Below the pieces are notes generated by a model. It searched no databases and had not been told where the DNA came from. It saw only the letters and a list, made by a program, of their open reading frames with translations. Both the position numbers and the translations under genes were made by a program. Positions 1-64,000 of a DNA stretch of 64,000 nucleotides are shown one piece after another; positions within the stretch are counted from its first letter, which is position 1, and each line of letters starts with the position of its first letter. This stretch comes from Phytohabitans maris (lineage in GTDB: Bacteria; Actinomycetota; Actinomycetes; Mycobacteriales; Micromonosporaceae): NCBI RefSeq assembly GCF_031085175.1, contig NZ_JAVHUY010000013.1:62001-126000 (forward strand), in the 5' to 3' direction.

Positions 1-697
1 GGTTCAGCAGTCGACCATCCCATCTGGTGCCGATGAGCAGGCTGACAAGGTCGCTACCAGGGTGCGCGCGCCGGAGACGCACGACATCGTGAAAGTAGGT
101 CAAGAGTTCGCGGTGGTTGTCCTCAAGCACGGATTGACCCGCACCCGGCCGCCCGAAAACCGGATCCTCGGGCGCAACAGAGGCGATGCTGAGGTCGGCT
201 AGGCGGGGCCAGTCCTGGGCAGGAAGGTCCAGAAGGGTACCCATCACCGCCACGGCCAGGTGCCGCAAGCGTTCGGCCAGGTCGCACAAGGCGCCGTCGG
301 CGAGTGGTGCGAGCGTGTCGCAGACGGGTTCGCGAAGACGCTCGCGCATTGCCGCCACGGGCTTAGCCGCGAGCACCCGCTGGATTGGCGTGCGCAGCAC
401 GGTGTGCCGTGGTGGATCGGTCGCCACCAATTGTCTGCCGGCCGCTGGGTCGTCTCGGCCGAGCAGATACAGCAGGGTTCCGCGCTCTGATGTGAAGGTC
501 GTGGTGTCACGGAGCACCTCGCTGGCGCCACGGTACGAGGTCACGGACCAAAACGCGCGTCCGTCGGGCAGGACCTGCCGCAGCACGGGTGCGTCACGGC
601 GCAGATCGGCCCAGATGGCGTGCGGTGTGCCTTGACCGTAAAGAGCGTGGTCAACGAGCGTGGCGGCGACGGGGCACCGCGCGCGGAGTGCGTCCAT
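1..697 (-). CDS. Cytochrome P450, N-terminal half (cut by window edge)
   Basis: The minus strand is open from 697 to the left edge and encodes about 232 residues of a class-I bacterial P450. Visible landmarks are the N-terminal AIWADLRRDAPV stretch and the conserved DPPRH motif at residues 94-98. The heme-binding cysteine and I-helix lie beyond the edge. It should be a soluble heme monooxygenase that needs ferredoxin partners. It sits about 50 bp after the carbamoyltransferase on the same strand, so it is probably the next gene of the biosynthetic operon. ATG 697 lies far from a GGGAGA ribosome site; an in-frame TTG at 706 is better spaced (5 nt) and may be the true start. Family assignment is firm; the substrate is unknown. 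Confidence 0.88.
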   Translation of the reverse strand, partial: MDALRARCPVAATLVDHALYGQGTPHAIWADLRRDAPVLRQVLPDGRAFWSVTSYRGASEVLRDTTTFTSERGTLLYLLGRDDPAAGRQLVATDPPRHTVLRTPIQRVLAAKPVAAMRERLREPVCDTLAPLADGALCDLAERLRHLAVAVMGTLLDLPAQDWPRLADLSIASVAPEDPVFGRPGAGQSVLEDNHRELLTYFHDVVRLRRAHPGSDLVSLLIGTRWDGRLLN

Positions 698-751
698 GTC
701 GCCCAACGATGTCTCCCTGAGGTCTCGGTGTGTTGAGGGGGCTGTCCCGCA

Positions 752-2737
752 TCACGCAGGCCGAAGCGTGATGAAGCGCAGCTGCCAAAGGGTGTACAGC
801 TCGTGCCTGGTGGCCTGGCTGATGCCGCCGGAGCCAGCGAAAGAGCTCAGCGGCCGCACCCCGTCAGCGGGTTCCAGAAGGTCGAAAAGGTCGGTGGATA
901 TCTCCATGGTCGAACCTTTCGCGTGGTCCAGGGATATCTCGCAGCGGACCTCGCGGCGGTCCGCCGCAGTGTGCCTCACTCGCTTGACGAGTCGGGTAAC
1001 GGGCCGAAATCGGGGTACCAGATTGTCGAGTGCAAACAAGTCGCCCGCGTTCCTGCGGACCACAAAATCATCGATTACGAGGAAGTCGAGCCCGGTGGTG
1101 AGGAAGCAGGTGACGGCATCCTGTGTCGTCTGCACGATGGGCTCGACGTTGTTGTTGAACGATGTGTTGAGCAATACCGGCGTGCCGGTTAGCTCGCCGA
1201 ACCTCCGGACAAGATCGTAGAATCGCTTATTCGAGGCCGGGTCCACTATCTGAATTCGGGCACTGCCGTCAACGTGCGTGACGGCTCCCAGCTCGGGCCG
1301 CCGATCCTCGCACACCTTCACCACAAACGACATGAAGTCGTAGTTGGCCCGGGTATCCGGCATGTCGAAATAATCACCGGCCGCCTCGGGCGTCACGACC
1401 GGAGCGAACGGTCGATAAGCTTCGCGCTTCTTGATCATCGCGTTGATGCGGTGCTTGTTGTCGCCGGGCCGGGCATCGGCGAGAATGCTGCGGTTGCCGA
1501 GTGCACGCGGTCCGTACTCGGACCGGCCCTGCGCCCAGCCGAGAACCGCGCCGCCGGCCAGCAGTTGCGCGGCGGCTTCCACGACGTCGGGTGGCTGCTC
1601 GAATTCGATGAGGTCGCCCCACGAGGCGAGTTCCTTCCCGACCTCGGCCGTGCTGCCGAGGGCGGGCCCCACGCTCGCGCTACGCATGCGGGGCTGACCG
1701 AAGATTGGTACCCCCAGATGAAGGGCCGCGGTCAAGGCGGCGCCCTCGGCGGCGCCGGCGTCATGCGAGACGGGGTGGACGAACACTTCCCGGAATTTCC
1801 CGGACTCGATAATCCGGCCGTTCAGGGTGCTGTTGTGCGCAACGCCGCCCACGAAGCATAGGTCCTTCAGACCTGTCTTGTCGGACCAGTGGCACAGGAC
1901 GTGCATGGCTATGTTCTCCAGGGCCTCCTGAAGGGCTGCGGCGAAATCCTTGTGCGCCTGAGTGAACTCCTCACCCGTGCGGCGGGGCGGGCGGATATCG
2001 GGAGCGAACCCCCGAAGCGTGAACTCGCCGTCGTCCCTCAGCTCGTACAGGGAGCCGAACGCCTCGCGGTAGGCCTCGGCGTTTCCGTAGGGCGCGAGGC
2101 CCATGACCTTGTACTCATCGCCGATTCCGTACCCCAGCAAGCGGGTGTTGGCCAGGTAGAGGCCACCGAGCGACTTCCCGAGACCATAGGTGGCGAGGCT
2201 CTCCAAATTCCCGTTCGTTCCGTGGAAGATGGTTATCGAGTGTTTCTCGCCGCGCCCATCCATGACTACTATCAGCGCGTCCCGCATCCCCGAGCGGATG
2301 TATGAGGACATGCCATGGGCGACGTGGTGCTGGGTGAACAGTAGCCTTTCATCTGGCACCTCCACCCCGAGCGCCTCCCGCAGATGGCCCGTCACCAGCT
2401 CGCGTGAACTGCGGACGGGAAGTTGCGGCTGGCTCGAGTAGATCACGTTGAGCGATTGATCAAGCAGGTCCTCCGTGAAGAAGTGCCCGACGGCCGCGAT
2501 TTGGGACGGTGACACGCCGGCGGTGTCAAGGCAGGCGCGGACCGCATTGATGGGGAACTTCGTCGTCTTTTTTATCCGGTTGAATCGCTCTTCCTCCACA
2601 GCGGCCAAGAGTTCGCCGTCCCTGATCAGGCAGGCGGCCGCGTCATGGAAGGCATCCTGGAAGAGTCCCCCGCCCACATCCGGCGCCAAGTCCTCGTCTT
2701 CGCTCGAGAAGTGTCCGCTCAGGCCAAGCACGAGCAT
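752..2737 (-). CDS. O-carbamoyltransferase (NovN/CmcH/GdmN type)
   Basis: This 661-residue protein matches the antibiotic O-carbamoyltransferases, which transfer carbamoyl from carbamoyl phosphate via carbamoyl-AMP to a hydroxyl of a natural product. Visible signatures are QHHVAH (136-141), GGVAHNSTLNG (297-307), EYGPRALGNRS (408-418) and NTSFN (524-528), covering both the Kae1-like and C-terminal domains. About 95 residues follow the core as an unusual tail. I chose ATG 2737 because the family N-terminus MLVLGLSGH begins there with AGCGAGG upstream; the longer frame would run into the LLM gene. It lies 28 bp after that gene, so the two are cotranscribed. The acceptor is probably a sugar or hydroxylated chain of the cluster product (inference). 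Confidence 0.93.
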   Translation of the reverse strand: MLVLGLSGHFSSEDEDLAPDVGGGLFQDAFHDAAACLIRDGELLAAVEEERFNRIKKTTKFPINAVRACLDTAGVSPSQIAAVGHFFTEDLLDQSLNVIYSSQPQLPVRSSRELVTGHLREALGVEVPDERLLFTQHHVAHGMSSYIRSGMRDALIVVMDGRGEKHSITIFHGTNGNLESLATYGLGKSLGGLYLANTRLLGYGIGDEYKVMGLAPYGNAEAYREAFGSLYELRDDGEFTLRGFAPDIRPPRRTGEEFTQAHKDFAAALQEALENIAMHVLCHWSDKTGLKDLCFVGGVAHNSTLNGRIIESGKFREVFVHPVSHDAGAAEGAALTAALHLGVPIFGQPRMRSASVGPALGSTAEVGKELASWGDLIEFEQPPDVVEAAAQLLAGGAVLGWAQGRSEYGPRALGNRSILADARPGDNKHRINAMIKKREAYRPFAPVVTPEAAGDYFDMPDTRANYDFMSFVVKVCEDRRPELGAVTHVDGSARIQIVDPASNKRFYDLVRRFGELTGTPVLLNTSFNNNVEPIVQTTQDAVTCFLTTGLDFLVIDDFVVRRNAGDLFALDNLVPRFRPVTRLVKRVRHTAADRREVRCEISLDHAKGSTMEISTDLFDLLEPADGVRPLSSFAGSGGISQATRHELYTLWQLRFITLRPA

Positions 2738-2765
2738 GCCGCAACCTCGCTTCTCATAGTCGATA

Positions 2766-3830
2766 TCAAGCGCACACATCCCGGAGCCCGGCCAGATCCC
2801 TCGCCTGCATGGCGGAATCGAGCATCGCCATGCGTTCAGTGATGCTTCCGCCAAAGGGAGAAACCGTGAGTGTCGTTACGCCCGCAGCAGCGAAGTCGCG
2901 CATTCGGGACGCAATCCGTGAGACTGGCCCCAGCAGGGAGGTAGCATCTATGTACTCGATTGGCACGGCGGCCGCCGCTCCGCCAAGATCTCGGGCTAGA
3001 TAGCGTTCCTGCACTTCAGCGCACTGCTTGGCGTAACCCATCCGGCAAGCGAGCTGGTTGTAGTAGTTGTTGTCCTTGCCTCCCATACCCCCCAGGTACA
3101 GCGCCGTGTACCAGCGCACGGCGTCGGCGCAGGCATGGACGTCGTCCCCGACCGCAATGGGGGTCATCGACACCACGTCGAAGCCGCTGAGGGTCCTATC
3201 CCCGGCGGTCGAGGATCGGCCGGTCCGGATGTCGCCGAACAGCTCGGGCGCGAACTCGGGGGCGAAGAACGAAGCCAACCAGCCGTCCGCGATCTCGCCG
3301 GTCAGCCGCAGATTTTTGGGTCCAATCGCGGCCAGGTAGATCGGAATCCTGGGCTGAACGGGTCGGATGCTGAGCACCAGAGGTCGCCCCGGACCGTCCG
3401 GCATCGGCAGCGTCCAGTGCACACCGGCGTGGGTGAGCGGTTCCTGCCGCAGTGCCTTGCGCACGATCTCCACGTACTCCCGGGTGCGGCCCAGCGGATC
3501 GGCGAACCTGACGCCGTGCCAGCCTTCGGATACCTGCGGCCCGGAAACGCCCAGGCCTAGCCGGAACCGCCCAGCGGACAGGGTGTCGAGGGTGGCCGCC
3601 GTCATCGCGGTCATCGCGGGGGTCCGGGCAGGAATCTGGAAGACCGAGGATCCCACGGCGATCCGCCGAGTGCGGGAGGCGACCCAGGAGATGACGGTCG
3701 CCGCGTCAGAGCCGAACGCCTCCGCGACCCAGCACACGTCGTAGCCCAAGCGGTCCGCCTCGCAGGCCAGTTCCAGGCCGTTCGCGGCGTAGCCCGCGCC
3801 CATGTAGCCGATATTCACGCCGAGCCTCAT
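2766..3830 (-). CDS. LLM-class flavin/F420-dependent oxidoreductase
   Basis: The 354-residue protein has the luciferase-like TIM-barrel pattern: MRLGVNIGYMG at the N-terminus, the WVAEAFGSDA segment, ASRTRRIAVGSSV, RFRLGLGVSGPQV and YLAAIGPKNLRLTGE. In actinomycetes this F420-using branch carries out hydride transfers on secondary metabolites or lipids; whether F420 or FMN is used here is inferred. Its ATG overlaps the stop of the condensation-like gene as ATGA (3827-3830), so the two are translationally coupled. The substrate is unknown, but the location points to reduction or oxidation of the cluster's acyl or sugar intermediate. Confidence 0.9.
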   Translation of the reverse strand: MRLGVNIGYMGAGYAANGLELACEADRLGYDVCWVAEAFGSDAATVISWVASRTRRIAVGSSVFQIPARTPAMTAMTAATLDTLSAGRFRLGLGVSGPQVSEGWHGVRFADPLGRTREYVEIVRKALRQEPLTHAGVHWTLPMPDGPGRPLVLSIRPVQPRIPIYLAAIGPKNLRLTGEIADGWLASFFAPEFAPELFGDIRTGRSSTAGDRTLSGFDVVSMTPIAVGDDVHACADAVRWYTALYLGGMGGKDNNYYNQLACRMGYAKQCAEVQERYLARDLGGAAAAVPIEYIDATSLLGPVSRIASRMRDFAAAGVTTLTVSPFGGSITERMAMLDSAMQARDLAGLRDVCA

Positions 3831-5215
3831 GGTCGCTCCGCTTCGGCGGCCGGGGCTGTGTTGGCTGCCGCTAGAACGTCCTGCATGCGCCCCATGAGCA
3901 GGAAGATGCCGTCCCTGTCCAGGATGTTCGTCTCGATCACAAACGCCGACGCCCGCGAGCCCGCGAGGAGCTCGACGCTGAACTTGAGCATCGGCTCGTC
4001 GGCGTGCGACTCAAAGGGCTGGTTCTCGATGATGACCGGCTTGTCTGGGTCGGCAGCCGTTGCTTCGATACCCGCGGACAGGGCTGGGTCGGCCGGCCCG
4101 GTCACGGGTACGACCGATCGCTTGTCGTTGAACTGGATGAAGGGTGCTTCGTCCGGTGACATGCCAAGTCGCGCCAGGAACTGCAGCCCAGGTGACTGGG
4201 CATGGCGATACGCCGTGAGTGAGCCGCGGAAGCCCGCACGCATCGCAGACTGGACGTCAGCGCCACCGGGCGAGTAGGCGTAGATCACCATGCTCTTGAG
4301 CCGCGAAATCGAGGCGCGGCGCTCCAGGTCGGCTCTGTTGGAGCAGTGCAGGTAGCACCCGATGGCGTCCAGGCCGAGAGTCTTCGTGGTGGCCAGCAGG
4401 AAGGCGGTGAGGACGACTCCCGACGAGCTGGTCGCCGATCTCCGCGCGATTTCGTCGGCGGCGGTCACGACCGATTCGGCGGACCACAAGACGGACCGCA
4501 TAGTCCCTCCATCGACAACTGCGGGTCGGGGCAGTGCCCGGATCACGTTCAGCTGTTCTCGCCAGTAGTCCAACGCTTCCCGCTCGGCGCGAAGCCCGTC
4601 CGCCGAGGCCTCCCAATCGACCTGGTCGAGTTGCTGGAAGACCGATACCGGCTGCGCCGCGACGCCGCTCGCGACCGCTGCGAGCTCCGCCGCAAACGAC
4701 AGGATGACGTTGTCACCCCCGCCCGCATCCGCGATGATCCGCGAGACGGCGAAGGCCGCGTGTGTCACCACGCCGGCTGTCGCTACGAATCCCGCGCGAA
4801 ACGGAGAACCGTGTTCGACGTCGAGCATCTCGCCACCGACCCGGTCGCGCAGGAGTTCGTCCGTCGGCATGTGGCCGGCGCGAGCCCGGTATCGGGTTAC
4901 GTCCACATTGCCACTCCCGACAGTCCATTGGCGCACGAGCCGGCCGTCCACGCATTCGAATCGCGTGCGGAGCGCCTCGTGACGGCGCACCATGCGAGCG
5001 ATGGCCGTGAGGAAGTCGGTGACTGTCGTGCCTGCGGGCACGCTCACGCTGAAGCAAAGGTCGTAGTTCGGGTTGCGGCCTTCGGTCACTCCTCTGCTGA
5101 TCCAGCTCCATGCCTCCTCCTGCGCCCAGCCGATGCCTCCGGAGCGCTGTGAGCAGCCTTGGAACGGGACCGGGCAGGGCTCGGCCGTGAACGCCACGGA
5201 AAGCTCGTCGGTCAT
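3827..5215 (-). CDS. Stand-alone NRPS condensation-like protein with degenerate catalytic motif
   Basis: This 462-residue protein looks like a free-standing condensation domain. It has the N-terminal PVPFQGCSQRSGGIGWAQEE segment, a MVRRHEALRTRF segment (the usual RHExLRT block), and a PVSVFQQLDQVDW...ALDYWREQL block. At the place of HHxxxDG it reads SRIIADAG (residues 158-165): both histidines are replaced and only the aspartate remains. Either it is a non-catalytic scaffold, as X domains are when they recruit P450s, or it uses different chemistry. ATG 5215 overlaps the upstream P450 stop as ATGA, so coupling to a P450 is direct. A longer frame to 5482 is rejected because it lies inside the P450. 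Confidence 0.8.
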   Translation of the reverse strand: MTDELSVAFTAEPCPVPFQGCSQRSGGIGWAQEEAWSWISRGVTEGRNPNYDLCFSVSVPAGTTVTDFLTAIARMVRRHEALRTRFECVDGRLVRQWTVGSGNVDVTRYRARAGHMPTDELLRDRVGGEMLDVEHGSPFRAGFVATAGVVTHAAFAVSRIIADAGGGDNVILSFAAELAAVASGVAAQPVSVFQQLDQVDWEASADGLRAEREALDYWREQLNVIRALPRPAVVDGGTMRSVLWSAESVVTAADEIARRSATSSSGVVLTAFLLATTKTLGLDAIGCYLHCSNRADLERRASISRLKSMVIYAYSPGGADVQSAMRAGFRGSLTAYRHAQSPGLQFLARLGMSPDEAPFIQFNDKRSVVPVTGPADPALSAGIEATAADPDKPVIIENQPFESHADEPMLKFSVELLAGSRASAFVIETNILDRDGIFLLMGRMQDVLAAANTAPAAEAERP

Positions 5216-6435
5216 CGCAGGGTGACCGGTAGTGCGTCTAGGCCGAAGGTCAGGGAGCCGGTGCGGTAGCGCACGCCTGAGCGTGGGGCGATCTCGGCTT
5301 CTGGAAAGGACTCGAAGAACGCCGGAAGGACGGTGCGCATCTCCAGGCGGGCCAACGGGGCACCGAGGCAATAGTGGATGCCATGGCCGAAGGCCAGGTG
5401 CGGACCCGCCGCACGCGACGGTTGGAACTCGTCGGGGCCTGGATACCGGCTCGCGTCGCGGTTGGCGACCGGGAATGAGCACAGGATGCGGTCGCCGGCC
5501 GCGATCGGTGTGCCGGCGACGACTGTCGCCCGCTGCGCGGTCCTGGGCAACGAGAAGTGGAAGACAGTCAGATAGCGCAGCAGTTCTTCCACACCGCTGG
5601 CGACAGACGCCTCGTCGCGCAGCATCGTCTCGCGGTGCTCCGGGAAGTCGAGCAGGAGCAGCAGGCTCTGGGCTATGAGGCTGGTCGTCGTCTCGTGGCC
5701 GGCGAGCAGCAGCAGGTTTCCGGTGGCGATGAGTTCGGCGTCGGTCATACGTGAGCCGTCGCCAGCGATCAGGGCGCCGAGAAGCCCGTCATGTAGCCCG
5801 TCACCCGGATCGCGCCGCAGCCGCCCGATGAGCTCGCTCATGTAGGCCTCCATCTCGGCGCGGTTGTCGGCCCTGGTCAGTGCGGGCAGGCGGGTGTCGA
5901 TAGCGATCGCGCTGCGCGCGCAGAACGCCTCGCGGTCCGCCAACGGCAGGCCGAGCAGCTCGGCGATGACCACGGCGGGAATCGGCCGGGCGAATGAGGT
6001 GACGAGGTCGGCCCGGTCCTGGCCGTGGAGGTAAGACAGCGCGTCCCGCGTCGCGGCCGCCACCGCCGCCTGAAGACCCGCGACCCGGCGCGGGCTGAAC
6101 TCGGCGGACAGCAGCCTGCGCAGCCTGGTGTGCTGCGGGGGATCCAGCCCGAGTAGTGAACCCGGACCGGTGGGCGAGGCGTCACCTCCCGGTCCGCCAG
6201 CGGGCAGGTGCAGGACGTTGCTAAACAGCGCGGGGTCCCCGAGGACCAGGCGAATGTCCTGCGCGCGGGTGATCAGCCAGGTTCGCCCCGGTCCGGGCGT
6301 GGCCATCGGCATCGAGACTTCCACGATGCCGCCGGCCTCGTCGAGCGCCAGCAGGTCGGCCGACGGATGCAGTGGTCGATCAGGATCGCGCCGCATTGCC
6401 AGCGGCGACCGGCTGCCCGCTTCCGACACTTTCAT
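5212..6435 (-). CDS. Cytochrome P450, complete
   Basis: A 407-residue soluble P450. Visible are DPPQH (98-102), the I-helix AGHETT (245-250, oxygen activation), the ExxR motif EELLR (283-287) and the heme loop FGHGIHYCLG (349-358, with Cys356 as thiolate ligand). It should hydroxylate or otherwise oxidise a cluster intermediate, perhaps bound to the carrier protein encoded immediately upstream. Its ATG overlaps the ACP stop (TGATG at 6435), and its stop overlaps the condensation-like gene. The frame stays open back to 6747, but that stretch lies inside the ACP gene and does not look like P450 sequence. Confidence 0.95.
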   Translation of the reverse strand: MKVSEAGSRSPLAMRRDPDRPLHPSADLLALDEAGGIVEVSMPMATPGPGRTWLITRAQDIRLVLGDPALFSNVLHLPAGGPGGDASPTGPGSLLGLDPPQHTRLRRLLSAEFSPRRVAGLQAAVAAATRDALSYLHGQDRADLVTSFARPIPAVVIAELLGLPLADREAFCARSAIAIDTRLPALTRADNRAEMEAYMSELIGRLRRDPGDGLHDGLLGALIAGDGSRMTDAELIATGNLLLLAGHETTTSLIAQSLLLLLDFPEHRETMLRDEASVASGVEELLRYLTVFHFSLPRTAQRATVVAGTPIAAGDRILCSFPVANRDASRYPGPDEFQPSRAAGPHLAFGHGIHYCLGAPLARLEMRTVLPAFFESFPEAEIAPRSGVRYRTGSLTFGLDALPVTLR

Positions 6436-6710
6436 CACTCGGTAGCGACCTGGTCGGCTGCGACCTGGGTGGCCAGGGCCGACGCCAGCCCGGCCACGGT
6501 CGGGTGGTCCCACATTATCGTCGCGTCGACCGAGATGTTGAGATAGTCCTCGATGTCGGCGACTATCGCCAATGCGTACAGCGAGTCCAGGCCGTAGTCG
6601 GCCAGCGGGGCGTTCACATCGATGTCGGACGCTTCCCGCTTCAGGTGCGTGGCAAGGCGCTCGATGAGCCAAGACTGGAACTTGGCCTCGTCGAAGTCGG
6701 TGGACGCCAT
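6435..6710 (-). CDS. Acyl carrier protein
   Basis: A free-standing 91-residue carrier protein. The phosphopantetheine site is the serine of YGLDSL (Ser43), followed by the expected helical pattern and a DHPTVAGLA helix near the end. It should carry the acyl group activated by the AMP ligase of the same operon and present it to the two dehydrogenases and the P450. ATG 6710 has GGGGAGA six bases upstream, which fixes the start. The gene overlaps the 3' end of the acyl-CoA-dehydrogenase-like gene by about 70 bp and is coupled to the P450 by TGATG. Confidence 0.95.
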   Translation of the reverse strand: MASTDFDEAKFQSWLIERLATHLKREASDIDVNAPLADYGLDSLYALAIVADIEDYLNISVDATIMWDHPTVAGLASALATQVAADQVATE

Positions 6711-8452
6711 GGTGTCTCCCCATCGGAACGGAATCGGTGCGTATCAAACGGAAGCAGGCCGAGGCACAGGCCCCGCCGCGAGGTCAGCCGATGGGCGGCC
6801 TCCTCGACGAGGAAGTCCGCCAGTTCGGGGGGCAGGCTCCGCGGCCGGTTCCCAGCCGCGGCGCGCAATCTGTGCAGGACGGCCGCGAGCCAGCGCTGAT
6901 CTTTCGTGAACGTCGTGTGGTCGGTGGCGGTGGCGCGCCGCCAGGTCTCGAAGCACGCGCTCGCCACCAGGACGCGGACATACCTGGTCACCAGGCCGTA
7001 GGCCCGGGGATCCGCCGAGATTCCCAGCGCGGCGACGTCGAGGTCCCGGCAGCTCTCGGTCAGCAGCTGATGATCAGCCGCGAAGTGCTCTGCGATCTCG
7101 GCGACGTCCGGGCGGAGCAGGCCAGGCCGACACGCCGCGATCCCCGACGTCAATGCGCCGGAGAGTCCTTCGCGGCCGGCGGCGCTGACCACGAGGTCGC
7201 CGAATGCCAGCGGCGGCAGGGCCATGCCGGCGACGAACAGCTCGTCGGGGACGATGCCGGGTTCCGGCCAGCTTCGCCGGGCCAGCAACGGAAGCTGGGA
7301 CAGCAGCGAAACCTGGCATGCGGCCCGCGCGGCGTGCCCGAAGCCGGCGGGCTGGATGTCCCGCAGAAGCTTCTGGAAAATGGCGGCCTCGCCGTCACGC
7401 ACGTAGAAATGCGCGCCGAGGACCTCCGACAGCTCATCCATGGCCCGGATGAGGATCTTCGATACGAAGAACTTCACCGCCTGGGCGTAGATGGCTGTCT
7501 CGCCCGGCAGCACATGCAGCGCGCGGGTGGCCACGGACGCGAAGCAGTCGGCGGCGAGCAGATCGGCATATGCACCGGCGATCACCGATCGCACGTGCGG
7601 CATGTCGACGACCGGACCGCCGTAAAGCCGCCGTCCCGTCGAGTGCCGCAGCGCGACTCGCAAGCCGGTGTCCAAGACCCCGCAGAACATCGACACCAGC
7701 GTCGTTCTGGTGATCTGGAACGAGCGCAGTGCCGTCTCCAGCCCGTACCCCGGCCGCCCCATCAGCGACGACTCCGGGACGCGGCAGTCCCGGAATTCGA
7801 TCCCGCCGAGCTGGACGCCGCGCATACCCATGGTGCGGAACCGGGGCAGGTATCCGAAGCGGCTGCGGTCCAGCGCCGCCTTGTCGATCAGCAGCTGCGC
7901 GTGGCTTCGGGCGCCGGGCTGCGCGGCGGTGCGCGCGAAGAGTACGAACGCCTCGCTGCGCTGTATGTTCGTGACCACCTCCTTGCGGCCGTTGAGAGTG
8001 ATCCGCCCGGGCTCGATGCCGGCCCGGCACTCGGTCTCCGCCATGTCGTTGCCGTGGGCCAGTTCGTGATACGCGACGGCGATCCGGCGGCCCGAGCAGA
8101 GCAGGTCGGCGGCGAATCGCTGCTGCTGCGGGCTTCCCGCCAGCCAGATGTTCACGCCGGCGATGAACGAACTCGCGCCGTAGCCGAGCCCGAGACACGG
8201 GTCGCGCCGGTAGACCGATCGCATGATCTCGACCAGGTCGTCGAGACGGTCAAGCCGCCCGCCTAGCCGCGACGGTACGAACTCCGCGTTGAGACCGAAT
8301 TCCGCTAGCGCCTGCTCACCGCGGCCGAACATGGCCTCCGCCTCGTCCGCGGCGAGGATCCGGTTGAAGCCGAGCGGGTTGTCGGGCTCGAACGGGTCGC
8401 CGAACTCGCGCTCGAGGCGGGCGAGTCGCCGCAGGCCGGGGGTCGGGTTCAT
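6641..8452 (-). CDS. Acyl-CoA dehydrogenase-like protein 1 (catalytic Glu apparently lost)
   Basis: A 603-residue acyl-CoA dehydrogenase fold protein: N-terminal helical domain, the ITLNGRKEVVTN and FVLFART mid-domain, LRSFQITRTTLVSMFCGVLD (the R-T-x-x-A helix region) and FQKLLRDIQPAGF at the position of the family RDxxxxxIxEGT. Where the catalytic Glu-Gly-Thr is expected the sequence reads GFGHAA, so the canonical base seems missing. About 190 residues follow the core. It is paired with dehydrogenase-like protein 2 (ATGA overlap at 8449-8452). FadE-type heteromers with one active partner are known, so it may be the non-catalytic half (inference). The last 25 or so residues overlap the ACP gene and look non-native; a frameshift near the 3' end is possible. 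Confidence 0.87.
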   Translation of the reverse strand: MNPTPGLRRLARLEREFGDPFEPDNPLGFNRILAADEAEAMFGRGEQALAEFGLNAEFVPSRLGGRLDRLDDLVEIMRSVYRRDPCLGLGYGASSFIAGVNIWLAGSPQQQRFAADLLCSGRRIAVAYHELAHGNDMAETECRAGIEPGRITLNGRKEVVTNIQRSEAFVLFARTAAQPGARSHAQLLIDKAALDRSRFGYLPRFRTMGMRGVQLGGIEFRDCRVPESSLMGRPGYGLETALRSFQITRTTLVSMFCGVLDTGLRVALRHSTGRRLYGGPVVDMPHVRSVIAGAYADLLAADCFASVATRALHVLPGETAIYAQAVKFFVSKILIRAMDELSEVLGAHFYVRDGEAAIFQKLLRDIQPAGFGHAARAACQVSLLSQLPLLARRSWPEPGIVPDELFVAGMALPPLAFGDLVVSAAGREGLSGALTSGIAACRPGLLRPDVAEIAEHFAADHQLLTESCRDLDVAALGISADPRAYGLVTRYVRVLVASACFETWRRATATDHTTFTKDQRWLAAVLHRLRAAAGNRPRSLPPELADFLVEEAAHRLTSRRGLCLGLLPFDTHRFRSDGETPWRPPTSTRPSSSLGSSSALPRT

Positions 8453-10137
8453 AGCGGTGCCATCCCGGCTCCGAAGAGAGTCGGCACCGGTCCGCCGGCC
8501 GCCGCGAGCAGACGGTCGCCCAGCGCCTCAAAGGCATCACTATGCGCGGCCCCGGCCCTACACGGCAGCTTCTCCTCAATGACTGCGAGTGCACCTGCGA
8601 GCCACAGGCCCTCACCCGGGTCGGCCTGGCCGTGTGTCCACAGATGGCAGGCGGCCGCCGCGGCGAAGCAGAGCTCGAAGTCACGGGCGATATCGAACAC
8701 ATGCTGGGGGACTCTGTGCAGCCCCCAGCTCTGCTCCGCCATGCGAGCCCTTGTGACGTGCAGCGACTCCAGAGCGGCGAATGCCAATGCTGGGACCCAA
8801 TCGGGCAGGTCACCGGCCGCTGCCCGGCGCGCGATAACGCCGCCGTCGGCGCCGAGCCTGTCCACAAGGGAGCACCGACGAGACAGCACAGTCAGGCGGC
8901 CCACATTTGATGGCCGAGTTGGCATCGTGAGGAGGCTGTCGCCTCCGCCCGCGTCCGGAGCCGCTCTGGCGAGTAAGGGGAAGTGCTCTATGAGCTGGCT
9001 TCGACATACCGCTGTGCTGCCGTCGAAGATTGCAACGACGCGATGATCCCGGTCCAGTTTCTGGAACGTCCGGTACGGCTCGTCCGCGGACAGGAAGCCA
9101 CGTAGCCCGAGCACCTCGCCTATCGCGGATATCGCGCCCTGGCAGAGCTCGGGGACGAGCGCCTTAGTGATAGCCGAGACGACGGCCATCTCGGCGGTCG
9201 CGGTTAGCGCAAGCCGCGTGGCGGCGAAGACGATCGCCTCGGCGGCGTACCGCGTGGCCACCGCCCGTCCCAGTTCATAGCGAATGTTCGGGATGTCCGC
9301 CAACCGCTTGCCGTACAGGGTTCGGCGGCGTACGTAATCCGAGCCCAGTGCGATCGCCTGGTCCAATGCGCCGAGGGACAGGCCGCAGCACATGGTCCTG
9401 GTCAGCTGAAGGGCTTTCAGTGTTGTCTCTAGGCCGGTTCCTGGAGCGCCGATCAGAGCTTCGGGAGCGACAGGGGTTGCGGCGAACGCGATTCCGCTGA
9501 TATCCGCTCCGCGGATGCCGTGTGTAGGCACCTTGGGTAGCGTGCGCCACGTGCGCGGATCGGCCTTGCGCTTGTCGAACAGGAACAGGCTGAATCCGCG
9601 CGGACCGCCCTGGGGCCGGGTCCGGGCCAGCACGCAGATCAGGTGCCCGCGAGTGGCGTTATTGATCAGCCACTTCTCGCCGGTCAGGTTCCAGCCGGCC
9701 GATGCCGGCTCGGCGCGGACGCGGCACGCCAGCAGATCCCCGCCGTGGCCGCGCTCGGTGAGTCCCCAGGAGACGACGGCGCCGTCAAGGATCTCCGCGG
9801 CCAGTCGCTCGCGCTGGTCGATGTCGCCGGCCACCCACACACTGACCGCGCCCAGGAATGTCTTGGCGTGTCCGACGGCAATCGTAAGATCCCGGCGGGC
9901 GAGGAGCCGCACGAGCAAGGTCAGATCGAATAGTCCGCCGAGCACGCCGCCGGTGCCGCCGTCGACGTAGAGGCGCGCGGCCCCCACCTCGTCGAGGAGC
10001 CTCGCCGCGTCGGTCGGGAAGGCCTGCCGTTCATCGAGGGTGAGCAGCTCGTCCGGCGATAACGGGCCACCGGGGGCGCTTGCCGCAGCCAAGGCTTCCT
10101 CGACCGTGGCCAACCTTCCCTTGATGCCCGCCGTCAT
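8449..10137 (-). CDS. Acyl-CoA dehydrogenase-like protein 2
   Basis: A 562-residue flavoprotein of the acyl-CoA dehydrogenase family. Segments seen are GLTERGHGGDLLACRVRA, LTGEKWLINNATRGHL, LKALQLTRTMCCGLSLGALDQ, GEVLGLRGFLSAD and FQKLDRDHRVVAIFDGST. At the catalytic position the usual EGT is DGS, a conservative Glu-to-Asp change. It should introduce a double bond into an acyl group, most likely while bound to the ACP of this operon, in the manner of the ramoplanin and enduracidin acyl-chain desaturases (established for those clusters, inferred here). ATG 10137 overlaps the AMP-ligase stop (TGATG). A C-terminal extension parallels that of its partner. Confidence 0.88.
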   Translation of the reverse strand: MTAGIKGRLATVEEALAAASAPGGPLSPDELLTLDERQAFPTDAARLLDEVGAARLYVDGGTGGVLGGLFDLTLLVRLLARRDLTIAVGHAKTFLGAVSVWVAGDIDQRERLAAEILDGAVVSWGLTERGHGGDLLACRVRAEPASAGWNLTGEKWLINNATRGHLICVLARTRPQGGPRGFSLFLFDKRKADPRTWRTLPKVPTHGIRGADISGIAFAATPVAPEALIGAPGTGLETTLKALQLTRTMCCGLSLGALDQAIALGSDYVRRRTLYGKRLADIPNIRYELGRAVATRYAAEAIVFAATRLALTATAEMAVVSAITKALVPELCQGAISAIGEVLGLRGFLSADEPYRTFQKLDRDHRVVAIFDGSTAVCRSQLIEHFPLLARAAPDAGGGDSLLTMPTRPSNVGRLTVLSRRCSLVDRLGADGGVIARRAAAGDLPDWVPALAFAALESLHVTRARMAEQSWGLHRVPQHVFDIARDFELCFAAAAACHLWTHGQADPGEGLWLAGALAVIEEKLPCRAGAAHSDAFEALGDRLLAAAGGPVPTLFGAGMAPL

Positions 10138-11927
10138 CAGGCTTCGATCTTCCGCTCGACGAGCTGGATCGATGGTTCGATCGACGACCACAGGGCGGCG
10201 GTCTGTCCACTAAGGAACGCGTTGCGCACCGCCACCCGCTGTACCTTCCCGCTCGTCGTCCGCTGTACCGTCCCGCGACGAACCAGCTGCAGCCCGCTCA
10301 CGGACACGCCGACCTCCCGCGCCACGGTTTGCTTGATGTCGGCTCCGACGCGGTCGAGGCGGCCCGCCTTCACGCTGGCCCGGATTTCGTGGACCAACAC
10401 CACCAGTTCGGCGCCGTCGACCCCCCGCACGCCGAAGGCCGCGCCGAACAGGCCGCACAGATCGGGAATCTCTTCGCGGGCGACGTGCTCGATGTCCTGT
10501 GGATAGATGTTCCGCCCGCGCACGATTATCAGTTCGCTGATACGACCGGTGACGAACAGCTCACCGCCGTCGAGCGCGGCGAGGTCACCGGTCCGCAGGT
10601 AGCCCGACCGGCCGTCCGCACTCGTACCGTTGAAGACCCGCTCGGTCTCCGCGGCGTTGCGCCAGTAGCCGATTGCGACACTCGTGCCGCGCAGCCACAG
10701 CTCGCCGACCTGCCCGTCTGGGCGCACTTCGCGGGATTCGGGATCGACGACCACAGCCTCCAGGCCTCGCACGGTTCCGCAGCTGACCAGATCGCGGGTG
10801 GCTGGCGTCGGCTCGGTGCCGTCTGCGTCGCACAGCGTTCCCTCGGCCAGCGCCGCCTCGGCGACGCGGCGGACCACCGGGGCGCGGCGGCCGGTTCCCG
10901 AGACGAACACCGTGGCCTCTGCCAGCCCGTAGCACGGGTTGAGTGTCTCGCGGCGCAGTCCGGCCGGCGCAAACCGGTCCGCGAAGGCGGCGAGGGTGTT
11001 CGCCCGCACCGGCTCGGACCCGTTGGCCGCGTGGCGCCAGCGTGACAGGTCGAGGCCGGCAAGCTGCTCCTCGGTTACCGTTCGCGTGCACAGGTCGTAG
11101 GCGAAATTGGGGCCAGCCGACCAGGCGAGGTCGTGCTTGTCCACCAGTTCCAGCCACCGCACCGGACGTTTGAGGAACGCCGTCGGGCTCATGACGGTCA
11201 CCGAACTCCCCGCGTACCACGCCGGCATCATGAGACCGGTCAGGCCCATGTCGTGATAGTGCGGAATCCAGGAACCGAACTTGGTCATCGCGGTCATGCC
11301 GAACGTCGACACCAGGCTGTCCGCGTTCTCGACGATGTTGCCGTGGGTCAGCATCACGCCCTTAGGACTGCCGGTCGAACCCGAGGTGTACTGCAGCAGT
11401 GCCAGGGAGGCCCGGCCCGAGGGGCGCGGCGCGTCAACGGGTGCTTCGTCGGCGAGCGGCATGACCAACAGCGGGATCCGGCCCTGGCCCGAGTTTCCGA
11501 TAAAGGTCTCCACCTCCTCCAGCACCGCCGCGGTGGTAATGATGGCGTTCGGCTCGGCGTCCTGTGCGATCCCGGAAACCCGCCGCTGCTGGTGTTTATA
11601 GCTGCCAGGCAACGGCGACGGGACGGCCACCGCGCCGGCGTACAGGCAGCCCAGGAACGCCGCGGCGAAGTCCAGGCCCTCAGGGAAGAGCAACAGGGCC
11701 CGGTCCCCGGGCGCGCAGACCCGGCAGAGCGCGGCCGCCACCCGCCGCGCCATGAGGTCAAGCTCGCGATAGGACAATTCGGTGGTGCCCGTCCGCGTCC
11801 CGGGCTCGGTGACGTGAGCGACGGCCAAGGCGTCCGGCCGGTCGGCCGCATGCCCCCGTACCGCGTCGGCGAAACAAGCGATCGCTTGGATTCGCGCCGA
11901 TGGCATCGAGGAAGCCGAGGAAGTCAT
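10137..11927 (-). CDS. Fatty acyl-AMP ligase (FAAL-like adenylating enzyme)
   Basis: A 596-residue ANL-superfamily enzyme. The P-loop LLQYTSGSTGSPKG is at residues 177-190, and WIPHYHDMGL, ANGSEPVR, CYGLAEAT and YLRTGDLAAL follow; the C-terminal catalytic lysine is in TSGKVQR (Lys561). HYHDMGL and NGSEPVR are typical of FAALs, which make acyl-adenylates and hand them to a carrier protein rather than to CoA. It therefore probably loads the ACP at 6435-6710. It is coupled to the glycosyltransferase upstream (ATGA at 11924-11927) and to dehydrogenase 2 downstream. The chain length of the acid cannot be told from sequence. Confidence 0.93.
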   Translation of the reverse strand: MTSSASSMPSARIQAIACFADAVRGHAADRPDALAVAHVTEPGTRTGTTELSYRELDLMARRVAAALCRVCAPGDRALLLFPEGLDFAAAFLGCLYAGAVAVPSPLPGSYKHQQRRVSGIAQDAEPNAIITTAAVLEEVETFIGNSGQGRIPLLVMPLADEAPVDAPRPSGRASLALLQYTSGSTGSPKGVMLTHGNIVENADSLVSTFGMTAMTKFGSWIPHYHDMGLTGLMMPAWYAGSSVTVMSPTAFLKRPVRWLELVDKHDLAWSAGPNFAYDLCTRTVTEEQLAGLDLSRWRHAANGSEPVRANTLAAFADRFAPAGLRRETLNPCYGLAEATVFVSGTGRRAPVVRRVAEAALAEGTLCDADGTEPTPATRDLVSCGTVRGLEAVVVDPESREVRPDGQVGELWLRGTSVAIGYWRNAAETERVFNGTSADGRSGYLRTGDLAALDGGELFVTGRISELIIVRGRNIYPQDIEHVAREEIPDLCGLFGAAFGVRGVDGAELVVLVHEIRASVKAGRLDRVGADIKQTVAREVGVSVSGLQLVRRGTVQRTTSGKVQRVAVRNAFLSGQTAALWSSIEPSIQLVERKIEA

Positions 11928-12991
11928 GCGCAGACCGCGAACCCGCGTAGCAAGTCGGCGGCGTTGTGATCACCGGTATAGTCCATCGTCTGGGCAAGGC
12001 GTTCGTAGAACTTGCGCATCACGGGCCCCGCCTGGTCGGGCGACAAGGTGCCCCGACTGAGCGCGATCCGCATGGCCGTCGAGAAGCCGTCCAGATCGAC
12101 CTGGCTTTTCATCATGTAGTACGCGTCGCCGAACCGAGTGAAGATCGAACCACCGCCGGAGGATTTCCGCATGCGATACTTCGAGAACTTGAAATCACTT
12201 CTGGCGAACGCACTGCCCGCCGCGGACATGCGATAGAACGTGTGGCAGTCCTGCGAGACGGGAGCCGCCGGAAACATGCACTGGGCGGCCAACGGCGCGC
12301 GCACCGCTACGGTCGAGGTCAATGTCACGAACCCCGTCTCGGTCCCGATCGTGATCCAGGCGTTTGGGCCTTCGACCGGCTCGCCACGCAGCGCTTTGAT
12401 GCATTCGAGGTACAGCGGTGTGATGGCGTCATCCGGCATGGGATTGCCATCCTCGTCGATGGGGTCGAAGGCCGAGTAGACGAAGTCGACCTCCTTCCGG
12501 CGCGAGAACACAGCGATCGTCTCGGCCACCCGCTCCGGGTGTGGCATGTCGTCGGCGTCCTGAAAGAAGATGAAATCGGCACCGGCGTCGAGGCACCACC
12601 GGGTGGCCAGATTGCGGCACGGGCCGGGGCCGATCCGCCTCGGCATTTCGAAAAGCGTGAACCTGCCGTCCCGCCGCAGGCGGTCGGCGAGCTCGTCGGA
12701 AAGCCTGGATTCCGGGCCGTCGACCACGACGGCCGCCCGCCAGCCCGGCACGGTCTGGGCGGTGAGGCAGTCGACCAGCTCAGCGAGAAATCGCTCGTGA
12801 AGCTCGGTCGCCCGAAAATATGGGATGACGAAACCTGCATCTGACTGGAACGCCACAAGTCCTCCTCGCCAGCTCATTCCGTTCTTGAGTGCAACGATCA
12901 GCCTTATCCAATAGGCCCCCTCGGCGCCTGCCGCAATCATGTCGGTCGGATTCGATGCCGCCGACATTCGCTCTCGGTGCCCATCCATCAC
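11924..12991 (-). CDS. Glycosyltransferase family 2 (GT-A fold)
   Basis: A 355-residue protein with the GT-A signature: VIPYFRATELHERFLAEL, VVVDGP, GPGPCRNLATRW and FFQDADDMPHPERV, where DADD is the metal/nucleotide-sugar DxD site. It transfers an activated sugar; the acceptor may be the cluster product. It is the first gene of the long leftward operon. The start is uncertain: GTG 12991 and ATG 12988 lack a good ribosome site, while ATG 12967 follows a weak CGAGAG. About 620 bp of intergenic DNA separates it from the divergent exporter, where the operon promoter should lie. Confidence 0.88.
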   Translation of the reverse strand: MMDGHRERMSAASNPTDMIAAGAEGAYWIRLIVALKNGMSWRGGLVAFQSDAGFVIPYFRATELHERFLAELVDCLTAQTVPGWRAAVVVDGPESRLSDELADRLRRDGRFTLFEMPRRIGPGPCRNLATRWCLDAGADFIFFQDADDMPHPERVAETIAVFSRRKEVDFVYSAFDPIDEDGNPMPDDAITPLYLECIKALRGEPVEGPNAWITIGTETGFVTLTSTVAVRAPLAAQCMFPAAPVSQDCHTFYRMSAAGSAFARSDFKFSKYRMRKSSGGGSIFTRFGDAYYMMKSQVDLDGFSTAMRIALSRGTLSPDQAGPVMRKFYERLAQTMDYTGDHNAADLLRGFAVCA

Positions 12992-13614
12992 AGCGAAAGG
13001 AACAGCGCGTGCGCTCGCGCCGCCGAAAATTGTATGTGTCGCTGCTGTAGGTGATCAGGCAACCCATCTCCGGATACTTGTAGGGCCGCGTTGTCTGTCG
13101 GGCGATGTGACCGCCAGCGCATGAACGCGAGCATCGCGTTGGAATCTCTAGCTACGCCACAACAGCGCCATCCGAACTGCGGCGTGTCATGGCCAGAACA
13201 ATCGAAGTGACGTCGTCCCGACGGACGTGATTACCCTAGCTGATTTCCAACAATGCCACACACATGTGCTCCAAGATAGGTCCGCAGGCGTGGTCTCCGA
13301 CTGAGATACAGGCGGGCGACTAGTGGCCGCATCGCAGTGCGATCGTCCACTGTAAGTAGCGCCCGCCGATCGTAACATCCCTCATCCTTCGGATCAAGGC
13401 CTTTCGTAATCACCGGAATCGCTGGGATAGACCACGCACTCACCGCACCGCGCGGCGAGAAGCTATTTCCCCAGCTCGCCGGCCGCATCCGCGACCGATA
13501 CCGGCTCACGAGCGACGCCGGCCGACTTGGTCGCTTGACACGATAAGACACGCAAGTTAACATTGGCGCCAGTCTCTGGCCGCCAGCTTTGCGACGCGCA
13601 ATGCGCAATGTGGA
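12992..13614. other. Divergent intergenic region, no convincing gene
   Basis: This stretch separates the leftward biosynthetic operon from the rightward exporter and must hold both promoters. Its GC content is visibly lower than that of its neighbours. A 125-codon frame on the minus strand (13231-13608) shows no family resemblance and no ribosome site, so I do not call it. No clear operator palindrome was found. Confidence 0.5.
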
Positions 13615-14922
13615 GTGTTTCTAAAGATCTTGTATAAGACAACAGAAGAATCCATCTCAACGTCCCGACCACGGCCACTGGGTGGCCTGCTGCGGACGCG
13701 GAATTTCGCTCTGCTGTGGATCGGGATGTCCGCCAGCATGATCGGTTCATCGATCACGACGGTGGCGCTGCCACTGGTGGCCGTCTCGACCCTGCACGCC
13801 CCTGCGGCCATGGTCGCCCTGCTTACGGCCGCCACCTGGCTGCCGAGGCTGCTGATTGGGCTGCCAGCCGGCGTCTGGGTCGACCGGTGGCCGCGTCGAC
13901 GCGTACTACTGACCGCCGACCTGGCCTCCGCGGCCGTGCTCGCCGTCATACCTATCGCGGCCTGGACCGGCGTTCTCACGATGGCGTTCTTGCTCGTGCT
14001 GGCGCTGCTCGCCGGGACGGCCAGCTGCTTTTTCAACCTGGCATTCAACGCCTTCCTGCCCCAGCTTCTCTCCGGGGACGATCTCTTGGAGGGCAACTCC
14101 AAGCTCCAGGCCAGCGCGTCGGTCGCGTTGGTTGTCGGACCGGGTCTCGGCGGGCTGCTGGCCGCGGCGGCCGGCCCGGTCAACGGGATCCTGGTGAACT
14201 GCTTCACCTTCCTCGTGTCAGCGGCCTGCCTGTTCGGCCTGCAGCTCGGGCAACAGTCGCGCCCTTTCGCCAGCCACCGCCCAGGCATGCTGCACGAGAT
14301 GGTCGAAGGGATCCGTTTCATCATGAGCGGCCGCATATTGCCGGTCATGTTGGTGGTGGCGGCGACGACCAGCTTCACGGTGCAGGGCATCACGGCACTG
14401 CGGGTCGTTTTCCTGGTGCGCAGCGCGGAGGCCACGGCGGAAACCGTCGGCCTCGTCATCAGCGTGGCCAGTCTCGGCGGCATCCTCGGAGCTGTCGTCG
14501 TCTCGCGTGTCTCCCGGCGCTTCGGCAACGCCCGTACCTATGTCCTGGCGAACATTGTGGCCGCGCCCTTCGTTCTCCTGCTACCGCTCGCCGGGCACGA
14601 TTGGCGCCTCACTCTGTTCGCGGCGGGGTCCTTCATGGTCCTGACCGGAACCACGATGTCGAACGTGATAACCATGACGTTCCGCGGCAACTTCGTTCCC
14701 CCGCACCTGCTCGGCCGGGTCACCGCAGCATCGCAGCTATTCGTGTTCGGCACCGTCCCGCTCGGCGCGGCGACCGGCGGCCTGCTGGCCTCGGCGCTCG
14801 GGATCCGGCCCGCCATGTGGGCGTTGGCGATCCTCTTCGTCATCACGCCACTGCCCCTACTCGCCACATCGATCCGCACACTGCGCGAATTCCCCAAGCA
14901 AGGTTCGACTGGACTGGCGTAA
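13615..14922 (+). CDS. MFS exporter
   Basis: A 435-residue integral membrane protein with about 12 hydrophobic segments. The typical MFS loop GVWVDRWPRRRVLLTADL lies between segments 2 and 3 and FNLAFNAFLPQLL further on, as in the MFS_3 (enterobactin/macrolide exporter) group. It probably expels the cluster product and gives self-protection. The start is uncertain: GTG 13615 has no well-placed ribosome site, and TTG 13630 is possible. It is transcribed away from the biosynthetic operon, a common arrangement for self-resistance pumps. Confidence 0.9.
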   Translation: MFLKILYKTTEESISTSRPRPLGGLLRTRNFALLWIGMSASMIGSSITTVALPLVAVSTLHAPAAMVALLTAATWLPRLLIGLPAGVWVDRWPRRRVLLTADLASAAVLAVIPIAAWTGVLTMAFLLVLALLAGTASCFFNLAFNAFLPQLLSGDDLLEGNSKLQASASVALVVGPGLGGLLAAAAGPVNGILVNCFTFLVSAACLFGLQLGQQSRPFASHRPGMLHEMVEGIRFIMSGRILPVMLVVAATTSFTVQGITALRVVFLVRSAEATAETVGLVISVASLGGILGAVVVSRVSRRFGNARTYVLANIVAAPFVLLLPLAGHDWRLTLFAAGSFMVLTGTTMSNVITMTFRGNFVPPHLLGRVTAASQLFVFGTVPLGAATGGLLASALGIRPAMWALAILFVITPLPLLATSIRTLREFPKQGSTGLA

Positions 14923-14943
14923 CAGGCGAGAAGGGTACCTCGT

Positions 14944-15430
14944 TATGTCGCACCTTTTGGTCCTGCGCGTATCCGACCGCAACACGGGTTACGAACTCGG
15001 CGAGCCGTTTCACGGACGCAGGACAGCTTCACGGTCGAGCTGATCCAGCCGACCTGCGGGGAACCCCTACACGAGATCGACGACCCTGAGACTCGCTTAC
15101 TGGCGGTCTTGCAAGGCAGAACGTCCGGGCAGCTGACCGTGCTGCGCGATCCCGCGGGCTTCCGGCATGCCTACTACTGCGACTTCCCCACAGACTTCAC
15201 CCTCAGTAGCGACGTGCGCTGGCTACTCGCTGAGCGTCGAAGCGAGGCCGGCCCCCGTCCCCTGAGTTCGAAGGCGCTCGCTCTCTACATCAGCCTGCAG
15301 TACGTGCCCGCACCACACACCGTTCACCGGCGTATGCCCACTCGCTTCGGGCGAGGTGCTCACCGGCAGGGCGGGTTCGCGCAGATGCAGTTTGGGCCCC
15401 GTGTCCGTAGCGGGCATCATCACCGAGCAC
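14944..15430 (+). pseudogene. Decayed asparagine-synthase-like gene
   Basis: Three overlapping frames together spell part of the N-terminal half of an asparagine synthase-family amidotransferase. It starts at ATG 14944 (MSHLLVLRVSDRNTGYELG), shifts frame near 15025 to FTVELIQPTCGEP and RDPAGFRHAYY, continues through ALYISLQYVPAPHTVHR (the family's YLSLGYVPxPxTI region), then shifts again near 15340 to ASGEVLTG. The rest of the synthase domain is absent. The gene cannot make a working enzyme. It may be a lost amide- or lactam-forming step of the neighbouring cluster (inference). Sequencing error could mimic one frameshift, but not the missing half. Confidence 0.7.
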
Positions 15431-15524
15431 CAAACCGGCGTACACGATCACAGCGCCCGCTGTGGGGGCTGCTGTTTCTGGAGTTGTGGTACACCGAATG
15501 GGCCGCGGCTTGAGGGGGCCGGCG

Positions 15525-16301
15525 TCACATCTTCTCGATCTTGCGCTGCAGCTGGTTCATTCCGGCTATCCAGCGACCGGTATCCGCGGCTCTGGCCCGG
15601 TAGTAGTCGACTATCTCCGGATGGGGCAGGATCAGGAACGGGTCGTCAGCGAAGGCCGCGACGACGGTCTCGGCGACCTGCTCCGGGCTGATGGCCGTCG
15701 GCTCCACAAGGGACCGCACACCCTGCCCCGCCTCGGTAAGCATGCTGGTGCGCACGCCCTGCGGGCAAAGCGCCTGCACGGTGATACCGCGGTGCCGGTA
15801 GGCGATGGACAGCCATTCGGCGAAGGCCAGCGCGCCGTGTTTGGTGACAGCGTAAGGGGCCGAACCGAGCATGCTCAGCATCCCCGCCGAGGAGACCGTG
15901 GCGAGGAACCGGCCGCGACACCGCTCCAGCCAGGACGGCAGCAGCAGTTCGGCGGCGCGGACGTGCGCCATCACGTTGACGTCCCACGCCTGAGCCCAGG
16001 ATGCCTCGGCCGCCTCCGGGCCACCCTCCGGTGCGACGCCAGCGTTGGCGCAGTACAGGTCGACGACGCCGAACTCATCGACAGCCGTCGCGATCAACCG
16101 CCTGACGCCGGCCTCGCTCGCCGCGTCTCCGGGGACCGCGACGCCTCCGGTCTCCTTGGCCACCGCGGTTACCGCGTCGGCGTCAAGGTCGGCGACCACA
16201 ACCCTCGCCCCGGCGGCGGCGAAGCGCCGCGCCATCGCGGATCCGATGCCCCCGCCGCCGCCGGTGATGACCACGTTCGCGCCGTCCAGGTCGAATCCCA
16301 T
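15525..16301 (-). CDS. Short-chain dehydrogenase/reductase
   Basis: A 258-residue classical SDR: TGGGGGIG near residue 13 (dinucleotide binding), ADLDAD after beta-2, CANAGV, and the catalytic Ser with YAVTK (Tyr-x-x-x-Lys). The acidic residue after beta-2 favours NAD(H). The start ATG 16301 gives the standard family N-terminus. It may serve the adjacent biosynthetic cluster or general metabolism; no overlap couples it to either neighbour. Confidence 0.92.
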   Translation of the reverse strand: MGFDLDGANVVITGGGGGIGSAMARRFAAAGARVVVADLDADAVTAVAKETGGVAVPGDAASEAGVRRLIATAVDEFGVVDLYCANAGVAPEGGPEAAEASWAQAWDVNVMAHVRAAELLLPSWLERCRGRFLATVSSAGMLSMLGSAPYAVTKHGALAFAEWLSIAYRHRGITVQALCPQGVRTSMLTEAGQGVRSLVEPTAISPEQVAETVVAAFADDPFLILPHPEIVDYYRARAADTGRWIAGMNQLQRKIEKM

Positions 16302-16362
16302 ACCCGCATCATTTCACGGAAACGATTGGACGGGCCCGTCCCACTCCCGCAAAGGAGGCGTC

Positions 16363-16566
16363 GTGGATCTTGTCAACAACCCGGTCAACGAGGTTGTGGC
16401 TACTCAGCCCCCGGCAGAACTGCAGCTTGCACCGACAACGCCCGCCTGGCCATCTCTATACGCGGGAGCTTCCCGGGCAGAATTGATCGGGTTCATATCT
16501 GCATGGTCGACCAAATCCCGCCGAATGGAATCACATACCGTACCCCAGGCGCCAACAGGGAAGTAG
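16363..16566 (+). CDS. Small hypothetical protein with strong ribosome site
   Basis: A 67-codon frame starting at GTG 16363, five bases after AAAGGAGG, one of the best ribosome sites in the window. The product begins MDLVNNPVNEVV, contains AELIGFISAWSTKSRR and ends QAPTGK. I recognise no family and see no signal peptide. It is divergent from the SDR and lies just before degraded sequence, so it could be the surviving 5' end of a longer lost gene. Confidence 0.45.
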   Translation: MDLVNNPVNEVVATQPPAELQLAPTTPAWPSLYAGASRAELIGFISAWSTKSRRMESHTVPQAPTGK

Positions 16567-16572
16567 CTCAAC

Positions 16573-16953
16573 TTGCGCGATGACCGACCGGACATTTCGC
16601 ACGCAAACTGCCGGTCTATACTCGGCGGCCTGTGCGAGGATGGCGAAACGGCGAGTGACGCGCTGCGCCGGGAGCTGTTCGAAGAGGCTGCTGTCACGCT
16701 GGATGACGCGACTCCGCTGTGCAGTCTGATCGATCGCGGCGCGCGCCGGCACCTGCTCGCCGTCTTTGTCGTCGAGACCCACCACGACCGCCAGGAAATG
16801 AAGCTGGCCGAGGGGCAGTGGTTCGATATGAGCCCTTGGAGATGGCTACGTCACATGAGAACGCCGATTACATGCGGATCCGCTCGCCCTCGCACACGAA
16901 ATGACTGGAGGACCCCGGCAGCCTTGACATGCAATCAAGTGATCGACGATTGA
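16573..16953 (+). pseudogene. Nudix hydrolase remnant
   Basis: The frame contains a nearly complete Nudix box, GLCEDGE...RRELFEEAAV, with Ala in place of the last Gly, followed by HLLAVFVVE and AEGQWFDMSP. After 16850 the family-like reading (PLEMATSHE) continues in another frame and ends at 16904, so a frameshift splits the C-terminus. The N-terminal beta strands before the box are missing. Other decayed genes lie on both sides. I infer a dead Nudix gene; a short expressed variant cannot be excluded. Confidence 0.5.
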
Positions 16954-17135
16954 GCCTTCCGTCGCCACGCAGCTACGGAGCGTCCCGCCAGGTGGAGCAT
17001 GTAAGCGGTCTGGGCATGCTTCGCCATCGCGGCCCGCAGCTCCTCCGGCAGCACTCCCTCGGGCTCGACCTGACCTTAGAACTGGTCCAGGAACGCCTTC
17101 GTGCCCGCAGCGGTTCGCGCGGCACGGTTCGCCAT
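16935..17135 (-). pseudogene. Small basic actinobacterial protein with premature stop
   Basis: The frame from ATG 17135 reads MANRAARTAAGTKAFLDQF, then TAA at codon 20, and continues in the same frame as GQVEPEGVLPEELRAAMAKH to a normal TGA at 16935. The whole 67-codon frame reads like a short basic protein of a type that recurs in actinomycete genomes (from memory), interrupted by a single nonsense codon. Either it is a pseudogene or two pieces are made. It adds to the evidence that 14.9-17.2 kb is a graveyard at a junction. Confidence 0.55.
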
Positions 17136-17715
17136 CCTTGCCAGGACGCGTTGGCGACGATACACGTCACCCGTACGGGGATCAGCGTGGAGAGGCTGTC
17201 CAGATAGGATGGTCTCAGAAGAGACAACCGGTGTCCCGGCATCGGCCGGCTGGCACTACGGCAGTGCCAATTCCTGGCGTATGACGATCATGTAGGCAGG
17301 GTCTAGCTCGGGCCACCGTTTGCCACCCGGTACCCGGTCTGATTGCCTCCGGCGCGCGGCGGGGAGGCTTCCCAGAGCGCCCGCCGGAGGCACGGTCTTC
17401 GGCCGGCCGCAGGCCGCCCCCGACAGGGCCGCCGGAGGCACGCCCCTTTCCGGCCAAGCGGCGCCAGGCGCCTTGTCGAAGCCGGCATGTGCTTCGATCG
17501 ACGATACGCCCCTACGTAGCGAAGCCCCGACTGCTCCGGACTCCCGGAGCGGTCGGGGCTTTCGTGTATTCGGCGCAGGTCGCGCGTCCCGCTGTCGGGC
17601 CGCGCCGTGCGCTTGCGCTAAGGCGCGGACGACCGACCAAGCAGGTCACGCACGCGGGCCGCAGGCCCGCCTTGAACCCCGTACAGAAAGTTCTCACCCG
17701 CAGGATATCGGCCCT
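17136..17715. other. Non-coding GC-rich region with repeats and hairpins
   Basis: No supportable gene is seen. The 13-mer CGCCGGAGGCACG occurs at 17382-17394 and 17430-17442, and the first copy pairs with GCCTCCGGCG at 17345-17354. A strong terminator-type hairpin lies at 17523-17560. A smaller one, GCGGGCC-gca-GGCCCGC, lies at 17654-17670, just downstream of the NADAR gene on the minus strand. Confidence 0.6.
17523..17560. terminator. Strong stem-loop terminator
   Basis: AGCCCCGAC-t-GCTCCG, a 6-nt loop, then CGGAGC-g-GTCGGGGCT followed by TTTC. Fifteen paired bases with a single internal mismatch. It probably ends transcription entering from the left, or from the NADAR operon. Confidence 0.8.
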
Positions 17716-18141
17716 CTACATCTCGTCACGTATCCTCATCCAGAGTCTGCCGAGCATGTTTTGGCCGGAGCCGTCTGCGCCTTCGCCCCAGAAGTAGTCA
17801 GTCGGTGAATCTTCGATAATGTCTTCGTGTCCACTCTTTTGCAGAGCTTCTTGAGCCTCCGTGTGCTGTGCCAACTTGGCTCGCAGAATCTCTTCCAGAA
17901 CGGCCACTTTCTTGCTTCCCCAGTCGGGGTCTTTTGCGGCCCTATACGTTCCGTTGGCTAGCAGTTTGGCTTGGAGTGGACTGCGGGCGTTGCGAATCTC
18001 CTCTTGGCCGGCAGGATCTGTGCACTTTGTGGCCTGATAGGCATGCTCGGAGGTTGGGTAGAGTTTTCCTTTGAACTCGACGGCGTGCGGGGAGAAATTG
18101 TTGAGGACGTAGAACTCGGGCGTGTAGAACCTGATTGGCAT
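17716..18141 (-). CDS. NADAR-family N-glycosidase
   Basis: A 141-residue NADAR (YbiA-like) protein: FYTPEFYVLNNFSPHAVEF at the N-terminus, YPTSEHAYQATK (catalytic region) and DSPTDYFWGEGADGSGQNMLGRLWM at the C-terminus, matching the family throughout. NADAR proteins cleave N-glycosidic bonds in riboflavin intermediates or remove ADP-ribose from guanine, and some act with DarT-type toxins or in phage defence (known). It starts 3 bp after the XRE-TPR gene, so the two form one operon. The XRE partner suggests regulated, stress-linked use (inference). No DarT gene is visible nearby. Confidence 0.93.
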   Translation of the reverse strand: MPIRFYTPEFYVLNNFSPHAVEFKGKLYPTSEHAYQATKCTDPAGQEEIRNARSPLQAKLLANGTYRAAKDPDWGSKKVAVLEEILRAKLAQHTEAQEALQKSGHEDIIEDSPTDYFWGEGADGSGQNMLGRLWMRIRDEM

Positions 18142-18144
18142 TGG

Positions 18145-19587
18145 CTAGGCGTCCTCCCTGCGTAGATCGTCCAGCAGAGCTGCGACGGGTTGCATGGGTC
18201 GATGCGGCGTCAGTTGAGCGCTCACGCCCTTGATTTCCTCAAAGATGCGTTTTGCTCCGCTGCTTCTTGCGACTGGCAGGGCCGCGTGCGCTGTGCTGGC
18301 CGCTTGGTCTATTTGACCGTCTGCAAGGTAGGCCATCGCGAGGCGGCTTAGCGCGGCCGCGCGGTTTCGTTGGTAGACCGGCGGCAGTGTTCGAAGGGCG
18401 TCTTCGTACAGCCTGATCGCCTTCTTCGGTTTGCCGGTCGTCAGCCAGCAGCTTGCGCGCTGGATTTCGATGTGTCCTGGTGTGCAGTACGAGCCATGTC
18501 CCTCGTGTGCATCGCCTATGGTGTCGCTGGCTGCCCATGTGTGCGCCTCGTCAAGTAGCCGTTGTGAGGCTTGCTCGTCGCCGTCGAGCGCGTGTCCGTA
18601 GGCTTCTTGGACGCGGATCGCTGCCCGCGTCGGCGTCGCTAGTCGTTCTTCATTGCGTCGTGCGGCTTGGGCTAGCCCGATGGCGTGCGCGGCGTCAGGT
18701 GTGGCAGCGGCCTGTTGGGAGCGACGAAAGAATGTCCAGGCCAACATGCGCTCGTCGTCGCCCTCGTATGCCCACTCCATCGCGCGGCTTGTCCAGTACC
18801 GTGCCTGGGCCATGTTGCCGGCGTCCTCGTATAACCAGGCGGCGGATTCGGCGTACTGCGCGCCGAGCCGCACGGCCTCAAGTCGCTGTCCGTCACGCAG
18901 AACCGACCGCAGTGCCTCCACTACGGACACTTGGTTGAGCACCCCCGCCAGCGCGAACCGAGGGCCGAGCAGGTTGTCGGTCTTGACTAGCGCATGCCAT
19001 TGCTCGCGCAGGTGAATCAGGATCTGCTCAAGGTGTGCAGGCGAGGTGATCGTTAGGCGTTCTGTCAGGCGGGGCTGTTGTGCAAGATCATGAAGCATGT
19101 CGAACTGCTGGCCGAGCGCGAACGCCTCCATGAACGAACCGACGCCGGCTTGCAGCAGGAGACGACGGCTGAGCGGCACCACAACGTCCCTGCTGTCGAG
19201 CCGCAAGCGCAGGACGACCGTATCCGGCCCCGGTTCAGGTGGTGTGCCATCCAGCGAGAGCGTTAATGCTGGTATCGGCTCAACGGGACCAGTCGTAGCC
19301 TCGATTTCCGGTGCGCCGTCTGCGGCGATCGCTTCGGCATCCGGGTCAATGGACGACTGGTCAGGTTCGTCGTCTGTTTCTGCGGTCGTGAGCAGGCCGG
19401 CGAGTTGGTCTATTGAGACGCCGAGGGCTTGGGCGAGTTTCGGGCGGGTCCAGGGTTGGGGTTCGGATTCGCCGTTTTCCCATCGGCCGACGGTCGTTCG
19501 GTCGATGCGCAGGTGTTCGGCTAGCCGTTCTTGGCTGAAGCCGACCGCTTTGCGGCGCTGTGCTAGACGGTCCCGCCTGCCCGCCAT
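18145..19587 (-). CDS. XRE-family HTH regulator with TPR-like C-terminal domain
   Basis: A 480-residue protein. Residues 2-60 form an XRE helix-turn-helix (RRKAVGFSQERLAEHL...TTVGRWENGESEP). The remaining 350 residues are helical repeats of TPR type (AESAAWLYEDAGNMAQARYW, ALSRLAMAYLADGQIDQAA). Such proteins often sense a peptide or ligand through the TPRs. I chose ATG 19587 because the HTH begins there; the frame extends to 19650 without family similarity. It is cotranscribed with the NADAR gene. The divergent methyltransferase gene begins about 190 bp away, so it may also control that gene. Confidence 0.9.
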   Translation of the reverse strand: MAGRRDRLAQRRKAVGFSQERLAEHLRIDRTTVGRWENGESEPQPWTRPKLAQALGVSIDQLAGLLTTAETDDEPDQSSIDPDAEAIAADGAPEIEATTGPVEPIPALTLSLDGTPPEPGPDTVVLRLRLDSRDVVVPLSRRLLLQAGVGSFMEAFALGQQFDMLHDLAQQPRLTERLTITSPAHLEQILIHLREQWHALVKTDNLLGPRFALAGVLNQVSVVEALRSVLRDGQRLEAVRLGAQYAESAAWLYEDAGNMAQARYWTSRAMEWAYEGDDERMLAWTFFRRSQQAAATPDAAHAIGLAQAARRNEERLATPTRAAIRVQEAYGHALDGDEQASQRLLDEAHTWAASDTIGDAHEGHGSYCTPGHIEIQRASCWLTTGKPKKAIRLYEDALRTLPPVYQRNRAAALSRLAMAYLADGQIDQAASTAHAALPVARSSGAKRIFEEIKGVSAQLTPHRPMQPVAALLDDLRREDA

Positions 19588-19776
19588 CGCTTGGTAGTCA
19601 CCCTTCCTGCTGTCGCCGGTCGATCCCTGGCCTTCATCGCCGCAGGTCACAGTGCTCGATGCGGCGAGGATGCCTCAGTTGTACGTCGCTGCTGCCGTGG
19701 CTGGCCCAGGTGTTCCGGGGTGAGGCTGGGTTTCATGCAACACCGGGGCGATGCAACCAGTATCCCTGCTGCGGAC

Positions 19777-20658
19777 ATGTCCGCGCATCCATCTTGGTCA
19801 GCGGCGGCCGCAACGTCACCGCAGGGTCCCCCGTGGCCGGGGGATAAGCCGATGCCGGCGCGTGTGTATGACCGGCTGGCGGGTGGGTCGCACTCGTTCG
19901 CGGTGGATCGGGAGATGGCTGCTCAGTTGTTGGCGGTGGAGCCTGATGCGGAGTTTTGGGCGCGTCAGAACCGGGAGTTTCTGCGGCGGGCGCTGCGCTG
20001 GTCGGTCGATACCGCCGGGGTGGGCCAGGTGTTGGACATCGGGTGCGGGATGCCGGAAACGGTGGGTTCGGCGCATCAGGTGACGGCCGGCTGCCGGCCG
20101 ATGGTGCGGGTGCTGTATGTGGACAACGATCCGGTCGCGGTGGCCAGCGCACGGATCGTCGCCCGGGAACGCGCCGAGGTCGGGGACGTGGCCGGGATCG
20201 CCGGTGATCTGCGTGATCCGGTGCAGATCATGACGCATCCGGAGCTGACCGGGTTCCTGCATCTGGACGCCCCGGTCGTGGTCTTGCTGGGTGCGGTGCT
20301 GCATTTCGTGTCCGACAGCGACGGCCCGGCGGGGATCATCGCGACGCTGCGGGACCATGTGGCGCCCGGGTCGGTGCTGGTGATCTCGCACGCGACCGTC
20401 CCGCAGGGGATGACGCCGGAGCAGGTGCGGATCACCCGCGAGTACAGCGCGTTGACCGCGCATCTGACCTTCCGCACCCGGGATCAGGTGGCCGAGCTGC
20501 TTGCGGTGTTCGGTGACGTGGTGGATCCGGGCGTGTGCAAGGTGGCGGATTGGCGCCCCGAGCCGCAGGAGCAGCGTCTGAGCGGGCCGGAGCGGGCGCG
20601 GCGGGACCGGATTCCTGGCTGGGTTGGTGTGGCGGTGAAGGTCGGGGGTGCGTGGTGA
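19777..20658 (+). CDS. SAM-dependent methyltransferase, DUF574 (Methyltransf_19) family
   Basis: A 293-residue protein with the DUF574 signature: ARVYDRLAGGSHSFAVDREMA, VLDIGCGMPETVGSAHQV (SAM site), VLYVDNDPVAVA, GDLRDPVQI and HLDAPVVVLLGAVLHFV. The family is abundant in actinomycetes and its substrates are largely unknown. ATG 19777 gives the usual MSxHPxW N-terminus, though the ribosome site is poor; ATG 19735 after GGTGAGG is an alternative. It ends in a GTGA overlap with the next small gene and so heads a small operon. Confidence 0.88.
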   Translation: MSAHPSWSAAAATSPQGPPWPGDKPMPARVYDRLAGGSHSFAVDREMAAQLLAVEPDAEFWARQNREFLRRALRWSVDTAGVGQVLDIGCGMPETVGSAHQVTAGCRPMVRVLYVDNDPVAVASARIVARERAEVGDVAGIAGDLRDPVQIMTHPELTGFLHLDAPVVVLLGAVLHFVSDSDGPAGIIATLRDHVAPGSVLVISHATVPQGMTPEQVRITREYSALTAHLTFRTRDQVAELLAVFGDVVDPGVCKVADWRPEPQEQRLSGPERARRDRIPGWVGVAVKVGGAW

Positions 20659-20936
20659 GTGCTGAATCGAACGCGCGGCGAGCGCAGCAACGTTTGCGGC
20701 CGGAGGAGGTGGCTGTGCTGCGTGCGGTGTTGCGGCGGGAGAGTCCGGACAGGTCTGTCTGGGTTCGGGCGTACGACACGCTCGCTGCGGCGGGTGAGGT
20801 GATGGGAGACGACTCGTGGAACGACGAAGCGGACAAGACGCGGTTGCCGGGGGACCTGCCGCAGCAGTTTCGGTCGCGGCCGGTGACGTCATTGAGGTCG
20901 GGTCGGGGGATTACAAGTATGGGCGGGGGTCGCTGA
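20655..20936 (+). CDS. Small hypothetical protein
   Basis: A 93-residue frame from GTG 20655, overlapping the methyltransferase stop (GTGA). The first 60 residues (ARRAQQRLRPEEVAVLRAVLRR...VWVRAYDTLAAAGEVM) look like a real helical protein. The last 30 overlap the next gene in another frame and look like its shadow. I recognise no family. The coupling supports expression with the methyltransferase. Confidence 0.5.
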   Translation: MSAESNARRAQQRLRPEEVAVLRAVLRRESPDRSVWVRAYDTLAAAGEVMGDDSWNDEADKTRLPGDLPQQFRSRPVTSLRSGRGITSMGGGR

Positions 20937-21127
20937 CGTTGCGGGTGACGAGGGTCGGTGGTGTGGTGGCGGCCGGTGACGGGGACTGGTTGGAGTTGGA
21001 GGGTACCCAGATTTTCCTGAATCGCTGTGAGAGGCCGGGACAGGGGCTGATGGTGCGGGTCGGTGCACTACCGCGGGCCCGCCGGGCGGGTGTGGCGCGG
21101 ATGCGGTTGTTGGAGGCGCGGCGGTGA
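20816..21127 (+). CDS. Small hypothetical beta-rich protein
   Basis: A 103-residue frame from GTG 20816. Residues 18-85 (GDVIEVGSGDYKYGRGSLTLRVTRVGGVV...WLELEGTQIFL) alternate like beta strands of a small barrel, and codon third positions are GC-rich, so this part is coding. The exact start is uncertain because of the 121-bp overlap with the preceding gene. It ends in a GTGA overlap with the following gene. Function unknown. Confidence 0.55.
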   Translation: MERRSGQDAVAGGPAAAVSVAAGDVIEVGSGDYKYGRGSLTLRVTRVGGVVAAGDGDWLELEGTQIFLNRCERPGQGLMVRVGALPRARRAGVARMRLLEARR

Positions 21128-21468
21128 CCGGCACGTATCTGAGCGGGGCCGGGCAGGAGCTGGTCGCTGCCGCGCAGGCGCAGTTGGAGTTGCATATGCG
21201 CGGCGACCCGGTCGGTTGGTGTCGGTTGTGTCGGGCGTTGATGCCGTGTCCTGGTCGGGAGCGGGCGCATCGCATGTTCGACCGGTACGGCGTGCTGCCC
21301 AGTCGCCGGCCTGGCGCGACCCAACCGCACCCCTGGACGAGGCGCGCCGAGGTTTCGGGGCAGGGGTCGTCCCCCGGCACCTGCCCCGAATACGCCCCCT
21401 CCGTCGTATGGCACGCCCCGGGCGGTGGAGGGGGCACCCAAGGGTTCCCTGGTCGGGTGAGGACCTGA
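21124..21468 (+). CDS. Small hypothetical protein with Cys cluster
   Basis: A 114-residue product from GTG 21124, coupled to the previous gene. Residues 33-44 read CRLCRALMPCPG, a C-x2-C...C pattern that could bind zinc, followed by RERAHRMFDRYGVLPSRRPGA. Similar short Cys-containing proteins accompany mobile-element genes in actinomycetes (from memory). The C-terminal 50 residues are low-complexity Gly/Pro. Function unknown. Confidence 0.55.
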   Translation: MTGTYLSGAGQELVAAAQAQLELHMRGDPVGWCRLCRALMPCPGRERAHRMFDRYGVLPSRRPGATQPHPWTRRAEVSGQGSSPGTCPEYAPSVVWHAPGGGGGTQGFPGRVRT

Positions 21469-21668
21469 CGCCTGGTCCGGCCAGGTTGAAATCCGGCACC
21501 CCCGTCCGGGCATGTTCCCGGTCCGAGCCCGGCGATCGACCCCGGGCGGGGGTGCCGGCCCCCGAAAGACAGCACTCCCCATCGCACAGCGGGCGGGTCC
21601 GTCCTACCTGGACGGTCCCGGGGTTGCTGGTGCGCGGAATTCCCCTCACAGGTTTGGAGAAGCTTGGT

Positions 21669-22742
21669 ATGGACTCCGCGGTTTTGACGCGTCGGACGCT
21701 GCTGTCCGGCGGTGCCGGGCTTGCCGCTGGCGGGTTGTTGGCCGGCTGCGGCGACGATCCGCATCTAGGCAGGCCGGAGCCGGCGCCGGGTAAGGCGTGG
21801 GATGGCCCGGTGGAGCAGGTGTCGGTGTTGACCGGGGTCGGGTTCCAGGGGCGGGAGGCACCGATCGCGGTCGCTGTCGCGAAGGGTTTCTTCGCTTCGG
21901 CGGGGTTGGAGGTCAAGACCCTGGCGGGTAGGGGGACTACTGGGAATCTTCAGTTGTTGAAGGGTGGGTCGGCGACGTTCGCGACGTTGGACGTGTCCGG
22001 GGCGATTATGGAGATGTCGCGGCCGGACGGGATCAACGGGTTTTGGCTGACCAGCCTGTTGCACCGCCGTAATCTGGCCTGTTTCATGGCCCGGCAGGGC
22101 AGCGGGATCAAAACGGCGCGGGATCTGGCCGGCCGGACGGTCACGTTCGTGCCCGGCGGGATCAACTACCTGCTGTTCGCCACCTACGCCACCTTGTCCG
22201 GCTTCGATGCGAAAAGTGTGCGGTGGCGGCCAGCCGGCCAGCCCGAGCACGCCAAACTCCTCGCGGCGGGGAGGGTGGACGCGATCAGCCAGTTCGTGCC
22301 CGGCCGGGTCGCGGTCGAAGCGGTCGCCGGCCCGGTCACCGTGCTGCCGTTCACCGACGTGTTGGCCGACATCCACGGCTCGGCGGTCGCGGTCACCGAC
22401 CAGACCGCGACCGGCAAACCCGCCATGGTGCGCCGCTTCAACCAGGCTTTGTTGCGCGGGCTGAAGTACACGTTGGACCATCCGGACGAGGCGGCCGCGA
22501 TCTATCTGGCGCAGCCGGAGGCCAAGACGCAGAAGCTTCCCGCGGTGCTGGGGGAGATCGAGAGCCTGCGCGGTTATGTGCATCTGACCACCCCGTCGCC
22601 GCAGACCGTGCCGCTGGGCCATTTCGACCCCGCCAGGCTGATGCAAAACATTTCCATCCTGCAAGGCGCCAAACAGATCCCCGAGGGGCTGACCCCGGAC
22701 CGGGTGGCCAAGTTCGACCTGGCCGGAGACCCGGTCACATGA
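21669..22742 (+). CDS. ABC transporter substrate-binding lipoprotein (NMT1/THI5-like)
   Basis: A 357-residue exported binding protein. The N-terminus has twin arginines (LTRRTLL) and the lipobox LLAGC with Cys27, so it is probably a Tat-exported lipoprotein. The mature part follows the NMT1/SsuA pattern: PIAVAVAKGFFASAGLEVKTL, NLQLLKGGSATFATLDVSG, KTARDLAGRTVTF and FNQALLRGLKYTLDHPDEAA. This family binds small sulfonates, pyrimidine precursors or nitrate analogues; the ligand here cannot be told. ATG 21669 has TTTGGAG upstream. It is coupled to the permease by ATGA (22739-22742). Confidence 0.9.
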   Translation: MDSAVLTRRTLLSGGAGLAAGGLLAGCGDDPHLGRPEPAPGKAWDGPVEQVSVLTGVGFQGREAPIAVAVAKGFFASAGLEVKTLAGRGTTGNLQLLKGGSATFATLDVSGAIMEMSRPDGINGFWLTSLLHRRNLACFMARQGSGIKTARDLAGRTVTFVPGGINYLLFATYATLSGFDAKSVRWRPAGQPEHAKLLAAGRVDAISQFVPGRVAVEAVAGPVTVLPFTDVLADIHGSAVAVTDQTATGKPAMVRRFNQALLRGLKYTLDHPDEAAAIYLAQPEAKTQKLPAVLGEIESLRGYVHLTTPSPQTVPLGHFDPARLMQNISILQGAKQIPEGLTPDRVAKFDLAGDPVT

Positions 22743-23518
22743 GCCGCCACACCACCCGGGCCGGCATGGCCGTCTTGCTGCGGATCCTGCCCGGCCTGGC
22801 CGGCATGGTCGGCCTGGTCGCCGCCTGGTGGGCGCTGGTCGCCGTGTTCGACGTGGCGTCGTTTCTGGTGCCGACGCCGCCGCAGGTTGCGGGCGCGGTG
22901 CGGGCCTGGCCGGGGCATTTGGCCTGGCACGCGTGGGTGACGGTGCGGGAGGCCGGGCTCGGGTTCGCCCTGGCCGTGGCGACCGGTTTGCCGGTCGGGG
23001 CGGTCCTGGCCACCTCGCGGCATGTGGCGGCCGGGTTGATGCCGTCCCTGCTCACCCTCGCGGCGGTCCCGAAACCCGCGCTGGCGCCGGTTTTGCTGGT
23101 CACGCTCGGGTTCGGGCTGGCACCGAAGATCGTCATGGTGTGGGCGATGTGCCTGTTCCCGATCACCCTGGCCACCCACGCCGGGCTGACCCAGACCCCG
23201 GCCGACCTGGCCGAGCTGGCCCGCGCGTTGTGCGCCTCCCGGCTGCGCACCCTGTGGGCCATACGTCTGCCGGCGGCGGTGCCGCACCTGTTCGTCGGCG
23301 TGAAACAGGCCCTGCCGTTGGCGGTGATCGGCGCGGTCGTGGCCGAACTGTTCGGCGGTGTCGAGGGGCTCGGCTACGTGATCCACACCGCTGGCACCGA
23401 CGCCCCCCTCGCCTTCGCCGCGATCGCCCTGCTCGCCGCGATGACCATCACCCTGCACAGCGCCGCCCAACACGCCCAGATGCTGTGTGCGCCGTGGATC
23501 CGGCACACCACCAGCTAA
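22739..23518 (+). CDS. ABC transporter permease (SsuC/TauC type)
   Basis: A 259-residue inner-membrane protein with about six hydrophobic segments and the BPD_transp_1 pattern: FLVPTPPQVAGAV, a cytoplasmic EAA-like loop ELARALCASRLRTLWAIRLPAAVPHLFVGVK, and ELFGGVEGLGYVI near the end. It is coupled to the binding protein by ATGA. No ATP-binding subunit is encoded next to it or elsewhere in the window, so it must borrow one or the system is non-standard. Confidence 0.9.
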   Translation: MSRHTTRAGMAVLLRILPGLAGMVGLVAAWWALVAVFDVASFLVPTPPQVAGAVRAWPGHLAWHAWVTVREAGLGFALAVATGLPVGAVLATSRHVAAGLMPSLLTLAAVPKPALAPVLLVTLGFGLAPKIVMVWAMCLFPITLATHAGLTQTPADLAELARALCASRLRTLWAIRLPAAVPHLFVGVKQALPLAVIGAVVAELFGGVEGLGYVIHTAGTDAPLAFAAIALLAAMTITLHSAAQHAQMLCAPWIRHTTS

Positions 23519-23562
23519 CCCCCACCCACCCCCGCAAGAGAGCAAGGGAGCAAGGGAGACCG

Positions 23563-24366
23563 ATGTCCAGCCCCGGCTACGTCTTCGCCGACACCCCCGA
23601 CTCCGACAGCCACGCGGTCAAGCAGGTGATGATGTCAGCCCTGGCGCACATGTATGACCCGTTCAGCGTCGACCGGCTCACCGGCCTCCACGTTCCGGAC
23701 AACGCCCGCTGCCTGGTGCTCGGTGTCGGAGCGAGCCGGGTCGCCGGCCGGCTGGCCGACCTCGCCCCCCACGGTCAGGTGATCGCGACCGACACCGACC
23801 ACAGCCACACCATCGCCCATCCGCGGGTGCGGCAGGTGACCGGCGACCTGCTCACCGACCCGCTACCGGCAGGCCGGTGGGATGTCATCCACGCCCGGCT
23901 GCTCCTGGGCCACCTAGATTCACGTGACGACCTGCTCGCCGACCTGACCGGCACCCTCACCGCCAACGGGGTCATCGTGGTCGAGGAGTTTGCCGGCACC
24001 TGGTCCACCAGCGTCCTGGACGCCCCCGACTGGGATGAAGCCAACCGGCTGTTCACCGCCTACCACCACGCCTTCCGGGAAATCCTGGCCGGCCAAGGCG
24101 TGGACCTGACCTGGGCCCGCCGGGTCCACGGCGTCATGCGCCGGCTGGGCCTGAGGGTCGAAACCCGCGCCCACGCCGCCACCTGGGCCGGGAACAGTCC
24201 CGGCACCCGGCTGGCGTGGGCCAGCGCCGGCCTGCTGCGCGACAAACTGGCCGCGCACGGCATGCCACCAGCCGACATCGACGCATTCCGAACCCTGCTC
24301 CAACACCCGGACCTGCGGGTGCTGGGCAACCTCGCCCTGTCCACGATCGGCCGCCGCGACCACTGA
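23563..24366 (+). CDS. SAM-dependent methyltransferase (class I)
   Basis: A 267-residue Rossmann methyltransferase: CLVLGVGASRVAGRLADLAPHGQVIATD as SAM-binding motif I, VTGDLLTDPLPAGRWDVIHARLLLGHL and ANGVIVVEEF. The motif-I glycines are GVGAS rather than GxGxG. ATG 23563 follows AAGGGAG. It lies 44 bp after the permease on the same strand, so it probably belongs to the binding protein/permease operon. It could modify the imported compound (inference). Confidence 0.85.
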   Translation: MSSPGYVFADTPDSDSHAVKQVMMSALAHMYDPFSVDRLTGLHVPDNARCLVLGVGASRVAGRLADLAPHGQVIATDTDHSHTIAHPRVRQVTGDLLTDPLPAGRWDVIHARLLLGHLDSRDDLLADLTGTLTANGVIVVEEFAGTWSTSVLDAPDWDEANRLFTAYHHAFREILAGQGVDLTWARRVHGVMRRLGLRVETRAHAATWAGNSPGTRLAWASAGLLRDKLAAHGMPPADIDAFRTLLQHPDLRVLGNLALSTIGRRDH

Positions 24367-24411
24367 CCGACCCGGGCGCTGTTTCTTACCGAGTTTGGAG
24401 GCGACCGAACA

Positions 24412-25224
24412 TTGACACCGACGCCCACGGCCGGTCGCGGGTATCGCCGCGAATGGCCCGATGAGCTTGTGACCGGCCTCGTCGCCCGCCGCAGGGCAGG
24501 CGCGTCGTTGGGTCAGCTCACCGCCCAGACGGGGATTCCGTCGACAACCCTGCTGCGCAAGTTCGTTGAGCTTGGTGTGCACCCGCCCGGGGCTGGGGAA
24601 CCACGGCTGCCCGGTGGGCTGACGCCGGACCAGATCACCGATATCGCCCGCCGATACACCGGCGGTGCCAGTGAGCGGACGGTGGCCGCCCAGACGGGGC
24701 TGTCTCGCACGGTCGTGCGGGCGGCGTTGGATGCGACCGGGATGCAGCGGCGACGATCTCCCCGGTCTGGTCGACGGTGGACGGCCGGCCTGACCTGGCA
24801 GATCGTCGTGCGTCGCCTCGCCGGCCAGATGGTTGCTCAAATCGCCACGGCCACCGGGATGTCTGATTTCGCCGTCGCTGTGCGTCTGGCGGACCTGAAG
24901 ATCGACAAGGGTGGGCCGTGCCCGCCAGCGTGGAGGGGACGAGTGGAAGCTCACCAGCATCGGCTGACCGAGGACCTGGCCGACCGCGTGCACGAGGCGT
25001 GGATGGCGGCGTGGCGGGCACTTGGCCAGACCTCGATGCGGTCCCGGCATCACACCGGCGAGTTGATGATCCCCTACGCCGATCTGGCCGAGGTGGACAA
25101 GGACGACGACCGCCGCCTCGTGGCAGCCGTCCTGGCCGGCCTGGCCGCCCTGCCCGAACACGACGTGCTGCTCCTGCTGGCCGGCCACCAAACCGGCCAC
25201 CCGCAGCCGGCACCACAGCCCTGA
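24412..25224 (+). CDS. Multi-HTH DNA-binding-like protein
   Basis: A 270-residue protein from TTG 24412 with GGAGG ten bases upstream. Three helix-turn-helix-like units can be seen: RRRAGASLGQLTAQTGIPSTTLLRKF, ARRYTGGASERTVAAQTGLSRTVVRAAL and VVRRLAGQMVAQIATATGMSDFAV. They resemble tandem resolvase-type HTHs. The C-terminal 100 residues are helical and acidic. It probably binds DNA as a regulator of the island, but no catalytic domain is seen. Confidence 0.7.
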   Translation: MTPTPTAGRGYRREWPDELVTGLVARRRAGASLGQLTAQTGIPSTTLLRKFVELGVHPPGAGEPRLPGGLTPDQITDIARRYTGGASERTVAAQTGLSRTVVRAALDATGMQRRRSPRSGRRWTAGLTWQIVVRRLAGQMVAQIATATGMSDFAVAVRLADLKIDKGGPCPPAWRGRVEAHQHRLTEDLADRVHEAWMAAWRALGQTSMRSRHHTGELMIPYADLAEVDKDDDRRLVAAVLAGLAALPEHDVLLLLAGHQTGHPQPAPQP

Positions 25225-25283
25225 CCCGCAGCCGACTGCCGCGCACACCCGCGAACACCACCGCCAAGAAAGGGGGACCAGGT

Positions 25284-25625
25284 ATGGGATCCGACGACGG
25301 CGACGAGCTGATCCGCCGCGTGGTACACGCCAACCACCCGGCACACCCGGTGCCGCCGGCGCAGGCCACCGCCGCCGAGCTACGCGCCCGAGCCGACCGG
25401 TCTGACTCCGATGGCACAGCAGCGCAGGCGTGCGGCCCGGCAGCGGACGAGGACGTTCGCGTGCCGTTGCTTGACCTGACCAGCCTGCGGCTGCCCGAGG
25501 TGCTCGACTCGGACGACACCGTGCTCGCGGACTGTCTGCGGCGGCTGCTGCGGGACCTGGCCGAGCCCGGCGAAATCTACGCCGCGCACGGCAGCACTCC
25601 CGCTTTCCGAAGCCCGGACCTGTAA
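25284..25625 (+). CDS. Small hypothetical protein
   Basis: A 113-residue acidic product; ATG 25284 follows AAGGGGG. The C-terminal half (LLDLTSLRLPEVLDSDDTVLADCLRRLLRDL) is amphipathic and helical, ending in GSTPAFRSPDL. I recognise no family. It is followed at once by two strong terminator hairpins, so it ends this transcription unit. Confidence 0.65.
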   Translation: MGSDDGDELIRRVVHANHPAHPVPPAQATAAELRARADRSDSDGTAAQACGPAADEDVRVPLLDLTSLRLPEVLDSDDTVLADCLRRLLRDLAEPGEIYAAHGSTPAFRSPDL

Positions 25626-25638
25626 CCCCCGTTGTCGC

Positions 25639-25716
25639 GTCCGGCCCGCCCTTCGGGCCGGACCTGTTGGTCGGGCGCCCGCCCGTTCCCCCCAGGCCCG
25701 CGGGCGCCCGACCAAC
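25639..25716. terminator. Two consecutive perfect hairpins
   Basis: GTCCGGCCCG/CGGGCCGGAC (25639-25648 and 25654-25663) is followed by a 16-bp perfect inverted repeat, GTTGGTCGGGCGCCCG/CGGGCGCCCGACCAAC (25666-25681 and 25701-25716). They close the gene block that begins at 19.8 kb. Confidence 0.85.
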
Positions 25717-25760
25717 CCCCAAGAGCTCTCGATCCCTTGTTCTGATTGGTGTCTGGACCT

Positions 25761-26675
25761 GTGACGATGACCCCAACCCCCCACCCAGCCGGCGTCGAAA
25801 TCGATGACCGTGGGCCGGATCCGGTGGTGCTGGCCGCGCTGATGCGCGACGCGCTCGCCGACTGCCCGGTCGGGGCGTGGCTGATCGCCGACCCCGCCAC
25901 CCGCCGGGAGATCTTCGGCCGGTACCTCGGTGAGCTGGCCGCCCTGGCGGTCGCCGACCCGGCGACCATCGTGGACGTCACCGTCGACCAGTGCGGGTAC
26001 GCACTCTGGTACGACACCGGCGAGCACAGTGCGTACCTGGAACGCGATGCGCTGCTGACGCGTACGTGCGGGCGGTACGCGGACCGGTTCCGGCTGCTGG
26101 ACACCGTCACCCGCTACGCCCTGACCCGGGCTGGCTTCCACACCGGGTGGCTGCTGGCCGGGATCGGGGTCCACCCCTTGCGCCGCCGTACCGGTATCGC
26201 AACCGTGCTGCTCACCCGCCGGCTACGCCACCTGGACAGCACCGGTCGGCCACTGTGGAGCATCGCGGTGTCCGAGGCGCACCGGCTGCTGTTGGAACGG
26301 CACGGCTACACCACCCTCCAACCGGCCACGTTCCTACCCGACAGCGGACCCCCGATCTGGCCCATGCGCCTCGAACGCCGAGGAGCCGAACGGGACGGCA
26401 GCCTCAGCGTGCAGATCGACGTGGCCGGCTGGGGCGGCCCGCTGACCGCGTCCACACCCGTCGGTCGGCTCGCCGCACCGGTCGGTGACCGGCAAAGACT
26501 CGACACGATCGCCCACGGCCGACTCCACCTCGCCCCACCCCAACCGGCCCGCTCCGGGTCCACGAACCGCGACACCACACCCACCACGACGCTCGGCGCC
26601 GAAACCAGCGACCACCCCACCGAAACCCACGGCAGCCAACCGACCCCCGGACCACAGGAGCCCGGCCGTGGCTGA
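25761..26675 (+). CDS. GNAT-family N-acetyltransferase
   Basis: A roughly 304-residue protein with a GNAT core: LAGIGVHPLRRRTGIATVLL is the acetyl-CoA loop (RRRTGIA), followed by WSIAVSEAHRLLLERHGYT. The last 90 residues are Pro/Thr-rich and low complexity. The substrate is unknown. GTG 25761 and ATG 25767 are both possible starts, and TTG 25746 extends the frame. It stands alone after the double terminator. Confidence 0.78.
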   Translation: MTMTPTPHPAGVEIDDRGPDPVVLAALMRDALADCPVGAWLIADPATRREIFGRYLGELAALAVADPATIVDVTVDQCGYALWYDTGEHSAYLERDALLTRTCGRYADRFRLLDTVTRYALTRAGFHTGWLLAGIGVHPLRRRTGIATVLLTRRLRHLDSTGRPLWSIAVSEAHRLLLERHGYTTLQPATFLPDSGPPIWPMRLERRGAERDGSLSVQIDVAGWGGPLTASTPVGRLAAPVGDRQRLDTIAHGRLHLAPPQPARSGSTNRDTTPTTTLGAETSDHPTETHGSQPTPGPQEPGRG

Positions 26676-26731
26676 CGAACGCATCGATCAGTAACACCAT
26701 CCCATTTACGGAAAGGGCTCGTTCGCAGGTT

Positions 26732-27712
26732 ATGGCCACTCCTAGGAAGATTTTCGTGCAGTCCGTGCGTGGGCTTTGGCTCGGGTACCGTCTGCGTCAG
26801 ATTCGGGAGGATCTCGGTCTGACACTCAAAGAGGCTGCCGGCTATCTGGACTTCGATTTCTCGACCTTCGCGCGGTACGAACGCTGCGAGTTGCCGTTTC
26901 GGCCCGAATACGTGCTGGCGTTGCTGAACCTGTACGGCGTGCACGACGAGTACACCCGCACAGAGCTGCTTCAACTGGCCCAGGACACCGGCCGTCTGAA
27001 CCTGTGGCGCGTGGACGCCACAGCCGCGCCGTCATCGATTGACACGGCGGTACCGCAGCCAGCCACGTCGAGCCTGGGTGCGGCCGGGCACACGAACGCG
27101 CCGGTACGGCTCCTGCAATGGCTGTATGGCCAGGCGACGAACATCGCTGTCTATTCCCCGAACATCATCCCGGACCTGCTGCAAACCCGCGCCTACGAAA
27201 CGGCAGTGGCCGGACACATCGAATCACCGAACCACGGCCACCGGCACGAGTACCGCCGCCGCCGCGAGGCCCTGGCCCGGGTCCCGGTGACCGGCAGACT
27301 ACCGGGCCCGTCGATCACCGCCGTGATCGACGGACACGTTCTGCACCGCCCGATCGGTGGCCGCAAGATCCTCGCCGAACAGGTAGAGCACCTGCACCAG
27401 CTCGCCGCGGAACAGAACCGGATCGCTATTCGCATCCTGCCGACCGACCGTGACTTCTGCTGCGCCAGCAACGGCGGGTTCACCGTGCTGCACCTGCACA
27501 CCGGATTCCCGCCGATCGCATTAGTGGACCACCTGGGCGGGCAGATGGTCCTGGAAGGGCCCTGGGCAGGACGGTACGTCACCGAGTTCGACCGCCTCTG
27601 CGACATCGCGTTGATGCCCGCGGCCAGCCGCATCCAACTCGCCGAGCTGACCAAAGACCTCACCAACCAACCAGACCACCACCCCGAACCGGCAGAGCTC
27701 GTCCACGACTAA
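26732..27712 (+). CDS. XRE-family regulator with DUF5753 domain
   Basis: A 326-residue protein: HTH at residues 15-70 (LRQIREDLGLTLKEAAGYL...STFARYE), then a DUF5753-type domain from about 115 (YSPNIIPDLLQTRAYETAV, HRPIGGRKILAEQVEHL, IRILPTDRDFCCASNGGFTVLHL, GRYVTEFDRL). Proteins of this type abound in Streptomyces and relatives, often beside a DUF397 gene and linked to development and secondary metabolism. Here no DUF397 gene follows; instead there are two tiny genes. It probably controls the radical-SAM island downstream (inference). Confidence 0.9.
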   Translation: MATPRKIFVQSVRGLWLGYRLRQIREDLGLTLKEAAGYLDFDFSTFARYERCELPFRPEYVLALLNLYGVHDEYTRTELLQLAQDTGRLNLWRVDATAAPSSIDTAVPQPATSSLGAAGHTNAPVRLLQWLYGQATNIAVYSPNIIPDLLQTRAYETAVAGHIESPNHGHRHEYRRRREALARVPVTGRLPGPSITAVIDGHVLHRPIGGRKILAEQVEHLHQLAAEQNRIAIRILPTDRDFCCASNGGFTVLHLHTGFPPIALVDHLGGQMVLEGPWAGRYVTEFDRLCDIALMPAASRIQLAELTKDLTNQPDHHPEPAELVHD

Positions 27713-27810
27713 CCACCACCCAAACGCATAACGGCCGTCCAGACCTGGCAAGCGACACCGCAAATAGAAGACCACGAAAGTAGTGACAGGAAAAAGGGGG
27801 GTTGTCTCCG

Positions 27811-27987
27811 ATGCCGAGCGTGGGCGACAACGTCATCGTGTCGGTGACGACGATTCAACGGTCGAACGGTGCGGCGTGGAAAGGAGACCACGGAACAGTC
27901 ATCGGTAAAACCGGCGACGGCTACAAGGTCCGCTTCGCCGACTTCATCGCGGACAACGTAAAAGACAACGAAATCACCAAAGCCTAA
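27811..27987 (+). CDS. Small KOW/SH3-like protein
   Basis: A 58-residue product starting MPSVGDNVIVSV; ATG 27811 follows AAAAAGGGGGG. The sequence SVGDNVIV...GDHGTVIGKTGDGYKVRF resembles a small KOW/SH3-type beta barrel such as those of ribosomal or NusG-like RNA-binding proteins. It is Lys/Asp-rich, with lower GC than its neighbours. An RNA-binding role is only a guess. Confidence 0.6.
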   Translation: MPSVGDNVIVSVTTIQRSNGAAWKGDHGTVIGKTGDGYKVRFADFIADNVKDNEITKA

Positions 27988-28024
27988 CCGGCGACATCAG
28001 TCCCGAACAGGAAAGGGGAAAGGC

Positions 28025-28195
28025 GTGGCCAAGACGAGTAAGGACGACAACGGACGAGTGACCATGTCCGCCACCGACCGCTCCGGCAAGACGCACACCA
28101 TGACCGGTGACGGCACGTCCGGACGGACACACACCAGCCGCGACGGGTCAGTCGTGCAAACAGACGGAGACCAGGTCTTCCGCAACGACCGGTAG
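28025..28195 (+). CDS. Very small hydrophilic protein
   Basis: A 56-residue frame from GTG 28025 with GGAAAGGGGAAAGG upstream. The product is made of short Thr/Gly/Asp repeats (SGKTHTMTGDGTSGRTHTSRDG). It is polar, probably disordered, and has no Cys. It sits between the KOW-like gene and the tRNA-like sequence, ahead of the radical SAM gene, so a substrate or precursor role can be imagined but not supported. Confidence 0.5.
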   Translation: MAKTSKDDNGRVTMSATDRSGKTHTMTGDGTSGRTHTSRDGSVVQTDGDQVFRNDR

Positions 28196-28214
28196 ACAAG
28201 GGTCGCAAAGGCTC

Positions 28215-28307
28215 GCCCCCGTCGTACCGGTAGGTACGCACCCGAAAAGCAAGTCCTCCTAAACCGGGGGTAGCTGGAAAGCGTGGGTTCGAATCCCACC
28301 GGGGGCA
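28215..28307 (+). tRNA. tRNA-like sequence with non-canonical middle
   Basis: The 3' part is a perfect tRNA end: T-stem GTGGG, loop TTCGAAT, CCCAC, then CGGGGGC plus discriminator A at 28307. GCCCCCG at 28215-28221 pairs fully with the 3' acceptor strand. A 5-bp D-like stem CGTAC/GTACG with a 6-nt loop (28223-28238) and a small GCT-GGAA-AGC variable hairpin are present. No standard 5-bp/7-nt anticodon arm can be formed in the 34 or so bases between; the CTCCTAA there is the tRNA-Arg(CCT) loop sequence, but its flanks do not pair. It could be a pseudo-tRNA, an attachment-site remnant or a functional tRNA-like RNA. Confidence 0.6.
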
Positions 28308-29068
28308 CCGATCCCGCCCAGACACCGAGCAGCCGTCTGGGATGTGGGGACAGGATCGGTGTCGCTCCGGTACCGCTACCCGGGAGCGTAAACCGACGAC
28401 CCACCTGGCCAGGCGTAAGCAGCCGAGCTATGGACGTTCGCCAGCCTCGAAACGCATGAATATTGACGATTCTGGTGGCCCCGGTCCCAGCGAGAACTAG
28501 CACGGGCCGAACCTCAACCACCGCGCGGGAGGTGAGGGCTGACTGACTACTGCCTGCACCCGTGCAGCGCTGCGGACCGCACGGGACGGCCGGCTGAAGG
28601 CACCGGACTGAATCCGCACGTCGTGCGGTGTTCTGCACGTTACGCACGAAGCTGTTGAGGGAAAGGGGCCGCGATGCGAGCGCCGCTCCCGAGCCTGCAC
28701 GGCACCCTGACGCACGATTTCGCGGTGGTGCTGTACCGGGGCCGAGCCGTTGCGGCTGGTGTGCGGCGCTGTGGCGAGCGGGCGCAATGCCCCGTCCGGG
28801 GCTGCACGCGGCCTTGGTCGTCACGACGGCGGGCGAAGACCCGCGCTGGTACGACAGACGGCTATCGTCCAGCGCGTCTTCTGCTGATGCGCCACCCCCA
28901 GAAACCCGGCCTGAATGAAGCGGCTGGCGGGCGGCATGGTGCCGTATCGGGCAAGGGCGCCGCCAAGCCGAGCGAGGCCCTTGCGTACACACAGATTCAG
29001 TGCTCTGGCGTTCCTCTCGGCTGCCGTTCCACCCTTGTTCGGCCGACCTTCGCAAGGAGACATTGACC
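28308..29068. other. Long leader region before the radical SAM gene
   Basis: About 760 bp without a confident gene. A 130-codon frame (28674-29066, ATG after GGGAAAGGGG) ends just before the radical SAM start, but its Arg-rich sequence matches nothing. A short perfect hairpin CCGCACG-t-CGTGCGG lies at 28614-28628. The radical SAM promoter and perhaps a structured leader should be here. Confidence 0.5.
28674..29066 (+). CDS. Possible hypothetical protein in the radical SAM leader
   Basis: A 130-codon frame with a fair ribosome site (GGGAAAGGGG seven bases before ATG 28674). It ends 2 bp before the radical SAM ATG. The product is very basic (RPWSSRRRAKTRAG), with four Cys, and has no recognisable domain. 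Its position suggests either a leader peptide or chance; I favour chance. Confidence 0.25.
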   Translation: MRAPLPSLHGTLTHDFAVVLYRGRAVAAGVRRCGERAQCPVRGCTRPWSSRRRAKTRAGTTDGYRPARLLLMRHPQKPGLNEAAGGRHGAVSGKGAAKPSEALAYTQIQCSGVPLGCRSTLVRPTFARRH

Positions 29069-30076
29069 ATGACCATGCTCGGAATGCCTGCGGTTCCGGC
29101 GGCGCCCACCCCACGTTCCGCCGGGCCGATAGCGTTCACTGCCGGACATCACTTCACCGTTACCAGTACCGCGACTGTTGATGAGCTGGCCGAGGCAGCG
29201 ACGGTGCCGCTATCGGTCATCTTGCAGATCACCAAGCGGTGCAACTTCGACTGTTCGTTCTGCTCCGAGACGTTGCAGCTCCCGGACCCGACACTGGCCG
29301 AGTTGGACACCATCCGCGCCAACCTGACCGGTACTTCGCGGGTGTTCCTGTCTGGTGGGGAACCGTTGCTGCGTAAGGACTTCGGCGACATCGTAGGCAT
29401 GTATGCCGGTCAGTTCATCGTGGGCATCCCGACCAACGCCACCCGGGGCCTAGAGCACGCAGGGGCAATGGTGGGCAAGGTCGCCTTCGTCAACGTCGGT
29501 CTGGAGGGGCCACGAGCGACCACGAACCGGGTTCGCGGGGACTACGACCAGGTGATAGCCGGCATCCGTGCGTTCCTGGACGCTGGGTTGCCGCTGTCGC
29601 TGTCGGCGGTGGTGTACCGGTCGACGTTGCACGCGCTGCCGTTCACCTACCAGATCGCGGACGTGATCGGCGCCGGCAAGTTGAAGCTGATCCTGCCGCT
29701 GCGTAAGGGCAACGCCCTGGACCTGGCCGAGCACGAGTTCATCAGCCTGGAGGAGGCCGGTCAGACCTTCGAACGGCTGACCGAGGCGCGGGCGGTCCAT
29801 GACTGGCGGCCGGCACTGCGGATGACGACGTGGACAGAGCAGACCGAGGGGCACATGATCCTGGTGGAGGTAACCGGCAGAGCCAGCGCCTGGCCCGTGT
29901 ACGACGCCCCGGACCTGCTCGAACCGTTGGGCAACCTGCTGACCGAGCCGATCACCGAGATTTGGAGGCGGTACCGGTTCAAGCGCAACCACTTCGCCAA
30001 GTACCTCGGCGCCAGCATCCGCACCGTCGGCAACGCCGACACCAGGGCAGGGCTGGGAGGGCACGCCCGTGCGTGA
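29069..30076 (+). CDS. Radical SAM protein
   Basis: A 335-residue radical SAM enzyme. The cluster motif CNFDCSFC (Cys58, Cys62, Cys65) binds a [4Fe-4S] cluster that cleaves SAM; FLSGGEPLL is the SAM-binding GGE motif. The end of the protein (GNLLTEPITEIWRRYRF) resembles the tail of SPASM proteins but has no cysteines after the first motif, so only one cluster is predicted. ATG 29069 follows AAGGAGA. Its stop overlaps the next gene by 8 bp. The substrate is unknown; the neighbouring kinase, Nudix and exonuclease-like genes suggest a nucleotide or nucleic acid (inference). Confidence 0.92.
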   Translation: MTMLGMPAVPAAPTPRSAGPIAFTAGHHFTVTSTATVDELAEAATVPLSVILQITKRCNFDCSFCSETLQLPDPTLAELDTIRANLTGTSRVFLSGGEPLLRKDFGDIVGMYAGQFIVGIPTNATRGLEHAGAMVGKVAFVNVGLEGPRATTNRVRGDYDQVIAGIRAFLDAGLPLSLSAVVYRSTLHALPFTYQIADVIGAGKLKLILPLRKGNALDLAEHEFISLEEAGQTFERLTEARAVHDWRPALRMTTWTEQTEGHMILVEVTGRASAWPVYDAPDLLEPLGNLLTEPITEIWRRYRFKRNHFAKYLGASIRTVGNADTRAGLGGHARA

Positions 30077-30827
30077 CTACACGAACCTGCAATGGCCCGA
30101 GGCGCCGTTCGGGGCCGAGCAACGACCGTTCGGGCAGCACCACGACATGTTGGCCGCGTTCGCGGTCGACTGGACCAGCTTGGACGCCGGGCTTCTGCCG
30201 GTCGCAGCGGCCACCGTCTACCTGCGGGTACGCCGGCACGGCACCGCTGCCCAGGCCGGCGAACAGAGCCTGTCGATCGGGTTCCGGGCCACCGTCATCG
30301 AAGAGCCTGCCGAGGCGCCACACCTGTTGACGCTGACCGACCGGGCACTGACCCGCGCCCGCCGGCACGCGGTGATCCTGGCCGGACACCACCTCGACAA
30401 CGACCTGACCTGCATGGGCGCGCTATCCACGACACCGCTACGCGGCGCGGCCGGTGTCCTCGCCGCGTGGGCCAACCGCACCGTGAAGGAACGCGGCGTC
30501 GCACTCATGATCGATACCGCGGCCGAGGCCCGCACCACCGGCGTCGAGCTGGACATGCCACTCGATCCCGTCCCCGAATCGGTGCCGGACTGTCCCGGAT
30601 GCGCCGCGAGGTTGGCCAGGTGCGTACTCGCGCGGTGCCTGGCGGTCGGGTTGACAGCGGCCGTGCACGCCGGCCGCTACCGCTGGGAGGGCACCTTTCA
30701 CGTCGGGGACGCGATCGACCGGGCCGCGTGGGACCTGCTGTCCGCCAACTTCGACGACGCCGGGCACCAGCACCGACACCAGACGACCCACCGTGCGGCT
30801 ACCCCGCCGCGACGTAACCGCCGCTAA
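30069..30827 (+). CDS. DEDD-exonuclease-like protein A
   Basis: A 252-residue protein from GTG 30069, overlapping the radical SAM gene. Three segments line up with protein B of the same operon and with Exo motifs of DnaQ-type nucleases: FAVDWTSLD (Exo I-like), AVILAGHHLDNDLTCM (Exo II-like G-H-x(4)-D) and VALMIDTAAEA (the segment before Exo III). The Exo I second acid (Glu) is absent, so activity is doubtful. A CPGC...C cluster at residues 177-190 could bind metal. It is probably a diverged, perhaps non-catalytic, nuclease-fold partner (inference). Confidence 0.6.
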   Translation: MRDYTNLQWPEAPFGAEQRPFGQHHDMLAAFAVDWTSLDAGLLPVAAATVYLRVRRHGTAAQAGEQSLSIGFRATVIEEPAEAPHLLTLTDRALTRARRHAVILAGHHLDNDLTCMGALSTTPLRGAAGVLAAWANRTVKERGVALMIDTAAEARTTGVELDMPLDPVPESVPDCPGCAARLARCVLARCLAVGLTAAVHAGRYRWEGTFHVGDAIDRAAWDLLSANFDDAGHQHRHQTTHRAATPPRRNRR

Positions 30828-30831
30828 CCTC

Positions 30832-30875
30832 GGTGGCCGTCGCCCAATGCTCATCGGGGTCGGGCGACGGCCACC
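30832..30875. terminator. Perfect 14-bp inverted repeat inside the operon
   Basis: GGTGGCCGTCGCCC (30832-30845) pairs exactly with GGGCGACGGCCACC (30862-30875) around a 16-nt loop. It lies between the two exonuclease-like genes without a T-tract, so it may be an attenuator or RNA-processing site rather than a full stop. Confidence 0.6.
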
Positions 30876-30916
30876 ACGGGCACGACAACAACGTGCCGGA
30901 GAAAGGGATCGAGTCC

Positions 30917-31705
30917 GTGCATGTGATCAGTGACCTCGGCGGGCCGGGCACCGTGCCGGACCGGCCGCCCGGCACGCGGCTGGTGGCATCGGTCGATGTG
31001 GAGTGGAGCAAGAACTACCGGGTCAAGAACGGCAACCGGGCATTCTGCTACTCCGTCGTGTGGCTGGCCGTACCGCTCGCAGAGGAACCGCCGGCCATCA
31101 CGGCGGCGCTGCCGTTCTGGTCCACCAGCGTCTACCTCGACCGGGACGAGGAACGGCCGGAGCTGGTGGCGCTCGCCGCGGCCGACATCGGCGCCGCGTG
31201 CGAGGCCGCGGACCTGCTGGTCGGACACCAACTGTGCAGCGACCTCGCGGTCCTGGCCGCCAACGCTGGCCCGGGTGTACCGGCTGTGGTGACGGCGGCG
31301 CGGCAGGCGTGGCATGAACGGCGCGACGCCACAGCCGGTCAGCGGGTGATCGACACCCGGTTCGATGCCGGGCATGTGCTAGCCAACGCTTCCCGGCGGC
31401 TCGTTGACGTGTGCGACGAACTCGACCTGGACGTGACCCAACCAGAGCTGGCCCGCAAGTCGATGACCGCGCTGCACCGGGACTGGCTAGAACGGGCCGA
31501 CGTAGAGGCGCGTGAGCGGATCACGGTGCTGAACCTGCGGCACAGCCTGTCCACCGCGTACGTGGCGCTGCGGGCGGCCGGGCACCTGACCTGGCCGGCA
31601 CCGCTGAACCTGAACGCCAGCATCGCCGCGCACTGGGCCGGGCGGGTCCAATGGCTGAACACCCAGACCTTTCAAGCCTTGGCGAACCGAACCGAGTACC
31701 CATGA
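30917..31705 (+). CDS. DEDD-exonuclease-like protein B
   Basis: A 262-residue protein. It has VASVDVEWSKN (Exo I, D-x-E), LLVGHQLCSDLAVL (Exo II, G-H-x(4)-D), QRVIDTRFDAGHVL and LNLRHSLSTAYVAL in the Exo III place, where the last catalytic Asp of HxxxxD appears to be missing. It is therefore close to DnaQ/RNase T-type 3'-5' exonucleases, but perhaps impaired. GTG 30917 follows AGAAAGGGA; the frame is open from 30833, but that extension overlaps the hairpin. Its stop overlaps the kinase start (ATGA at 31702). It appears paralogous to protein A. Confidence 0.68.
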   Translation: MHVISDLGGPGTVPDRPPGTRLVASVDVEWSKNYRVKNGNRAFCYSVVWLAVPLAEEPPAITAALPFWSTSVYLDRDEERPELVALAAADIGAACEAADLLVGHQLCSDLAVLAANAGPGVPAVVTAARQAWHERRDATAGQRVIDTRFDAGHVLANASRRLVDVCDELDLDVTQPELARKSMTALHRDWLERADVEARERITVLNLRHSLSTAYVALRAAGHLTWPAPLNLNASIAAHWAGRVQWLNTQTFQALANRTEYP

Positions 31706-32313
31706 GCGTGCGCGGCTGCCTGCTGGTGGGCATCGAGGGCACCCACGCATCCGGCAAGACCACCCTCGTGCACGCGCTGACCGCGCACTACCGCGAGCGT
31801 GGCCTGCTGGTCGACTGCACCGGCGAGCCGGCTCGAACCAGTCCGTTCATCGAAGAGATCGTGATCCACGGCAAAGGTGTGTTCGACTTACCCACCGAGA
31901 TCGACCTGTTCGCCATGCAGCTCGCGGCCACCCTGCGCGCGGCCCGACACCACCGGCTGTTGGTCTGCGACAAGACGGTGGTCAACGTGCTCGCCTACGC
32001 CCGGATGGTCCTGTCCGCCCCGCCGGGCAGCCACAACGCGCAGGTGCTTGCCGCGATGGCCGGGTTCTGCCGAGCGTGGGCACCGGACGCCTACGATGCC
32101 GTGTTCTACCTGCCGGACCACTACCAGCATCCGGCCGACCCGATGCGGGCCAAGGTCGCCCACCTGCAAGCCGAAACCGGCCAGGCGGTCAGCGACACCT
32201 GCGCCGACGTCGGGCTGCCGCTGATCGATGTACCCGGCGGGCTCGACACGGCTGGCCGGGTGGCCTGGATCGCTCGGCGGGTCGACCCGCTGCTGACCGA
32301 GGTGACCGGCTAG
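31702..32313 (+). CDS. Thymidylate-kinase-like P-loop nucleotide kinase
   Basis: A 203-residue P-loop kinase. The Walker A is GTHASGKT (residues 13-20) in the setting LLVGIEG, as in thymidylate kinases; EPARTSPFIEEI resembles their REPGGT...-EEI segment, and LLVCDKTVVNVLAYA sits in the DR(Y/W) position. It probably phosphorylates a nucleoside monophosphate, possibly a modified one made by the radical SAM enzyme (inference). ATGA coupling ties it to exonuclease-like protein B, and the Nudix gene follows 9 bp later. Confidence 0.83.
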   Translation: MSVRGCLLVGIEGTHASGKTTLVHALTAHYRERGLLVDCTGEPARTSPFIEEIVIHGKGVFDLPTEIDLFAMQLAATLRAARHHRLLVCDKTVVNVLAYARMVLSAPPGSHNAQVLAAMAGFCRAWAPDAYDAVFYLPDHYQHPADPMRAKVAHLQAETGQAVSDTCADVGLPLIDVPGGLDTAGRVAWIARRVDPLLTEVTG

Positions 32314-32322
32314 CCTGCGGTC

Positions 32323-32772
32323 GTGACCGCTGCCGCCTTGCACCCGGTTGACGTGCTGCTCCTGCTCACCGACGCAGACCACCTGCTGCTAGCGCTGCGG
32401 GAAGGGACCGGCTACGCAGATGGGCTGTGGAACCTGCCCTCCGGCAAGCTGGAGCTAGGCGAGGACGCCGTGAGCGCGGTCATTAGGGAAGCGCGGGAAG
32501 AAGTCGGGGTGCGGCTCCGCCCTAACGAACTGCGCATGGTCGCCACCGTGCACCACCGCAACACGGCCGGGCTCGCCCGCGTCGGGCTGGCGTTCGCCGT
32601 GGCCTTCGACCCGGCCCGCCACGGCGAGCCGGTCAATGCCGAGCCGCACAAGTGCGCCAAGATCGAATGGGTTCCGGCCGACATGCTGCCGTCGAACACC
32701 TACCCGTACACGGCCGCCTGCGTGCGCGCCTACCGCCAAGGCGAACCATTCGCGCTCAGCGGCTGGTCATAG
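32323..32772 (+). CDS. Nudix hydrolase (MutT-like)
   Basis: A 149-residue Nudix protein with a perfect box, G-KLELG-E-DAVSAVI-REAREEVGV, at residues 41-63 (metal-binding REAREE). The fold begins VDVLLLLTDADHLLLALREG and has WNLPSGK before the box. Such enzymes cleave nucleoside diphosphate derivatives, often damaged or modified NTPs. GTG 32323 is the start, 9 bp after the kinase, so it is the last clear gene of the radical SAM operon. Substrate unknown. Confidence 0.93.
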   Translation: MTAAALHPVDVLLLLTDADHLLLALREGTGYADGLWNLPSGKLELGEDAVSAVIREAREEVGVRLRPNELRMVATVHHRNTAGLARVGLAFAVAFDPARHGEPVNAEPHKCAKIEWVPADMLPSNTYPYTAACVRAYRQGEPFALSGWS

Positions 32773-32811
32773 CGCGGAGGCTCGCGCCGTGACGGCTCGC
32801 AGTGTCAAGCT

Positions 32812-33552
32812 GTGAGGGTGAACCGTGGCCGTGACCGTCGCTCGTGCGCGCGTAGCGTGCGGTGGCGGCGTGCGGCCCGGCGCGCGATCGAGGTAGACCT
32901 GTACTGGGCGGCGAAGCCACGCACGCGGCAGGCGTGGGCAAGCTGGGCCGATGATGTTTACAACCGGGGCTTGGACGCGGTGTTCGACCAGGAGTGGGAC
33001 CGGCAAGCGCGCGGAGAGCCGTCCACGATGATCGTGTTGCCGATCCATGACGAGCGCCTGGACGGCCCGATACCGCAGGAGGATCTATCGCAGGTGCCGG
33101 CGGGTTCGGTCAAGCGGCGGGCGCTGGCGCAGCAGTTGCATGCGCAGTTGGCGGACCCGCCGTCGTGGACCGGGCCGGACCGGTTCGGCTGGTCGGTGTT
33201 GGATGTGCCGGTGGCGCGGTTGGACGGGGTGGCGCGGGCGTTGCGGGAGGCACCGGCAGCGGCGCATGACCCGCGGTCGGTGTTGATCACCAGCGGTAAG
33301 CGAAGCGGGCACGTGGTGCTGCGGTTGCATGGGGATACGTTCTCGGTGGTGTTCCACGTCTCGCCCGGTGACGGGCCGGTGTTGGTGGTGCTGGACGAGC
33401 TGCCCGGGTACGCAGTGCGGGTGGACACCGACCCGGACCGCAAGGCCGTCATGCAGGTGATGACGATGAAGTTCGAGGTGCTTCGGGCGGTGGACAAGGC
33501 GGAACGGTCCCGCCCGGCGGCGGGCCGGGCGCCGATGTCGCGGACCGCCTAG
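32812..33552 (+). CDS. Hypothetical protein
   Basis: A 246-residue protein. The N-terminal 30 residues are very basic (RRSCARSVRWRRAARRAIEV) and may not be native if the true start is later. The middle (STMIVLPIHDERL, FGWSVLDVPVARLDGVARAL) and the strand-rich end (GHVVLRLHGDTFSVVFHVSP) look like a genuine mixed alpha/beta protein. I recognise no family. Its stop overlaps the stop of the sigma-like gene on the other strand (33549-33552). Confidence 0.6.
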   Translation: MRVNRGRDRRSCARSVRWRRAARRAIEVDLYWAAKPRTRQAWASWADDVYNRGLDAVFDQEWDRQARGEPSTMIVLPIHDERLDGPIPQEDLSQVPAGSVKRRALAQQLHAQLADPPSWTGPDRFGWSVLDVPVARLDGVARALREAPAAAHDPRSVLITSGKRSGHVVLRLHGDTFSVVFHVSPGDGPVLVVLDELPGYAVRVDTDPDRKAVMQVMTMKFEVLRAVDKAERSRPAAGRAPMSRTA

Positions 33553-34526
33553 TCCTGGCCGGCGGCGCGGTCGGTCAGTGGGTCGATCATCCAGTGCGGG
33601 TGTTTGTTCTTCAGGTACCGGGATGCCAGCAGCGTGAACACGGCCCGTTTGACTCTGGGTAGCTTGGCGCGGGCCGCGTCGGCGGACACGCCGATCTCGT
33701 GGGCGGCCTCGCCGATGGTGCGGCCGAACAGGCTGCACAGCGCGACCAGGGCGGCGTCCTCGGCGGTGACCTTCGGGCGCCGGTCGCTGCGGCTGGGCTT
33801 GACGTGCGCGGTCGCGCCGACGAGCTCCCGCAGCACCGGGGGCAGCTCGTCATCGGCGGGCGGGCCGTCGTCGCTGTCGTCGACGGGCGGCTCCAGCTCG
33901 GGTTCGGGTTGTCCGGGTAGCGGCGGCCAGTCGACCTCGCGGTTTGCCCACCATGCTTGTTTGGCGCGGTAGACGGTCCGCCAGATGATCCGATCCCCGA
34001 TGCGCTCGTCCTCCGGGCTGACCTTGAACAGTTCGGCCAGGAACCCCACGGCGAGGTGTTGCTGGACCTGTCGTTTGTTCTCGTAGTCGCCGTTCTTGCC
34101 GCCGGGCGTCAGGAAGTGCGCCTTCTCGATGAGCCGCAACGCGGCGACGCCGACCACGTAGGTGTACCACCGGCCGCGTTGCTCGATCGCGTTGGTGATC
34201 AGGTAGCGCCAGACCGCATCGCGGACCGGTAGGGGCACGGTCTGCTGGTCCAGCAACGCCCGAAGGGTGTCCATGGGCAGCAACACATCGGCCGGCTGCA
34301 CGCCGAGCATCCGGCCGGGCACGCCGATGTCGGTCATCGCTTCGGCTTGCTCGCGGAGGTACTGCAACGGCAGCGGGGTGTAGAGCTGCCATCGGGCGCG
34401 GCGTGTCGTGCCGTTGTCTGTGGGTGTGAGGTCGTCGTCGTCCGGGGGCGCGAGGTCGTCGTCCGGTTGGTCCACGGCAGGGTGTCCTTCCAGCGGCGCG
34501 GGTGTACGCGTGGCTGTGGTGGACAC
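33549..34526 (-). CDS. Sigma-region-4-like regulator of the transfer region
   Basis: A 325-residue protein read from GTG 34526 (the frame is open to 34880 but is Pro-rich and unconserved-looking there). The N-terminus is acidic (DQPDDDLAPPDDDDL). The middle is helical (YLREQAEAMTDIGVPGRML, IEQRGRWYTYVVGVAALRLIEKAHFL). Residues near the end (VTAEDAALVALCSLFGRTIGEAAHEIGVSADAARAKLPRVKRAVF) look like a sigma-70 region-4 HTH. It faces away from the transfer genes across a palindromic operator, so it may regulate transfer. Function is inferred. Confidence 0.6.
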   Translation of the reverse strand: MSTTATRTPAPLEGHPAVDQPDDDLAPPDDDDLTPTDNGTTRRARWQLYTPLPLQYLREQAEAMTDIGVPGRMLGVQPADVLLPMDTLRALLDQQTVPLPVRDAVWRYLITNAIEQRGRWYTYVVGVAALRLIEKAHFLTPGGKNGDYENKRQVQQHLAVGFLAELFKVSPEDERIGDRIIWRTVYRAKQAWWANREVDWPPLPGQPEPELEPPVDDSDDGPPADDELPPVLRELVGATAHVKPSRSDRRPKVTAEDAALVALCSLFGRTIGEAAHEIGVSADAARAKLPRVKRAVFTLLASRYLKNKHPHWMIDPLTDRAAGQD

Positions 34527-35101
34527 GCCGGGTCCGCCGTTCGGCGGCTGGTGTGGTGGTCGGCGTTGACCGGGCACGGGTACCCGGCGTGCTGCGGACA
34601 AGCGCCGGGATCGCGTCGAACTAGTGTACGAGGATCGGTCCGGAGCGGCGACCGGGTTTGTCGGTACGCCGGAGGCCGTCGAGGTCCGCTCGGCCGGTGC
34701 GGCTGGCTGGTCGGGCGGCGGGGGGAAGCTGCGTCTCATGTCGCCACCGGGCGCATCGCCGATCGACGGGAGGGCAGGGACGGACACTGATGGCTGCTGG
34801 CGGTGACCGTCACGGCGTGCCCCCACATGCCCGTGCCCCTGCTTGGCTAGCTCAGCCGAGCCTACGTCGCACTCTGTCAAGATTTTTTAGATCACATTCG
34901 TGATCTTGTGATTTTCCCCCGTGCCCGGGTTCTGTTTAGAGGAAGGCACCAACTCGCCCGCACCTCTTGATTCCTCTCGCGCCGGCCCTGGACGGGTCGG
35001 CGTTTCGCTGTTCGCCGGTGTTCACCCGGAGGCGGCTGCGGGCTCTCATCCCATCCCTGGCCGGTCCGCACAAGGCGGGCCGGTCTCTGCCGAGGAGGCA
35101 C
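34527..35101. other. Regulatory region ahead of the transfer genes
   Basis: No gene is supported here. The AT-rich block 34870-34920 stands out in this GC-rich sequence and holds the palindrome described separately. The first transfer gene starts at 35102 behind GAGGAGG. Confidence 0.55.
34889..34906. promoter_or_regulatory. Palindromic operator in AT-rich promoter
   Basis: AGATCAC-attc-GTGATCT, with perfect 7-bp arms and a second half-site-like TTGTGAT right after. It lies between the leftward sigma-like gene and the rightward transfer genes. It looks like a target for a GntR- or XRE-type repressor, such as those silencing transfer in actinomycete elements (inference). Confidence 0.65.
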
Positions 35102-36490
35102 ATGCACATCATCCAGACGATCGCGGTAGCGATCATCATCGACGGTCCGCCCGATGGGGCGGGCTCCCTGCTGGACTGGCCGACCAGACTCGGCCAGTGG
35201 ATCTCCAACCTTCCCTCCCACCTGGTGGCGCTGTGGCACGCGGCCGAACGGCTGTGGTGGCCGTGGGCGCCGCTGCTCATCCTCTCCATGGTGCTCGGCA
35301 CTGTCGCGGTTCGGCTCGCGTTGGCCGCGTTGTGGCGGCGGGTTGCGGCCGGCGGGTACTGGGTGGAGATCACCCCGACCCGGACGGTCGACGTTGCCCG
35401 TTGGGGCCTGGTCTGGCGGCGCCTGGACGAGCTGGCCGAGGATGCAGGGGGCCGGTGGCGCCTGGTCCGCCCGCCCCTCGCCTTCGAGGTGTGGGCGGAC
35501 GGGCGCGGTCTGCGGGCCGGGCTGTGGCTGCCCGGCTGGGTGAGCGAGCGCGTGGTGGCCGGGGAGGTCGCTCGCGCGTGGCCCGGCGCCGCCGTCAACC
35601 GCACCGAGCCGCCCGCCATGGACGGTGCGGTGGCGGGGGTGTGGCTGGCGGCCGACAGCTACCACCCGGAGACCGGGTGGCAGGTAGACGACCCGCGCCC
35701 GCGCACCGGCCTGCGCCGGGGCGTGGGCGCCGATCCGGACCTGGGCATGGTCCTGGCAGCCCTGGCCGACCCGGGCGTCGAGCAGGTGCAGCGGCTGCTG
35801 CTGCAAGTGCTCGTCCGGCCGGCCCCCGGCAGGCGGTTGGGCCGGTTGGCGGCGGCGGCCCGCCACCCGCTGGAACAGTCGCGGGGCGGTGTGGCGGCCG
35901 GGTTCGATGGCCTGCTGTGGCTGGTTCGCGGGCTGCTGAGGCTGGTCCTGGAGGTACTGGACATCTTCCTCACGTCCGGCCGCTCCAATCCGTCCCGGGC
36001 GTCCCACGCGCGTTCTGGTTCGGCGGGGCGGCGGGAGCCGCCGGACCCGCTCGACCGGGAGGCGATGGCCGAGGCCCGCGCCAAGCACCACGACGGGCCG
36101 CACCTGCTCGCCACGGTGCGGGTCGGCGCGGTCGGCGGCCGGCGCCGCAACGCCCGGCAGGCGGCCCAGTCGGTGGCGGCCGGGTACCGGGAGGCGTCGC
36201 GGTGGCTGCACCCGGTCCGTCTCGGCCGTGCCCGCTCGGCGCTTTCGCTGCGCCGGGCAAGCCCCGGGCAGTGGCTACTGCTGTCCGCCAACGAACTGGG
36301 CGTCCTGGCACATCTGCCGCCCGATCCCGCGCTGTACCGGTTCGACACGGCCGCACGGCACCGGGCACACCCCGGCGGAGCGCGCCGCGCCGACCCGGAG
36401 GCGGGCTGGACCCGACACGGCTGGACCCCCGACACCGAGCGCGGCGGCGATCCGGGCGACGACGACGAGTTTCCGGAGGAGGAGGTATGA
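35102..36490 (+). CDS. Membrane-anchored transfer protein
   Basis: A 462-residue protein with one strong transmembrane segment (about residues 54-78, WAPLLILSMVLGTVAVRLALAAL) and a large soluble part with alternating GDVARAWP-like and LLWLVRGLLRLVLEVL stretches. ATG 35102 has GAGGAGG six bases upstream. It overlaps the coupling ATPase by ATGA (36487-36490), the usual pairing of a membrane component with a VirD4/TraG-type ATPase in actinobacterial elements. It probably docks that ATPase at the membrane (inference). No enzymatic motif. Confidence 0.7.
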   Translation: MHIIQTIAVAIIIDGPPDGAGSLLDWPTRLGQWISNLPSHLVALWHAAERLWWPWAPLLILSMVLGTVAVRLALAALWRRVAAGGYWVEITPTRTVDVARWGLVWRRLDELAEDAGGRWRLVRPPLAFEVWADGRGLRAGLWLPGWVSERVVAGEVARAWPGAAVNRTEPPAMDGAVAGVWLAADSYHPETGWQVDDPRPRTGLRRGVGADPDLGMVLAALADPGVEQVQRLLLQVLVRPAPGRRLGRLAAAARHPLEQSRGGVAAGFDGLLWLVRGLLRLVLEVLDIFLTSGRSNPSRASHARSGSAGRREPPDPLDREAMAEARAKHHDGPHLLATVRVGAVGGRRRNARQAAQSVAAGYREASRWLHPVRLGRARSALSLRRASPGQWLLLSANELGVLAHLPPDPALYRFDTAARHRAHPGGARRADPEAGWTRHGWTPDTERGGDPGDDDEFPEEEV

Positions 36491-38076
36491 GCAGACGACA
36501 CCCATCACCCACCACGGCGGGCGCTGCGGCGCCCGCCGCACTACGAAGGGCGCCGGCCCGGCTCCGGCTGGTGCCGCCGGACTCGCCGCGTCGGCAGGCG
36601 GTCAAGGCGCTCGGCGTGGCGCCGATCGGCGAACCGGTCCTGATTGGACTGTCCCCTGCCGACGCACGGCACCATCTGCACGTGCCGGGGCCGACCGGCA
36701 CCGGCAAGTCCACCCTGTTACTCAACCTCGCCCTCGCGGACGCGCGGGCCGGGCGCGGCTTGGCCGTGTTCGACCCCAAAGGCGACCTGGTACGAGACCT
36801 GCTCGACCGGTTGCCGCCCGGCGTCGCCGGGCGCCTGGTGCTCATCGACCCGGACGAGCGACAGGCGCCGCCCGCGCTGAACCTGTTCGACCTCGGCTCC
36901 GATCCGGAGACGGTGGCCGATCAGCTCGTCGGGGTGATGGCCAAGGTCTGGGCGCAGTACTGGGGGCCGCGCACGGACGACCTGGCCCGGCACGCGGTCC
37001 TCACCCTCGCCCACCAACCGGACGCCACCCTCGCCGATCTCCCGCTACTGCTCGCGGATGCGGCATACCGGCGGTGGGTCCTCGCTTGGGTACGCCGGCG
37101 GGCCGATCCCGTCGAGTATGGGGAGCTGGCTGCGTTCTGGGCCTGGTACGACGAACTGACCCCCGCGCAAGCCTCCGTCCAAGCCGGACCGCTGCTGTCC
37201 AAGCTGCGGGCGGTGCTGTCCCGCCGGTTCGCCGCGCAACTGTTCGGCGTGGGCGCCTCCACCTTCCGCCTGACGGAGGTGTTGGACGGCGGGGCGCTGC
37301 TCGTGCGGCTCCCACCCACGCTAGGGGAGGACACGGTGCGGCTGGTCGGGTCGCTGCTGCTGGCCGCGCTGCTGGGCGCCGCGAACGGGCGGGCCGACCT
37401 GCCCGAGGCGGACCGGCTCGACGCCAGTTTGGTCCTCGACGAGGCGCACACCTTCCTCCATTTGCCGGTCGGCGTGGACAACGCCCTGGCCACGGCGCGG
37501 GCGTTGCACGTGTCGTTGGTGCTGGCCCATCAACACCTCGGCCAGTTGTCGGCGAACATGTTCGCCGCGCTCGACGCGAACGCCCGCAACAAGGTGTTCT
37601 TCTCCCTCCCGCCCAAGGACGCGCGGGACCTGGCCCACCACATGGCGCCGTACTTCGAGCCGGAAGACCTGATGCGCCGCGACGCCTACGGCATCGTGTG
37701 CCGGCTGGTCATCGACGGAGCCGACAGCGAACCGTTCAGCCTGCACACCCGCCCCGCCCCACCGGTCGTGCCCGGCCGCGCCGACGTGTTGCGGGCGGCG
37801 GCCCGCGCACGCGGCCTGTCCACATCGGAGCGGGCGGCGCTCGCGCAGGCGCGGCGGCTCGGCCCCGCCGCACGCACCGGGCCAACCAACCCAACCGGCA
37901 ACGGCAACGGCCCGGCTGTCAACCCAACGCAGGAACCAACGGACCCAACTGGCCCAACCGGCGGACGAGTCCCGCCCGCGGGGCCAACCAGCGGCCCCGC
38001 AGGTCCGGGGGTGCAACCACCCCCGGCGGCCCGGGTCCGGCCACCAACCCCACGCAAGAGGAGGAAACGACCATGA
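36487..38076 (+). CDS. VirD4/TraG-type conjugative coupling ATPase
   Basis: A 529-residue ATPase of the type IV coupling family. Walker A is GPTGTGKST (residues 68-76) after HHLHVPG; AVFDPKGDLVRDLLDRLP follows as in TraG/TraD; Walker B is in DASLVLDEAHTFL near residue 316, and SLVLAHQHLGQLSANM is the sensor region. It lacks its own transmembrane segments, which the preceding gene may supply. The last 90 residues are Pro/Thr/Gly-rich. It should pump the relaxase-DNA complex to the transfer apparatus. Confidence 0.92.
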   Translation: MSRRHPSPTTAGAAAPAALRRAPARLRLVPPDSPRRQAVKALGVAPIGEPVLIGLSPADARHHLHVPGPTGTGKSTLLLNLALADARAGRGLAVFDPKGDLVRDLLDRLPPGVAGRLVLIDPDERQAPPALNLFDLGSDPETVADQLVGVMAKVWAQYWGPRTDDLARHAVLTLAHQPDATLADLPLLLADAAYRRWVLAWVRRRADPVEYGELAAFWAWYDELTPAQASVQAGPLLSKLRAVLSRRFAAQLFGVGASTFRLTEVLDGGALLVRLPPTLGEDTVRLVGSLLLAALLGAANGRADLPEADRLDASLVLDEAHTFLHLPVGVDNALATARALHVSLVLAHQHLGQLSANMFAALDANARNKVFFSLPPKDARDLAHHMAPYFEPEDLMRRDAYGIVCRLVIDGADSEPFSLHTRPAPPVVPGRADVLRAAARARGLSTSERAALAQARRLGPAARTGPTNPTGNGNGPAVNPTQEPTDPTGPTGGRVPPAGPTSGPAGPGVQPPPAARVRPPTPRKRRKRP

Positions 38077-38354
38077 CTCAGCTGACCTTCGACAACGCTC
38101 CCGAGAGCGCGGCCCGGACATCTCCGGTCAGACGCTGCGGGCCGGACCTGTCAGCTCCGGCCCGGTTTGACAGACAGCCGGTTGGGTTGCCGTTCGACTC
38201 GGAGCCTGTCTCGGGCGCTCTCCAGCGCCTCTCCGGAGATGAGCCCATAACTGAGGCTCCGACCGCCAACAGCCCAACAGCGCAGGCCAGGCGGCCTGCG
38301 CTGACCTGTCTACGAAAGGTGACTGGTCACTATGACCACCCCACACGGCCCTAA
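38073..38354 (+). CDS. Small hypothetical protein
   Basis: A 93-residue product from ATG 38073 (GAGGAGG ten bases upstream), overlapping the ATPase stop by ATGA. It begins MTQLTFDNAPESA and is polar with Cys at 23 and 79. It overlaps the start of the replication-relaxation gene by 23 bp. No family recognised; the coupling on both sides makes it a likely real operon member. Confidence 0.6.
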   Translation: MTQLTFDNAPESAARTSPVRRCGPDLSAPARFDRQPVGLPFDSEPVSGALQRLSGDEPITEAPTANSPTAQARRPALTCLRKVTGHYDHPTRP

Positions 38355-39219
38355 CAGGCATCCCCCCGACCCCCGCAGGGTGTCCGGCACCAACGTGCCG
38401 GACGTGGCCAGCGAACTACGGCGGCTCATGCCCCGCGACCGCTGGCTGCTCGATCTGCTCCATGACCATCAGGTGTTCACCACCGAACAGGTCGCCGCGC
38501 TCGGCTTCGACCACGTGCACACCGCACGCAACCGGCTCAACCTGCTCCACGGGCGCGGGGTGCTGGCGAAGTTCCGGGACGCGGTACGGCCTGGCTCGCA
38601 GTCGTGGCGGTGGGCGCTCGGCTGGATCGGCGCGGCCTACATCGCGTACCGGGACGGGCGACCGTTCCCGCGACCGGGCACGATCGCCGATCGGGTCAAC
38701 CGGCTCGCGGCCAGCCCGCGGCTGCCACACCTGCTCGGCGTCAACGCCTTCTTCGTGGACCTGGCCGCACACGCCCGCACCACCCCCGGCGCCCGCCTCG
38801 GCACCTGGTGGTCCGAACGGCGCTGCCGCGACATCTGCGGGGACCTGGCCCACCCGGACGGGCACGGCGTATGGACCGAAGACGGCTCCACAGTGTCGTT
38901 CTGGCTCGAGTACGACCGGGCCAGCGAACCCACCCGCCGCGTCCTCGAAAAACTCGACGGATACCAAGCCGTCCACCAGGCGGCCGGACTGAACCACGCG
39001 GTCCTGATCCGGATGCAAACCGCTCGGCAGGAAACCACCCTGCACCAACGGCTGCCCACCCACCCCGCCGTCACGGTCGGCGGCCTGCTGGTCGCCACCA
39101 TGTCCGGCGACTACACCACCCACCCCGCCGGGCCGGTCTGGCTGCCGGTCGGCCACACCCACCGTGTCCGGCTCGCCCACCTCCCGAACCCACCCGCCGT
39201 CGAGCCCCGGGCCGCGTAG
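38332..39219 (+). CDS. Replication-relaxation family protein
   Basis: A 295-residue protein of the Replic_Relax type found on actinobacterial and firmicute plasmids and conjugative elements. It has an N-terminal winged-helix region (LLDLLHDHQVFTTEQVAALGF...ARNRLNLLHGRGVLAKF) followed by LPHLLGVNAFFVDLAAHAR and STVSFWLEYDRASEPTRRVLEKLDGYQA. The family is associated with initiating replication or relaxing DNA at the element's origin. ATG 38332 is the start. It lies between the coupling ATPase and the relaxase. Confidence 0.88.
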   Translation: MTTPHGPNRHPPDPRRVSGTNVPDVASELRRLMPRDRWLLDLLHDHQVFTTEQVAALGFDHVHTARNRLNLLHGRGVLAKFRDAVRPGSQSWRWALGWIGAAYIAYRDGRPFPRPGTIADRVNRLAASPRLPHLLGVNAFFVDLAAHARTTPGARLGTWWSERRCRDICGDLAHPDGHGVWTEDGSTVSFWLEYDRASEPTRRVLEKLDGYQAVHQAAGLNHAVLIRMQTARQETTLHQRLPTHPAVTVGGLLVATMSGDYTTHPAGPVWLPVGHTHRVRLAHLPNPPAVEPRAA

Positions 39220-39260
39220 ACACGCTCGGGGCTCGACCCGCACTCGAACGGAGCAACGCC

Positions 39261-39416
39261 ATGCAGCACAACACGACACAGCACACCACCACCCGCGACG
39301 GCGCCCGACCCGTGCGGCGCACGCATCCAACCCGCGCCGCACGCAACCGGCCCCGGCGCAAGTCCACCCACACCATCCCCCCGGCGCGGCGGCTGCCGCG
39401 CCCGCAGCCCGGCTAA
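39261..39416 (+). CDS. Small basic peptide
   Basis: A 51-codon frame from ATG 39261 behind ACGGAGC. The product (MQHNTTQHTTTRDGARP...) is Arg/Thr/His-rich, positively charged and probably disordered. It could bind nucleic acid or be fortuitous. It lies 41 bp after the replication-relaxation gene and just before the convergent relaxase. Confidence 0.4.
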   Translation: MQHNTTQHTTTRDGARPVRRTHPTRAARNRPRRKSTHTIPPARRLPRPQPG

Positions 39417-39430
39417 CCGGGCGGGGCCGC

Positions 39431-40939
39431 TCAGCGTTGCCGGCCTCGCCGACCGGTCAGCGGGTCCGGCCCCGGCGGGCGCACGCCCGCTGTCGCCGGG
39501 CTGAGCGGCCCGGCCCCGGTCGGCGGCGAAGTCCAGGCGCGGAGCTGCCCGGCGGCGTGCCGGGCAGCCCGCGCCTGCGCCAACCGGTGCTGCGCCTCGC
39601 GCAGGTCCGCCAGACTCTCCGCCAACGCCGCGAGCGTCAACACGAGATGTAGGGCGGCCACGGTGTCCCGGTCCCGGGACAGGCTGCCCATCACCGCGAT
39701 CAGCCGAGCCATCGACCGCAGGTGTCCCGCCCGCGAGACCCGGGCGGCCGGGACACGGCCGCGTAGCTCGTGGGCGGCGCGGTCGAACGCTTCAGCCGCG
39801 TCGGTCAGCGGTCCGCCCGCCTCGCCTTCCCACGCATGGGCGGTGACGGTCAACAGGTCGGCGGCGGCGTACCCGATCGCGGCGGCGACGGCGGGACTCG
39901 ACGCGGCGCGCATCGCGGCCGTGGCGTCCCGGACCGTCTCGGCGGCGCGGCGGGACACCTCCGGCGGGACGCTGGCGGCAGCGGCCAACCGCGCCGCGTG
40001 CCCACCCGCCGTTCCCGGCGGCGGTGTCCCGGTGCTCCAGCGGGACCGCAGACGCGGCAACGTCAGATCAGGGCCGAGGCGACCTCCGCCGTACCACACG
40101 ATGTCCCCGGCCGCGGTGCGGTGCTCGGGCAGGCCAACCGCGTACCCGCTCACCTGTCCCGGCGTGCGGGTGCTGTGCCGCAGTTTCAGCTCCACGCCCG
40201 CCTCGGCGAGGCGGGCGAAGAAATCGTGCTCGTCGGTCGCGATGGCGGCCACCTCGCGGACCCGGCGGCGCAGCTGTTCACGCGGCGCCACCCGGCGGCC
40301 CGCCCGCCGCGCACGCGCGGCCCGCTGACCCGGCCTCCCGGCGCTCGCGGCGGCGTCCAGGCGGGCGGCCTTGTTCAGCTCGGCCGGGCTCGGCCACCGA
40401 CGTACCCCGCCCCCGGGCGGCGCCACCCGGTACAACCCGTAGCGTTCCTCCAGGTCTCGGCAGGCGGCCTGGGTCTTGCGTTTGTCCTGCCACGGCCACA
40501 CCGTGCGTCCGTCCTGTCTGACGAGGGTGGCCACCACGTGCACGTGATCGTCGTTGTGGCGTACCGCCACCCACCGCACCGCGTCCACATCGCCGTGCGG
40601 GGCGAGTCCGGCGGCGGCGATCACCTCGGCGGCGACGCGCCCCCACTGCGGGTCGGACAGGATGCGGTCGGTGGGGTGGGTGCGGATCGAGCAGTGCCAC
40701 ACCGGCTTGGCCGGCGGCCGAACCCCGGCGCGCACCGGCTGTTCCAAGTACGCCGTCAACCCGCGTACGTCATACCGGCCGCCGGAAAGCTGCGGCGGTT
40801 GCAGCGCGGACAGCGGTCCGGCGCCTTCCCACGCGGCGACCACACGCGGGCGTACGTGCTCCTCCCGTTTGCCGGGACCGAACAGGTACCGGAGAAGTCC
40901 GCCCACGTGGGCGCCGCGTGGGTGCACGGCAGGGATCAC
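39431..40939 (-). CDS. Relaxase / mobilisation nuclease
   Basis: A 502-residue MOB relaxase. The metal-binding three-histidine motif is RHNDDHVHVVATLV (His128, His132, His134), preceded by WHCSIRTHPTD; Tyr18 in LLRYLFGPGK is a candidate nicking tyrosine. The C-terminal 250 residues are helical. It nicks one strand at oriT and pilots it into the recipient. GTG 40939 is the start. It lies 10 bp after the MobC-like gene, which together with this gene forms the relaxosome. The candidate oriT is upstream of MobC at 41.5 kb. Confidence 0.9.
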   Translation of the reverse strand: MIPAVHPRGAHVGGLLRYLFGPGKREEHVRPRVVAAWEGAGPLSALQPPQLSGGRYDVRGLTAYLEQPVRAGVRPPAKPVWHCSIRTHPTDRILSDPQWGRVAAEVIAAAGLAPHGDVDAVRWVAVRHNDDHVHVVATLVRQDGRTVWPWQDKRKTQAACRDLEERYGLYRVAPPGGGVRRWPSPAELNKAARLDAAASAGRPGQRAARARRAGRRVAPREQLRRRVREVAAIATDEHDFFARLAEAGVELKLRHSTRTPGQVSGYAVGLPEHRTAAGDIVWYGGGRLGPDLTLPRLRSRWSTGTPPPGTAGGHAARLAAAASVPPEVSRRAAETVRDATAAMRAASSPAVAAAIGYAAADLLTVTAHAWEGEAGGPLTDAAEAFDRAAHELRGRVPAARVSRAGHLRSMARLIAVMGSLSRDRDTVAALHLVLTLAALAESLADLREAQHRLAQARAARHAAGQLRAWTSPPTGAGPLSPATAGVRPPGPDPLTGRRGRQR

Positions 40940-40949
40940 AGCCGGCGAC

Positions 40950-41429
40950 TCACGCCAGCCGGCGGTGGAGCTGGGCGACCACCGTGTCCACCTCGGCCAC
41001 CGCGCGCGTCACGCGGTCGACCGCGTGTTCCAGCCACACCGGCGGCTGCCCGGTCGCGTTGAGCGCCGCTACCGCCTGGTTGAGGTTAACGCCGGTCCGG
41101 TTGACCGCGGTGCGGGCAGCGAACAACTCCCGCGCAAGCGCGGCCAGCTCCTCCACCCCGGCGGGCGCCTCGCTCGTCCCGCTGGGCTCGCCCGGCTGGC
41201 GCCGCGCCACGGCGAGCGCGGCGAGCGCGCAGAAGCCGGTCAACGTCATCCGGGCCGCGTCGGCGGCGGCCTTGATCTCCGACAGCTCCGCGTCGGTGAA
41301 CCTCGGCGTGAGCCGCTGGTCCCGCACGGCCTGTCCGCGCGGCCGGTACCGGCGACCCGGCGTGGGGCCGGTGTTGCTCGCCTCGATCGGCGCGCCCTTG
41401 CTGGTGTTGGTGTAAGTGGTGTTGTCCAT
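40950..41429 (-). CDS. MobC-like relaxosome accessory protein
   Basis: A 159-residue protein. The N-terminal third ends in a ribbon-helix-helix-like region (LTPRFTDAELSEIKAAADAARMTLTGFCALAAL), and the C-terminus carries the helical NRTGVNLNQAVAALNATG block typical of MobC proteins. It should bind oriT and assist the relaxase. I chose ATG 41429, behind GCGAGG; GTG 41450 is an alternative. Operon with the relaxase. Confidence 0.85.
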   Translation of the reverse strand: MDNTTYTNTSKGAPIEASNTGPTPGRRYRPRGQAVRDQRLTPRFTDAELSEIKAAADAARMTLTGFCALAALAVARRQPGEPSGTSEAPAGVEELAALARELFAARTAVNRTGVNLNQAVAALNATGQPPVWLEHAVDRVTRAVAEVDTVVAQLHRRLA

Positions 41430-41510
41430 GCCTCGCACGGTGACCGGCACCCGTTGGCGGCAGGGTTAGCGGCGACCCGTAGCACTCCTCGCGCGGCGCG
41501 CGTTTCCACG

Positions 41511-41551
41511 GTGACCGCGCCCGGTCACAGCACTTTGTGTGCCGTAGGCAC
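41511..41551. other. Candidate oriT region
   Basis: Two close inverted repeats lie just upstream of the MobC and relaxase genes: GTGACC-gcgccc-GGTCAC (41511-41528) and GTGCC-gta-GGCAC (41539-41551). Their position relative to mobC matches the usual location of oriT. The nick site cannot be assigned. Confidence 0.45.
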
Positions 41552-41586
41552 CAGCTTGCTCTCGGTGATCATGGGGCACGGATGCG

Positions 41587-42504
41587 CTACGGGTCAGCGG
41601 GCGGCGGCGGCAGCGGGTCACCGGCGGCGGCGTTGTTCAGCGTCGCCGCCGGCCCTCCTGGGCGGGAAGTGTGGATCACGTACAGCGCGGCGGTTACAAG
41701 TTCGATGTAGTCGATCGCCTTCTCGACAGAGAGTCCGGTACCCGCGTCCTCGCGCCGGCTGAGATTCCTGAGGACTGCTAGCCCTTGGACGGTCTCGACC
41801 AACTGGTTCGTCACCAAACCCTGGAGTGCAGCGGCGTGGGCCAGTTCGAGAGCATCGCGGCCGTCGTGACTCGACTCTCCCAAGAGTGCTGTGAGGGCGT
41901 CAATTACGTGTCCGTAGGCGGCGACGACCGCCGCGCCTGGAGCCGTCGTGGCCATGTTCCGCAGCTCGGCGATGCCTTCGCCCAGGTCGACGTTGCTCGG
42001 TGGGTGCGACGAGGCTGACACGGCCGTAGCTACCGATGCTTGGGTTCGGTTGATCCTGACCTGCCATGACTCGCCTACCTGCACTGGGGTATGGAGATCG
42101 TCTCGCGCGTGGAATCGAACGACCGGCACCCTGTCCAGACCGTCGCGCGAGAGATCCAGCTCACCACGCAAGGCGCTGCGGAACGACACGAGCAGCCGGT
42201 CCACCGGCGCCGCGCCACCGCTCGCGAGGGCCTCGATGATCTCGCGAGCGAGCTTGATCTGGTCGGCGTTGCCGAACAGCACGACATCGGACAGGGCGTC
42301 CTCGAATGCTTCGGCCCGTTCGCTCGTCAGCTCACGGTGGGCAGAGTGCGCAAGAGTCCGGTAGGCCCGGACAAGGTAGTCGATCCGCTGACGACGGCGC
42401 TCGTTCTCCGCGTCTCGCCGCCGCGTAGCGAAGTGGACGATGAGGCCACCGATAACCGCGGCGAGCAAGGGGCCACCGACATACCGGATCACATCCAGAA
42501 CCAC
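41587..42504 (-). CDS. Membrane-anchored hypothetical protein
   Basis: A 305-residue protein from GTG 42504 with a single N-terminal transmembrane helix (residues 9-26, GGPLLAAVIGGLIVHFAT), a basic stop-transfer RRR and a long helical cytoplasmic domain (RIDYLVRAYRTLAHSAHRELTSER, DQIKLAREIIEALASGG). The end is Pro-rich. No family recognised. It may help in transfer or be a cargo gene. Confidence 0.7.
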   Translation of the reverse strand: MVLDVIRYVGGPLLAAVIGGLIVHFATRRRDAENERRRQRIDYLVRAYRTLAHSAHRELTSERAEAFEDALSDVVLFGNADQIKLAREIIEALASGGAAPVDRLLVSFRSALRGELDLSRDGLDRVPVVRFHARDDLHTPVQVGESWQVRINRTQASVATAVSASSHPPSNVDLGEGIAELRNMATTAPGAAVVAAYGHVIDALTALLGESSHDGRDALELAHAAALQGLVTNQLVETVQGLAVLRNLSRREDAGTGLSVEKAIDYIELVTAALYVIHTSRPGGPAATLNNAAAGDPLPPPPADP

Positions 42505-42597
42505 CGCGTCACGTTACCAATCGCCGCACATGTGGAGCCCGTTCTGGAACGGGCCCGGCATAGTGGCGCGCCGGAGGGCCGGAACGGCGCGCTATTC

Positions 42598-42653
42598 CGC
42601 TTCCGCTTCCACCTCTTGCGGCGGAAGCGGAAGGAAGCAGGAAGCGGAAGCGG
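42598..42653. repeat. CGCTTCCGCTTCC inverted/direct repeat cluster
   Basis: CGCTTCCGCTTCC-type sequence at 42599-42610 is answered by two reverse-complement copies, GCGGAAGCGGAAGG (42621-42634) and GGAAGCGGAAGCGG (42640-42653). Either copy could pair with the first, giving two alternative hairpins. Confidence 0.6.
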
Positions 42654-42754
42654 CGGCGTTGGTTGGTAACGCCGGGCCGATGCCGCTACCACAGCGGTGC
42701 TACCCATAGCCCTGCCGATAACCCCGTAACAGGTCCGTCAACATGTCCGCCAAC

Positions 42755-42914
42755 CCCGTAGCGGTCGCTGCGACTGCCACCACCCCGGCCGTTCCGAGCA
42801 CTGTCGCGCCCGTGCAAGGGCCAGCATGAACGTGCCAGCCCTTCCGGCCTCACATCCCGGCCCGTGCCGGGCCGTGCCGCTACGGGCTGACGCATCCGTT
42901 ACCGGCGCTACGGG
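42755..42914. repeat. CGCTACGGG repeat boxes
   Basis: The 9-mer CGCTACGGG occurs at 42878-42886 and 42906-42914, and in reverse at 42755-42763. A further direct copy lies at 41585-41593, inside the 3' end of the membrane-protein gene. Four copies in 1.3 kb suggest binding sites for an element-encoded protein. Confidence 0.5.
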
Positions 42915-43030
42915 AGCTTTGCCGCCAACGCTGCCGCTAACGGTCACTCGAAAGTGTCGAGCCCAGAAGGAGGCGAACCACGTATGCACGCGACTTCCAC
43001 CACGTCCACAAACATCCACAGTGGAGGAAC

Positions 43031-43528
43031 ATGGCCACGAGCCAGAATCCGAACCGCTCGCGCCGTCGCCGGCTAGGCGACAGGTCGGCGACCGGCGCGG
43101 CTACCCCGCCCGGCACCGACCCGACCCCCGACCACTCCAACGAGCACAGCTTGGGCCATTCCAACGCACGGGGGACGTTACCGATGGCCTGCCACCCTTC
43201 CACCCCAACCATGCACGCCACGGCCCGCGTGGAGCCTCGACGCGACCAACGTGCACCAGCCACCGCACCGACACCGGCGGGCATGTCGGAGGCGGACCGG
43301 GCGATCATGCGCGCCCGGCTCGCCGCGATGGCCGCACCCCGGGATACCGACAACGAGCAGATGGCGGCGCTGCGCGCGATTCTGCGCGACGAGGCGCTGA
43401 TGGCGCACGTGACCGCGAACGTCGAGCGGTGGCCACCACTGTCCGACGAGCAACGCGAGACCCTAGGCGCGCTGCTCAACGGCGCGGCAAACCGGACGGC
43501 GAAACGCTCGCGGCGGCGGGCGGCGTGA
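43031..43528 (+). CDS. Hypothetical basic protein
   Basis: A 165-residue protein; ATG 43031 follows GGAGGAAC, an excellent ribosome site. The first 90 residues are Arg/Pro/Thr-rich and disordered. The second half is an ordered helical unit (MSEADRAIMRARLAAMAAPRDTDNEQMAALRAILRDEALMAHV...ETLGALL) ending in a basic tail. No family recognised. A strong terminator follows 30 bp later. Confidence 0.65.
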   Translation: MATSQNPNRSRRRRLGDRSATGAATPPGTDPTPDHSNEHSLGHSNARGTLPMACHPSTPTMHATARVEPRRDQRAPATAPTPAGMSEADRAIMRARLAAMAAPRDTDNEQMAALRAILRDEALMAHVTANVERWPPLSDEQRETLGALLNGAANRTAKRSRRRAA

Positions 43529-43559
43529 TGGCCTCGCACACGAACGGGGCGCCCCTGAC

Positions 43560-43590
43560 GGCACCGGGCGCCCCGATGGCGCCCGGTGCC
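43560..43590. terminator. 13-bp perfect stem-loop
   Basis: GGCACCGGGCGCC, a 5-nt loop, then GGCGCCCGGTGCC. It lies between the converging hypothetical gene (43528) and the DUF3825 gene (43640), so it probably works in both directions. Confidence 0.8.
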
Positions 43591-43639
43591 GCATCTGGCG
43601 CTGGCGCCACGATGCGCCCACGCCCGACCCGACTTGCTC

Positions 43640-44563
43640 TCATGCTGCATCGTGGGCCACTTCGTGAGTCGTGGCGACCGGCTTGAGCCAGTCACTGTCT
43701 GGCCGGGCGAGCAAGCGGGCGTTGCTGTAGGCCATCCCGATCGTGAGCGCAGTGTGGCCGCGGTAGTACTCGCCTTGGCGGGACACCACCAGGGCGAGGT
43801 CAACGCCTGCCGCGTCCAAGAGGGACAGTGGCAGCAAGAGCTGAACCTGCTTTTGGGCGGGGTACCAGAAGGGTACTGCTGCCTTGTAGTTCCGCCGCAC
43901 GCGCTTCCTTGCTCGCTCCACGGCGGCCTCCAGACGCAACTCAGCGCCGTACGGATCGGCCTGCAGCGCCTCGGGAAAGCGAGCGAGGTTCTCTTCGGCG
44001 ACGTGCCGAAAGTTCACTTTGAGCTCGCGCTGCCAGTCGTACATGTAGTCGGCGGGCTCTTTGGTGTAGATCGCGAAGTCCGGCAGGTCCGGGAAGTTGT
44101 CCAGGACGATGCGAGCGCTTTCCTCGAACCAGCCATGGAACTGACGCCCGGACATCCGGTGCTTGAACACCCCGTAGATAGTCTCCTGTCGCGGGGTTGA
44201 CAGGCCCGTGTTGAACGCGCTGTACGCGTCGCCAGGGCTAGCCCGAACCTCACCCTGTTGCTGAACGCGCTCGAACGTTAGCTGTATGTAGCTTCGCAGG
44301 ATCTGCTTTTCGCCCGGGAAGGTGGCGTCGAGGCCGTCCCAGTCTTCGGCCTCGGCTACCTCCGCCAGCCGGTCGAGGTAGTCCGGATCACCGTCACCAA
44401 GACGACGCTCGTCGGCGGTGCGCACGTGGCCCAGATAGGCGTACTCAAGCAATGCCGGCTTAGCGCGGCGTGCTGGCGGTACTGGGCCGCTACCGTCCCC
44501 GAGCGGCTGCTTAAGGCGCGCAAGATCTGCTGGGGTTGCTATACGGGAACGGTGCTCGGTCAT
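43640..44563 (-). CDS. DUF3825-domain protein
   Basis: A 307-residue protein with the DUF3825 pattern: SPGDAYSAFNTGLSTPRQETIYGVF, FHGWFEESARIVLDNFPDLPDFAIY, PADYMYDW and FRHVAEENLARFP, then a helical ERARKRVRRNYKAAVPFWYP segment and a strand-rich end. DUF3825 occurs in bacteria with putative RNA- or conflict-related partners, but its activity is not established to my knowledge. ATG 44563 gives MTEHRSRIATPADL. It stands near the DndB-like gene and may be part of the same cargo. Confidence 0.8.
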   Translation of the reverse strand: MTEHRSRIATPADLARLKQPLGDGSGPVPPARRAKPALLEYAYLGHVRTADERRLGDGDPDYLDRLAEVAEAEDWDGLDATFPGEKQILRSYIQLTFERVQQQGEVRASPGDAYSAFNTGLSTPRQETIYGVFKHRMSGRQFHGWFEESARIVLDNFPDLPDFAIYTKEPADYMYDWQRELKVNFRHVAEENLARFPEALQADPYGAELRLEAAVERARKRVRRNYKAAVPFWYPAQKQVQLLLPLSLLDAAGVDLALVVSRQGEYYRGHTALTIGMAYSNARLLARPDSDWLKPVATTHEVAHDAA

Positions 44564-44710
44564 CGCGGTTCCTCTTGGTCTCTCCAGGGCTGCGGCGCGG
44601 TCTTCCCTAAGGCTCTGTCACCCGGGCCGGATAGTTGATCTTCAGGGTGGGTCTGGCCACTGCCTGCTGTTGGGTGCCGGCTTGAACGTCTTGTCAGCAG
44701 CCGGCGAGCG

Positions 44711-44754
44711 GACGAAGGGTCCCAACCCGGTTTGCGGGACGGGTGCCCTTCGTC
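44711..44754. terminator. Stem-loop after the DndB-like gene
   Basis: GACGAAGGG (44711-44719) pairs with CCCTTCGTC (44746-44754), with further CCC/GGG pairing inside. It begins 8 bp past the stop of the minus-strand DGQHR gene. Confidence 0.7.
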
Positions 44755-44762
44755 GCGATGGG

Positions 44763-46028
44763 CTACAGGGAAGCGGGGGCCTTCTTGTACCAGCCGGTGA
44801 TCACGCCCACCAGGTGGACGATGTTCTGGGTGCGCATGATCGGTGCGGCGGCGTTGGGCTCGAAGTCGCTGTTCGCCTCGGTGGTGCGCCAGATGCTGGT
44901 CTCGGTGACCGGCGCGGCCATGTGTGGGTCGAGGCGCTTGAAGAACGCGGTGATGTCGTCGAGTTCCGCCGGGTTGTCGCCTGCGCGCAGCTCGCGGAAT
45001 ACGCCACCGAGGACGCGCAGCATGCCCACCGAGCCGAGCAGCGAGGTGCGGCGCAGCTTCTGTGACATGGTCAGCTCGTCGGGCTTGCGCTCCGCCTCGG
45101 AGTCCTCCTCGGTCACGGCGGCGAGGTCCGTGAAGGCGTTGGAGATGACGTCCAGGAAGTCCTTGACCTGCTCGATGACCTCGCCGTCGGTCAGGGTCTG
45201 CTCGGCCTTTTTGCTGATCCGGCCACCGGCACCGGCGATGACGGCGCGGGTGATGTCGGCGACGTGCTTGGCGCCCATGAGGTTGGGGTTCTTGAGCGTC
45301 ATGCGGTCCTGCTCGGCGTCGACCCGCCCCTTGAGTAGCGGGTGGTCGATGACGTCGGACAGGGTGCGGTTGGCGACCTTGTAGCTGTCGAAGCGGGCGC
45401 GGACGGCGCTGCTGATGCCCTTGGCGTTGTCCGCGACGTCAACGAACATCTGCTGGGCCTTGATCGGGTCCGGCTCCACGTAGATGTCCAGCCCGACGTA
45501 CTCGGCCTTGAGCCGGTTCATCTGACCGACGAGCTTCTCGCGCTCGGCCTGAAGCTTCGCGGCCTTGTCCGGGCTGACCTTGCGGGCCATCTCACGGTCG
45601 ACGGCGGAGATGGCGTCGGTGATGCGCTGCTTCTCGATGGAGACGCCGAGCACGCGGTGCTGGCCGTCGATAGTGCGCAGGGAGGAGATGCCACCGATCG
45701 CCCACGGGACAGTGAGGTACCCGACCGCTCCGTGTTCGTCCACCTTCTCGAAGGTGCAGCCGCCGCCGTCGCGGGCCAGGAGCGCCGGGGCGACCCAGTC
45801 CATCTTGGTGTCGAGGTACTCGCCGAAGTGCTTGGCGTGGAGGCGGTCGACCTTGCGGTTGTCCTTGTCGGGTTCTCCCGGGTTGGGGACGGGCAGGATC
45901 GTCGGCAGGTCGAGCAGAGGCACGCGCGTGCTGTAGACGGCGCGTCCTCCCTGCATGGTCTTGATCGCCAGGTAGGTGCTGGAGTCCTGCGGCTTCGACA
46001 GACGCAGCGGGTCGACGTTGATGCTCAC
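44763..46028 (-). CDS. DndB-like DGQHR-domain protein
   Basis: A 421-residue protein with the DGQHR signature (SLRTIDGQHRVLGV) plus VPLLDLPTILP, FVDVADNAKGISSAVRARFD and NLMGAKHVADITRAVI, as in DndB, the regulator of DNA phosphorothioation, and related ParB-fold proteins. No dndA/C/D/E genes are nearby, so it is an orphan and may act as a regulator or DNA-binding ATPase-like protein in an unrelated system. GTG 46028 lies five bases after a perfect AGGAGGT; the open frame to 46082 is therefore not used. AT-rich promoter DNA precedes it. Confidence 0.82.
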   Translation of the reverse strand: MSINVDPLRLSKPQDSSTYLAIKTMQGGRAVYSTRVPLLDLPTILPVPNPGEPDKDNRKVDRLHAKHFGEYLDTKMDWVAPALLARDGGGCTFEKVDEHGAVGYLTVPWAIGGISSLRTIDGQHRVLGVSIEKQRITDAISAVDREMARKVSPDKAAKLQAEREKLVGQMNRLKAEYVGLDIYVEPDPIKAQQMFVDVADNAKGISSAVRARFDSYKVANRTLSDVIDHPLLKGRVDAEQDRMTLKNPNLMGAKHVADITRAVIAGAGGRISKKAEQTLTDGEVIEQVKDFLDVISNAFTDLAAVTEEDSEAERKPDELTMSQKLRRTSLLGSVGMLRVLGGVFRELRAGDNPAELDDITAFFKRLDPHMAAPVTETSIWRTTEANSDFEPNAAAPIMRTQNIVHLVGVITGWYKKAPASL

Positions 46029-46419
46029 TTTTACCTCCTGGATGGCACCTCCAACTGCTTGTCGGAGGTCGGCTGGCGGCAACTATAGCGCATAGCTAGC
46101 AGGGCACAAAAATAAGATCTTAACTGCCGCGATAGAATCTAAATGTGAGCGTTTTGTGCTTGCAGCCGGCGATCCGTCCCGTTGTGCCGGGTGCCGGTTC
46201 ACATCGGGCAGGTCCGCTAGCCAGGCCGCACCGCCGGGCTGGCTTGGTGGGGCGCCGCGGTTGTGGCGCCGAGGCTCGCGGCGACGCTAGCCAGGCCGCC
46301 CGACCCCCGACCCGACCGACGCCGTATCCGTCCCGCCGCTCAGCATGTCTGTGTGGCTCCAGCCGCCGCGAGTGTCAGATGTTTGTCGCGTCGAACTGGT
46401 GGTGGACGGCGGTTCGTGG
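46029..46419. other. AT-rich divergent promoter and GC-rich spacer
   Basis: 46083-46150 is strikingly AT-rich and contains the palindrome TAAGATCTTA (46113-46122); the rest is ordinary GC-rich DNA. A plus-strand frame from 46145 is Arg/Pro-rich and not convincing. The promoter of the DndB-like gene should be here. Confidence 0.5.
46113..46122. promoter_or_regulatory. TAAGATCTTA palindrome upstream of the DndB-like gene
   Basis: A perfect 10-bp palindrome in an AT-rich island 85 bp upstream of the GTG start. GATAAG/GATAAATC boxes recur upstream of the 124-residue gene at 46.8 kb, so a shared regulator is possible. Confidence 0.45.
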
Positions 46420-46794
46420 CTACTCGGTCGGCGGTCCTACAAGCTGCCGGATCTTGTCAAGCGTTTCCTGTGCGTTCTTGTCCGCGAGTTGTCGCAGGAC
46501 CTTGGCCGTGCTCACGCTTGGGTTGAGGACCGCGTTGACGACTGCGGCGATCGCGCCGGACGCGAGATAGACGATGACTTCTTGCTCCTGGTACTGGGGC
46601 AGGTCGGCGGGCAAGTGACGCAGGCCGTGCGCCTGGAGCTTCTGGCTGATCTCTGCCCGCACGGTCGAGCCCAGCCGTCCGGCACCTTCGATGTCGCGCA
46701 GCACTTGGGCCGTGGTGCCGAGTACGCCGCCGTCCTCCGTCACCTGCTTACGGAGTTCTTCGTAGGTCCTCGGGTTCTTGCCTAGGGTCGCCAT
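46420..46794 (-). CDS. Small hypothetical protein of the recombinase module
   Basis: A 124-residue protein starting MATLGKNPRTYEEL. It is largely helical (YEELRKQVTEDGGVLGTTAQVLRDI, RAEISQKLQAHGLRHLPADLP) with a hydrophobic centre YLASGAIAAVVNAVLNPS. The order of parts, a basic N-terminus then a compact helical body, would fit a DNA-binding or recombination-directionality factor, but no family is recognised. It lies about 100 bp after the recombinase gene on the same strand, with AT-rich boxes between. Confidence 0.65.
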   Translation of the reverse strand: MATLGKNPRTYEELRKQVTEDGGVLGTTAQVLRDIEGAGRLGSTVRAEISQKLQAHGLRHLPADLPQYQEQEVIVYLASGAIAAVVNAVLNPSVSTAKVLRQLADKNAQETLDKIRQLVGPPTE

Positions 46795-46830
46795 AGGTCA
46801 TCTCCAGGAGCGGGCAGATGAGATATCCTC

Positions 46831-46870
46831 ACTCTAGGGGATAAGATAAATCTACACAACGAGATAAATC
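46831..46870. promoter_or_regulatory. GATAAATC direct repeats (operator-like)
   Basis: GATAAATC occurs at 46845-46852 and 46863-46870, preceded by GGATAAG and GATATCC. This AT-rich block lies just upstream of the 124-residue gene and just beyond the 3' end of the recombinase gene, so it is the likely promoter/operator of the small gene. Confidence 0.5.
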
Positions 46871-46891
46871 CTCGAATGGCGGCTCTTTCGA

Positions 46892-48529
46892 TCACGCCAC
46901 GGCGGTGGTCAGTGCCTCGGCGGGAAGGCTGCCCGAGCCGAGCGTGTGCTTAGGGGCGATGTCTACCGTGGTCGGGTCGAAGCCACGGCCACGCCGTCCG
47001 GACGGCAGGATCGTCACCGTGCACAGCCGGTCGATGAACAGCCGCTGGTCGGCCAACCCGAGATCGGCCCACGCCTGTACCGGGTCCGAGGCGTTGACCA
47101 CAGTGGCGAGCGGATCGGACGTCGCGGTGGCGTTCAACAGCTCGTCGATCTCGGTGATGCGGGCGTTGCCGCGTTTGGTAGCGGCGATCACCTGGGCGCG
47201 GGTCTTCAACCCGAGCACCTCGTCCTCGGCCATCAGCTCCAGCCGCTGGCGGATCGCCGTCCGTTCGGCCCGCAACCCTTCCGCGTCGACCTCCGGCGGC
47301 GGGGCGGCCAGTAGCTCGTAGGCGCGGGGGTGGGTCAACGCGTACAGCACGTGCCCGAACACCAGCCGGTCCACCTTCGCCACGTTGCGGGTCAGGTGGC
47401 TGTGGTCCTTGCACTTGTACCTCGGCTCCCGCCCACCCAACGTGACCTGACAGGTCACCGGCTTGACCCCATCGGCGTCGGTGTCGGTGCCCAGCGGAGT
47501 GCAGATCCCGCACCGATAGATGGTGGTGCCGTGCCAGCGCGGCGCCGCGCCCGGCCCGGTCCGCCGGGACGGGTCAGTCAGCAGATCCCGTACCGCGTAG
47601 AACACCTCTGGGGACACGATCGGCTTCCAGGGCGCCTTGACTCCTTCGATGATCTGCTTCTTGTGGACCATGAAGCCGGCGTTGCGGGGGCGCAGCAGGA
47701 TGTCCCGCAACGTCTGGGCCGACCAGTCCGCCCCGGTCACCGTCGGCACCTCCTGCCGCTCGCGCAGCTCGGCGGCCAGCGCGCGCAGGCTGATCCCCTG
47801 CAACAGCCGGTGCGAGCTGTCGGCGATCACGTCGATCTCGTAGTCGATGGTGGTGATCCCGGACTTGCAGTCCCGTCCGCCATGCCATGCACAGACGAGG
47901 TCTTCGGGCATGGCGTTGTCCGGGACGTCAGGTGCGCCGAGGCAGAACCCGAACGGACGGCGGCCGCCGCCGAACTTGCCGTTACGGGCCTGCCGCTCCC
48001 GCCACATCGACACCCGCCGCGCCGTGTCCCTCGACGCCTTGTTCGCCACCAACACCCGGATCTCGGCGTCGAAGTTGTCCTTGCCCTTCTCCATATGCAA
48101 CGAGTCGGTACACGACTCCACCACGATGCTGTGTGGGGCGTGCTCCACCACGTCGATCAGGTCCTGCAAGTCCTTCGGGTCGCGGAAGGCCCGGTCCAGG
48201 TCCAGACACAGCAGCGCGTTCGCCCGCCCGGCCCACAGGTCGCCGAGGGCTTCGCGCAGGTCCGGGCGGAACACCCGGTACTCCCGGCGCCCGTCCGGCA
48301 GCGTGATCTTCCGGCGCTTGTACGCGGACAGCCGCGGGTTCTTGATCACCTTGTAGACCGCCCAACCCAGCAGCGCGGCCCGGTCCCGCATCCGCTGGAT
48401 CTGATCCTCCAACGACTGCGGAATGCCCTCGTCCGTCAGGTCCACGTCTTCACGCTTGTCCGACAGGCGGGCCAACAGGATCGCCTTGCACTGGTCGGGG
48501 ATGCCGAGCGGGGAAGCGGTTGCGGTCAT
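46892..48529 (-). CDS. Large serine recombinase (integrase)
   Basis: A 545-residue large serine recombinase. The catalytic domain starts AILLARLSDKRED with nucleophile Ser23, followed by LLCLDLDRAFRDPKDLQDLI. The recombinase domain holds FGGGRRPFGF, WSAQTLRDILLRPRNAGFMVHKKQ, and a zinc ribbon YRCGIC...CQV...YKCKDHSH precedes a coiled coil (ERTAIRQRLELMAEDEV). It integrates and, with a directionality factor, excises the element. ATG 48529 is preferred over the open frame to 48592 because the domain begins there and the extension would cross the host junction at about 48550. It is the last gene of the element. Confidence 0.93.
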   Translation of the reverse strand: MTATASPLGIPDQCKAILLARLSDKREDVDLTDEGIPQSLEDQIQRMRDRAALLGWAVYKVIKNPRLSAYKRRKITLPDGRREYRVFRPDLREALGDLWAGRANALLCLDLDRAFRDPKDLQDLIDVVEHAPHSIVVESCTDSLHMEKGKDNFDAEIRVLVANKASRDTARRVSMWRERQARNGKFGGGRRPFGFCLGAPDVPDNAMPEDLVCAWHGGRDCKSGITTIDYEIDVIADSSHRLLQGISLRALAAELRERQEVPTVTGADWSAQTLRDILLRPRNAGFMVHKKQIIEGVKAPWKPIVSPEVFYAVRDLLTDPSRRTGPGAAPRWHGTTIYRCGICTPLGTDTDADGVKPVTCQVTLGGREPRYKCKDHSHLTRNVAKVDRLVFGHVLYALTHPRAYELLAAPPPEVDAEGLRAERTAIRQRLELMAEDEVLGLKTRAQVIAATKRGNARITEIDELLNATATSDPLATVVNASDPVQAWADLGLADQRLFIDRLCTVTILPSGRRGRGFDPTTVDIAPKHTLGSGSLPAEALTTAVA

Positions 48530-48562
48530 GCATCCATTATGTGCTAGAATCGGATATGCGGG
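48530..48562. other. Probable attachment-site junction (att)
   Basis: Between the recombinase start and the GGG codon of the interrupted Walker A (48560-48562) lie only about 30 bp. Left of about 48558 the host-gene reading gives RIC instead of the expected Gly-Gly-Val. The crossover therefore lies at or just before GGGAAGAC. Large serine integrases place their gene next to the att site (known); the exact core dinucleotide needs the empty site. Confidence 0.7.
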
Positions 48563-50635
48563 AAGACCACGCTCGCGGTACACGTGGCGCACCTCGCCGC
48601 CCCCGCGTACCCGGACGGCCAGCTCTACGCCAACCTGCGCGGCGCCGAGGCGGTCGCCCTCGACCCGGCCGACGTGCTGGCCCGCTTCCTGCGCGCGCTC
48701 GGCGTCGACGCGCGGGCGATCTCGAACGACCCGGTCGAGCGCGCCGAGATGTACCGCACCCGCCTGGCCGGCCGCCGGATCCTGGTGGTGCTCGACAACG
48801 CCGCCTCCGAGGAGCAGGTACGCCCGCTGCTGCCCGGCGCGGCCAGCTGCGCGGTGCTGGTCACCAGCCGGGCCCGGCTCACCGGTGTCGAGGGCGCCCG
48901 CTGGATCGATTTAGACGTCTTCGCCCGCGCGGAGGCGGTCCGGCTGCTCGGCCGGGTCGGCGGGGAGGAGCGGGTGGCCGCCGAGCCCGGCGAGGCGGCC
49001 GAGATCGTCCGGCTCTGCGGCGGGCTTCCGCTCGCGGTACGGGTGGCCGGCGCCCGGCTCACCGCCCGCCCCACCTGGCGGCTGGCGCACCTGTCCCGGA
49101 CGCTCCGCGACGAGCGGCGGCGGCTGGACCGGCTGGCCACCGGCGACCTGGAGGTACGCGCCTCGCTGGCGCTCAGCTACGAAGGGCTGAAGGGGGAGGC
49201 GAAGCGGCTGTTCCGGCGGCTGGGCCGCTTCGACACCCCGGACTTCCCGGCCTGGCTCGCCGGCGCGGTGCTGGAGGAGTCGGCGGACGCCGCCGGGCTC
49301 CTGGAGTCCCTTGTGGACGCCCAGCTGATCGCGGTGTCCGGCGCGGACGCCGCCGGCCAGATCCGGTACCGCTTCCACGACCTGGTCCGCCTCTACGCCC
49401 GGGAGCGCGCCGACCTGGAAGACCCGCCCGGCGAACGCCTCGACGTGCTCGGCGCCGGCTTCGGCGGCTGGCTGGCGATCGCCGAGCGGATGGCCGCCCG
49501 GGTGCCCGGCCCCTGCTACGCGGCGATCAGCGGCTCGGCGCACCGGCCCCGGGTCGAGTGGCCGCCGGCGGAGGTGGAGCCGCTGGACTGGTTCGACGCC
49601 GAGCGGGCCGCGCTGCTCTCCGTGGTCCGGCAGGCGTGCGCGCTCGACCTGGACGAGCTCGCCTTCGACCTGGCCGGCTGCCTGGAGAAGTACTTCGACA
49701 TCCGCGGCATGTACGGCGACTGGAGCGCCACCAACCGCCTGGTGCTGGCCGCCTGCCGCCGCCGCGGCAACCGGCTCGGCGAGGCGGTGATGCTGCGCGG
49801 CCTGATCGACGTGGTCACCTGGAACTCCACACCGGACGAGGGGGACGCGACCAGCCGCTTCCACGCGGACGCGTTCCGGCTGCTGGAGATGTTCACCGAG
49901 CTGGGTGAGCGGCGCGGCATGTCGGACGCCGCGGTGATGTGCTCGTGGGCGCTGACCGCGCGCGGCGGGCAGGCGGAGGCGCTGGCCTACGGCGAGCGGG
50001 CGCTGGCCCTGGCCGAGGAGACCGGCCACGTCGGCGGCCAGGCCCGCGCGCACGTCGCGCTGGCGGTCGCCCGGGCGGAGACCCGCGACGTCGCGCGGGC
50101 GATCGGCCACCTGGACGCGGCGCTGGCCGCCGCGCGGGCACTGGGCAATCCGCGGTACGAGACGGCGGTGCTGCAGTTCCTCGGCATCGCGTACCGGGAG
50201 GCCGGCGACCTGGAGACCGGCGCCCGGATGCTGGACGAGTCCCTGGCGATCTCCCGCCGCTACCGGGACGTCTACACCGAGGTGCTGACGATGGTCGCGC
50301 TGGCCCGCCTGTACCTGCGGCAGGGCGACCCGCGGGCCCGCGAGGCGGCGGAGGCGTCGCTGGCGCTCGGCCGGGAGTTCAACATGAGCCACCACGTGGC
50401 CGACGCGCTGGGCGCGCTGGGGGAGATCGAGCTCGCCGCGGGGCGGCCCGAGCGGGCGGTGTCCTACCTGGAGCAGTCGGTGGCGATGTGGCGCACCCGC
50501 GGCTGGCTCTCCTTCCTCGCCGCCGCGCTGCACGTGCTCGGCCAGGCGTACGAGGCCAACGGCGACCTGCCGGCGGCGGCCCGGGCCCGCGGGGAGGCGG
50601 GAGAGATCCTGGCCACCCTGTCCGCCGGCCGCTGA
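48560..50635 (+). pseudogene. AfsR/NB-ARC-type regulator, 5'-truncated by element insertion
   Basis: The frame begins GKTTLAVHVAHLAAPAYPDG, i.e. at the last Gly-Lys-Thr-Thr of a Walker A, and continues through an NB-ARC module (RRILVVLDNAASEEQVRPLLPG as Walker B, CAVLVTSRARL, LCGGLPLAVRVAGARL) into about 300 residues of TPRs (ALAYGERALALAEETGHVGGQARAHVALA). AfsR/SARP-type activators carry DNA-binding and BTAD domains before this point; these are missing. A GTG at 48584 opens the frame but would give a P-loop-less protein. The recombinase and att lie immediately upstream, so the element split the gene. The 5' half is not in the window. Confidence 0.88.
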
Positions 50636-50674
50636 CGCCCCCCGCCTTCGGCGGTGGTCTCGGCGCGTTGCTGT

Positions 50675-50692
50675 CCGCCCCCCTTGGGGCGG
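50675..50692. terminator. Stem-loop between convergent genes
   Basis: CCGCCCC...GGGGCGG with a short loop, in the 80-bp gap between the truncated regulator and the convergent endonuclease III-like gene. A smaller CCGCC-tt-cGGCGG lies just before it. Confidence 0.55.
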
Positions 50693-50716
50693 TGGCCTTG
50701 GCGTGCCGCTGTCCGC

Positions 50717-51376
50717 TCAGCTTTGGGTGGTGGTCTCGGCGCGCACCTCGTCCGCCGCCTTGCGCCCGATCGAGACGCGCACGAGGGCGGAGGCGAAGCG
50801 GGGCACCTCGTCCCGCCCGACCAGCCCGGTCAGCTCCTCGGCCGAGGCCGGCAGATCCAGCTTCTTCGCCCCGGCGAGCACCTTGCGGTCCACGTACGGC
50901 GCTATATCGGTCCAGACCGCCTGCACCTCGCGGAGGTAGATGTCGGCGCCGGTCGGCCCGATCCCGGGAAACTCGGTGAGCAGGCGGCGCAGCGCCCGTA
51001 CATCCCGCCCCGCCTCGCGGCGCAGCCCGCGCAGGTCGCCGTGCCACCGGGTCAGGCACAGCTCGGCGCTTTCGCCCAGCATCGTGGAGGTCCGCTCGTC
51101 GTACCGCCGGTAGTGCGCGCGACCGAGCGCGTCGACCCGGTCCTGCCAGCTCGCGTCGCGCATGGCCTGCGGCGTGCGGTAGCCGGCCGCGAAGAGCTCC
51201 CGGGCCGCCGCCACCGCGATGGTGGCCGAGATCCGCGTGCTGAGGAGAGTGGTCAGCACCAGCAGTTGGTACAGAGGTGGCGGCCGGTCGGCGAGCCGGA
51301 TGCCGGCCTCCTCCGCATAGGTCCGCCCGAACCGCTTCACCGCCACTCGGGCGGTCTCCCGTCGACGATCAGCCAT
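50717..51376 (-). CDS. Endonuclease III-like HhH-GPD protein
   Basis: A 219-residue helix-hairpin-helix protein: LYQLLVLTTLLSTRISATIA, LLTEFPGIGPTGADIYLREV (HhH) and PYVDRKVLAGAKKLDLP. The Asp of VDRK matches the catalytic Asp, but the lysine of the usual GRKTA is replaced (GPTGA), and the four-Cys iron-sulfur cluster is absent. It may be a monofunctional glycosylase or have lost activity. I chose ATG 51376 (MADRRRETARVAV), with GTG 51400 as an upstream alternative. It is convergent with the truncated regulator. Confidence 0.85.
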   Translation of the reverse strand: MADRRRETARVAVKRFGRTYAEEAGIRLADRPPPLYQLLVLTTLLSTRISATIAVAAARELFAAGYRTPQAMRDASWQDRVDALGRAHYRRYDERTSTMLGESAELCLTRWHGDLRGLRREAGRDVRALRRLLTEFPGIGPTGADIYLREVQAVWTDIAPYVDRKVLAGAKKLDLPASAEELTGLVGRDEVPRFASALVRVSIGRKAADEVRAETTTQS

Positions 51377-51780
51377 GTCCGTTGCATACCCGTCCCACAA
51401 GGCGGTACGCCCCCCGCCAAGCGTGTGGGCGGGGGACGTACCAAGCCGTGGGGTGGAGCCGGTCCAACCGGGAGCCCCGTCCCGCCGATCGGTGATCGTG
51501 GAGGTTGAATCTCCGTTGGACGTTGATCCTGCTCAGGATTGGGGGGCCGGAAGGGGCGACGATGTCGACGGCGCCGCCCCGATGTGACACCAGCTGTCGG
51601 GTCCGTTGGTTTGGTGCAAGGTCCCCTGCGCAGATGCTAGGTGCAACTTGCAGATTGGTGACCGTGAAACCTTCCCAACGGGGCTCCGAAGGGGCATCAT
51701 TACTTCTCGTTGAGGTACTTGCTCTGATGCCAAAGCTTCGGAGGAGGGGTTAGGAACCAGGACGGTGATGGCCACCCGGG
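51377..51780. other. Intergenic region with REP-like hairpin
   Basis: No gene is supported. GGTAC-g-CCCCC-cGCC pairs with GGC-GGGGG-ac-GTACC at 51404-51442, within the leader of the endonuclease III-like gene. It resembles other palindromes in this window (58.1, 61.4 kb) in size and style. The rest shows nothing notable. Confidence 0.5.
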
Positions 51781-51897
51781 TCACGGGTAGACACGAATAG
51801 CCATCGCGACCGTGGCACCGGCCGCTGATGCTGCTACGAGTGCGCTAAAGGCCATCACCGAAATGGTGACGGCTGTACGTCTGATTTTGATTCGCAT
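51781..51897 (-). CDS. 38-residue membrane or signal-like peptide
   Basis: A short frame from ATG 51897 with CAGGAGC eight bases upstream. The product starts MRIKIRRTAVTISVMAF and continues as one hydrophobic helix (ALVAASAAGATVAMAI), ending RVYP. It looks like a signal peptide or single-helix membrane peptide without a mature domain. It may be a real small membrane protein or the remnant of a secreted protein. Confidence 0.45.
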   Translation of the reverse strand: MRIKIRRTAVTISVMAFSALVAASAAGATVAMAIRVYP

Positions 51898-52267
51898 TGC
51901 GGCACGCTCCTGCCAAGCGTAACGGACACCAATAGCGATGACGCCAGCGTCACCGCTCGGTGGCCGTTGCCTCCAATTACACCCGGCCAGGTAATAGATA
52001 CATACGGTCATATGGCTGGGGAAACAGAAGGTAAACAACAGTGAAACGCATGCCCAACGCTAGGCAGCGCTCCACTGTCGATAATTCATGCTTAGAGTGG
52101 GATGCCGCGATACTGCTGACGTTAGGTAATGAGGGTCCCGGAGAGCCGGGACTTCACCGCGACTAACTGTTGCAAGTTGCGGGAGTTGCAAAGGGGTGGA
52201 CCGATTGGTGCAGGTATACAGCGGGTGAACGACGGGTTCGTGGCGGCGGACGAAGGGTGAGGTTCAC
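51898..52267. other. Upstream region of the LAL regulator
   Basis: About 370 bp with lower GC than its surroundings and no supportable gene. It must contain the promoter of the large LuxR-type regulator and probably that of the 38-residue peptide on the other strand. No clear palindrome was found. Confidence 0.45.
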
Positions 52268-55093
52268 ATGATCGAGACGCGTTATGCCCCCTCCCTCATC
52301 GGGCGGCGGCGCCATCTCGATCGCACGCGTGAGTGGGTCACGGCATTGGCGGCCGGTCGGGGTCGCGCGGTGCTGGTGGAAGGCGAGCCGGGTATCGGCA
52401 AGTCATCTCTCATGCGTTCGGCCGCCGACGAGGCCAAGACGGCCGGCTGCCAGGTCTTCTGGGCCACCTGTGACGAGCTCAGCCAGGCTTTCCCGCTTCT
52501 CCCTCTCTTGGACGCCCTCGAGTCCGCACCGGTCGACCGCGGCCCCGCCGAGATCGCCGAGCTCCTGCGCACCGACTCCTCCCCGGGCAACGCCGTCGAC
52601 CAGGTGGCCGCCGCGACCGAGCGCCTGCTCTCCCTGGTCGACGAGCTGTGCACCGGTGCGCCCGTGCTGCTGGTGGTAGACGACCTGCAGTGGGCCGACC
52701 CGGCGACCGTGCAGACCCTGGGGCGGCTGGTCCGCACCGTGCACCAGTTGCCGCTGCTCGTGGCCGGTGTGATGCGGCCGGTGCCGATACGCGAGGACCT
52801 CAAGGCGCTGAGCCGGTCGGTCAAGCCGGCCGACCGCCTGCGGTTGCACAGCCTCTCCGACGCCGAGGTCGCCCGGTTGGTCGAGACCGCCGCCGGAGGC
52901 CGCCCGGGTCCGCGGCTGCTCCAGCTCGCGGCCGGCGCGGCGGGCAACCCGCTGTACGTTACGGAGCTGGTGGACGCGCTCGCCCGCGGTGGTGCCCTGA
53001 CCATCGAGGACGGCCAGGTCGAGGCCACGGGCACCCGTACTCCGGGCTCGCTGGCCGCCGCGATCGCCGACCGAGTCGAGTTCCTCTCCGCGCCTGGTCG
53101 TGGCCTGCTGCGCGCAGCCGCCCTGCTCGGCGTCGACTTCTCCGTCTCCGAGCTGGCCATGGTCTCCGGCCAGAGCGTGGGCGAGCTGATGCCGGTGCTG
53201 GACGAGGCGATCCTCGCCGGCGTCCTCCGGGAGAACGACTTCGCCTTGGCCTTCCGGCACCCCCTGATCCGCGCCGCTCTCTACGAGGAGATGCCCGCCG
53301 CCGTCCGCGCCGCCTGGCACCGCGACGCCGCCCGGGCACTGGCCCGCGGCGGTGCTCCAGCCGAGCGGGTGGCCCGACAGCTGCTGCCGGCCTTCCAGGG
53401 TGACGGTGCCGCTGGCGTGGCCGACGAGTGGATGGTGCAATGGCTGGTCGACACCGGCCAGCGGCTCGTGGCCCGGGCACCTGGTGCTGCCATCCCACTG
53501 CTGCGCCGCGCGGTCGCCGCGATCCCCGCCGGCGTAGCACCGCACGACCTGCTGGCCTGCCGGCTCGCCGACGCGTTCTACAAGGCGGGCGACCCGGCCA
53601 GTGCCGCGGAAGTGGCGACCGGCGCCCTGGAGTACGTGACCCGGCCGGACTACCTCGTCGACCTGCACTGGACGTTGACACAGTGCCGTGCGGTCGAGGG
53701 GCGTGCCGAGGAGGCCCTGGCGGCTCTTGAGCGCGCGCTGGAGACGCCGGTCGCCGGTACGCGTCACCGCACCCGCCTCCTGGTCCTTAAGGCTCGCACC
53801 CTGTGCATGCTGGGGCGGGTCGACACCGGCGGCCGGGTCGCCGAGAAGGCGCTTCGGGCCGCCACCGCGGCGAGCGACCGCTGGGCCATCGGGTGGGCGC
53901 TGGGCACGCTGATCGTCGTGCACGCGATGCGCGGCGAGTCGGCCCAGGCCCTGCCCTTGTTCGAGCGTGCGTTGGCGGTCGCCGAGACCGAGCCCGGCCT
54001 GGCTGACCTGCGGCTCGGGCTCCAGATCAACCAGGCCGCCGTACTCGGCAACGTCGACCGCTACGAGACGGCCATCTCCGGTGCGGTGCAGGCCCGCCAG
54101 ATGGCCGACGAGGTGGGCAACCTCGTCCGGTTGGCGCAGGCCCAGAGCCTCCTTGGCGAGTTGCTCTTCGCCGTCGGCCGGTGGGACGACGCGCTCGCCG
54201 AAATCGACGTGTCCCAGCTGTCGAAGGACCCGGCGGCCGAGTGCCTCGACCTGGGTATCGCCGCCACGATCCGGTTGCACCGCGCCGACCCGTCGGCCAG
54301 CCGCCACCTCGTTGAGGCCGAGGAGCACGCGGCCCGCCTCGGTGGGCTGGTGATCGGCACGTTGGCGCTGGCCAAGGGGCTCGACCGTGAGCAGGCTGGC
54401 GCGCCAAAGGAAGCGCTCGCGGTGCTGATGGACGGCATGCTGGAGAGCGAGGAGATCGAGGAGCTCGCGGTCCTCCTGCCGGAGGCCGCGCGGCTCGCGG
54501 TCGAAGTGGCCGACCACGACACCGCTCGGACGCTGGTCGAGCGAGCCGAGTCGGTCGCGGGTGACTCGGGTGTGCCGCACCACATGGCCGTGGCGCCGCA
54601 CTGTCGGGGGCTGCTCGACCGCGACCCTGAGCTCCTGCTCGCCGCCGCCGAACACTACGCGGCCGCTGGGCGGCCGTTGCCTCGTGCGCAGGCGCTGGAG
54701 GCGGCCGGCGCGGCCCTCGCCGAGCGGGGCGACCTGGGCGGTGCGCGCACCCACTTCACCAGCGCCTACGGGATCTACAGCGAGCTCGGCGCCGAGTGGG
54801 ACCTGGCCCGTACCCAGGCGAAGTTCCGCTCGTACGGCATCCGTCGCGGGCCGCACGCGCGGCACCGCCGGGCCGATACGGGCTGGAGCAGCCTCACCCC
54901 GACCGAGATGAAGGTCGCCGGGTTGGTGGCCGAGGGCATGTCCAACCCGCAGATCGCGGCGCACCTCTTCCTGAGTCGGCGCACCGTGCAGACCCACGTC
55001 TCGCACATCCTGGCCAAGCTCCAGCTGCACTCGCGCACCGAGATCGCCCGCGAGGCGAGCCGGCGTGGTGCCGAGCTTGAGCAGGTTTCGTGA
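52268..55093 (+). CDS. LuxR-family (LAL) transcriptional regulator
   Basis: A 941-residue LAL regulator. The N-terminal AAA-type ATPase has LIGRRRHLDRTREWV, Walker A GEPGIGKSS (39-47) and Walker B LLVVDDLQWAD. The long middle is TPR-like helical repeats. The C-terminal LuxR HTH (about 875-935) reads LTPTEMKVAGLVAEGMSNPQIAAHLFLSRRTVQTHVSHIL. LAL proteins activate secondary-metabolite or catabolic genes in response to a ligand and ATP. ATG 52268 is the start. Its target is unknown; the nearby operons transcribe away from it. Confidence 0.95.
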   Translation: MIETRYAPSLIGRRRHLDRTREWVTALAAGRGRAVLVEGEPGIGKSSLMRSAADEAKTAGCQVFWATCDELSQAFPLLPLLDALESAPVDRGPAEIAELLRTDSSPGNAVDQVAAATERLLSLVDELCTGAPVLLVVDDLQWADPATVQTLGRLVRTVHQLPLLVAGVMRPVPIREDLKALSRSVKPADRLRLHSLSDAEVARLVETAAGGRPGPRLLQLAAGAAGNPLYVTELVDALARGGALTIEDGQVEATGTRTPGSLAAAIADRVEFLSAPGRGLLRAAALLGVDFSVSELAMVSGQSVGELMPVLDEAILAGVLRENDFALAFRHPLIRAALYEEMPAAVRAAWHRDAARALARGGAPAERVARQLLPAFQGDGAAGVADEWMVQWLVDTGQRLVARAPGAAIPLLRRAVAAIPAGVAPHDLLACRLADAFYKAGDPASAAEVATGALEYVTRPDYLVDLHWTLTQCRAVEGRAEEALAALERALETPVAGTRHRTRLLVLKARTLCMLGRVDTGGRVAEKALRAATAASDRWAIGWALGTLIVVHAMRGESAQALPLFERALAVAETEPGLADLRLGLQINQAAVLGNVDRYETAISGAVQARQMADEVGNLVRLAQAQSLLGELLFAVGRWDDALAEIDVSQLSKDPAAECLDLGIAATIRLHRADPSASRHLVEAEEHAARLGGLVIGTLALAKGLDREQAGAPKEALAVLMDGMLESEEIEELAVLLPEAARLAVEVADHDTARTLVERAESVAGDSGVPHHMAVAPHCRGLLDRDPELLLAAAEHYAAAGRPLPRAQALEAAGAALAERGDLGGARTHFTSAYGIYSELGAEWDLARTQAKFRSYGIRRGPHARHRRADTGWSSLTPTEMKVAGLVAEGMSNPQIAAHLFLSRRTVQTHVSHILAKLQLHSRTEIAREASRRGAELEQVS

Positions 55094-55221
55094 GGCTACG
55101 CTCCGTGATGGACGGCACTGAATCAGAGGCGTCTTAACGAGCGTTTTGTGCGGTCGGCCAGGTTAACGGCGCGGAAACACACTGCGCTTCGCAAATGCTC
55201 CGAGCAACTTGCACAAAATGC

Positions 55222-55252
55222 GATCCTGGCATTCGAAGAGAATGCCAGGATC
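55222..55252. terminator. 13-bp perfect stem-loop
   Basis: GATCCTGGCATTC-gaaga-GAATGCCAGGATC. It sits between the LAL gene and the minus-strand small gene, followed on the minus strand by GCATTTTG, so it should terminate that gene and possibly the LAL transcript. Confidence 0.8.
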
Positions 55253-55274
55253 GATTCGGGATCAGCCTGCCAGA

Positions 55275-55487
55275 TCAACTCGCCTGTCGCTGGCGGGGAA
55301 TGCGGGCCCGGGGCACCTCGATCAGTTCGTCGATGTTGAAGGGTCCGCCCATCGTGGTGCGGTGCTGCTGCATGTGCGCCCGCAGCCCGGCCTCCCAGAT
55401 GGCCTGTTCGATCTCCGGCGGTGCGATCCACCGGTGCGAGTTGTCGCTGTAGTGCAGGTCCTCGTCGCCACGATGCATAACGCTCAC
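55275..55487 (-). CDS. Small hypothetical protein
   Basis: A 70-residue product, MSVMHRGDEDLHYSDNSHRW..., from GTG 55487; ATG 55478 is better placed behind GTAGGTGAG. It is charged, with a helical PPEIEQAIWEAGLRAHMQQH centre. No family recognised. It is the last gene before the terminator and probably shares a transcript with the small gene and LacI regulator to its right. Confidence 0.55.
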   Translation of the reverse strand: MSVMHRGDEDLHYSDNSHRWIAPPEIEQAIWEAGLRAHMQQHRTTMGGPFNIDELIEVPRARIPRQRQAS

Positions 55488-55584
55488 CTACCCAGGCTCG
55501 CCGCACCGCACGGCCGAGAGATCCGCCACCTCAACGACTTTGGAACGCCAACCGCGTCGGTGACAGATATCAAGTATCCGCAGG

Positions 55585-55788
55585 TCAGGCGGCGGGTACG
55601 CAGGACTTCACGCGGCGTGGCTCGACCCGGTCGGCGAGCCGCCGGAGGGTCGTCGCGGCGAGCTGGCGCATCGAATCTCCTCGCTGCCGTGGTGGCCGTT
55701 CGGGCGTCGTGCGGGCCTCGGGGCGGGCGGACAGCACGTGGTGCTTGGTGGCCTTGTCCGCCATGATCATCGCAGTCGGGTCGAACAT
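55585..55788 (-). CDS. Small basic protein coupled to the LacI gene
   Basis: A 67-residue product starting MFDPTAMIMADKATKHHV. Its ATG overlaps the LacI stop (TGATG) and has GGGAG seven bases upstream, so translation is coupled. It contains MRQLAATTLRRLADRVEPRR near the end. No family recognised. Its place suggests a role with the regulator or its target. Confidence 0.6.
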   Translation of the reverse strand: MFDPTAMIMADKATKHHVLSARPEARTTPERPPRQRGDSMRQLAATTLRRLADRVEPRRVKSCVPAA

Positions 55789-56843
55789 CAGACGCTCCCT
55801 GTGGAGGCCGGGCCGGTCGAGGCCCGGACGACGAGTTCGGTGGGGAGGACGACGCGGCGGTCGGCCGGATCGTCCGGCGGGTCGAGCAGCAGCCGCCCGG
55901 CGATGCGCCCCCGATCGAGGGCCGGCTGCCGGACGGTGGTCATGTGCGCCTGCGCGGCATCCGGGATGTCGTCGAAGCCGATCACCGAGACGTCGCGGCC
56001 GGGCCGCAGGTCGCGGGCGGCGAGCGCGTCAAGCACACCGAGGGCGAGCAGGTCGGTCGTGGCCACCACCGCGGTCGGCCGGGGTGCGCGGTCCAGCGCG
56101 TACGCCGCGGCGGCCGCGCCGTGCTCCCGGCTGTTGCCGGCGGCGCTGATCGTGATCACCTCGGACCACTCCAGCCCGGCGGCCGCGAACGCGTCGCGGT
56201 AGCCGGTCAGGCGCTCCCGGCTCACGTACGACCCGAGGTCCTCGACCGACGGCACGCTGACCTCGCCGGTGCGCCGGTCGGGGGAGATGTAGTCGGCGAC
56301 GATCGCGACCCGGCGGTGGCCGAGCCGCATGAGGTGCTCGCCGGCCGCGCGGGTGGAGGCGATCTCGTCGATGCCGACGAAGAGCGATCCGAAGTGGTCG
56401 GAGTTGACCACCGGGATGCCGCGTGCCCAGGCCGCCTCCATCGCCTTGTACCAACCCGGGACGCAGTAGACGACGAACCCGTCGACCGCCGCGTTGCGCA
56501 CCGCCTCGAGCGCGCCCTCGTCGTCGTCGCGCAGCGGCACGAGCAGCAGCCCGGTGCGGTTGTCCTCGGCCACCTCGGCCAGGCCGCGCAGGAACTGCAC
56601 CGCGTACGGATCCGTGAAGGCGATCGAGAGCGCGGTCGTGAACAGCACGCCGATCGCCCCGGCACGGCCGCTGCGCAGCGAGCGCGCGGTCGGGTTGGGA
56701 CCCGAGTAGCCCAGCTCGCGGGCGGCGTCGAGGATCCTTTCGCGCAGCTCGGGGGAGAGCTGGTCGGGCCGGCTGTACGCGTTGGAAACCGTGCTGCGCG
56801 AGACGCCGACCCGGTCGGCGACGGTCTGCAACGTGGGCTTCAT
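55788..56843 (-). CDS. LacI-family transcriptional regulator
   Basis: A 351-residue regulator: LacI HTH at residues 3-24 (TLQTVADRVGVSRSTVSNAYSRPDQLS) with the hinge helix ARSLRSGRAG, then a periplasmic-binding-protein-like sensor (IGVLFTTALSIAFTDPYAVQFLRGL, VNSDHFGSLFVGIDE, VIGFDDIPDAAQAHMTTVRQP). I chose ATG 56843 with AGAAGGGC upstream, because the HTH starts there. It probably binds the palindrome at 56859-56891, in its own promoter. The effector is probably a sugar or nucleotide (family knowledge). Confidence 0.94.
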   Translation of the reverse strand: MKPTLQTVADRVGVSRSTVSNAYSRPDQLSPELRERILDAARELGYSGPNPTARSLRSGRAGAIGVLFTTALSIAFTDPYAVQFLRGLAEVAEDNRTGLLLVPLRDDDEGALEAVRNAAVDGFVVYCVPGWYKAMEAAWARGIPVVNSDHFGSLFVGIDEIASTRAAGEHLMRLGHRRVAIVADYISPDRRTGEVSVPSVEDLGSYVSRERLTGYRDAFAAAGLEWSEVITISAAGNSREHGAAAAAYALDRAPRPTAVVATTDLLALGVLDALAARDLRPGRDVSVIGFDDIPDAAQAHMTTVRQPALDRGRIAGRLLLDPPDDPADRRVVLPTELVVRASTGPASTGSV

Positions 56844-56858
56844 GGCCGTAAGGCCCTT

Positions 56859-56891
56859 CTGTATCGATCCAGAGCTTCTAAATCGATACAG
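56859..56891. promoter_or_regulatory. Palindromic operator of the LacI regulator
   Basis: CTGTATCGAT (56859-56868) and ATCGATACAG (56882-56891), perfect 10-bp arms 13 bp apart, lie 15 bp upstream of the LacI start and overlap the stop of the preceding gene. The spacing suits autoregulation by a LacI dimer (inference). Confidence 0.78.
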
Positions 56892-57510
56892 TACCCCTCG
56901 CGGACGAAACCGCAACCCCCGCGCCCACCCACTCCGCGGCCCGCGCCGAGGGGTGCTGCGGGAGCCGGTTGGTCAGGGCGACCAGGACGAGCGCGACCAC
57001 GCCCACCGCGATCCGGCGCCGGCGGCGGCGGGCCTCGCACGCGTGCCACCAGGCCACCGCGGCCTCGGCCAGCGCCCCGGCCCGCGGCCGCTGAGTGGGG
57101 TCGAGGTGCGGCGCGAGCTTGAGCGCGACGCTGGACGCGACCCGGTGCGGCGGGGGTGGCGGCGGCGGGTCGACCGAGCCGGTGGACCAGACCTGCACCT
57201 CGACCGGCCACGTCTCGCCCAGCGACTCCAGCGGCAGCAGGTCGGGGGCGCGCCAGCTGTCCGCCCGCCGGGTGAAGGCGCGCCGCAGGTACAGATCGGT
57301 GGCGTCCGCCTGGTGCAACCGCCCCCGCAGCCGCAGCCAGCTCCACCGCGCCGCGACGTCGGTGAGCACGTCCGGGTACAGGCAGTCGGCGTCCCGCTCG
57401 GTGCCGACCACGCGAGCGGCGTCCTTCCGGAGGGCGTCGAGGTGGTGCTCGACGAACTCGACGTACTCCGGCGGTGGCTCCCAGGAGATGCGCGGCAGCA
57501 GACGGGGCAT
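56878..57510 (-). CDS. Hypothetical membrane-anchored protein
   Basis: A 210-residue protein. The N-terminal 110 residues (EYVEFVEHHLDALRKDAARVVG...YPDVLTDVAARWSWLRLRGRL...YLRRAFTRR) are helical and faintly recall the region-2 part of ECF sigma factors, but the DNA-binding part is absent. A Pro run and a C-terminal transmembrane helix (RIAVGVVALVLVALTNRL) follow. It reads into the LacI gene across the operator. Function unknown. Confidence 0.6.
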   Translation of the reverse strand: MPRLLPRISWEPPPEYVEFVEHHLDALRKDAARVVGTERDADCLYPDVLTDVAARWSWLRLRGRLHQADATDLYLRRAFTRRADSWRAPDLLPLESLGETWPVEVQVWSTGSVDPPPPPPPHRVASSVALKLAPHLDPTQRPRAGALAEAAVAWWHACEARRRRRRIAVGVVALVLVALTNRLPQHPSARAAEWVGAGVAVSSARGTVSI

Positions 57511-57555
57511 CGTGGCCTCCCTAGGCCCGTCGCCTTATGGTCCCGCCTTCCGCCG

Positions 57556-57603
57556 GGGAAGCCAAGCTCTGTGCATCGGCAGGGAAGCCAAGCTCTGTAT
57601 CGG
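57556..57603. repeat. Tandem 17-mer direct repeat
   Basis: GGGAAGCCAAGCTCTGT occurs at 57556-57572 and 57582-57598, each followed by a form of ATCGG. The second copy carries CTGTATCGG, similar to the LacI operator half-site CTGTATCGAT, so these may be additional binding sites ahead of the 210-residue gene. Confidence 0.6.
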
Positions 57604-57613
57604 TTGAGAAGGG

Positions 57614-57805
57614 TCAGGTGTAGGACGGCTCCGCGGGCATCGACATCGGCTCGCCCGTGTTCGGGTCGTAGCAGAGGTAGCGGCCGTTCGCGTGGATCCA
57701 GCCCCAGATGTCGTCGAGCGCGAGTGGCAGCCCGCAGTGCGCGCAGGTGGCCTCCGCCGGTGCGGTGGCCGCCGGCGGTGTCACTGAGGGTGTCCCGTCC
57801 GTCAC
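57614..57805 (-). CDS. Small CxxC protein
   Basis: A 63-residue protein from GTG 57805 behind GGAGGGG (TTG 57820 is an upstream alternative). It has a single CAHCG zinc-ribbon-like half, DDIWGWIHANGRYLCYD and a polar end. One more Cys (in RYLCYD) could complete a partial metal site. Function unknown; it stands upstream of the tandem repeats. Confidence 0.65.
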   Translation of the reverse strand: MTDGTPSVTPPAATAPAEATCAHCGLPLALDDIWGWIHANGRYLCYDPNTGEPMSMPAEPSYT

Positions 57806-58929
57806 TGCATTCCCCTCCAAGTCAAGGCCTCTGAGCTGGGCGTCCGTCCATCTTGCGGCATGGCGGCAACCTCTGCATCCGCTGGTACGCCCCTCATGTG
57901 ATCAATGATTCGGCCCGGCTGGCAAGTCCGGTACGTTGACCGGGTGACCGCGGGTCGGCCAAGTGCCGCGACGGCATGGGACTCCCGGCTCGTTCTTGAT
58001 CATTTGGCGGGTCCACGACCCGGAGCCGGAGCGGCGAATCGCGGATCGCGGTGGCCACGGTCTGCGCACCCGCGCGCACGCGGGATCGGGCGAGCGGGTG
58101 TGATCGTGGTATTCCGCTGCCCCTCCAGGGGCACCTGAGTACCACGATCTGCCGCGAACCTGCCCGTGCCCGCCGCCGAGGGCACAGGCGCGGGTGCGCA
58201 GGCAAGCCGTGGTGAGACCATGATCACCTCGCGGGCGGGCTGCGTCACCAAGGCGCGGGCCGCCCAGGCCGCCAGCCGCGTCGCGCCCCATGCCGGCGGC
58301 CGTCCAGGGTTTCGGAGTCGGGGTGTTGGGCTGCGGGGTAGGCGGGGTGTGGCGCGTCCCGGCGTTTCTTCGGACACGATTTGCCCCGGCCCGCGCCAGC
58401 TGTGGGCCGTATGCTCCCGCGGGCACCGCGGAGGCCGGCGGCGAGCTGGCGCTCGCCGAGTTCCCCGGCCTCCGCTGCCGGCTCCGCGGCACAAGCCCAA
58501 CCGGGGGTGTAGTTGCGGTCACCGTCCGCGGCGGGGTGCGGGGAAGCTGCGCGGTCGCACGCACAGACGGGGCAGCTCCAGAGCTTCCCGCACACGCACA
58601 TCCGCCCCGGCGGCGGCTCCTCGCAGGGGCCGGGGTGAGATCGCCGACCGCGGAGGGTGAGGCCGCGGGAAGGGCACCCCAAGAAGACGCTCCGCCCGCG
58701 CAACGGTCCGGACCACGACGGACGCCGCGGTAGCCCACATTCTCTTCGGGGTTTGGATCCGCTCAAGGCCGCCAACGACCGAGGCCCCCCGCCTCCGTAG
58801 CCGCGGAGATCCAGTGTGGACGGTGACGCCGGGCTGGGCCGCGGGCCGGGGCCGGGTCAAAATGGGGTGCCGATTCGCGAGCCAGACTCCGGTCTGGTGC
58901 GCTATCTTTGTCGGCTGAGCACGACAAAA
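57806..58929. other. Non-coding region with large hairpin
   Basis: More than 1 kb without a supportable gene; long frames here are GC-rich shadows. A notable nested hairpin lies at 58102-58149. Terminal sequence before 58930 carries the promoter palindromes of the HelD-like gene. Confidence 0.5.
58102..58149. repeat. Nested palindrome (REP-like)
   Basis: GATCGTGGTA (58102-58111) pairs with TACCACGATC (58140-58149). Inside, TGCCCCT-cc-AGGGGCA (58118-58133) forms a second stem. The two-level structure in an intergenic region resembles dispersed repeat elements of Micromonosporaceae (from memory). Confidence 0.65.
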
Positions 58930-58947
58930 GGGCAGCACAAGCTGCCC
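58907..58947. promoter_or_regulatory. Paired palindromes upstream of the HelD-like gene
   Basis: TTTGTCG (58907-58913) pairs with CGACAAA (58922-58928), and GGGCAGC-acaa-GCTGCCC follows directly (58930-58947). A TATAGA -10-like box at 58962 is only 5 bp from the ATG, so the mRNA may be leaderless. The second palindrome holds the place of the rifamycin-associated element of other HelD-like genes but has a different sequence. Confidence 0.6.
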
Positions 58948-58971
58948 CTCTCGCCGGCAAGTATAGAACGC

Positions 58972-61347
58972 ATGGGAGCCGCTTTGTCAAGCAACTCCGC
59001 GGAGATTTCCCACGAGCAGGGATACGTCTCGGCTCTGTATCGACGGTTGGACGAGATGCGCGAGCAGTCCGGGCGCCGCCTCGCGACGCTGCTGCGACAG
59101 ACCGGCGGCACCCCACAGGCGAAGACGGAGCGGGACAGCGGCGTCGCGCTCTACACGGATCAGGTCGCCCAATACGGCGCGGTGGAGGCTGGCCTCTGTT
59201 TCGGGCGCCTCGACTTCGACGAGGGCGAGGCAGCGGGCGAGGTAGCCGGCGAGCCGGCGGGCGAGGCGCCCAGCGCGGACGGGCGGATCGCCGGCGAGCA
59301 CCCGCGTTACATCGGCCGTATCGGGATCTTCGACGACGGCGACGACCACCGGTCGCTGCTGGTGGACTGGCGGGCGCCGGCCGCTCGGCCGTTCTACCTG
59401 GCGACCGCGGCCTCCCCGGACGGCGTGCGGCGGCGCCGGCACATCCGCACCCGCCGGCGTACCGTCGTGGCGCTGGACGACGAGGTGCTCGACCTCGAGG
59501 CCGCTCGCGAGTCCGTCCACGAAGGACTGACCGGCGAGGCGGCGCTGCTCTCCGCGCTGTCGGCGAGCCGCACCGGCCGGATGCGGGACATCGTCGAGAC
59601 CATCCAGGCGGAGCAGGACCACATCATCCGGGCGCCGCTCGACGGTGTGCTGGTGGTGCAGGGCGGGCCCGGCACCGGCAAGACGGCGGTGGCGCTGCAC
59701 CGGGCGGCCTACCTGCTGTACACGCACCGCCGCGAGCTCTCCACACGCGCCGTGCTGATCGTCGGGCCGAACGAGACGTTCCTGCGCTACATCTCCCAGG
59801 TGCTCCCGTCGCTCGCCGAGACCGGCGTGCTGCTCGGCACGCTGGGCGACCTGTTCCCGGGGGTGATCGCCCGCCGCGCGGAGCCGGCCGAGGTGGCCGA
59901 GATCAAGGGGCGCCCGGTGATGGCCGACGTGCTCGCCGCGGCGGTACGCGACCGGCAACGGCTGCCCGACGAGCCGCTGCCGATCACGCTGGAGACGGCG
60001 GCGCAGGGCGAGACGCTGTACCTCCAGCCGGCGACCGTGCGCGCGGCCCGCGAGCGGGCCCGGCGTTCGGACCGGCCGCACAACCTGGCCCGGGCGATCT
60101 TCGACACGGAGATCGTGCACGCGCTCGCCGCCCAGCTCGCCGAGACGATCGGCACCGACCCGTACGCGGACGACCCGCTGGGCGGCGACGACGCACCCGG
60201 CGAGGAGATCCTCTTCGACGAGGCCGACCTCGCCGAGATCCGCCGCGAGCTGCGCAAGGAGCCGGAGGTACTGGGCACCCTCGACTGGCTCTGGCCGATC
60301 CTGACGCCGCAGCAGCTGGTGGCGGGCCTCTTCGCGTCCGACAAGCGCCTCGACGCGGTCGCCGGCCTACTGACGGACAGCGAGCGCGCAGCCTTGAGAA
60401 GGGACCCCGCCGGCGGGTTCGCCCCGGCCGACGTGCCCCTGCTGGACGAGGCCGCCGAGTTGCTCGGCGAAGACGAGGCGAGCAAGGCGGCGCTGGCCGA
60501 GCGGCTGCGGCAGGCCCGCGTGGCGTACGCGGAAGGTGCTCTTGAAATCGCCCGCGGATCCGTGTCGATCGACGCGGAGGACGAGGTGGAAAACGAGATC
60601 CTCTCCGCGACCGACATCATCGGCGCGAGCGAGCTCGCCGAGCGGCACGAGGACGGCGACCGGCTGACCGCGGCCCAGCGGGCGGCCGCGGACCGCACCT
60701 GGGCGTTCGGGCACGTGATCGTCGACGAGGCGCAGGAGTTGTCGCCGATGGCCTGGCGGCTGCTGATGCGGCGCTGCCCGAGCCGTTCGATGACCGTGGT
60801 CGGCGACGTGGCGCAGACCGGTGACCTGGCCGGCACCTCGTCCTGGGACGGGATCTTCGCGCCGTACGTGGCGGACCGCTGGCGGCTCGCCGAGCTCAAG
60901 GTCAACTACCGTACGCCGGCGGAGATCATGGCGGTGGCGGCCGAGGTGCTGGCCCGGATCGACCCGGCGCTGGAGCCGCCCCGCTCGGTACGGCAGACCG
61001 GCGTCGAGCCGTGGACCCGCGTGCTGGACGCCGCGCAGCTGCCCAAGGTCGTCATCGACGAGGCCGCCGAGGTCGGTGACGGCCGGCTGGGCGTGATCGT
61101 GCCCGCCGGCCGCCTCGCCGAGCTGGGGCTCTCGATCGCCGAGGCGGTACCCGAGGTGGTGCTCGGCGCCGAGCCCGACCTGGAGAAGCGCGTCGCCGTG
61201 CTCACGGTCCGCCAGGCGAAGGGGCTGGAGTTCGACGCGGTGGTGGTCGTCGACCCGGACGCGATCGTCGCCGAGTCTCCGCGCGGCCAGAACGACCTCT
61301 ACGTCGCCCTGACAAGGGCGACCCAACGGCTGGGGATCCTCACCTGA
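58972..61347 (+). CDS. HelD-like UvrD/Rep-family helicase (RNA polymerase-associated)
   Basis: A 791-residue SF1 helicase of the actinobacterial HelD class. It has an N-terminal coiled coil (YVSALYRRLDEMREQSGRRLATLL), the IGRIGIFDDGDDHRSLLVDWRAPAARPFY segment characteristic of HelD, Walker A GGPGTGKT (231-238), DEAQELSPM (motif II, near 583), GDVAQTGD, a VNYRTPAEI segment, VRQAKGLEFDAVVV and YVALTRATQRL. HelD proteins release stalled RNA polymerase, and some protect it from rifamycins (known). ATG 58972 begins the coiled coil; the frame is open from 58816. Confidence 0.92.
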   Translation: MGAALSSNSAEISHEQGYVSALYRRLDEMREQSGRRLATLLRQTGGTPQAKTERDSGVALYTDQVAQYGAVEAGLCFGRLDFDEGEAAGEVAGEPAGEAPSADGRIAGEHPRYIGRIGIFDDGDDHRSLLVDWRAPAARPFYLATAASPDGVRRRRHIRTRRRTVVALDDEVLDLEAARESVHEGLTGEAALLSALSASRTGRMRDIVETIQAEQDHIIRAPLDGVLVVQGGPGTGKTAVALHRAAYLLYTHRRELSTRAVLIVGPNETFLRYISQVLPSLAETGVLLGTLGDLFPGVIARRAEPAEVAEIKGRPVMADVLAAAVRDRQRLPDEPLPITLETAAQGETLYLQPATVRAARERARRSDRPHNLARAIFDTEIVHALAAQLAETIGTDPYADDPLGGDDAPGEEILFDEADLAEIRRELRKEPEVLGTLDWLWPILTPQQLVAGLFASDKRLDAVAGLLTDSERAALRRDPAGGFAPADVPLLDEAAELLGEDEASKAALAERLRQARVAYAEGALEIARGSVSIDAEDEVENEILSATDIIGASELAERHEDGDRLTAAQRAAADRTWAFGHVIVDEAQELSPMAWRLLMRRCPSRSMTVVGDVAQTGDLAGTSSWDGIFAPYVADRWRLAELKVNYRTPAEIMAVAAEVLARIDPALEPPRSVRQTGVEPWTRVLDAAQLPKVVIDEAAEVGDGRLGVIVPAGRLAELGLSIAEAVPEVVLGAEPDLEKRVAVLTVRQAKGLEFDAVVVVDPDAIVAESPRGQNDLYVALTRATQRLGILT

Positions 61348-61354
61348 GGGTGTC

Positions 61355-61410
61355 GATCAGGGAGTTGATGGAGTGACACGCCGGACGACACGCCCACCAA
61401 CTCCCTGATC
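61355..61410. repeat. 13-bp inverted repeat after the helicase gene
   Basis: GATCAGGGAGTTG (61355-61367) pairs perfectly with CAACTCCCTGATC (61398-61410), with a smaller GACACGCC direct repeat in the loop. It starts 8 bp after the helicase stop, so it could terminate transcription; the long loop also fits a mobile palindromic repeat. Confidence 0.7.
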
Positions 61411-61485
61411 AACGCGCGCGGTGGGCGACCGGCGTGAGCGACGCGAGCCGCGCTGGCAGACGCGGCTATCCTGCGCGGAGTGGAG

Positions 61486-62595
61486 ATGTGGGATGTCGCC
61501 GTCGTCGGCGGGGGACCGGCCGGCCTCTCCGCCGCGTACGCCGCGGCGCGGGCCGGAGCGCGCACCGTCGTCCTGGAGAAGGCCACCCACCCGCGGTACA
61601 AGACCTGCGGCGGCGGCCTGATCGGCACCTCGCTCGCCGCGGTCGGCGGGCGGATCGACGTGCCCGTGGACGATCATGTCGACCGGGCCACGTTCACGCT
61701 CGACGGGCGCCGCGAGATCAACCGCGCCAGCGCCGGACCGGTGCTGGCCATGGTGCGCCGCGAGGCGTTCGACCACGCGCTTCGCAAGGCCGCGGCCGAC
61801 GCCGGGGCCGAGGTCCGCGAGCGGGTCACGGTCCGCGGCCTCGACGACGCCGGCGGCCACGTCGTGGTCCGACCATCATCTGGTACGCCGCTGGCGGCGC
61901 GAGCCGTGATCGGGGCGGACGGATCCTCGGGTATCACGTCCCGGCACGTCGGCGTCGCGTACACGCAGGTCGATCTCGGCCTGGAGGTCGAGCTGCCCAT
62001 CCCGCCGGCCCTGCGCGAGCGGTGGCGGGGCCGGGTGCTCATCGACTGGGGCCCGATACCCGGCTCGTACGCGTGGGTCTTTCCCAAGGGCGACCGCCTC
62101 ACCGTCGGGGTGATCGCCGAGCGCGGTCAGGGTACGGCCACGAAGGCGTACCTGCGGCGCTTCGTCGAGCGGCTCGGCCTGTCCGGCATCGAGCCGGTGC
62201 ACGACTCCGGCCACCTGACCCGCTGCCGCGCCGCCGACTCGCCGCTGCGCCGCGGGCGGGTGCTGGTCGCCGGCGACGCGGGCGGGCTGCTGGAGCCGTG
62301 GACCCGCGAGGGCATCAGCTTCGCGCTCCGCTCCGGCACGTACGCCGGGGAAGCCGCCGCGGCCGGCGACCTGAGCCGGTACGAGTCCACTGTGGAGGCC
62401 AAGCTCGGCCCCGAGATGCGCACCGGGCGCCGCCTGCTGGCCGCCTACAACCGGCGGCCGGGCATGTTTCACGCACTGCTGGCGACGCCACCGGGCTGGC
62501 GGCTGTTCGTGAGGTTCTGCCGCGGCGAGCCGGTGCTCGTCGACGCGGTCCGCCACCGCCCGATCCGCGCCGCACTGTCGGTGCTGGCCCGCTGA
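61486..62595 (+). CDS. FAD-dependent oxidoreductase, geranylgeranyl reductase family
   Basis: A 369-residue flavoprotein. DVAVVGGGPAGLSAAYAAARAG is the Rossmann dinucleotide motif, KTCGGGLIG the family's YxxKxCGGGL signature, RRGRVLVAGDAGGLLEPWTREGISFAL the second FAD motif. The family reduces isoprenoid double bonds (GGR/ChlP) or acts as epoxidase-like enzymes. The substrate is probably a prenyl lipid such as menaquinone or a polyprenol (inference). ATG 61486 is preceded by GGAGTGGAG; GTG 61480 is equally possible. Confidence 0.88.
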   Translation: MWDVAVVGGGPAGLSAAYAAARAGARTVVLEKATHPRYKTCGGGLIGTSLAAVGGRIDVPVDDHVDRATFTLDGRREINRASAGPVLAMVRREAFDHALRKAAADAGAEVRERVTVRGLDDAGGHVVVRPSSGTPLAARAVIGADGSSGITSRHVGVAYTQVDLGLEVELPIPPALRERWRGRVLIDWGPIPGSYAWVFPKGDRLTVGVIAERGQGTATKAYLRRFVERLGLSGIEPVHDSGHLTRCRAADSPLRRGRVLVAGDAGGLLEPWTREGISFALRSGTYAGEAAAAGDLSRYESTVEAKLGPEMRTGRRLLAAYNRRPGMFHALLATPPGWRLFVRFCRGEPVLVDAVRHRPIRAALSVLAR

Positions 62596-62617
62596 CCTCG
62601 TCCCTCCCCGCGCGTCC

Positions 62618-63367
62618 TCAGCCGGCCTGCGCCACCAGTTGCCGCGCGGGTGCCCGCCGCAGCTGGTCGTCGAGGCGGGACAGGCGGTCGCGAAGGTCCG
62701 CCGCCGAGAAGACCCGGCGCCGCGCGGGCCGCGGGAGACCCTCCCGGTCCGCGTAGATCGAGGAGTGCTCGCGCACCGAACGCGTCTCCAGGAAGAGCGT
62801 GGCGGTGAGCAGCGGCGAGGCGTCGATCCGGTGCAGCGCGTCGGCGGGCATGGCGTAGGTGCTGCCGGCGCCGAGATCGGCGTTGAGGCAGAGGCGGAGG
62901 CGCGTGTCGCCGAGGCGCTGAAACTCCCAGACGCCCTCGGCGGCCAGGCTCGTCTCGCGGAAGTGCACGAGCGCCTCGCCGTCGTCCGACGGCCGGTACA
63001 CCCGCATCCGCACCTCGCCCGTGACGACGAAGGAGGCGAACGCGAAGCGGTGGTTGTGCACGTGCTCGCGGCGGCGCGCGGTCTCCGGCCACCAGATGTG
63101 CAGCCGGAGCTGTCCGAGCGGCTGCTGCGACAGCAGGATGATCTTGTCGAAGCCGAGCGGGTGCGGGTACGACCGGCGCGCCAGCGCCTCGGCGAGGTCG
63201 TCGGAGGCGAGGACCGAGCCGATCAGGTGCCGCAGCGCGGCCGGCTCCCCGATGCTCCGGAGTACGTCGCCCGCCTCGGCCGTGCGGATCGGGTCGCGCT
63301 GCCCGAGCAGAGCCAGCACCGGCTCCGCGAGGTCGGGCAGGGTCTTCGCGGTGGATGCGGCGGCCAT
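62618..63367 (-). CDS. Cupin-like protein of unknown function
   Basis: A 249-residue protein. After 80 helical residues it has GFDKIILLSQQPLGQLRLHIWWPE, then HVHNHRFAFASFVVTGEVRMRVYRP, a cupin barrel core with three closely spaced histidines able to bind metal, and TYAMPADALHRIDASPLLTATLFLE. Cysteine-dioxygenase-type proteins have a similar layout, but I cannot assign the reaction. ATG 63367 follows GGGGAG; GTG 63373 overlaps the stop of the next gene (GTGA). They form an operon. Confidence 0.7.
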   Translation of the reverse strand: MAAASTAKTLPDLAEPVLALLGQRDPIRTAEAGDVLRSIGEPAALRHLIGSVLASDDLAEALARRSYPHPLGFDKIILLSQQPLGQLRLHIWWPETARRREHVHNHRFAFASFVVTGEVRMRVYRPSDDGEALVHFRETSLAAEGVWEFQRLGDTRLRLCLNADLGAGSTYAMPADALHRIDASPLLTATLFLETRSVREHSSIYADREGLPRPARRRVFSAADLRDRLSRLDDQLRRAPARQLVAQAG

Positions 63368-63369
63368 CT

Positions 63370-64000
63370 TCACTCCCCGAGCTCGACCAGGCAGAGGCGG
63401 TGATCGGAGAACGTGTCCAGCACGCGGGCCGTCGGTGGATCGGGCACCTCGGGTGAGAACAGGATGTCGTCGGCCGCGAAGCCGCGATGGGTCACCTGGC
63501 CACGGGTGGTACCGGTGAGCCGGCGCCCGTTGACGTCGGGCAGGAGGCCACGGTCGGCGGTGTTGAAGTCGCCGGCGACGACCAGCGGCCGGCCGCCGAG
63601 CTCGCCAAGGTGCTTTCTCAGCGCCCGCCAGATCCCGTCGAAGTCGTCGTGGTCCGCCGGGCGCTCGAACATGTGGAACGGAAACATGTGCAGGGAGACG
63701 AGCGTCAGCCGCCCGCCGCCGGTGGCGATCTCGCACGCCAGTACACCCTTGTCGTAGCTTTCGTAGGTGCTGCCGCCGCGCGTTATCCGCAGCCGTGGGT
63801 TGGGCAGCTTGAACTCCCACCTCCCGGTGATCCGGTAGCGGCTGGCGATGGCGACGCCGGCCCGGGCGGCGGGGAAGAACGCGGACGGCGAGCACGGATA
63901 GCGCTGGATGTGCCGCAGGGCGGTGTTGGCCTCGATGTCGTCCAGGACGGTGGACCTGCCCGACCGGTCGAAATCCACCTCTTGCAGGGCGATGACGTCG
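63370..64000 (-). CDS. Endonuclease/exonuclease/phosphatase-family protein (cut by window edge)
   Basis: The minus strand is open from the right edge to 63370 and encodes about 209 residues of an EEP-family protein. It begins DVIALQEVDFDR (the family's Glu-containing LQEV motif), and has GVAIASRY, LTLVSLHMFPFHM, PLVVAGDFNTAD (GDFN) and TFSDHRLCLVEL (SDH), the catalytic set of the fold. Members cleave DNA, lipids or phosphoinositides. Its N-terminus is outside the window. It overlaps the cupin-like gene by GTGA. Confidence 0.85.
   Translation of the reverse strand, partial: DVIALQEVDFDRSGRSTVLDDIEANTALRHIQRYPCSPSAFFPAARAGVAIASRYRITGRWEFKLPNPRLRITRGGSTYESYDKGVLACEIATGGGRLTLVSLHMFPFHMFERPADHDDFDGIWRALRKHLGELGGRPLVVAGDFNTADRGLLPDVNGRRLTGTTRGQVTHRGFAADDILFSPEVPDPPTARVLDTFSDHRLCLVELGE

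Follow-up and report, generated by a model that had tools for sequence, protein, structure and literature searches.

A mobile five-gene cassette with a radical SAM enzyme, a DEDD-fold pair, a nucleotide kinase and a Nudix hydrolase that probably produces or handles an altered nucleotide

There are five tightly packed, co-directional genes between positions 29069 and 32772 of the window, which is the 64,000-nucleotide stretch of Phytohabitans maris DNA analysed here. All five are open reading frames on the + strand.

29069..30076, + strand: P0001, radical SAM (rSAM) enzyme; 335 aa, with a CxxxCxxC motif and a C-terminal part without visible auxiliary-cluster cysteines
30069..30827, + strand: P0002, DEDD-fold homologue A; 252 aa, with an N-terminal TNLxWPxxPFGxxxRPF motif and the first catalytic acid gone in 17 of 17 rows
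30917..31705, + strand: P0003, DEDD-fold protein B; 262 aa, with D27, E29 and D109 kept and H209 without a following acid
31702..32313, + strand: P0004, P-loop nucleotide-kinase-like protein; 203 aa, AAA_28, whose best-scoring solved relatives are thymidylate kinases
32323..32772, + strand: P0005, Nudix hydrolase; 149 aa, with an intact Nudix box

An earlier note on this DNA described neighbouring genes as joined by an 8-bp overlap, an ATGA overlap and a 9-bp gap. The open frames confirm all three and add an 89-bp gap between P0002 and P0003, which would be nearly closed by an earlier GTG start at 30833. The gene identities given in that note are also borne out. P0001 scores 55.1 bits against Pfam Radical_SAM (cut-off 29.5), P0004 scores 44 bits against AAA_28 (cut-off 27) and P0005 scores 62.4 bits against NUDIX (cut-off 21.1), whereas the DEDD fold is indicated by a structure model for P0003 and by homology for P0002.

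Of 27 loci retrieved with a close relative of the rSAM enzyme, 11 carry all five genes as near-full-length frames. A further nine, two of them damaged, have every gene but P0003, and interrupted copies of the cassette are found at two loci (L048 and L050). No kinase match was found at L038 or at either of the two Dictyobacter loci, one of which lies on a contig of only 3.2 kb. Each of the six viral loci has all five genes, and separate scans of IMG/VR for the rSAM enzyme and for the kinase returned the identical five contigs. A joint neighbourhood search with these two genes had been suggested as a check, and they do co-occur in a recurring order: among 200 genomes of the family Micromonosporaceae, the rSAM gene is present in eight, the kinase gene in eight and both in seven (Fisher 2.8e-11, a value that ignores shared ancestry and includes the window's own genome). 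Values of dN/dS are below 1 in 30 of 30 comparisons from six locus pairs. Because gene order recurs in many loci and dN/dS is below 1 throughout, the block is more than a chance arrangement, and the co-occurrence of the genes in the same order supports the conclusion that the five form one system. The hosts are mostly actinobacteria. A literature search at the level of titles and the beginnings of abstracts yielded no paper naming this cassette.

The copy in the window resides within an integrated element of ~71.6 kb, both ends of which were located (48560 and, in G000:C5, about 38913), in agreement with the earlier placement of the cassette on a mobile element. The element carries genes for a recombinase, a TrwB-like protein, a relaxase and Replic_Relax. 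With integrase, transfer genes and ends present, it is classed from sequence as an integrative conjugative-type element for which transfer is predicted. Biosynthesis-like genes, as judged by eye, are found on the same element. In phage Gilgamesh, the cassette sits between integrase and regulator genes on one side and the portal gene on the other. A search of a plasmid collection gave rSAM matches in 281 records, all less than 60% identical and, among the 20 listed, mostly PqqE or other maturases; no match to P0003 was found in this collection.

Three features that precede the block had been considered as possible parts of it. The upstream XRE-DUF5753 gene is real according to Pfam. The KOW-like protein gives weak matches only (Tudor_3 0.022, L21e 0.0075), and the tRNA-like stretch, at 24.1 bits, falls short of the gathering score of 29 and receives no ARAGORN call. 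ARAGORN made one call among 27 relatives, inside an XRE-type frame of L074, and the program is blind to the stretch in the window too. In the nine loci aligned, DNA upstream of the cassette is unconserved past the ribosome-binding site, and therefore the regulator, the KOW-like protein and the tRNA-like RNA fall outside the unit.

The three cysteines of the CxxxCxxC motif of P0001 (C58, C62 and C65), a motif common to most radical SAM enzymes, are invariant in 25 rows, as are the basic residues R149, R156, R184, K204, K206, K213 and R251. Among structures, Foldseek places the peptide enzymes SkfB and SuiB first, with viperins close behind and with BlsE and AbmM also represented. The best family scores are for MoaA and PqqE, and both are far under their cut-offs.

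Prokaryotic viperins (pVip, SAND), which dehydrate nucleoside triphosphates, are paired with a nucleotide kinase, and a PADLOC model title also pairs pVip with a kinase. These systems resemble the cassette in having an rSAM core with CxxxCxxC, no auxiliary cluster and an adjoining nucleotide kinase, and Foldseek TM-scores are roughly 0.5-0.7. However, P0001 is rejected as a viperin because it scores 26.7 bits against the curated cut-off of 180 for NCBIfam NF038283, and the cassette adds the DEDD pair and the Nudix hydrolase. There is no match above this cut-off in 296 genomes of the phylum, and the PADLOC pVip models match P0001 only in N-terminal residues 49-157 (36.7 bits).

The resemblance to SkfB, SuiB and PqqE raises the possibility that the rSAM enzyme modifies a peptide, protein or cofactor, and that the kinase and the Nudix hydrolase merely manage linked nucleotides. 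A conserved precursor peptide was sought around 11 loci (the window and ten relatives from the family), where 421 ORFs encoding 20-120 aa lie within 1.5 kb. The largest group covers four loci at differing positions, and thus a peptide substrate is not in sight. A RiPP maturation system, for which a conserved short precursor ORF would be expected nearby, was rejected. The rSAM enzyme also lacks auxiliary-cluster cysteines, and nucleotide enzymes always lie alongside it, with an exchange between them in sister loci that is described below. We therefore regard this explanation as quite improbable.

The matches to BlsE, which is titled a blasticidin S biosynthesis enzyme and cytosylglucuronate decarboxylase, and to AbmM bring to mind a diffusible nucleoside natural product, perhaps an antibiotic or a signal, with the kinase and the Nudix hydrolase serving in resistance or tailoring. 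The predominance of actinobacterial hosts and the biosynthesis-like genes seen by eye on the element would fit such a product. However, the listed flanks, judged by eye, show no recurrent transporter gene and no recurrent antibiotic tailoring gene next to the cassette, the flanks are variable and the cassette is carried by phages, all of which makes a natural product a poor prospect.

The predicted structure of P0003 (pLDDT 94.5) has an exonuclease fold; in Pfam, neither P0003 nor P0002 has a match with E of 1 or less. Foldseek gives ten matches with E no higher than 0.001; the exonuclease ExnV1 is one of them, and the other nine are chains of DNA polymerase alpha or the primosome. The match to polymerase alpha (2.3e-5) presumably involves the exonuclease-like domain of the polymerase, and it is followed by ExnV1 (7.2e-4) and RNase T (0.0021). 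TM-scores are modest and, for the matches listed, do not exceed 0.54 by query. P0002 is homologous to P0003 (hhalign 95.7%, E 9.9e-9). The pair resembles DEDD 3'-5' exonucleases such as RNase T, TREX and polymerase exonuclease domains in fold, in the D-x-E of the first strand segment, in the D of the second motif and in the H of the last long helix. However, according to motifs placed by our own reading of the alignments, neither protein carries all four catalytic acids of these enzymes. P0003 keeps three (D27, E29 and D109) and has none shortly after H209, whereas P0002 has lost the first in all 17 rows, keeps the second in five of 17 and has D at the third position in 14 of 17. Since the first acid is lost in every row, P0002 is probably a pseudo-enzyme. 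A search of 396 phylum genomes with a P0003 profile (E 1e-6) found the window's own copy and no other. Nucleic-acid surveillance, the role first proposed for the pair, is weakened by this loss of acids, which leaves catalysis doubtful, and by the absence of P0003 from nine of the 27 close loci.

The RNase T match, which ranks behind polymerase alpha and ExnV1, might instead point to an RNA-targeting role, with tRNA or other RNA as the substrate of the DEDD pair and the rSAM enzyme. This seems very unlikely, given that the tRNA-like stretch is sub-threshold within unconserved upstream DNA, and that the kinase and the Nudix hydrolase would be left unexplained.

P0004 misses the thymidylate kinase cut-offs (18.7 of 27 bits in Pfam, 19.8 of 83.25 in NCBIfam). 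In P0005, residues G41, E47, R55, E56, E59 and E60 are invariant in 21 rows. At L046, which has no Nudix match, a MazG gene (Pfam 3.1e-7) adjoins the kinase, rSAM and DEDD genes. In both of the examined loci whose rSAM enzyme is ~35% identical (L080 and L169), a MazG-like gene adjoins the kinase and rSAM genes. Against Pfam alone these two are under the cut-off (0.024 and 0.0088), and the L080 protein is 47% identical to that of L046 and 48% identical to that of L169. The sister rSAM of L169 also has matches at 12 loci in viral contigs, which cover part of the query at 24-46% identity. In Dictyobacter vulcani, a different Nudix gene adjoins the rSAM and DEDD genes. MazG-type (d)NTP pyrophosphohydrolases are unrelated to Nudix enzymes, and their appearance in the same place beside the rSAM enzyme and the kinase suggests a nucleotide-centred pathway, which strengthens the nucleotide theme of the earlier note.

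Phage T4 protects its own DNA from restriction through deoxynucleotide modification with a dCTPase, a dCMP-modifying enzyme (dCMP hydroxymethylase) and a dNMP kinase. The cassette likewise unites a pyrophosphohydrolase, a modifying enzyme and a nucleotide kinase, albeit with an rSAM enzyme in place of a hydroxymethylase, and it travels on phages and an element. An altered deoxynucleotide could accordingly be built into the DNA of the element or phage itself, or into RNA, as a hypermodification that escapes restriction. An HhH-GPD glycosylase-like gene between the kinase and rSAM genes of L080 would suit this model, but it is under both curated cut-offs and was seen in that locus only. Polymerase or other replication genes do not recur in the flanks listed (by eye and by shared clusters), and the Gilgamesh copy is placed between the integrase and regulator genes and the portal gene. 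We consider hypermodification unlikely.

Avs2, DISARM and CRISPR-Cas are found near three cassette loci, and these systems, together with the carriage of the cassette as phage and element cargo, make an anti-phage use plausible. Enrichment in defence islands is apparent by eye but is not significant against controls. Identified defence systems occur at three of 27 loci compared with none of 17 control regions (Fisher 0.27), or with at most two of 17 if two mad3 genes are counted (Fisher 1.0), and defence genes make up 4 of 149 neighbours compared with 0 or 2 of 130 in controls (Fisher 0.13 and 0.69). PADLOC-DB 2.0.0 does not recognise the cassette as an anti-phage system and has no match to the DEDD pair; P0005 matches PDC-S07 (41.3 bits) and P0004 has weak matches to mad8 and PifA.

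We judge the chances to be about even that the cassette encodes a mobile pathway for nucleotide modification. More broadly, its products probably generate or handle an altered nucleotide, perhaps one directed against viruses. The observed basis is the gene composition, the conservation of the unit, its presence in phages and an element, and the change of pyrophosphohydrolase, with folds predicted for two of the five proteins. In such a pathway, the Nudix hydrolase, or MazG in sister loci, would cleave a (d)NTP to the monophosphate, from which the rSAM enzyme would abstract hydrogen and so alter the nucleotide. The kinase would then phosphorylate the altered monophosphate, and a host nucleoside-diphosphate kinase would complete the triphosphate. 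The Nudix or MazG enzyme may also destroy surplus product. The DEDD pair probably binds nucleic-acid 3' ends or nucleotides as a complex of a near-intact and a dead subunit that clears or senses the altered nucleotide. The likely benefit would be interference with the replication of a phage or a rival element. The more specific proposal of a mobile immune pathway, wherein a non-viperin rSAM enzyme, a kinase and an interchangeable Nudix or MazG enzyme make a nucleotide for which a half-dead DEDD heterodimer is the 3'-end sensor or proofreader, is offered tentatively and is on the doubtful side. What stands of the original interpretation is a single system on an integrated element with a nucleotide theme; the upstream features have been dropped from it, and the DEDD pair proposed for surveillance is catalytically doubtful.

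If this interpretation is correct, radical SAM enzymes would have at least two routes to antiviral or modified nucleotides, of which this one brings along a dedicated clean-up enzyme and a fold of the proofreading type. The consequences would include a new enzyme reaction on nucleotides, candidate chain-terminating compounds and a test of whether phages use such pathways for excluding rivals. The exchange between Nudix and MazG enzymes makes the question of the substrate directly testable.

The five-gene cassette spans positions 29069-32772 of the window, and all of its genes lie on the + strand.

Genes of the cassette
29069-30076, + strand: radical SAM enzyme (rSAM, P0001), Pfam Radical_SAM
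30069-30827, + strand: P0002 (DEDD-fold A), an open frame that reaches no Pfam family
30917-31705, + strand: P0003 (DEDD-fold B), an open frame that reaches no Pfam family
31702-32313, + strand: kinase (P0004), Pfam AAA_28
32323-32772, + strand: Nudix protein (P0005), Pfam NUDIX

The frame coordinates confirm the overlaps and the 9-bp gap described in the earlier note, and place an 89-bp gap between P0002 and P0003. Among PADLOC models, the rSAM gives only partial pVip matches, the Nudix protein matches PDC-S07 (41.3 bits), the kinase has weak matches and the P0002/P0003 pair has none.

There are 48 loci matched by the rSAM query among genome contigs. At 21 of these (L052-L072) the match is partial (23-38% identical) and the partner queries matched no partner gene. 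The remaining 27 (L025-L051) include 11 with the full five-gene set in near-full-length frames (L025-L031, L034, L035, L041 and L044) and nine with all genes except P0003 (L032, L033, L036, L037, L039, L040, L042, L043 and L048). Within the latter group, L032 and L033 are near-identical, the kinase frame of L036 is odd, the Nudix gene of L040 sits 4.5 kb away and the rSAM of L048 is broken. There is no match to the kinase query at L038, L046 carries the kinase, the rSAM and one DEDD protein, and L045 and L047 carry the rSAM and a P0003-type gene, with the rSAM frame of L047 beginning downstream of the cysteine motif. All five queries match at L050, where the rSAM and P0002 are broken; L049 and L051 are cassette remnants. 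Damaged copies are seen at L048, L049 and L050. In L050 P0002 is interrupted by frames judged by eye to be transposase-like, and in L048 such frames follow the rSAM.

Among 200 genomes of the family, P0003 is matched in eight (the window's own, five near-full and two short), and all five genomes with a near-full match, of which G190 and G117 are also counted among the 27 loci, carry the rSAM, P0002, kinase and Nudix genes alongside. In draws of 200 with identical genome lists, the rSAM (E up to 1e-30) and the kinase (E up to 1e-15) each occur in eight and have seven in common, the exceptions being G113, with part of a kinase, and G057, with a 35% rSAM. Treating genomes as unrelated, this co-occurrence has a Fisher p of 2.8e-11, or 6.1e-10 when the window's genome is dropped. 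The complete loci and the shared genomes thus bear out the proposal that these genes form a single system.

The regulator, the KOW-like protein and the tRNA-like RNA had been proposed to accompany the cassette. Upstream DNA of nine loci is alignable only from the ribosome-binding site onward, the listed flanking genes vary between loci, and the tRNA-like stretch (28238-28307, + strand) scores 24.1 bits against a threshold of 29. Therefore, all three are neighbours only. In the degenerate tRNA-like stretch the T-arm and the acceptor stem are good; the rest of the genome offers only short matches to it. ARAGORN also calls a tRNA-Asp at 33847-33924 (+ strand), which overlaps a frame on the opposite strand; Rfam gives no gathering-level match there, and the call is probably spurious.

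The suggested location on a mobile element holds, as both ends were located and recombinase and transfer-type genes are present. The right junction lies at window position 48560, where homology to three congeners begins, and the following gene ends just before it.

46892-48529: serine recombinase gene, Pfam Recombinase and Resolvase

The left junction lies 23 kb beyond the left edge of the window, at about G000:C5 38913, and the two junctions therefore give an element of ~71.6 kb. The element is inserted into a regulatory NTPase-like gene, which it splits within the sequence coding the gene's GGVGKTT motif; this gene has many paralogous matches across the genus. The TrwB-like, Replic_Relax and relaxase genes score above their cut-offs, and a NikA-like gene scores below its own. 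The element also holds a DndB-family gene (44763-46028, - strand, Pfam 1.1e-26) and a biosynthesis-like gene run (752-12856, - strand), judged from predicted protein starts. A NADAR-domain gene, of a family linked to ADP-ribose chemistry, is found at 17716-18141 (- strand, Pfam 5.8e-28).

The Streptomyces phage Gilgamesh encodes the cassette as gp39-gp43 (L085, 8022-11740), and its tyrosine integrase lies seven genes upstream. Three of these five genes are annotated as hypothetical protein. Counted once despite two database entries, Gilgamesh is the only phage among 50,697 phage records to which the rSAM, P0002, P0003 or kinase query gives a match within the limits applied. In separate IMG/VR scans the rSAM and the kinase each matched five loci, on the identical five contigs, and all five queries match each of the six viral loci, Gilgamesh included. 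L044 shares 76-82% DNA identity with the viral loci across 3.7-4.8 kb and looks like a prophage of this type.

The rSAM tree (32 rows; duplicates, L033, L047-L051 and L089 omitted) follows mainly host family, with Frankiaceae, Streptomycetaceae plus viral loci, and Micromonosporaceae, whose genera seem mixed with moderate support. Among 394 genomes of the class, 11 carry an rSAM at E up to 1e-40, including one of the distant type, and the cassette's distribution is sporadic. The cassette is real, mobile and conserved. No description of it was found in the one open library searched, and one may exist elsewhere.

The rSAM conserves the cysteines of its cluster along with many basic residues, and SPASM-type auxiliary-cluster cysteines were not found on inspecting the alignment by eye. 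Its model (pLDDT 82) matches SkfB, SuiB, viperins, PqqE, AbmM and BlsE at such close E-values (1.5e-11 to 4.9e-9) that the substrate cannot be read from the fold. For the P0003 model (pLDDT 94.5) the top matches are to DNA polymerase alpha, followed by ExnV1, RNase T and TREX; TM-scores are modest. By our own placement of the motif, the first strand segment holds D27 and E29, a helix starts at D109 and the long helix contains H209, with no acid shortly past it. P0002 is homologous to P0003; its first catalytic acid is missing in all 17 rows, five rows retain the second and 14 have D at the third position. The kinase P-loop is conserved and its DKT motif nearly always present, and the Nudix box of P0005 is intact. 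Across thirty pairwise comparisons dN/dS ranges from 0.087 to 0.524, rough values because dS is high in some; P0002 and the phage pairs tend to give the highest ratios.

MazG and Nudix proteins have unrelated folds, and each cleaves NTPs to NMP and pyrophosphate. At L046 a MazG gene (Pfam 3.1e-7) directly follows kinase-rSAM-DEDD in facing orientation, and the Nudix query has no match. The ~35% rSAM type was examined at two sister loci. L080 (10056-12779) encodes, in order, MazG-like, thymidylate-kinase-like, HhH-GPD glycosylase-like (TIGR03252, 97 vs 136.5 bits) and rSAM (33-36% identical) proteins. L169 comes from a species congeneric with the host of the window and carries at 2603-5768 an AAA_28 kinase, a thymidylate-kinase-like gene, an rSAM and, on the opposite strand, a MazG-like gene. 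Both MazG-like proteins score under the Pfam cut-off, and that of L080 is 47% identical to L046's and 48% to L169's. Elsewhere, Dictyobacter vulcani has a Nudix gene (1.4e-18) after rSAM-DEDD, Streptomyces S-350 has MazG downstream of Nudix, and Kitasatospora has a second Nudix. Chiefly because of the MazG/Nudix exchange beside rSAM and kinase at three loci, we take the pathway to handle nucleotides, and nucleotide modification is the best reading, with its chances evenly balanced. The resemblance to viperin is one of logic, as the cassette rSAM falls below the viperin family cut-off. By eye, genes at L036 2882-3984 resemble QueE and QueD of the 7-deazaguanine pathway, ~4 kb from a Frankia cassette.

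Type I-C CRISPR-Cas proteins are encoded near L025 and DISARM near L050, and Avs2 adjoins the Nudix gene at L076 (PADLOC 6e-292; NCBIfam below cut-off). We sampled 149 nearest flanking genes of at least 100 aa at 27 loci, comprising 23 of the 27 close loci plus L074, L075, L076 and L081, with the window, L033, L045, L047 and L051 left out. These genes match 32 PADLOC models (E 1e-20), and the 25 models listed, among them Avs2, Cas3, DrmB, DrmC, PDC-S66 and LmuB, are each in one gene. For the control, 20 stretches spaced evenly through four carrier genomes were drawn on, and 17 of them supplied 130 of 156 called genes. These gave one model, mad3, in two genes, and no comparison of flanks with control is significant. 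A role in anti-phage defence is therefore no more than plausible, on the grounds of mobility and company.
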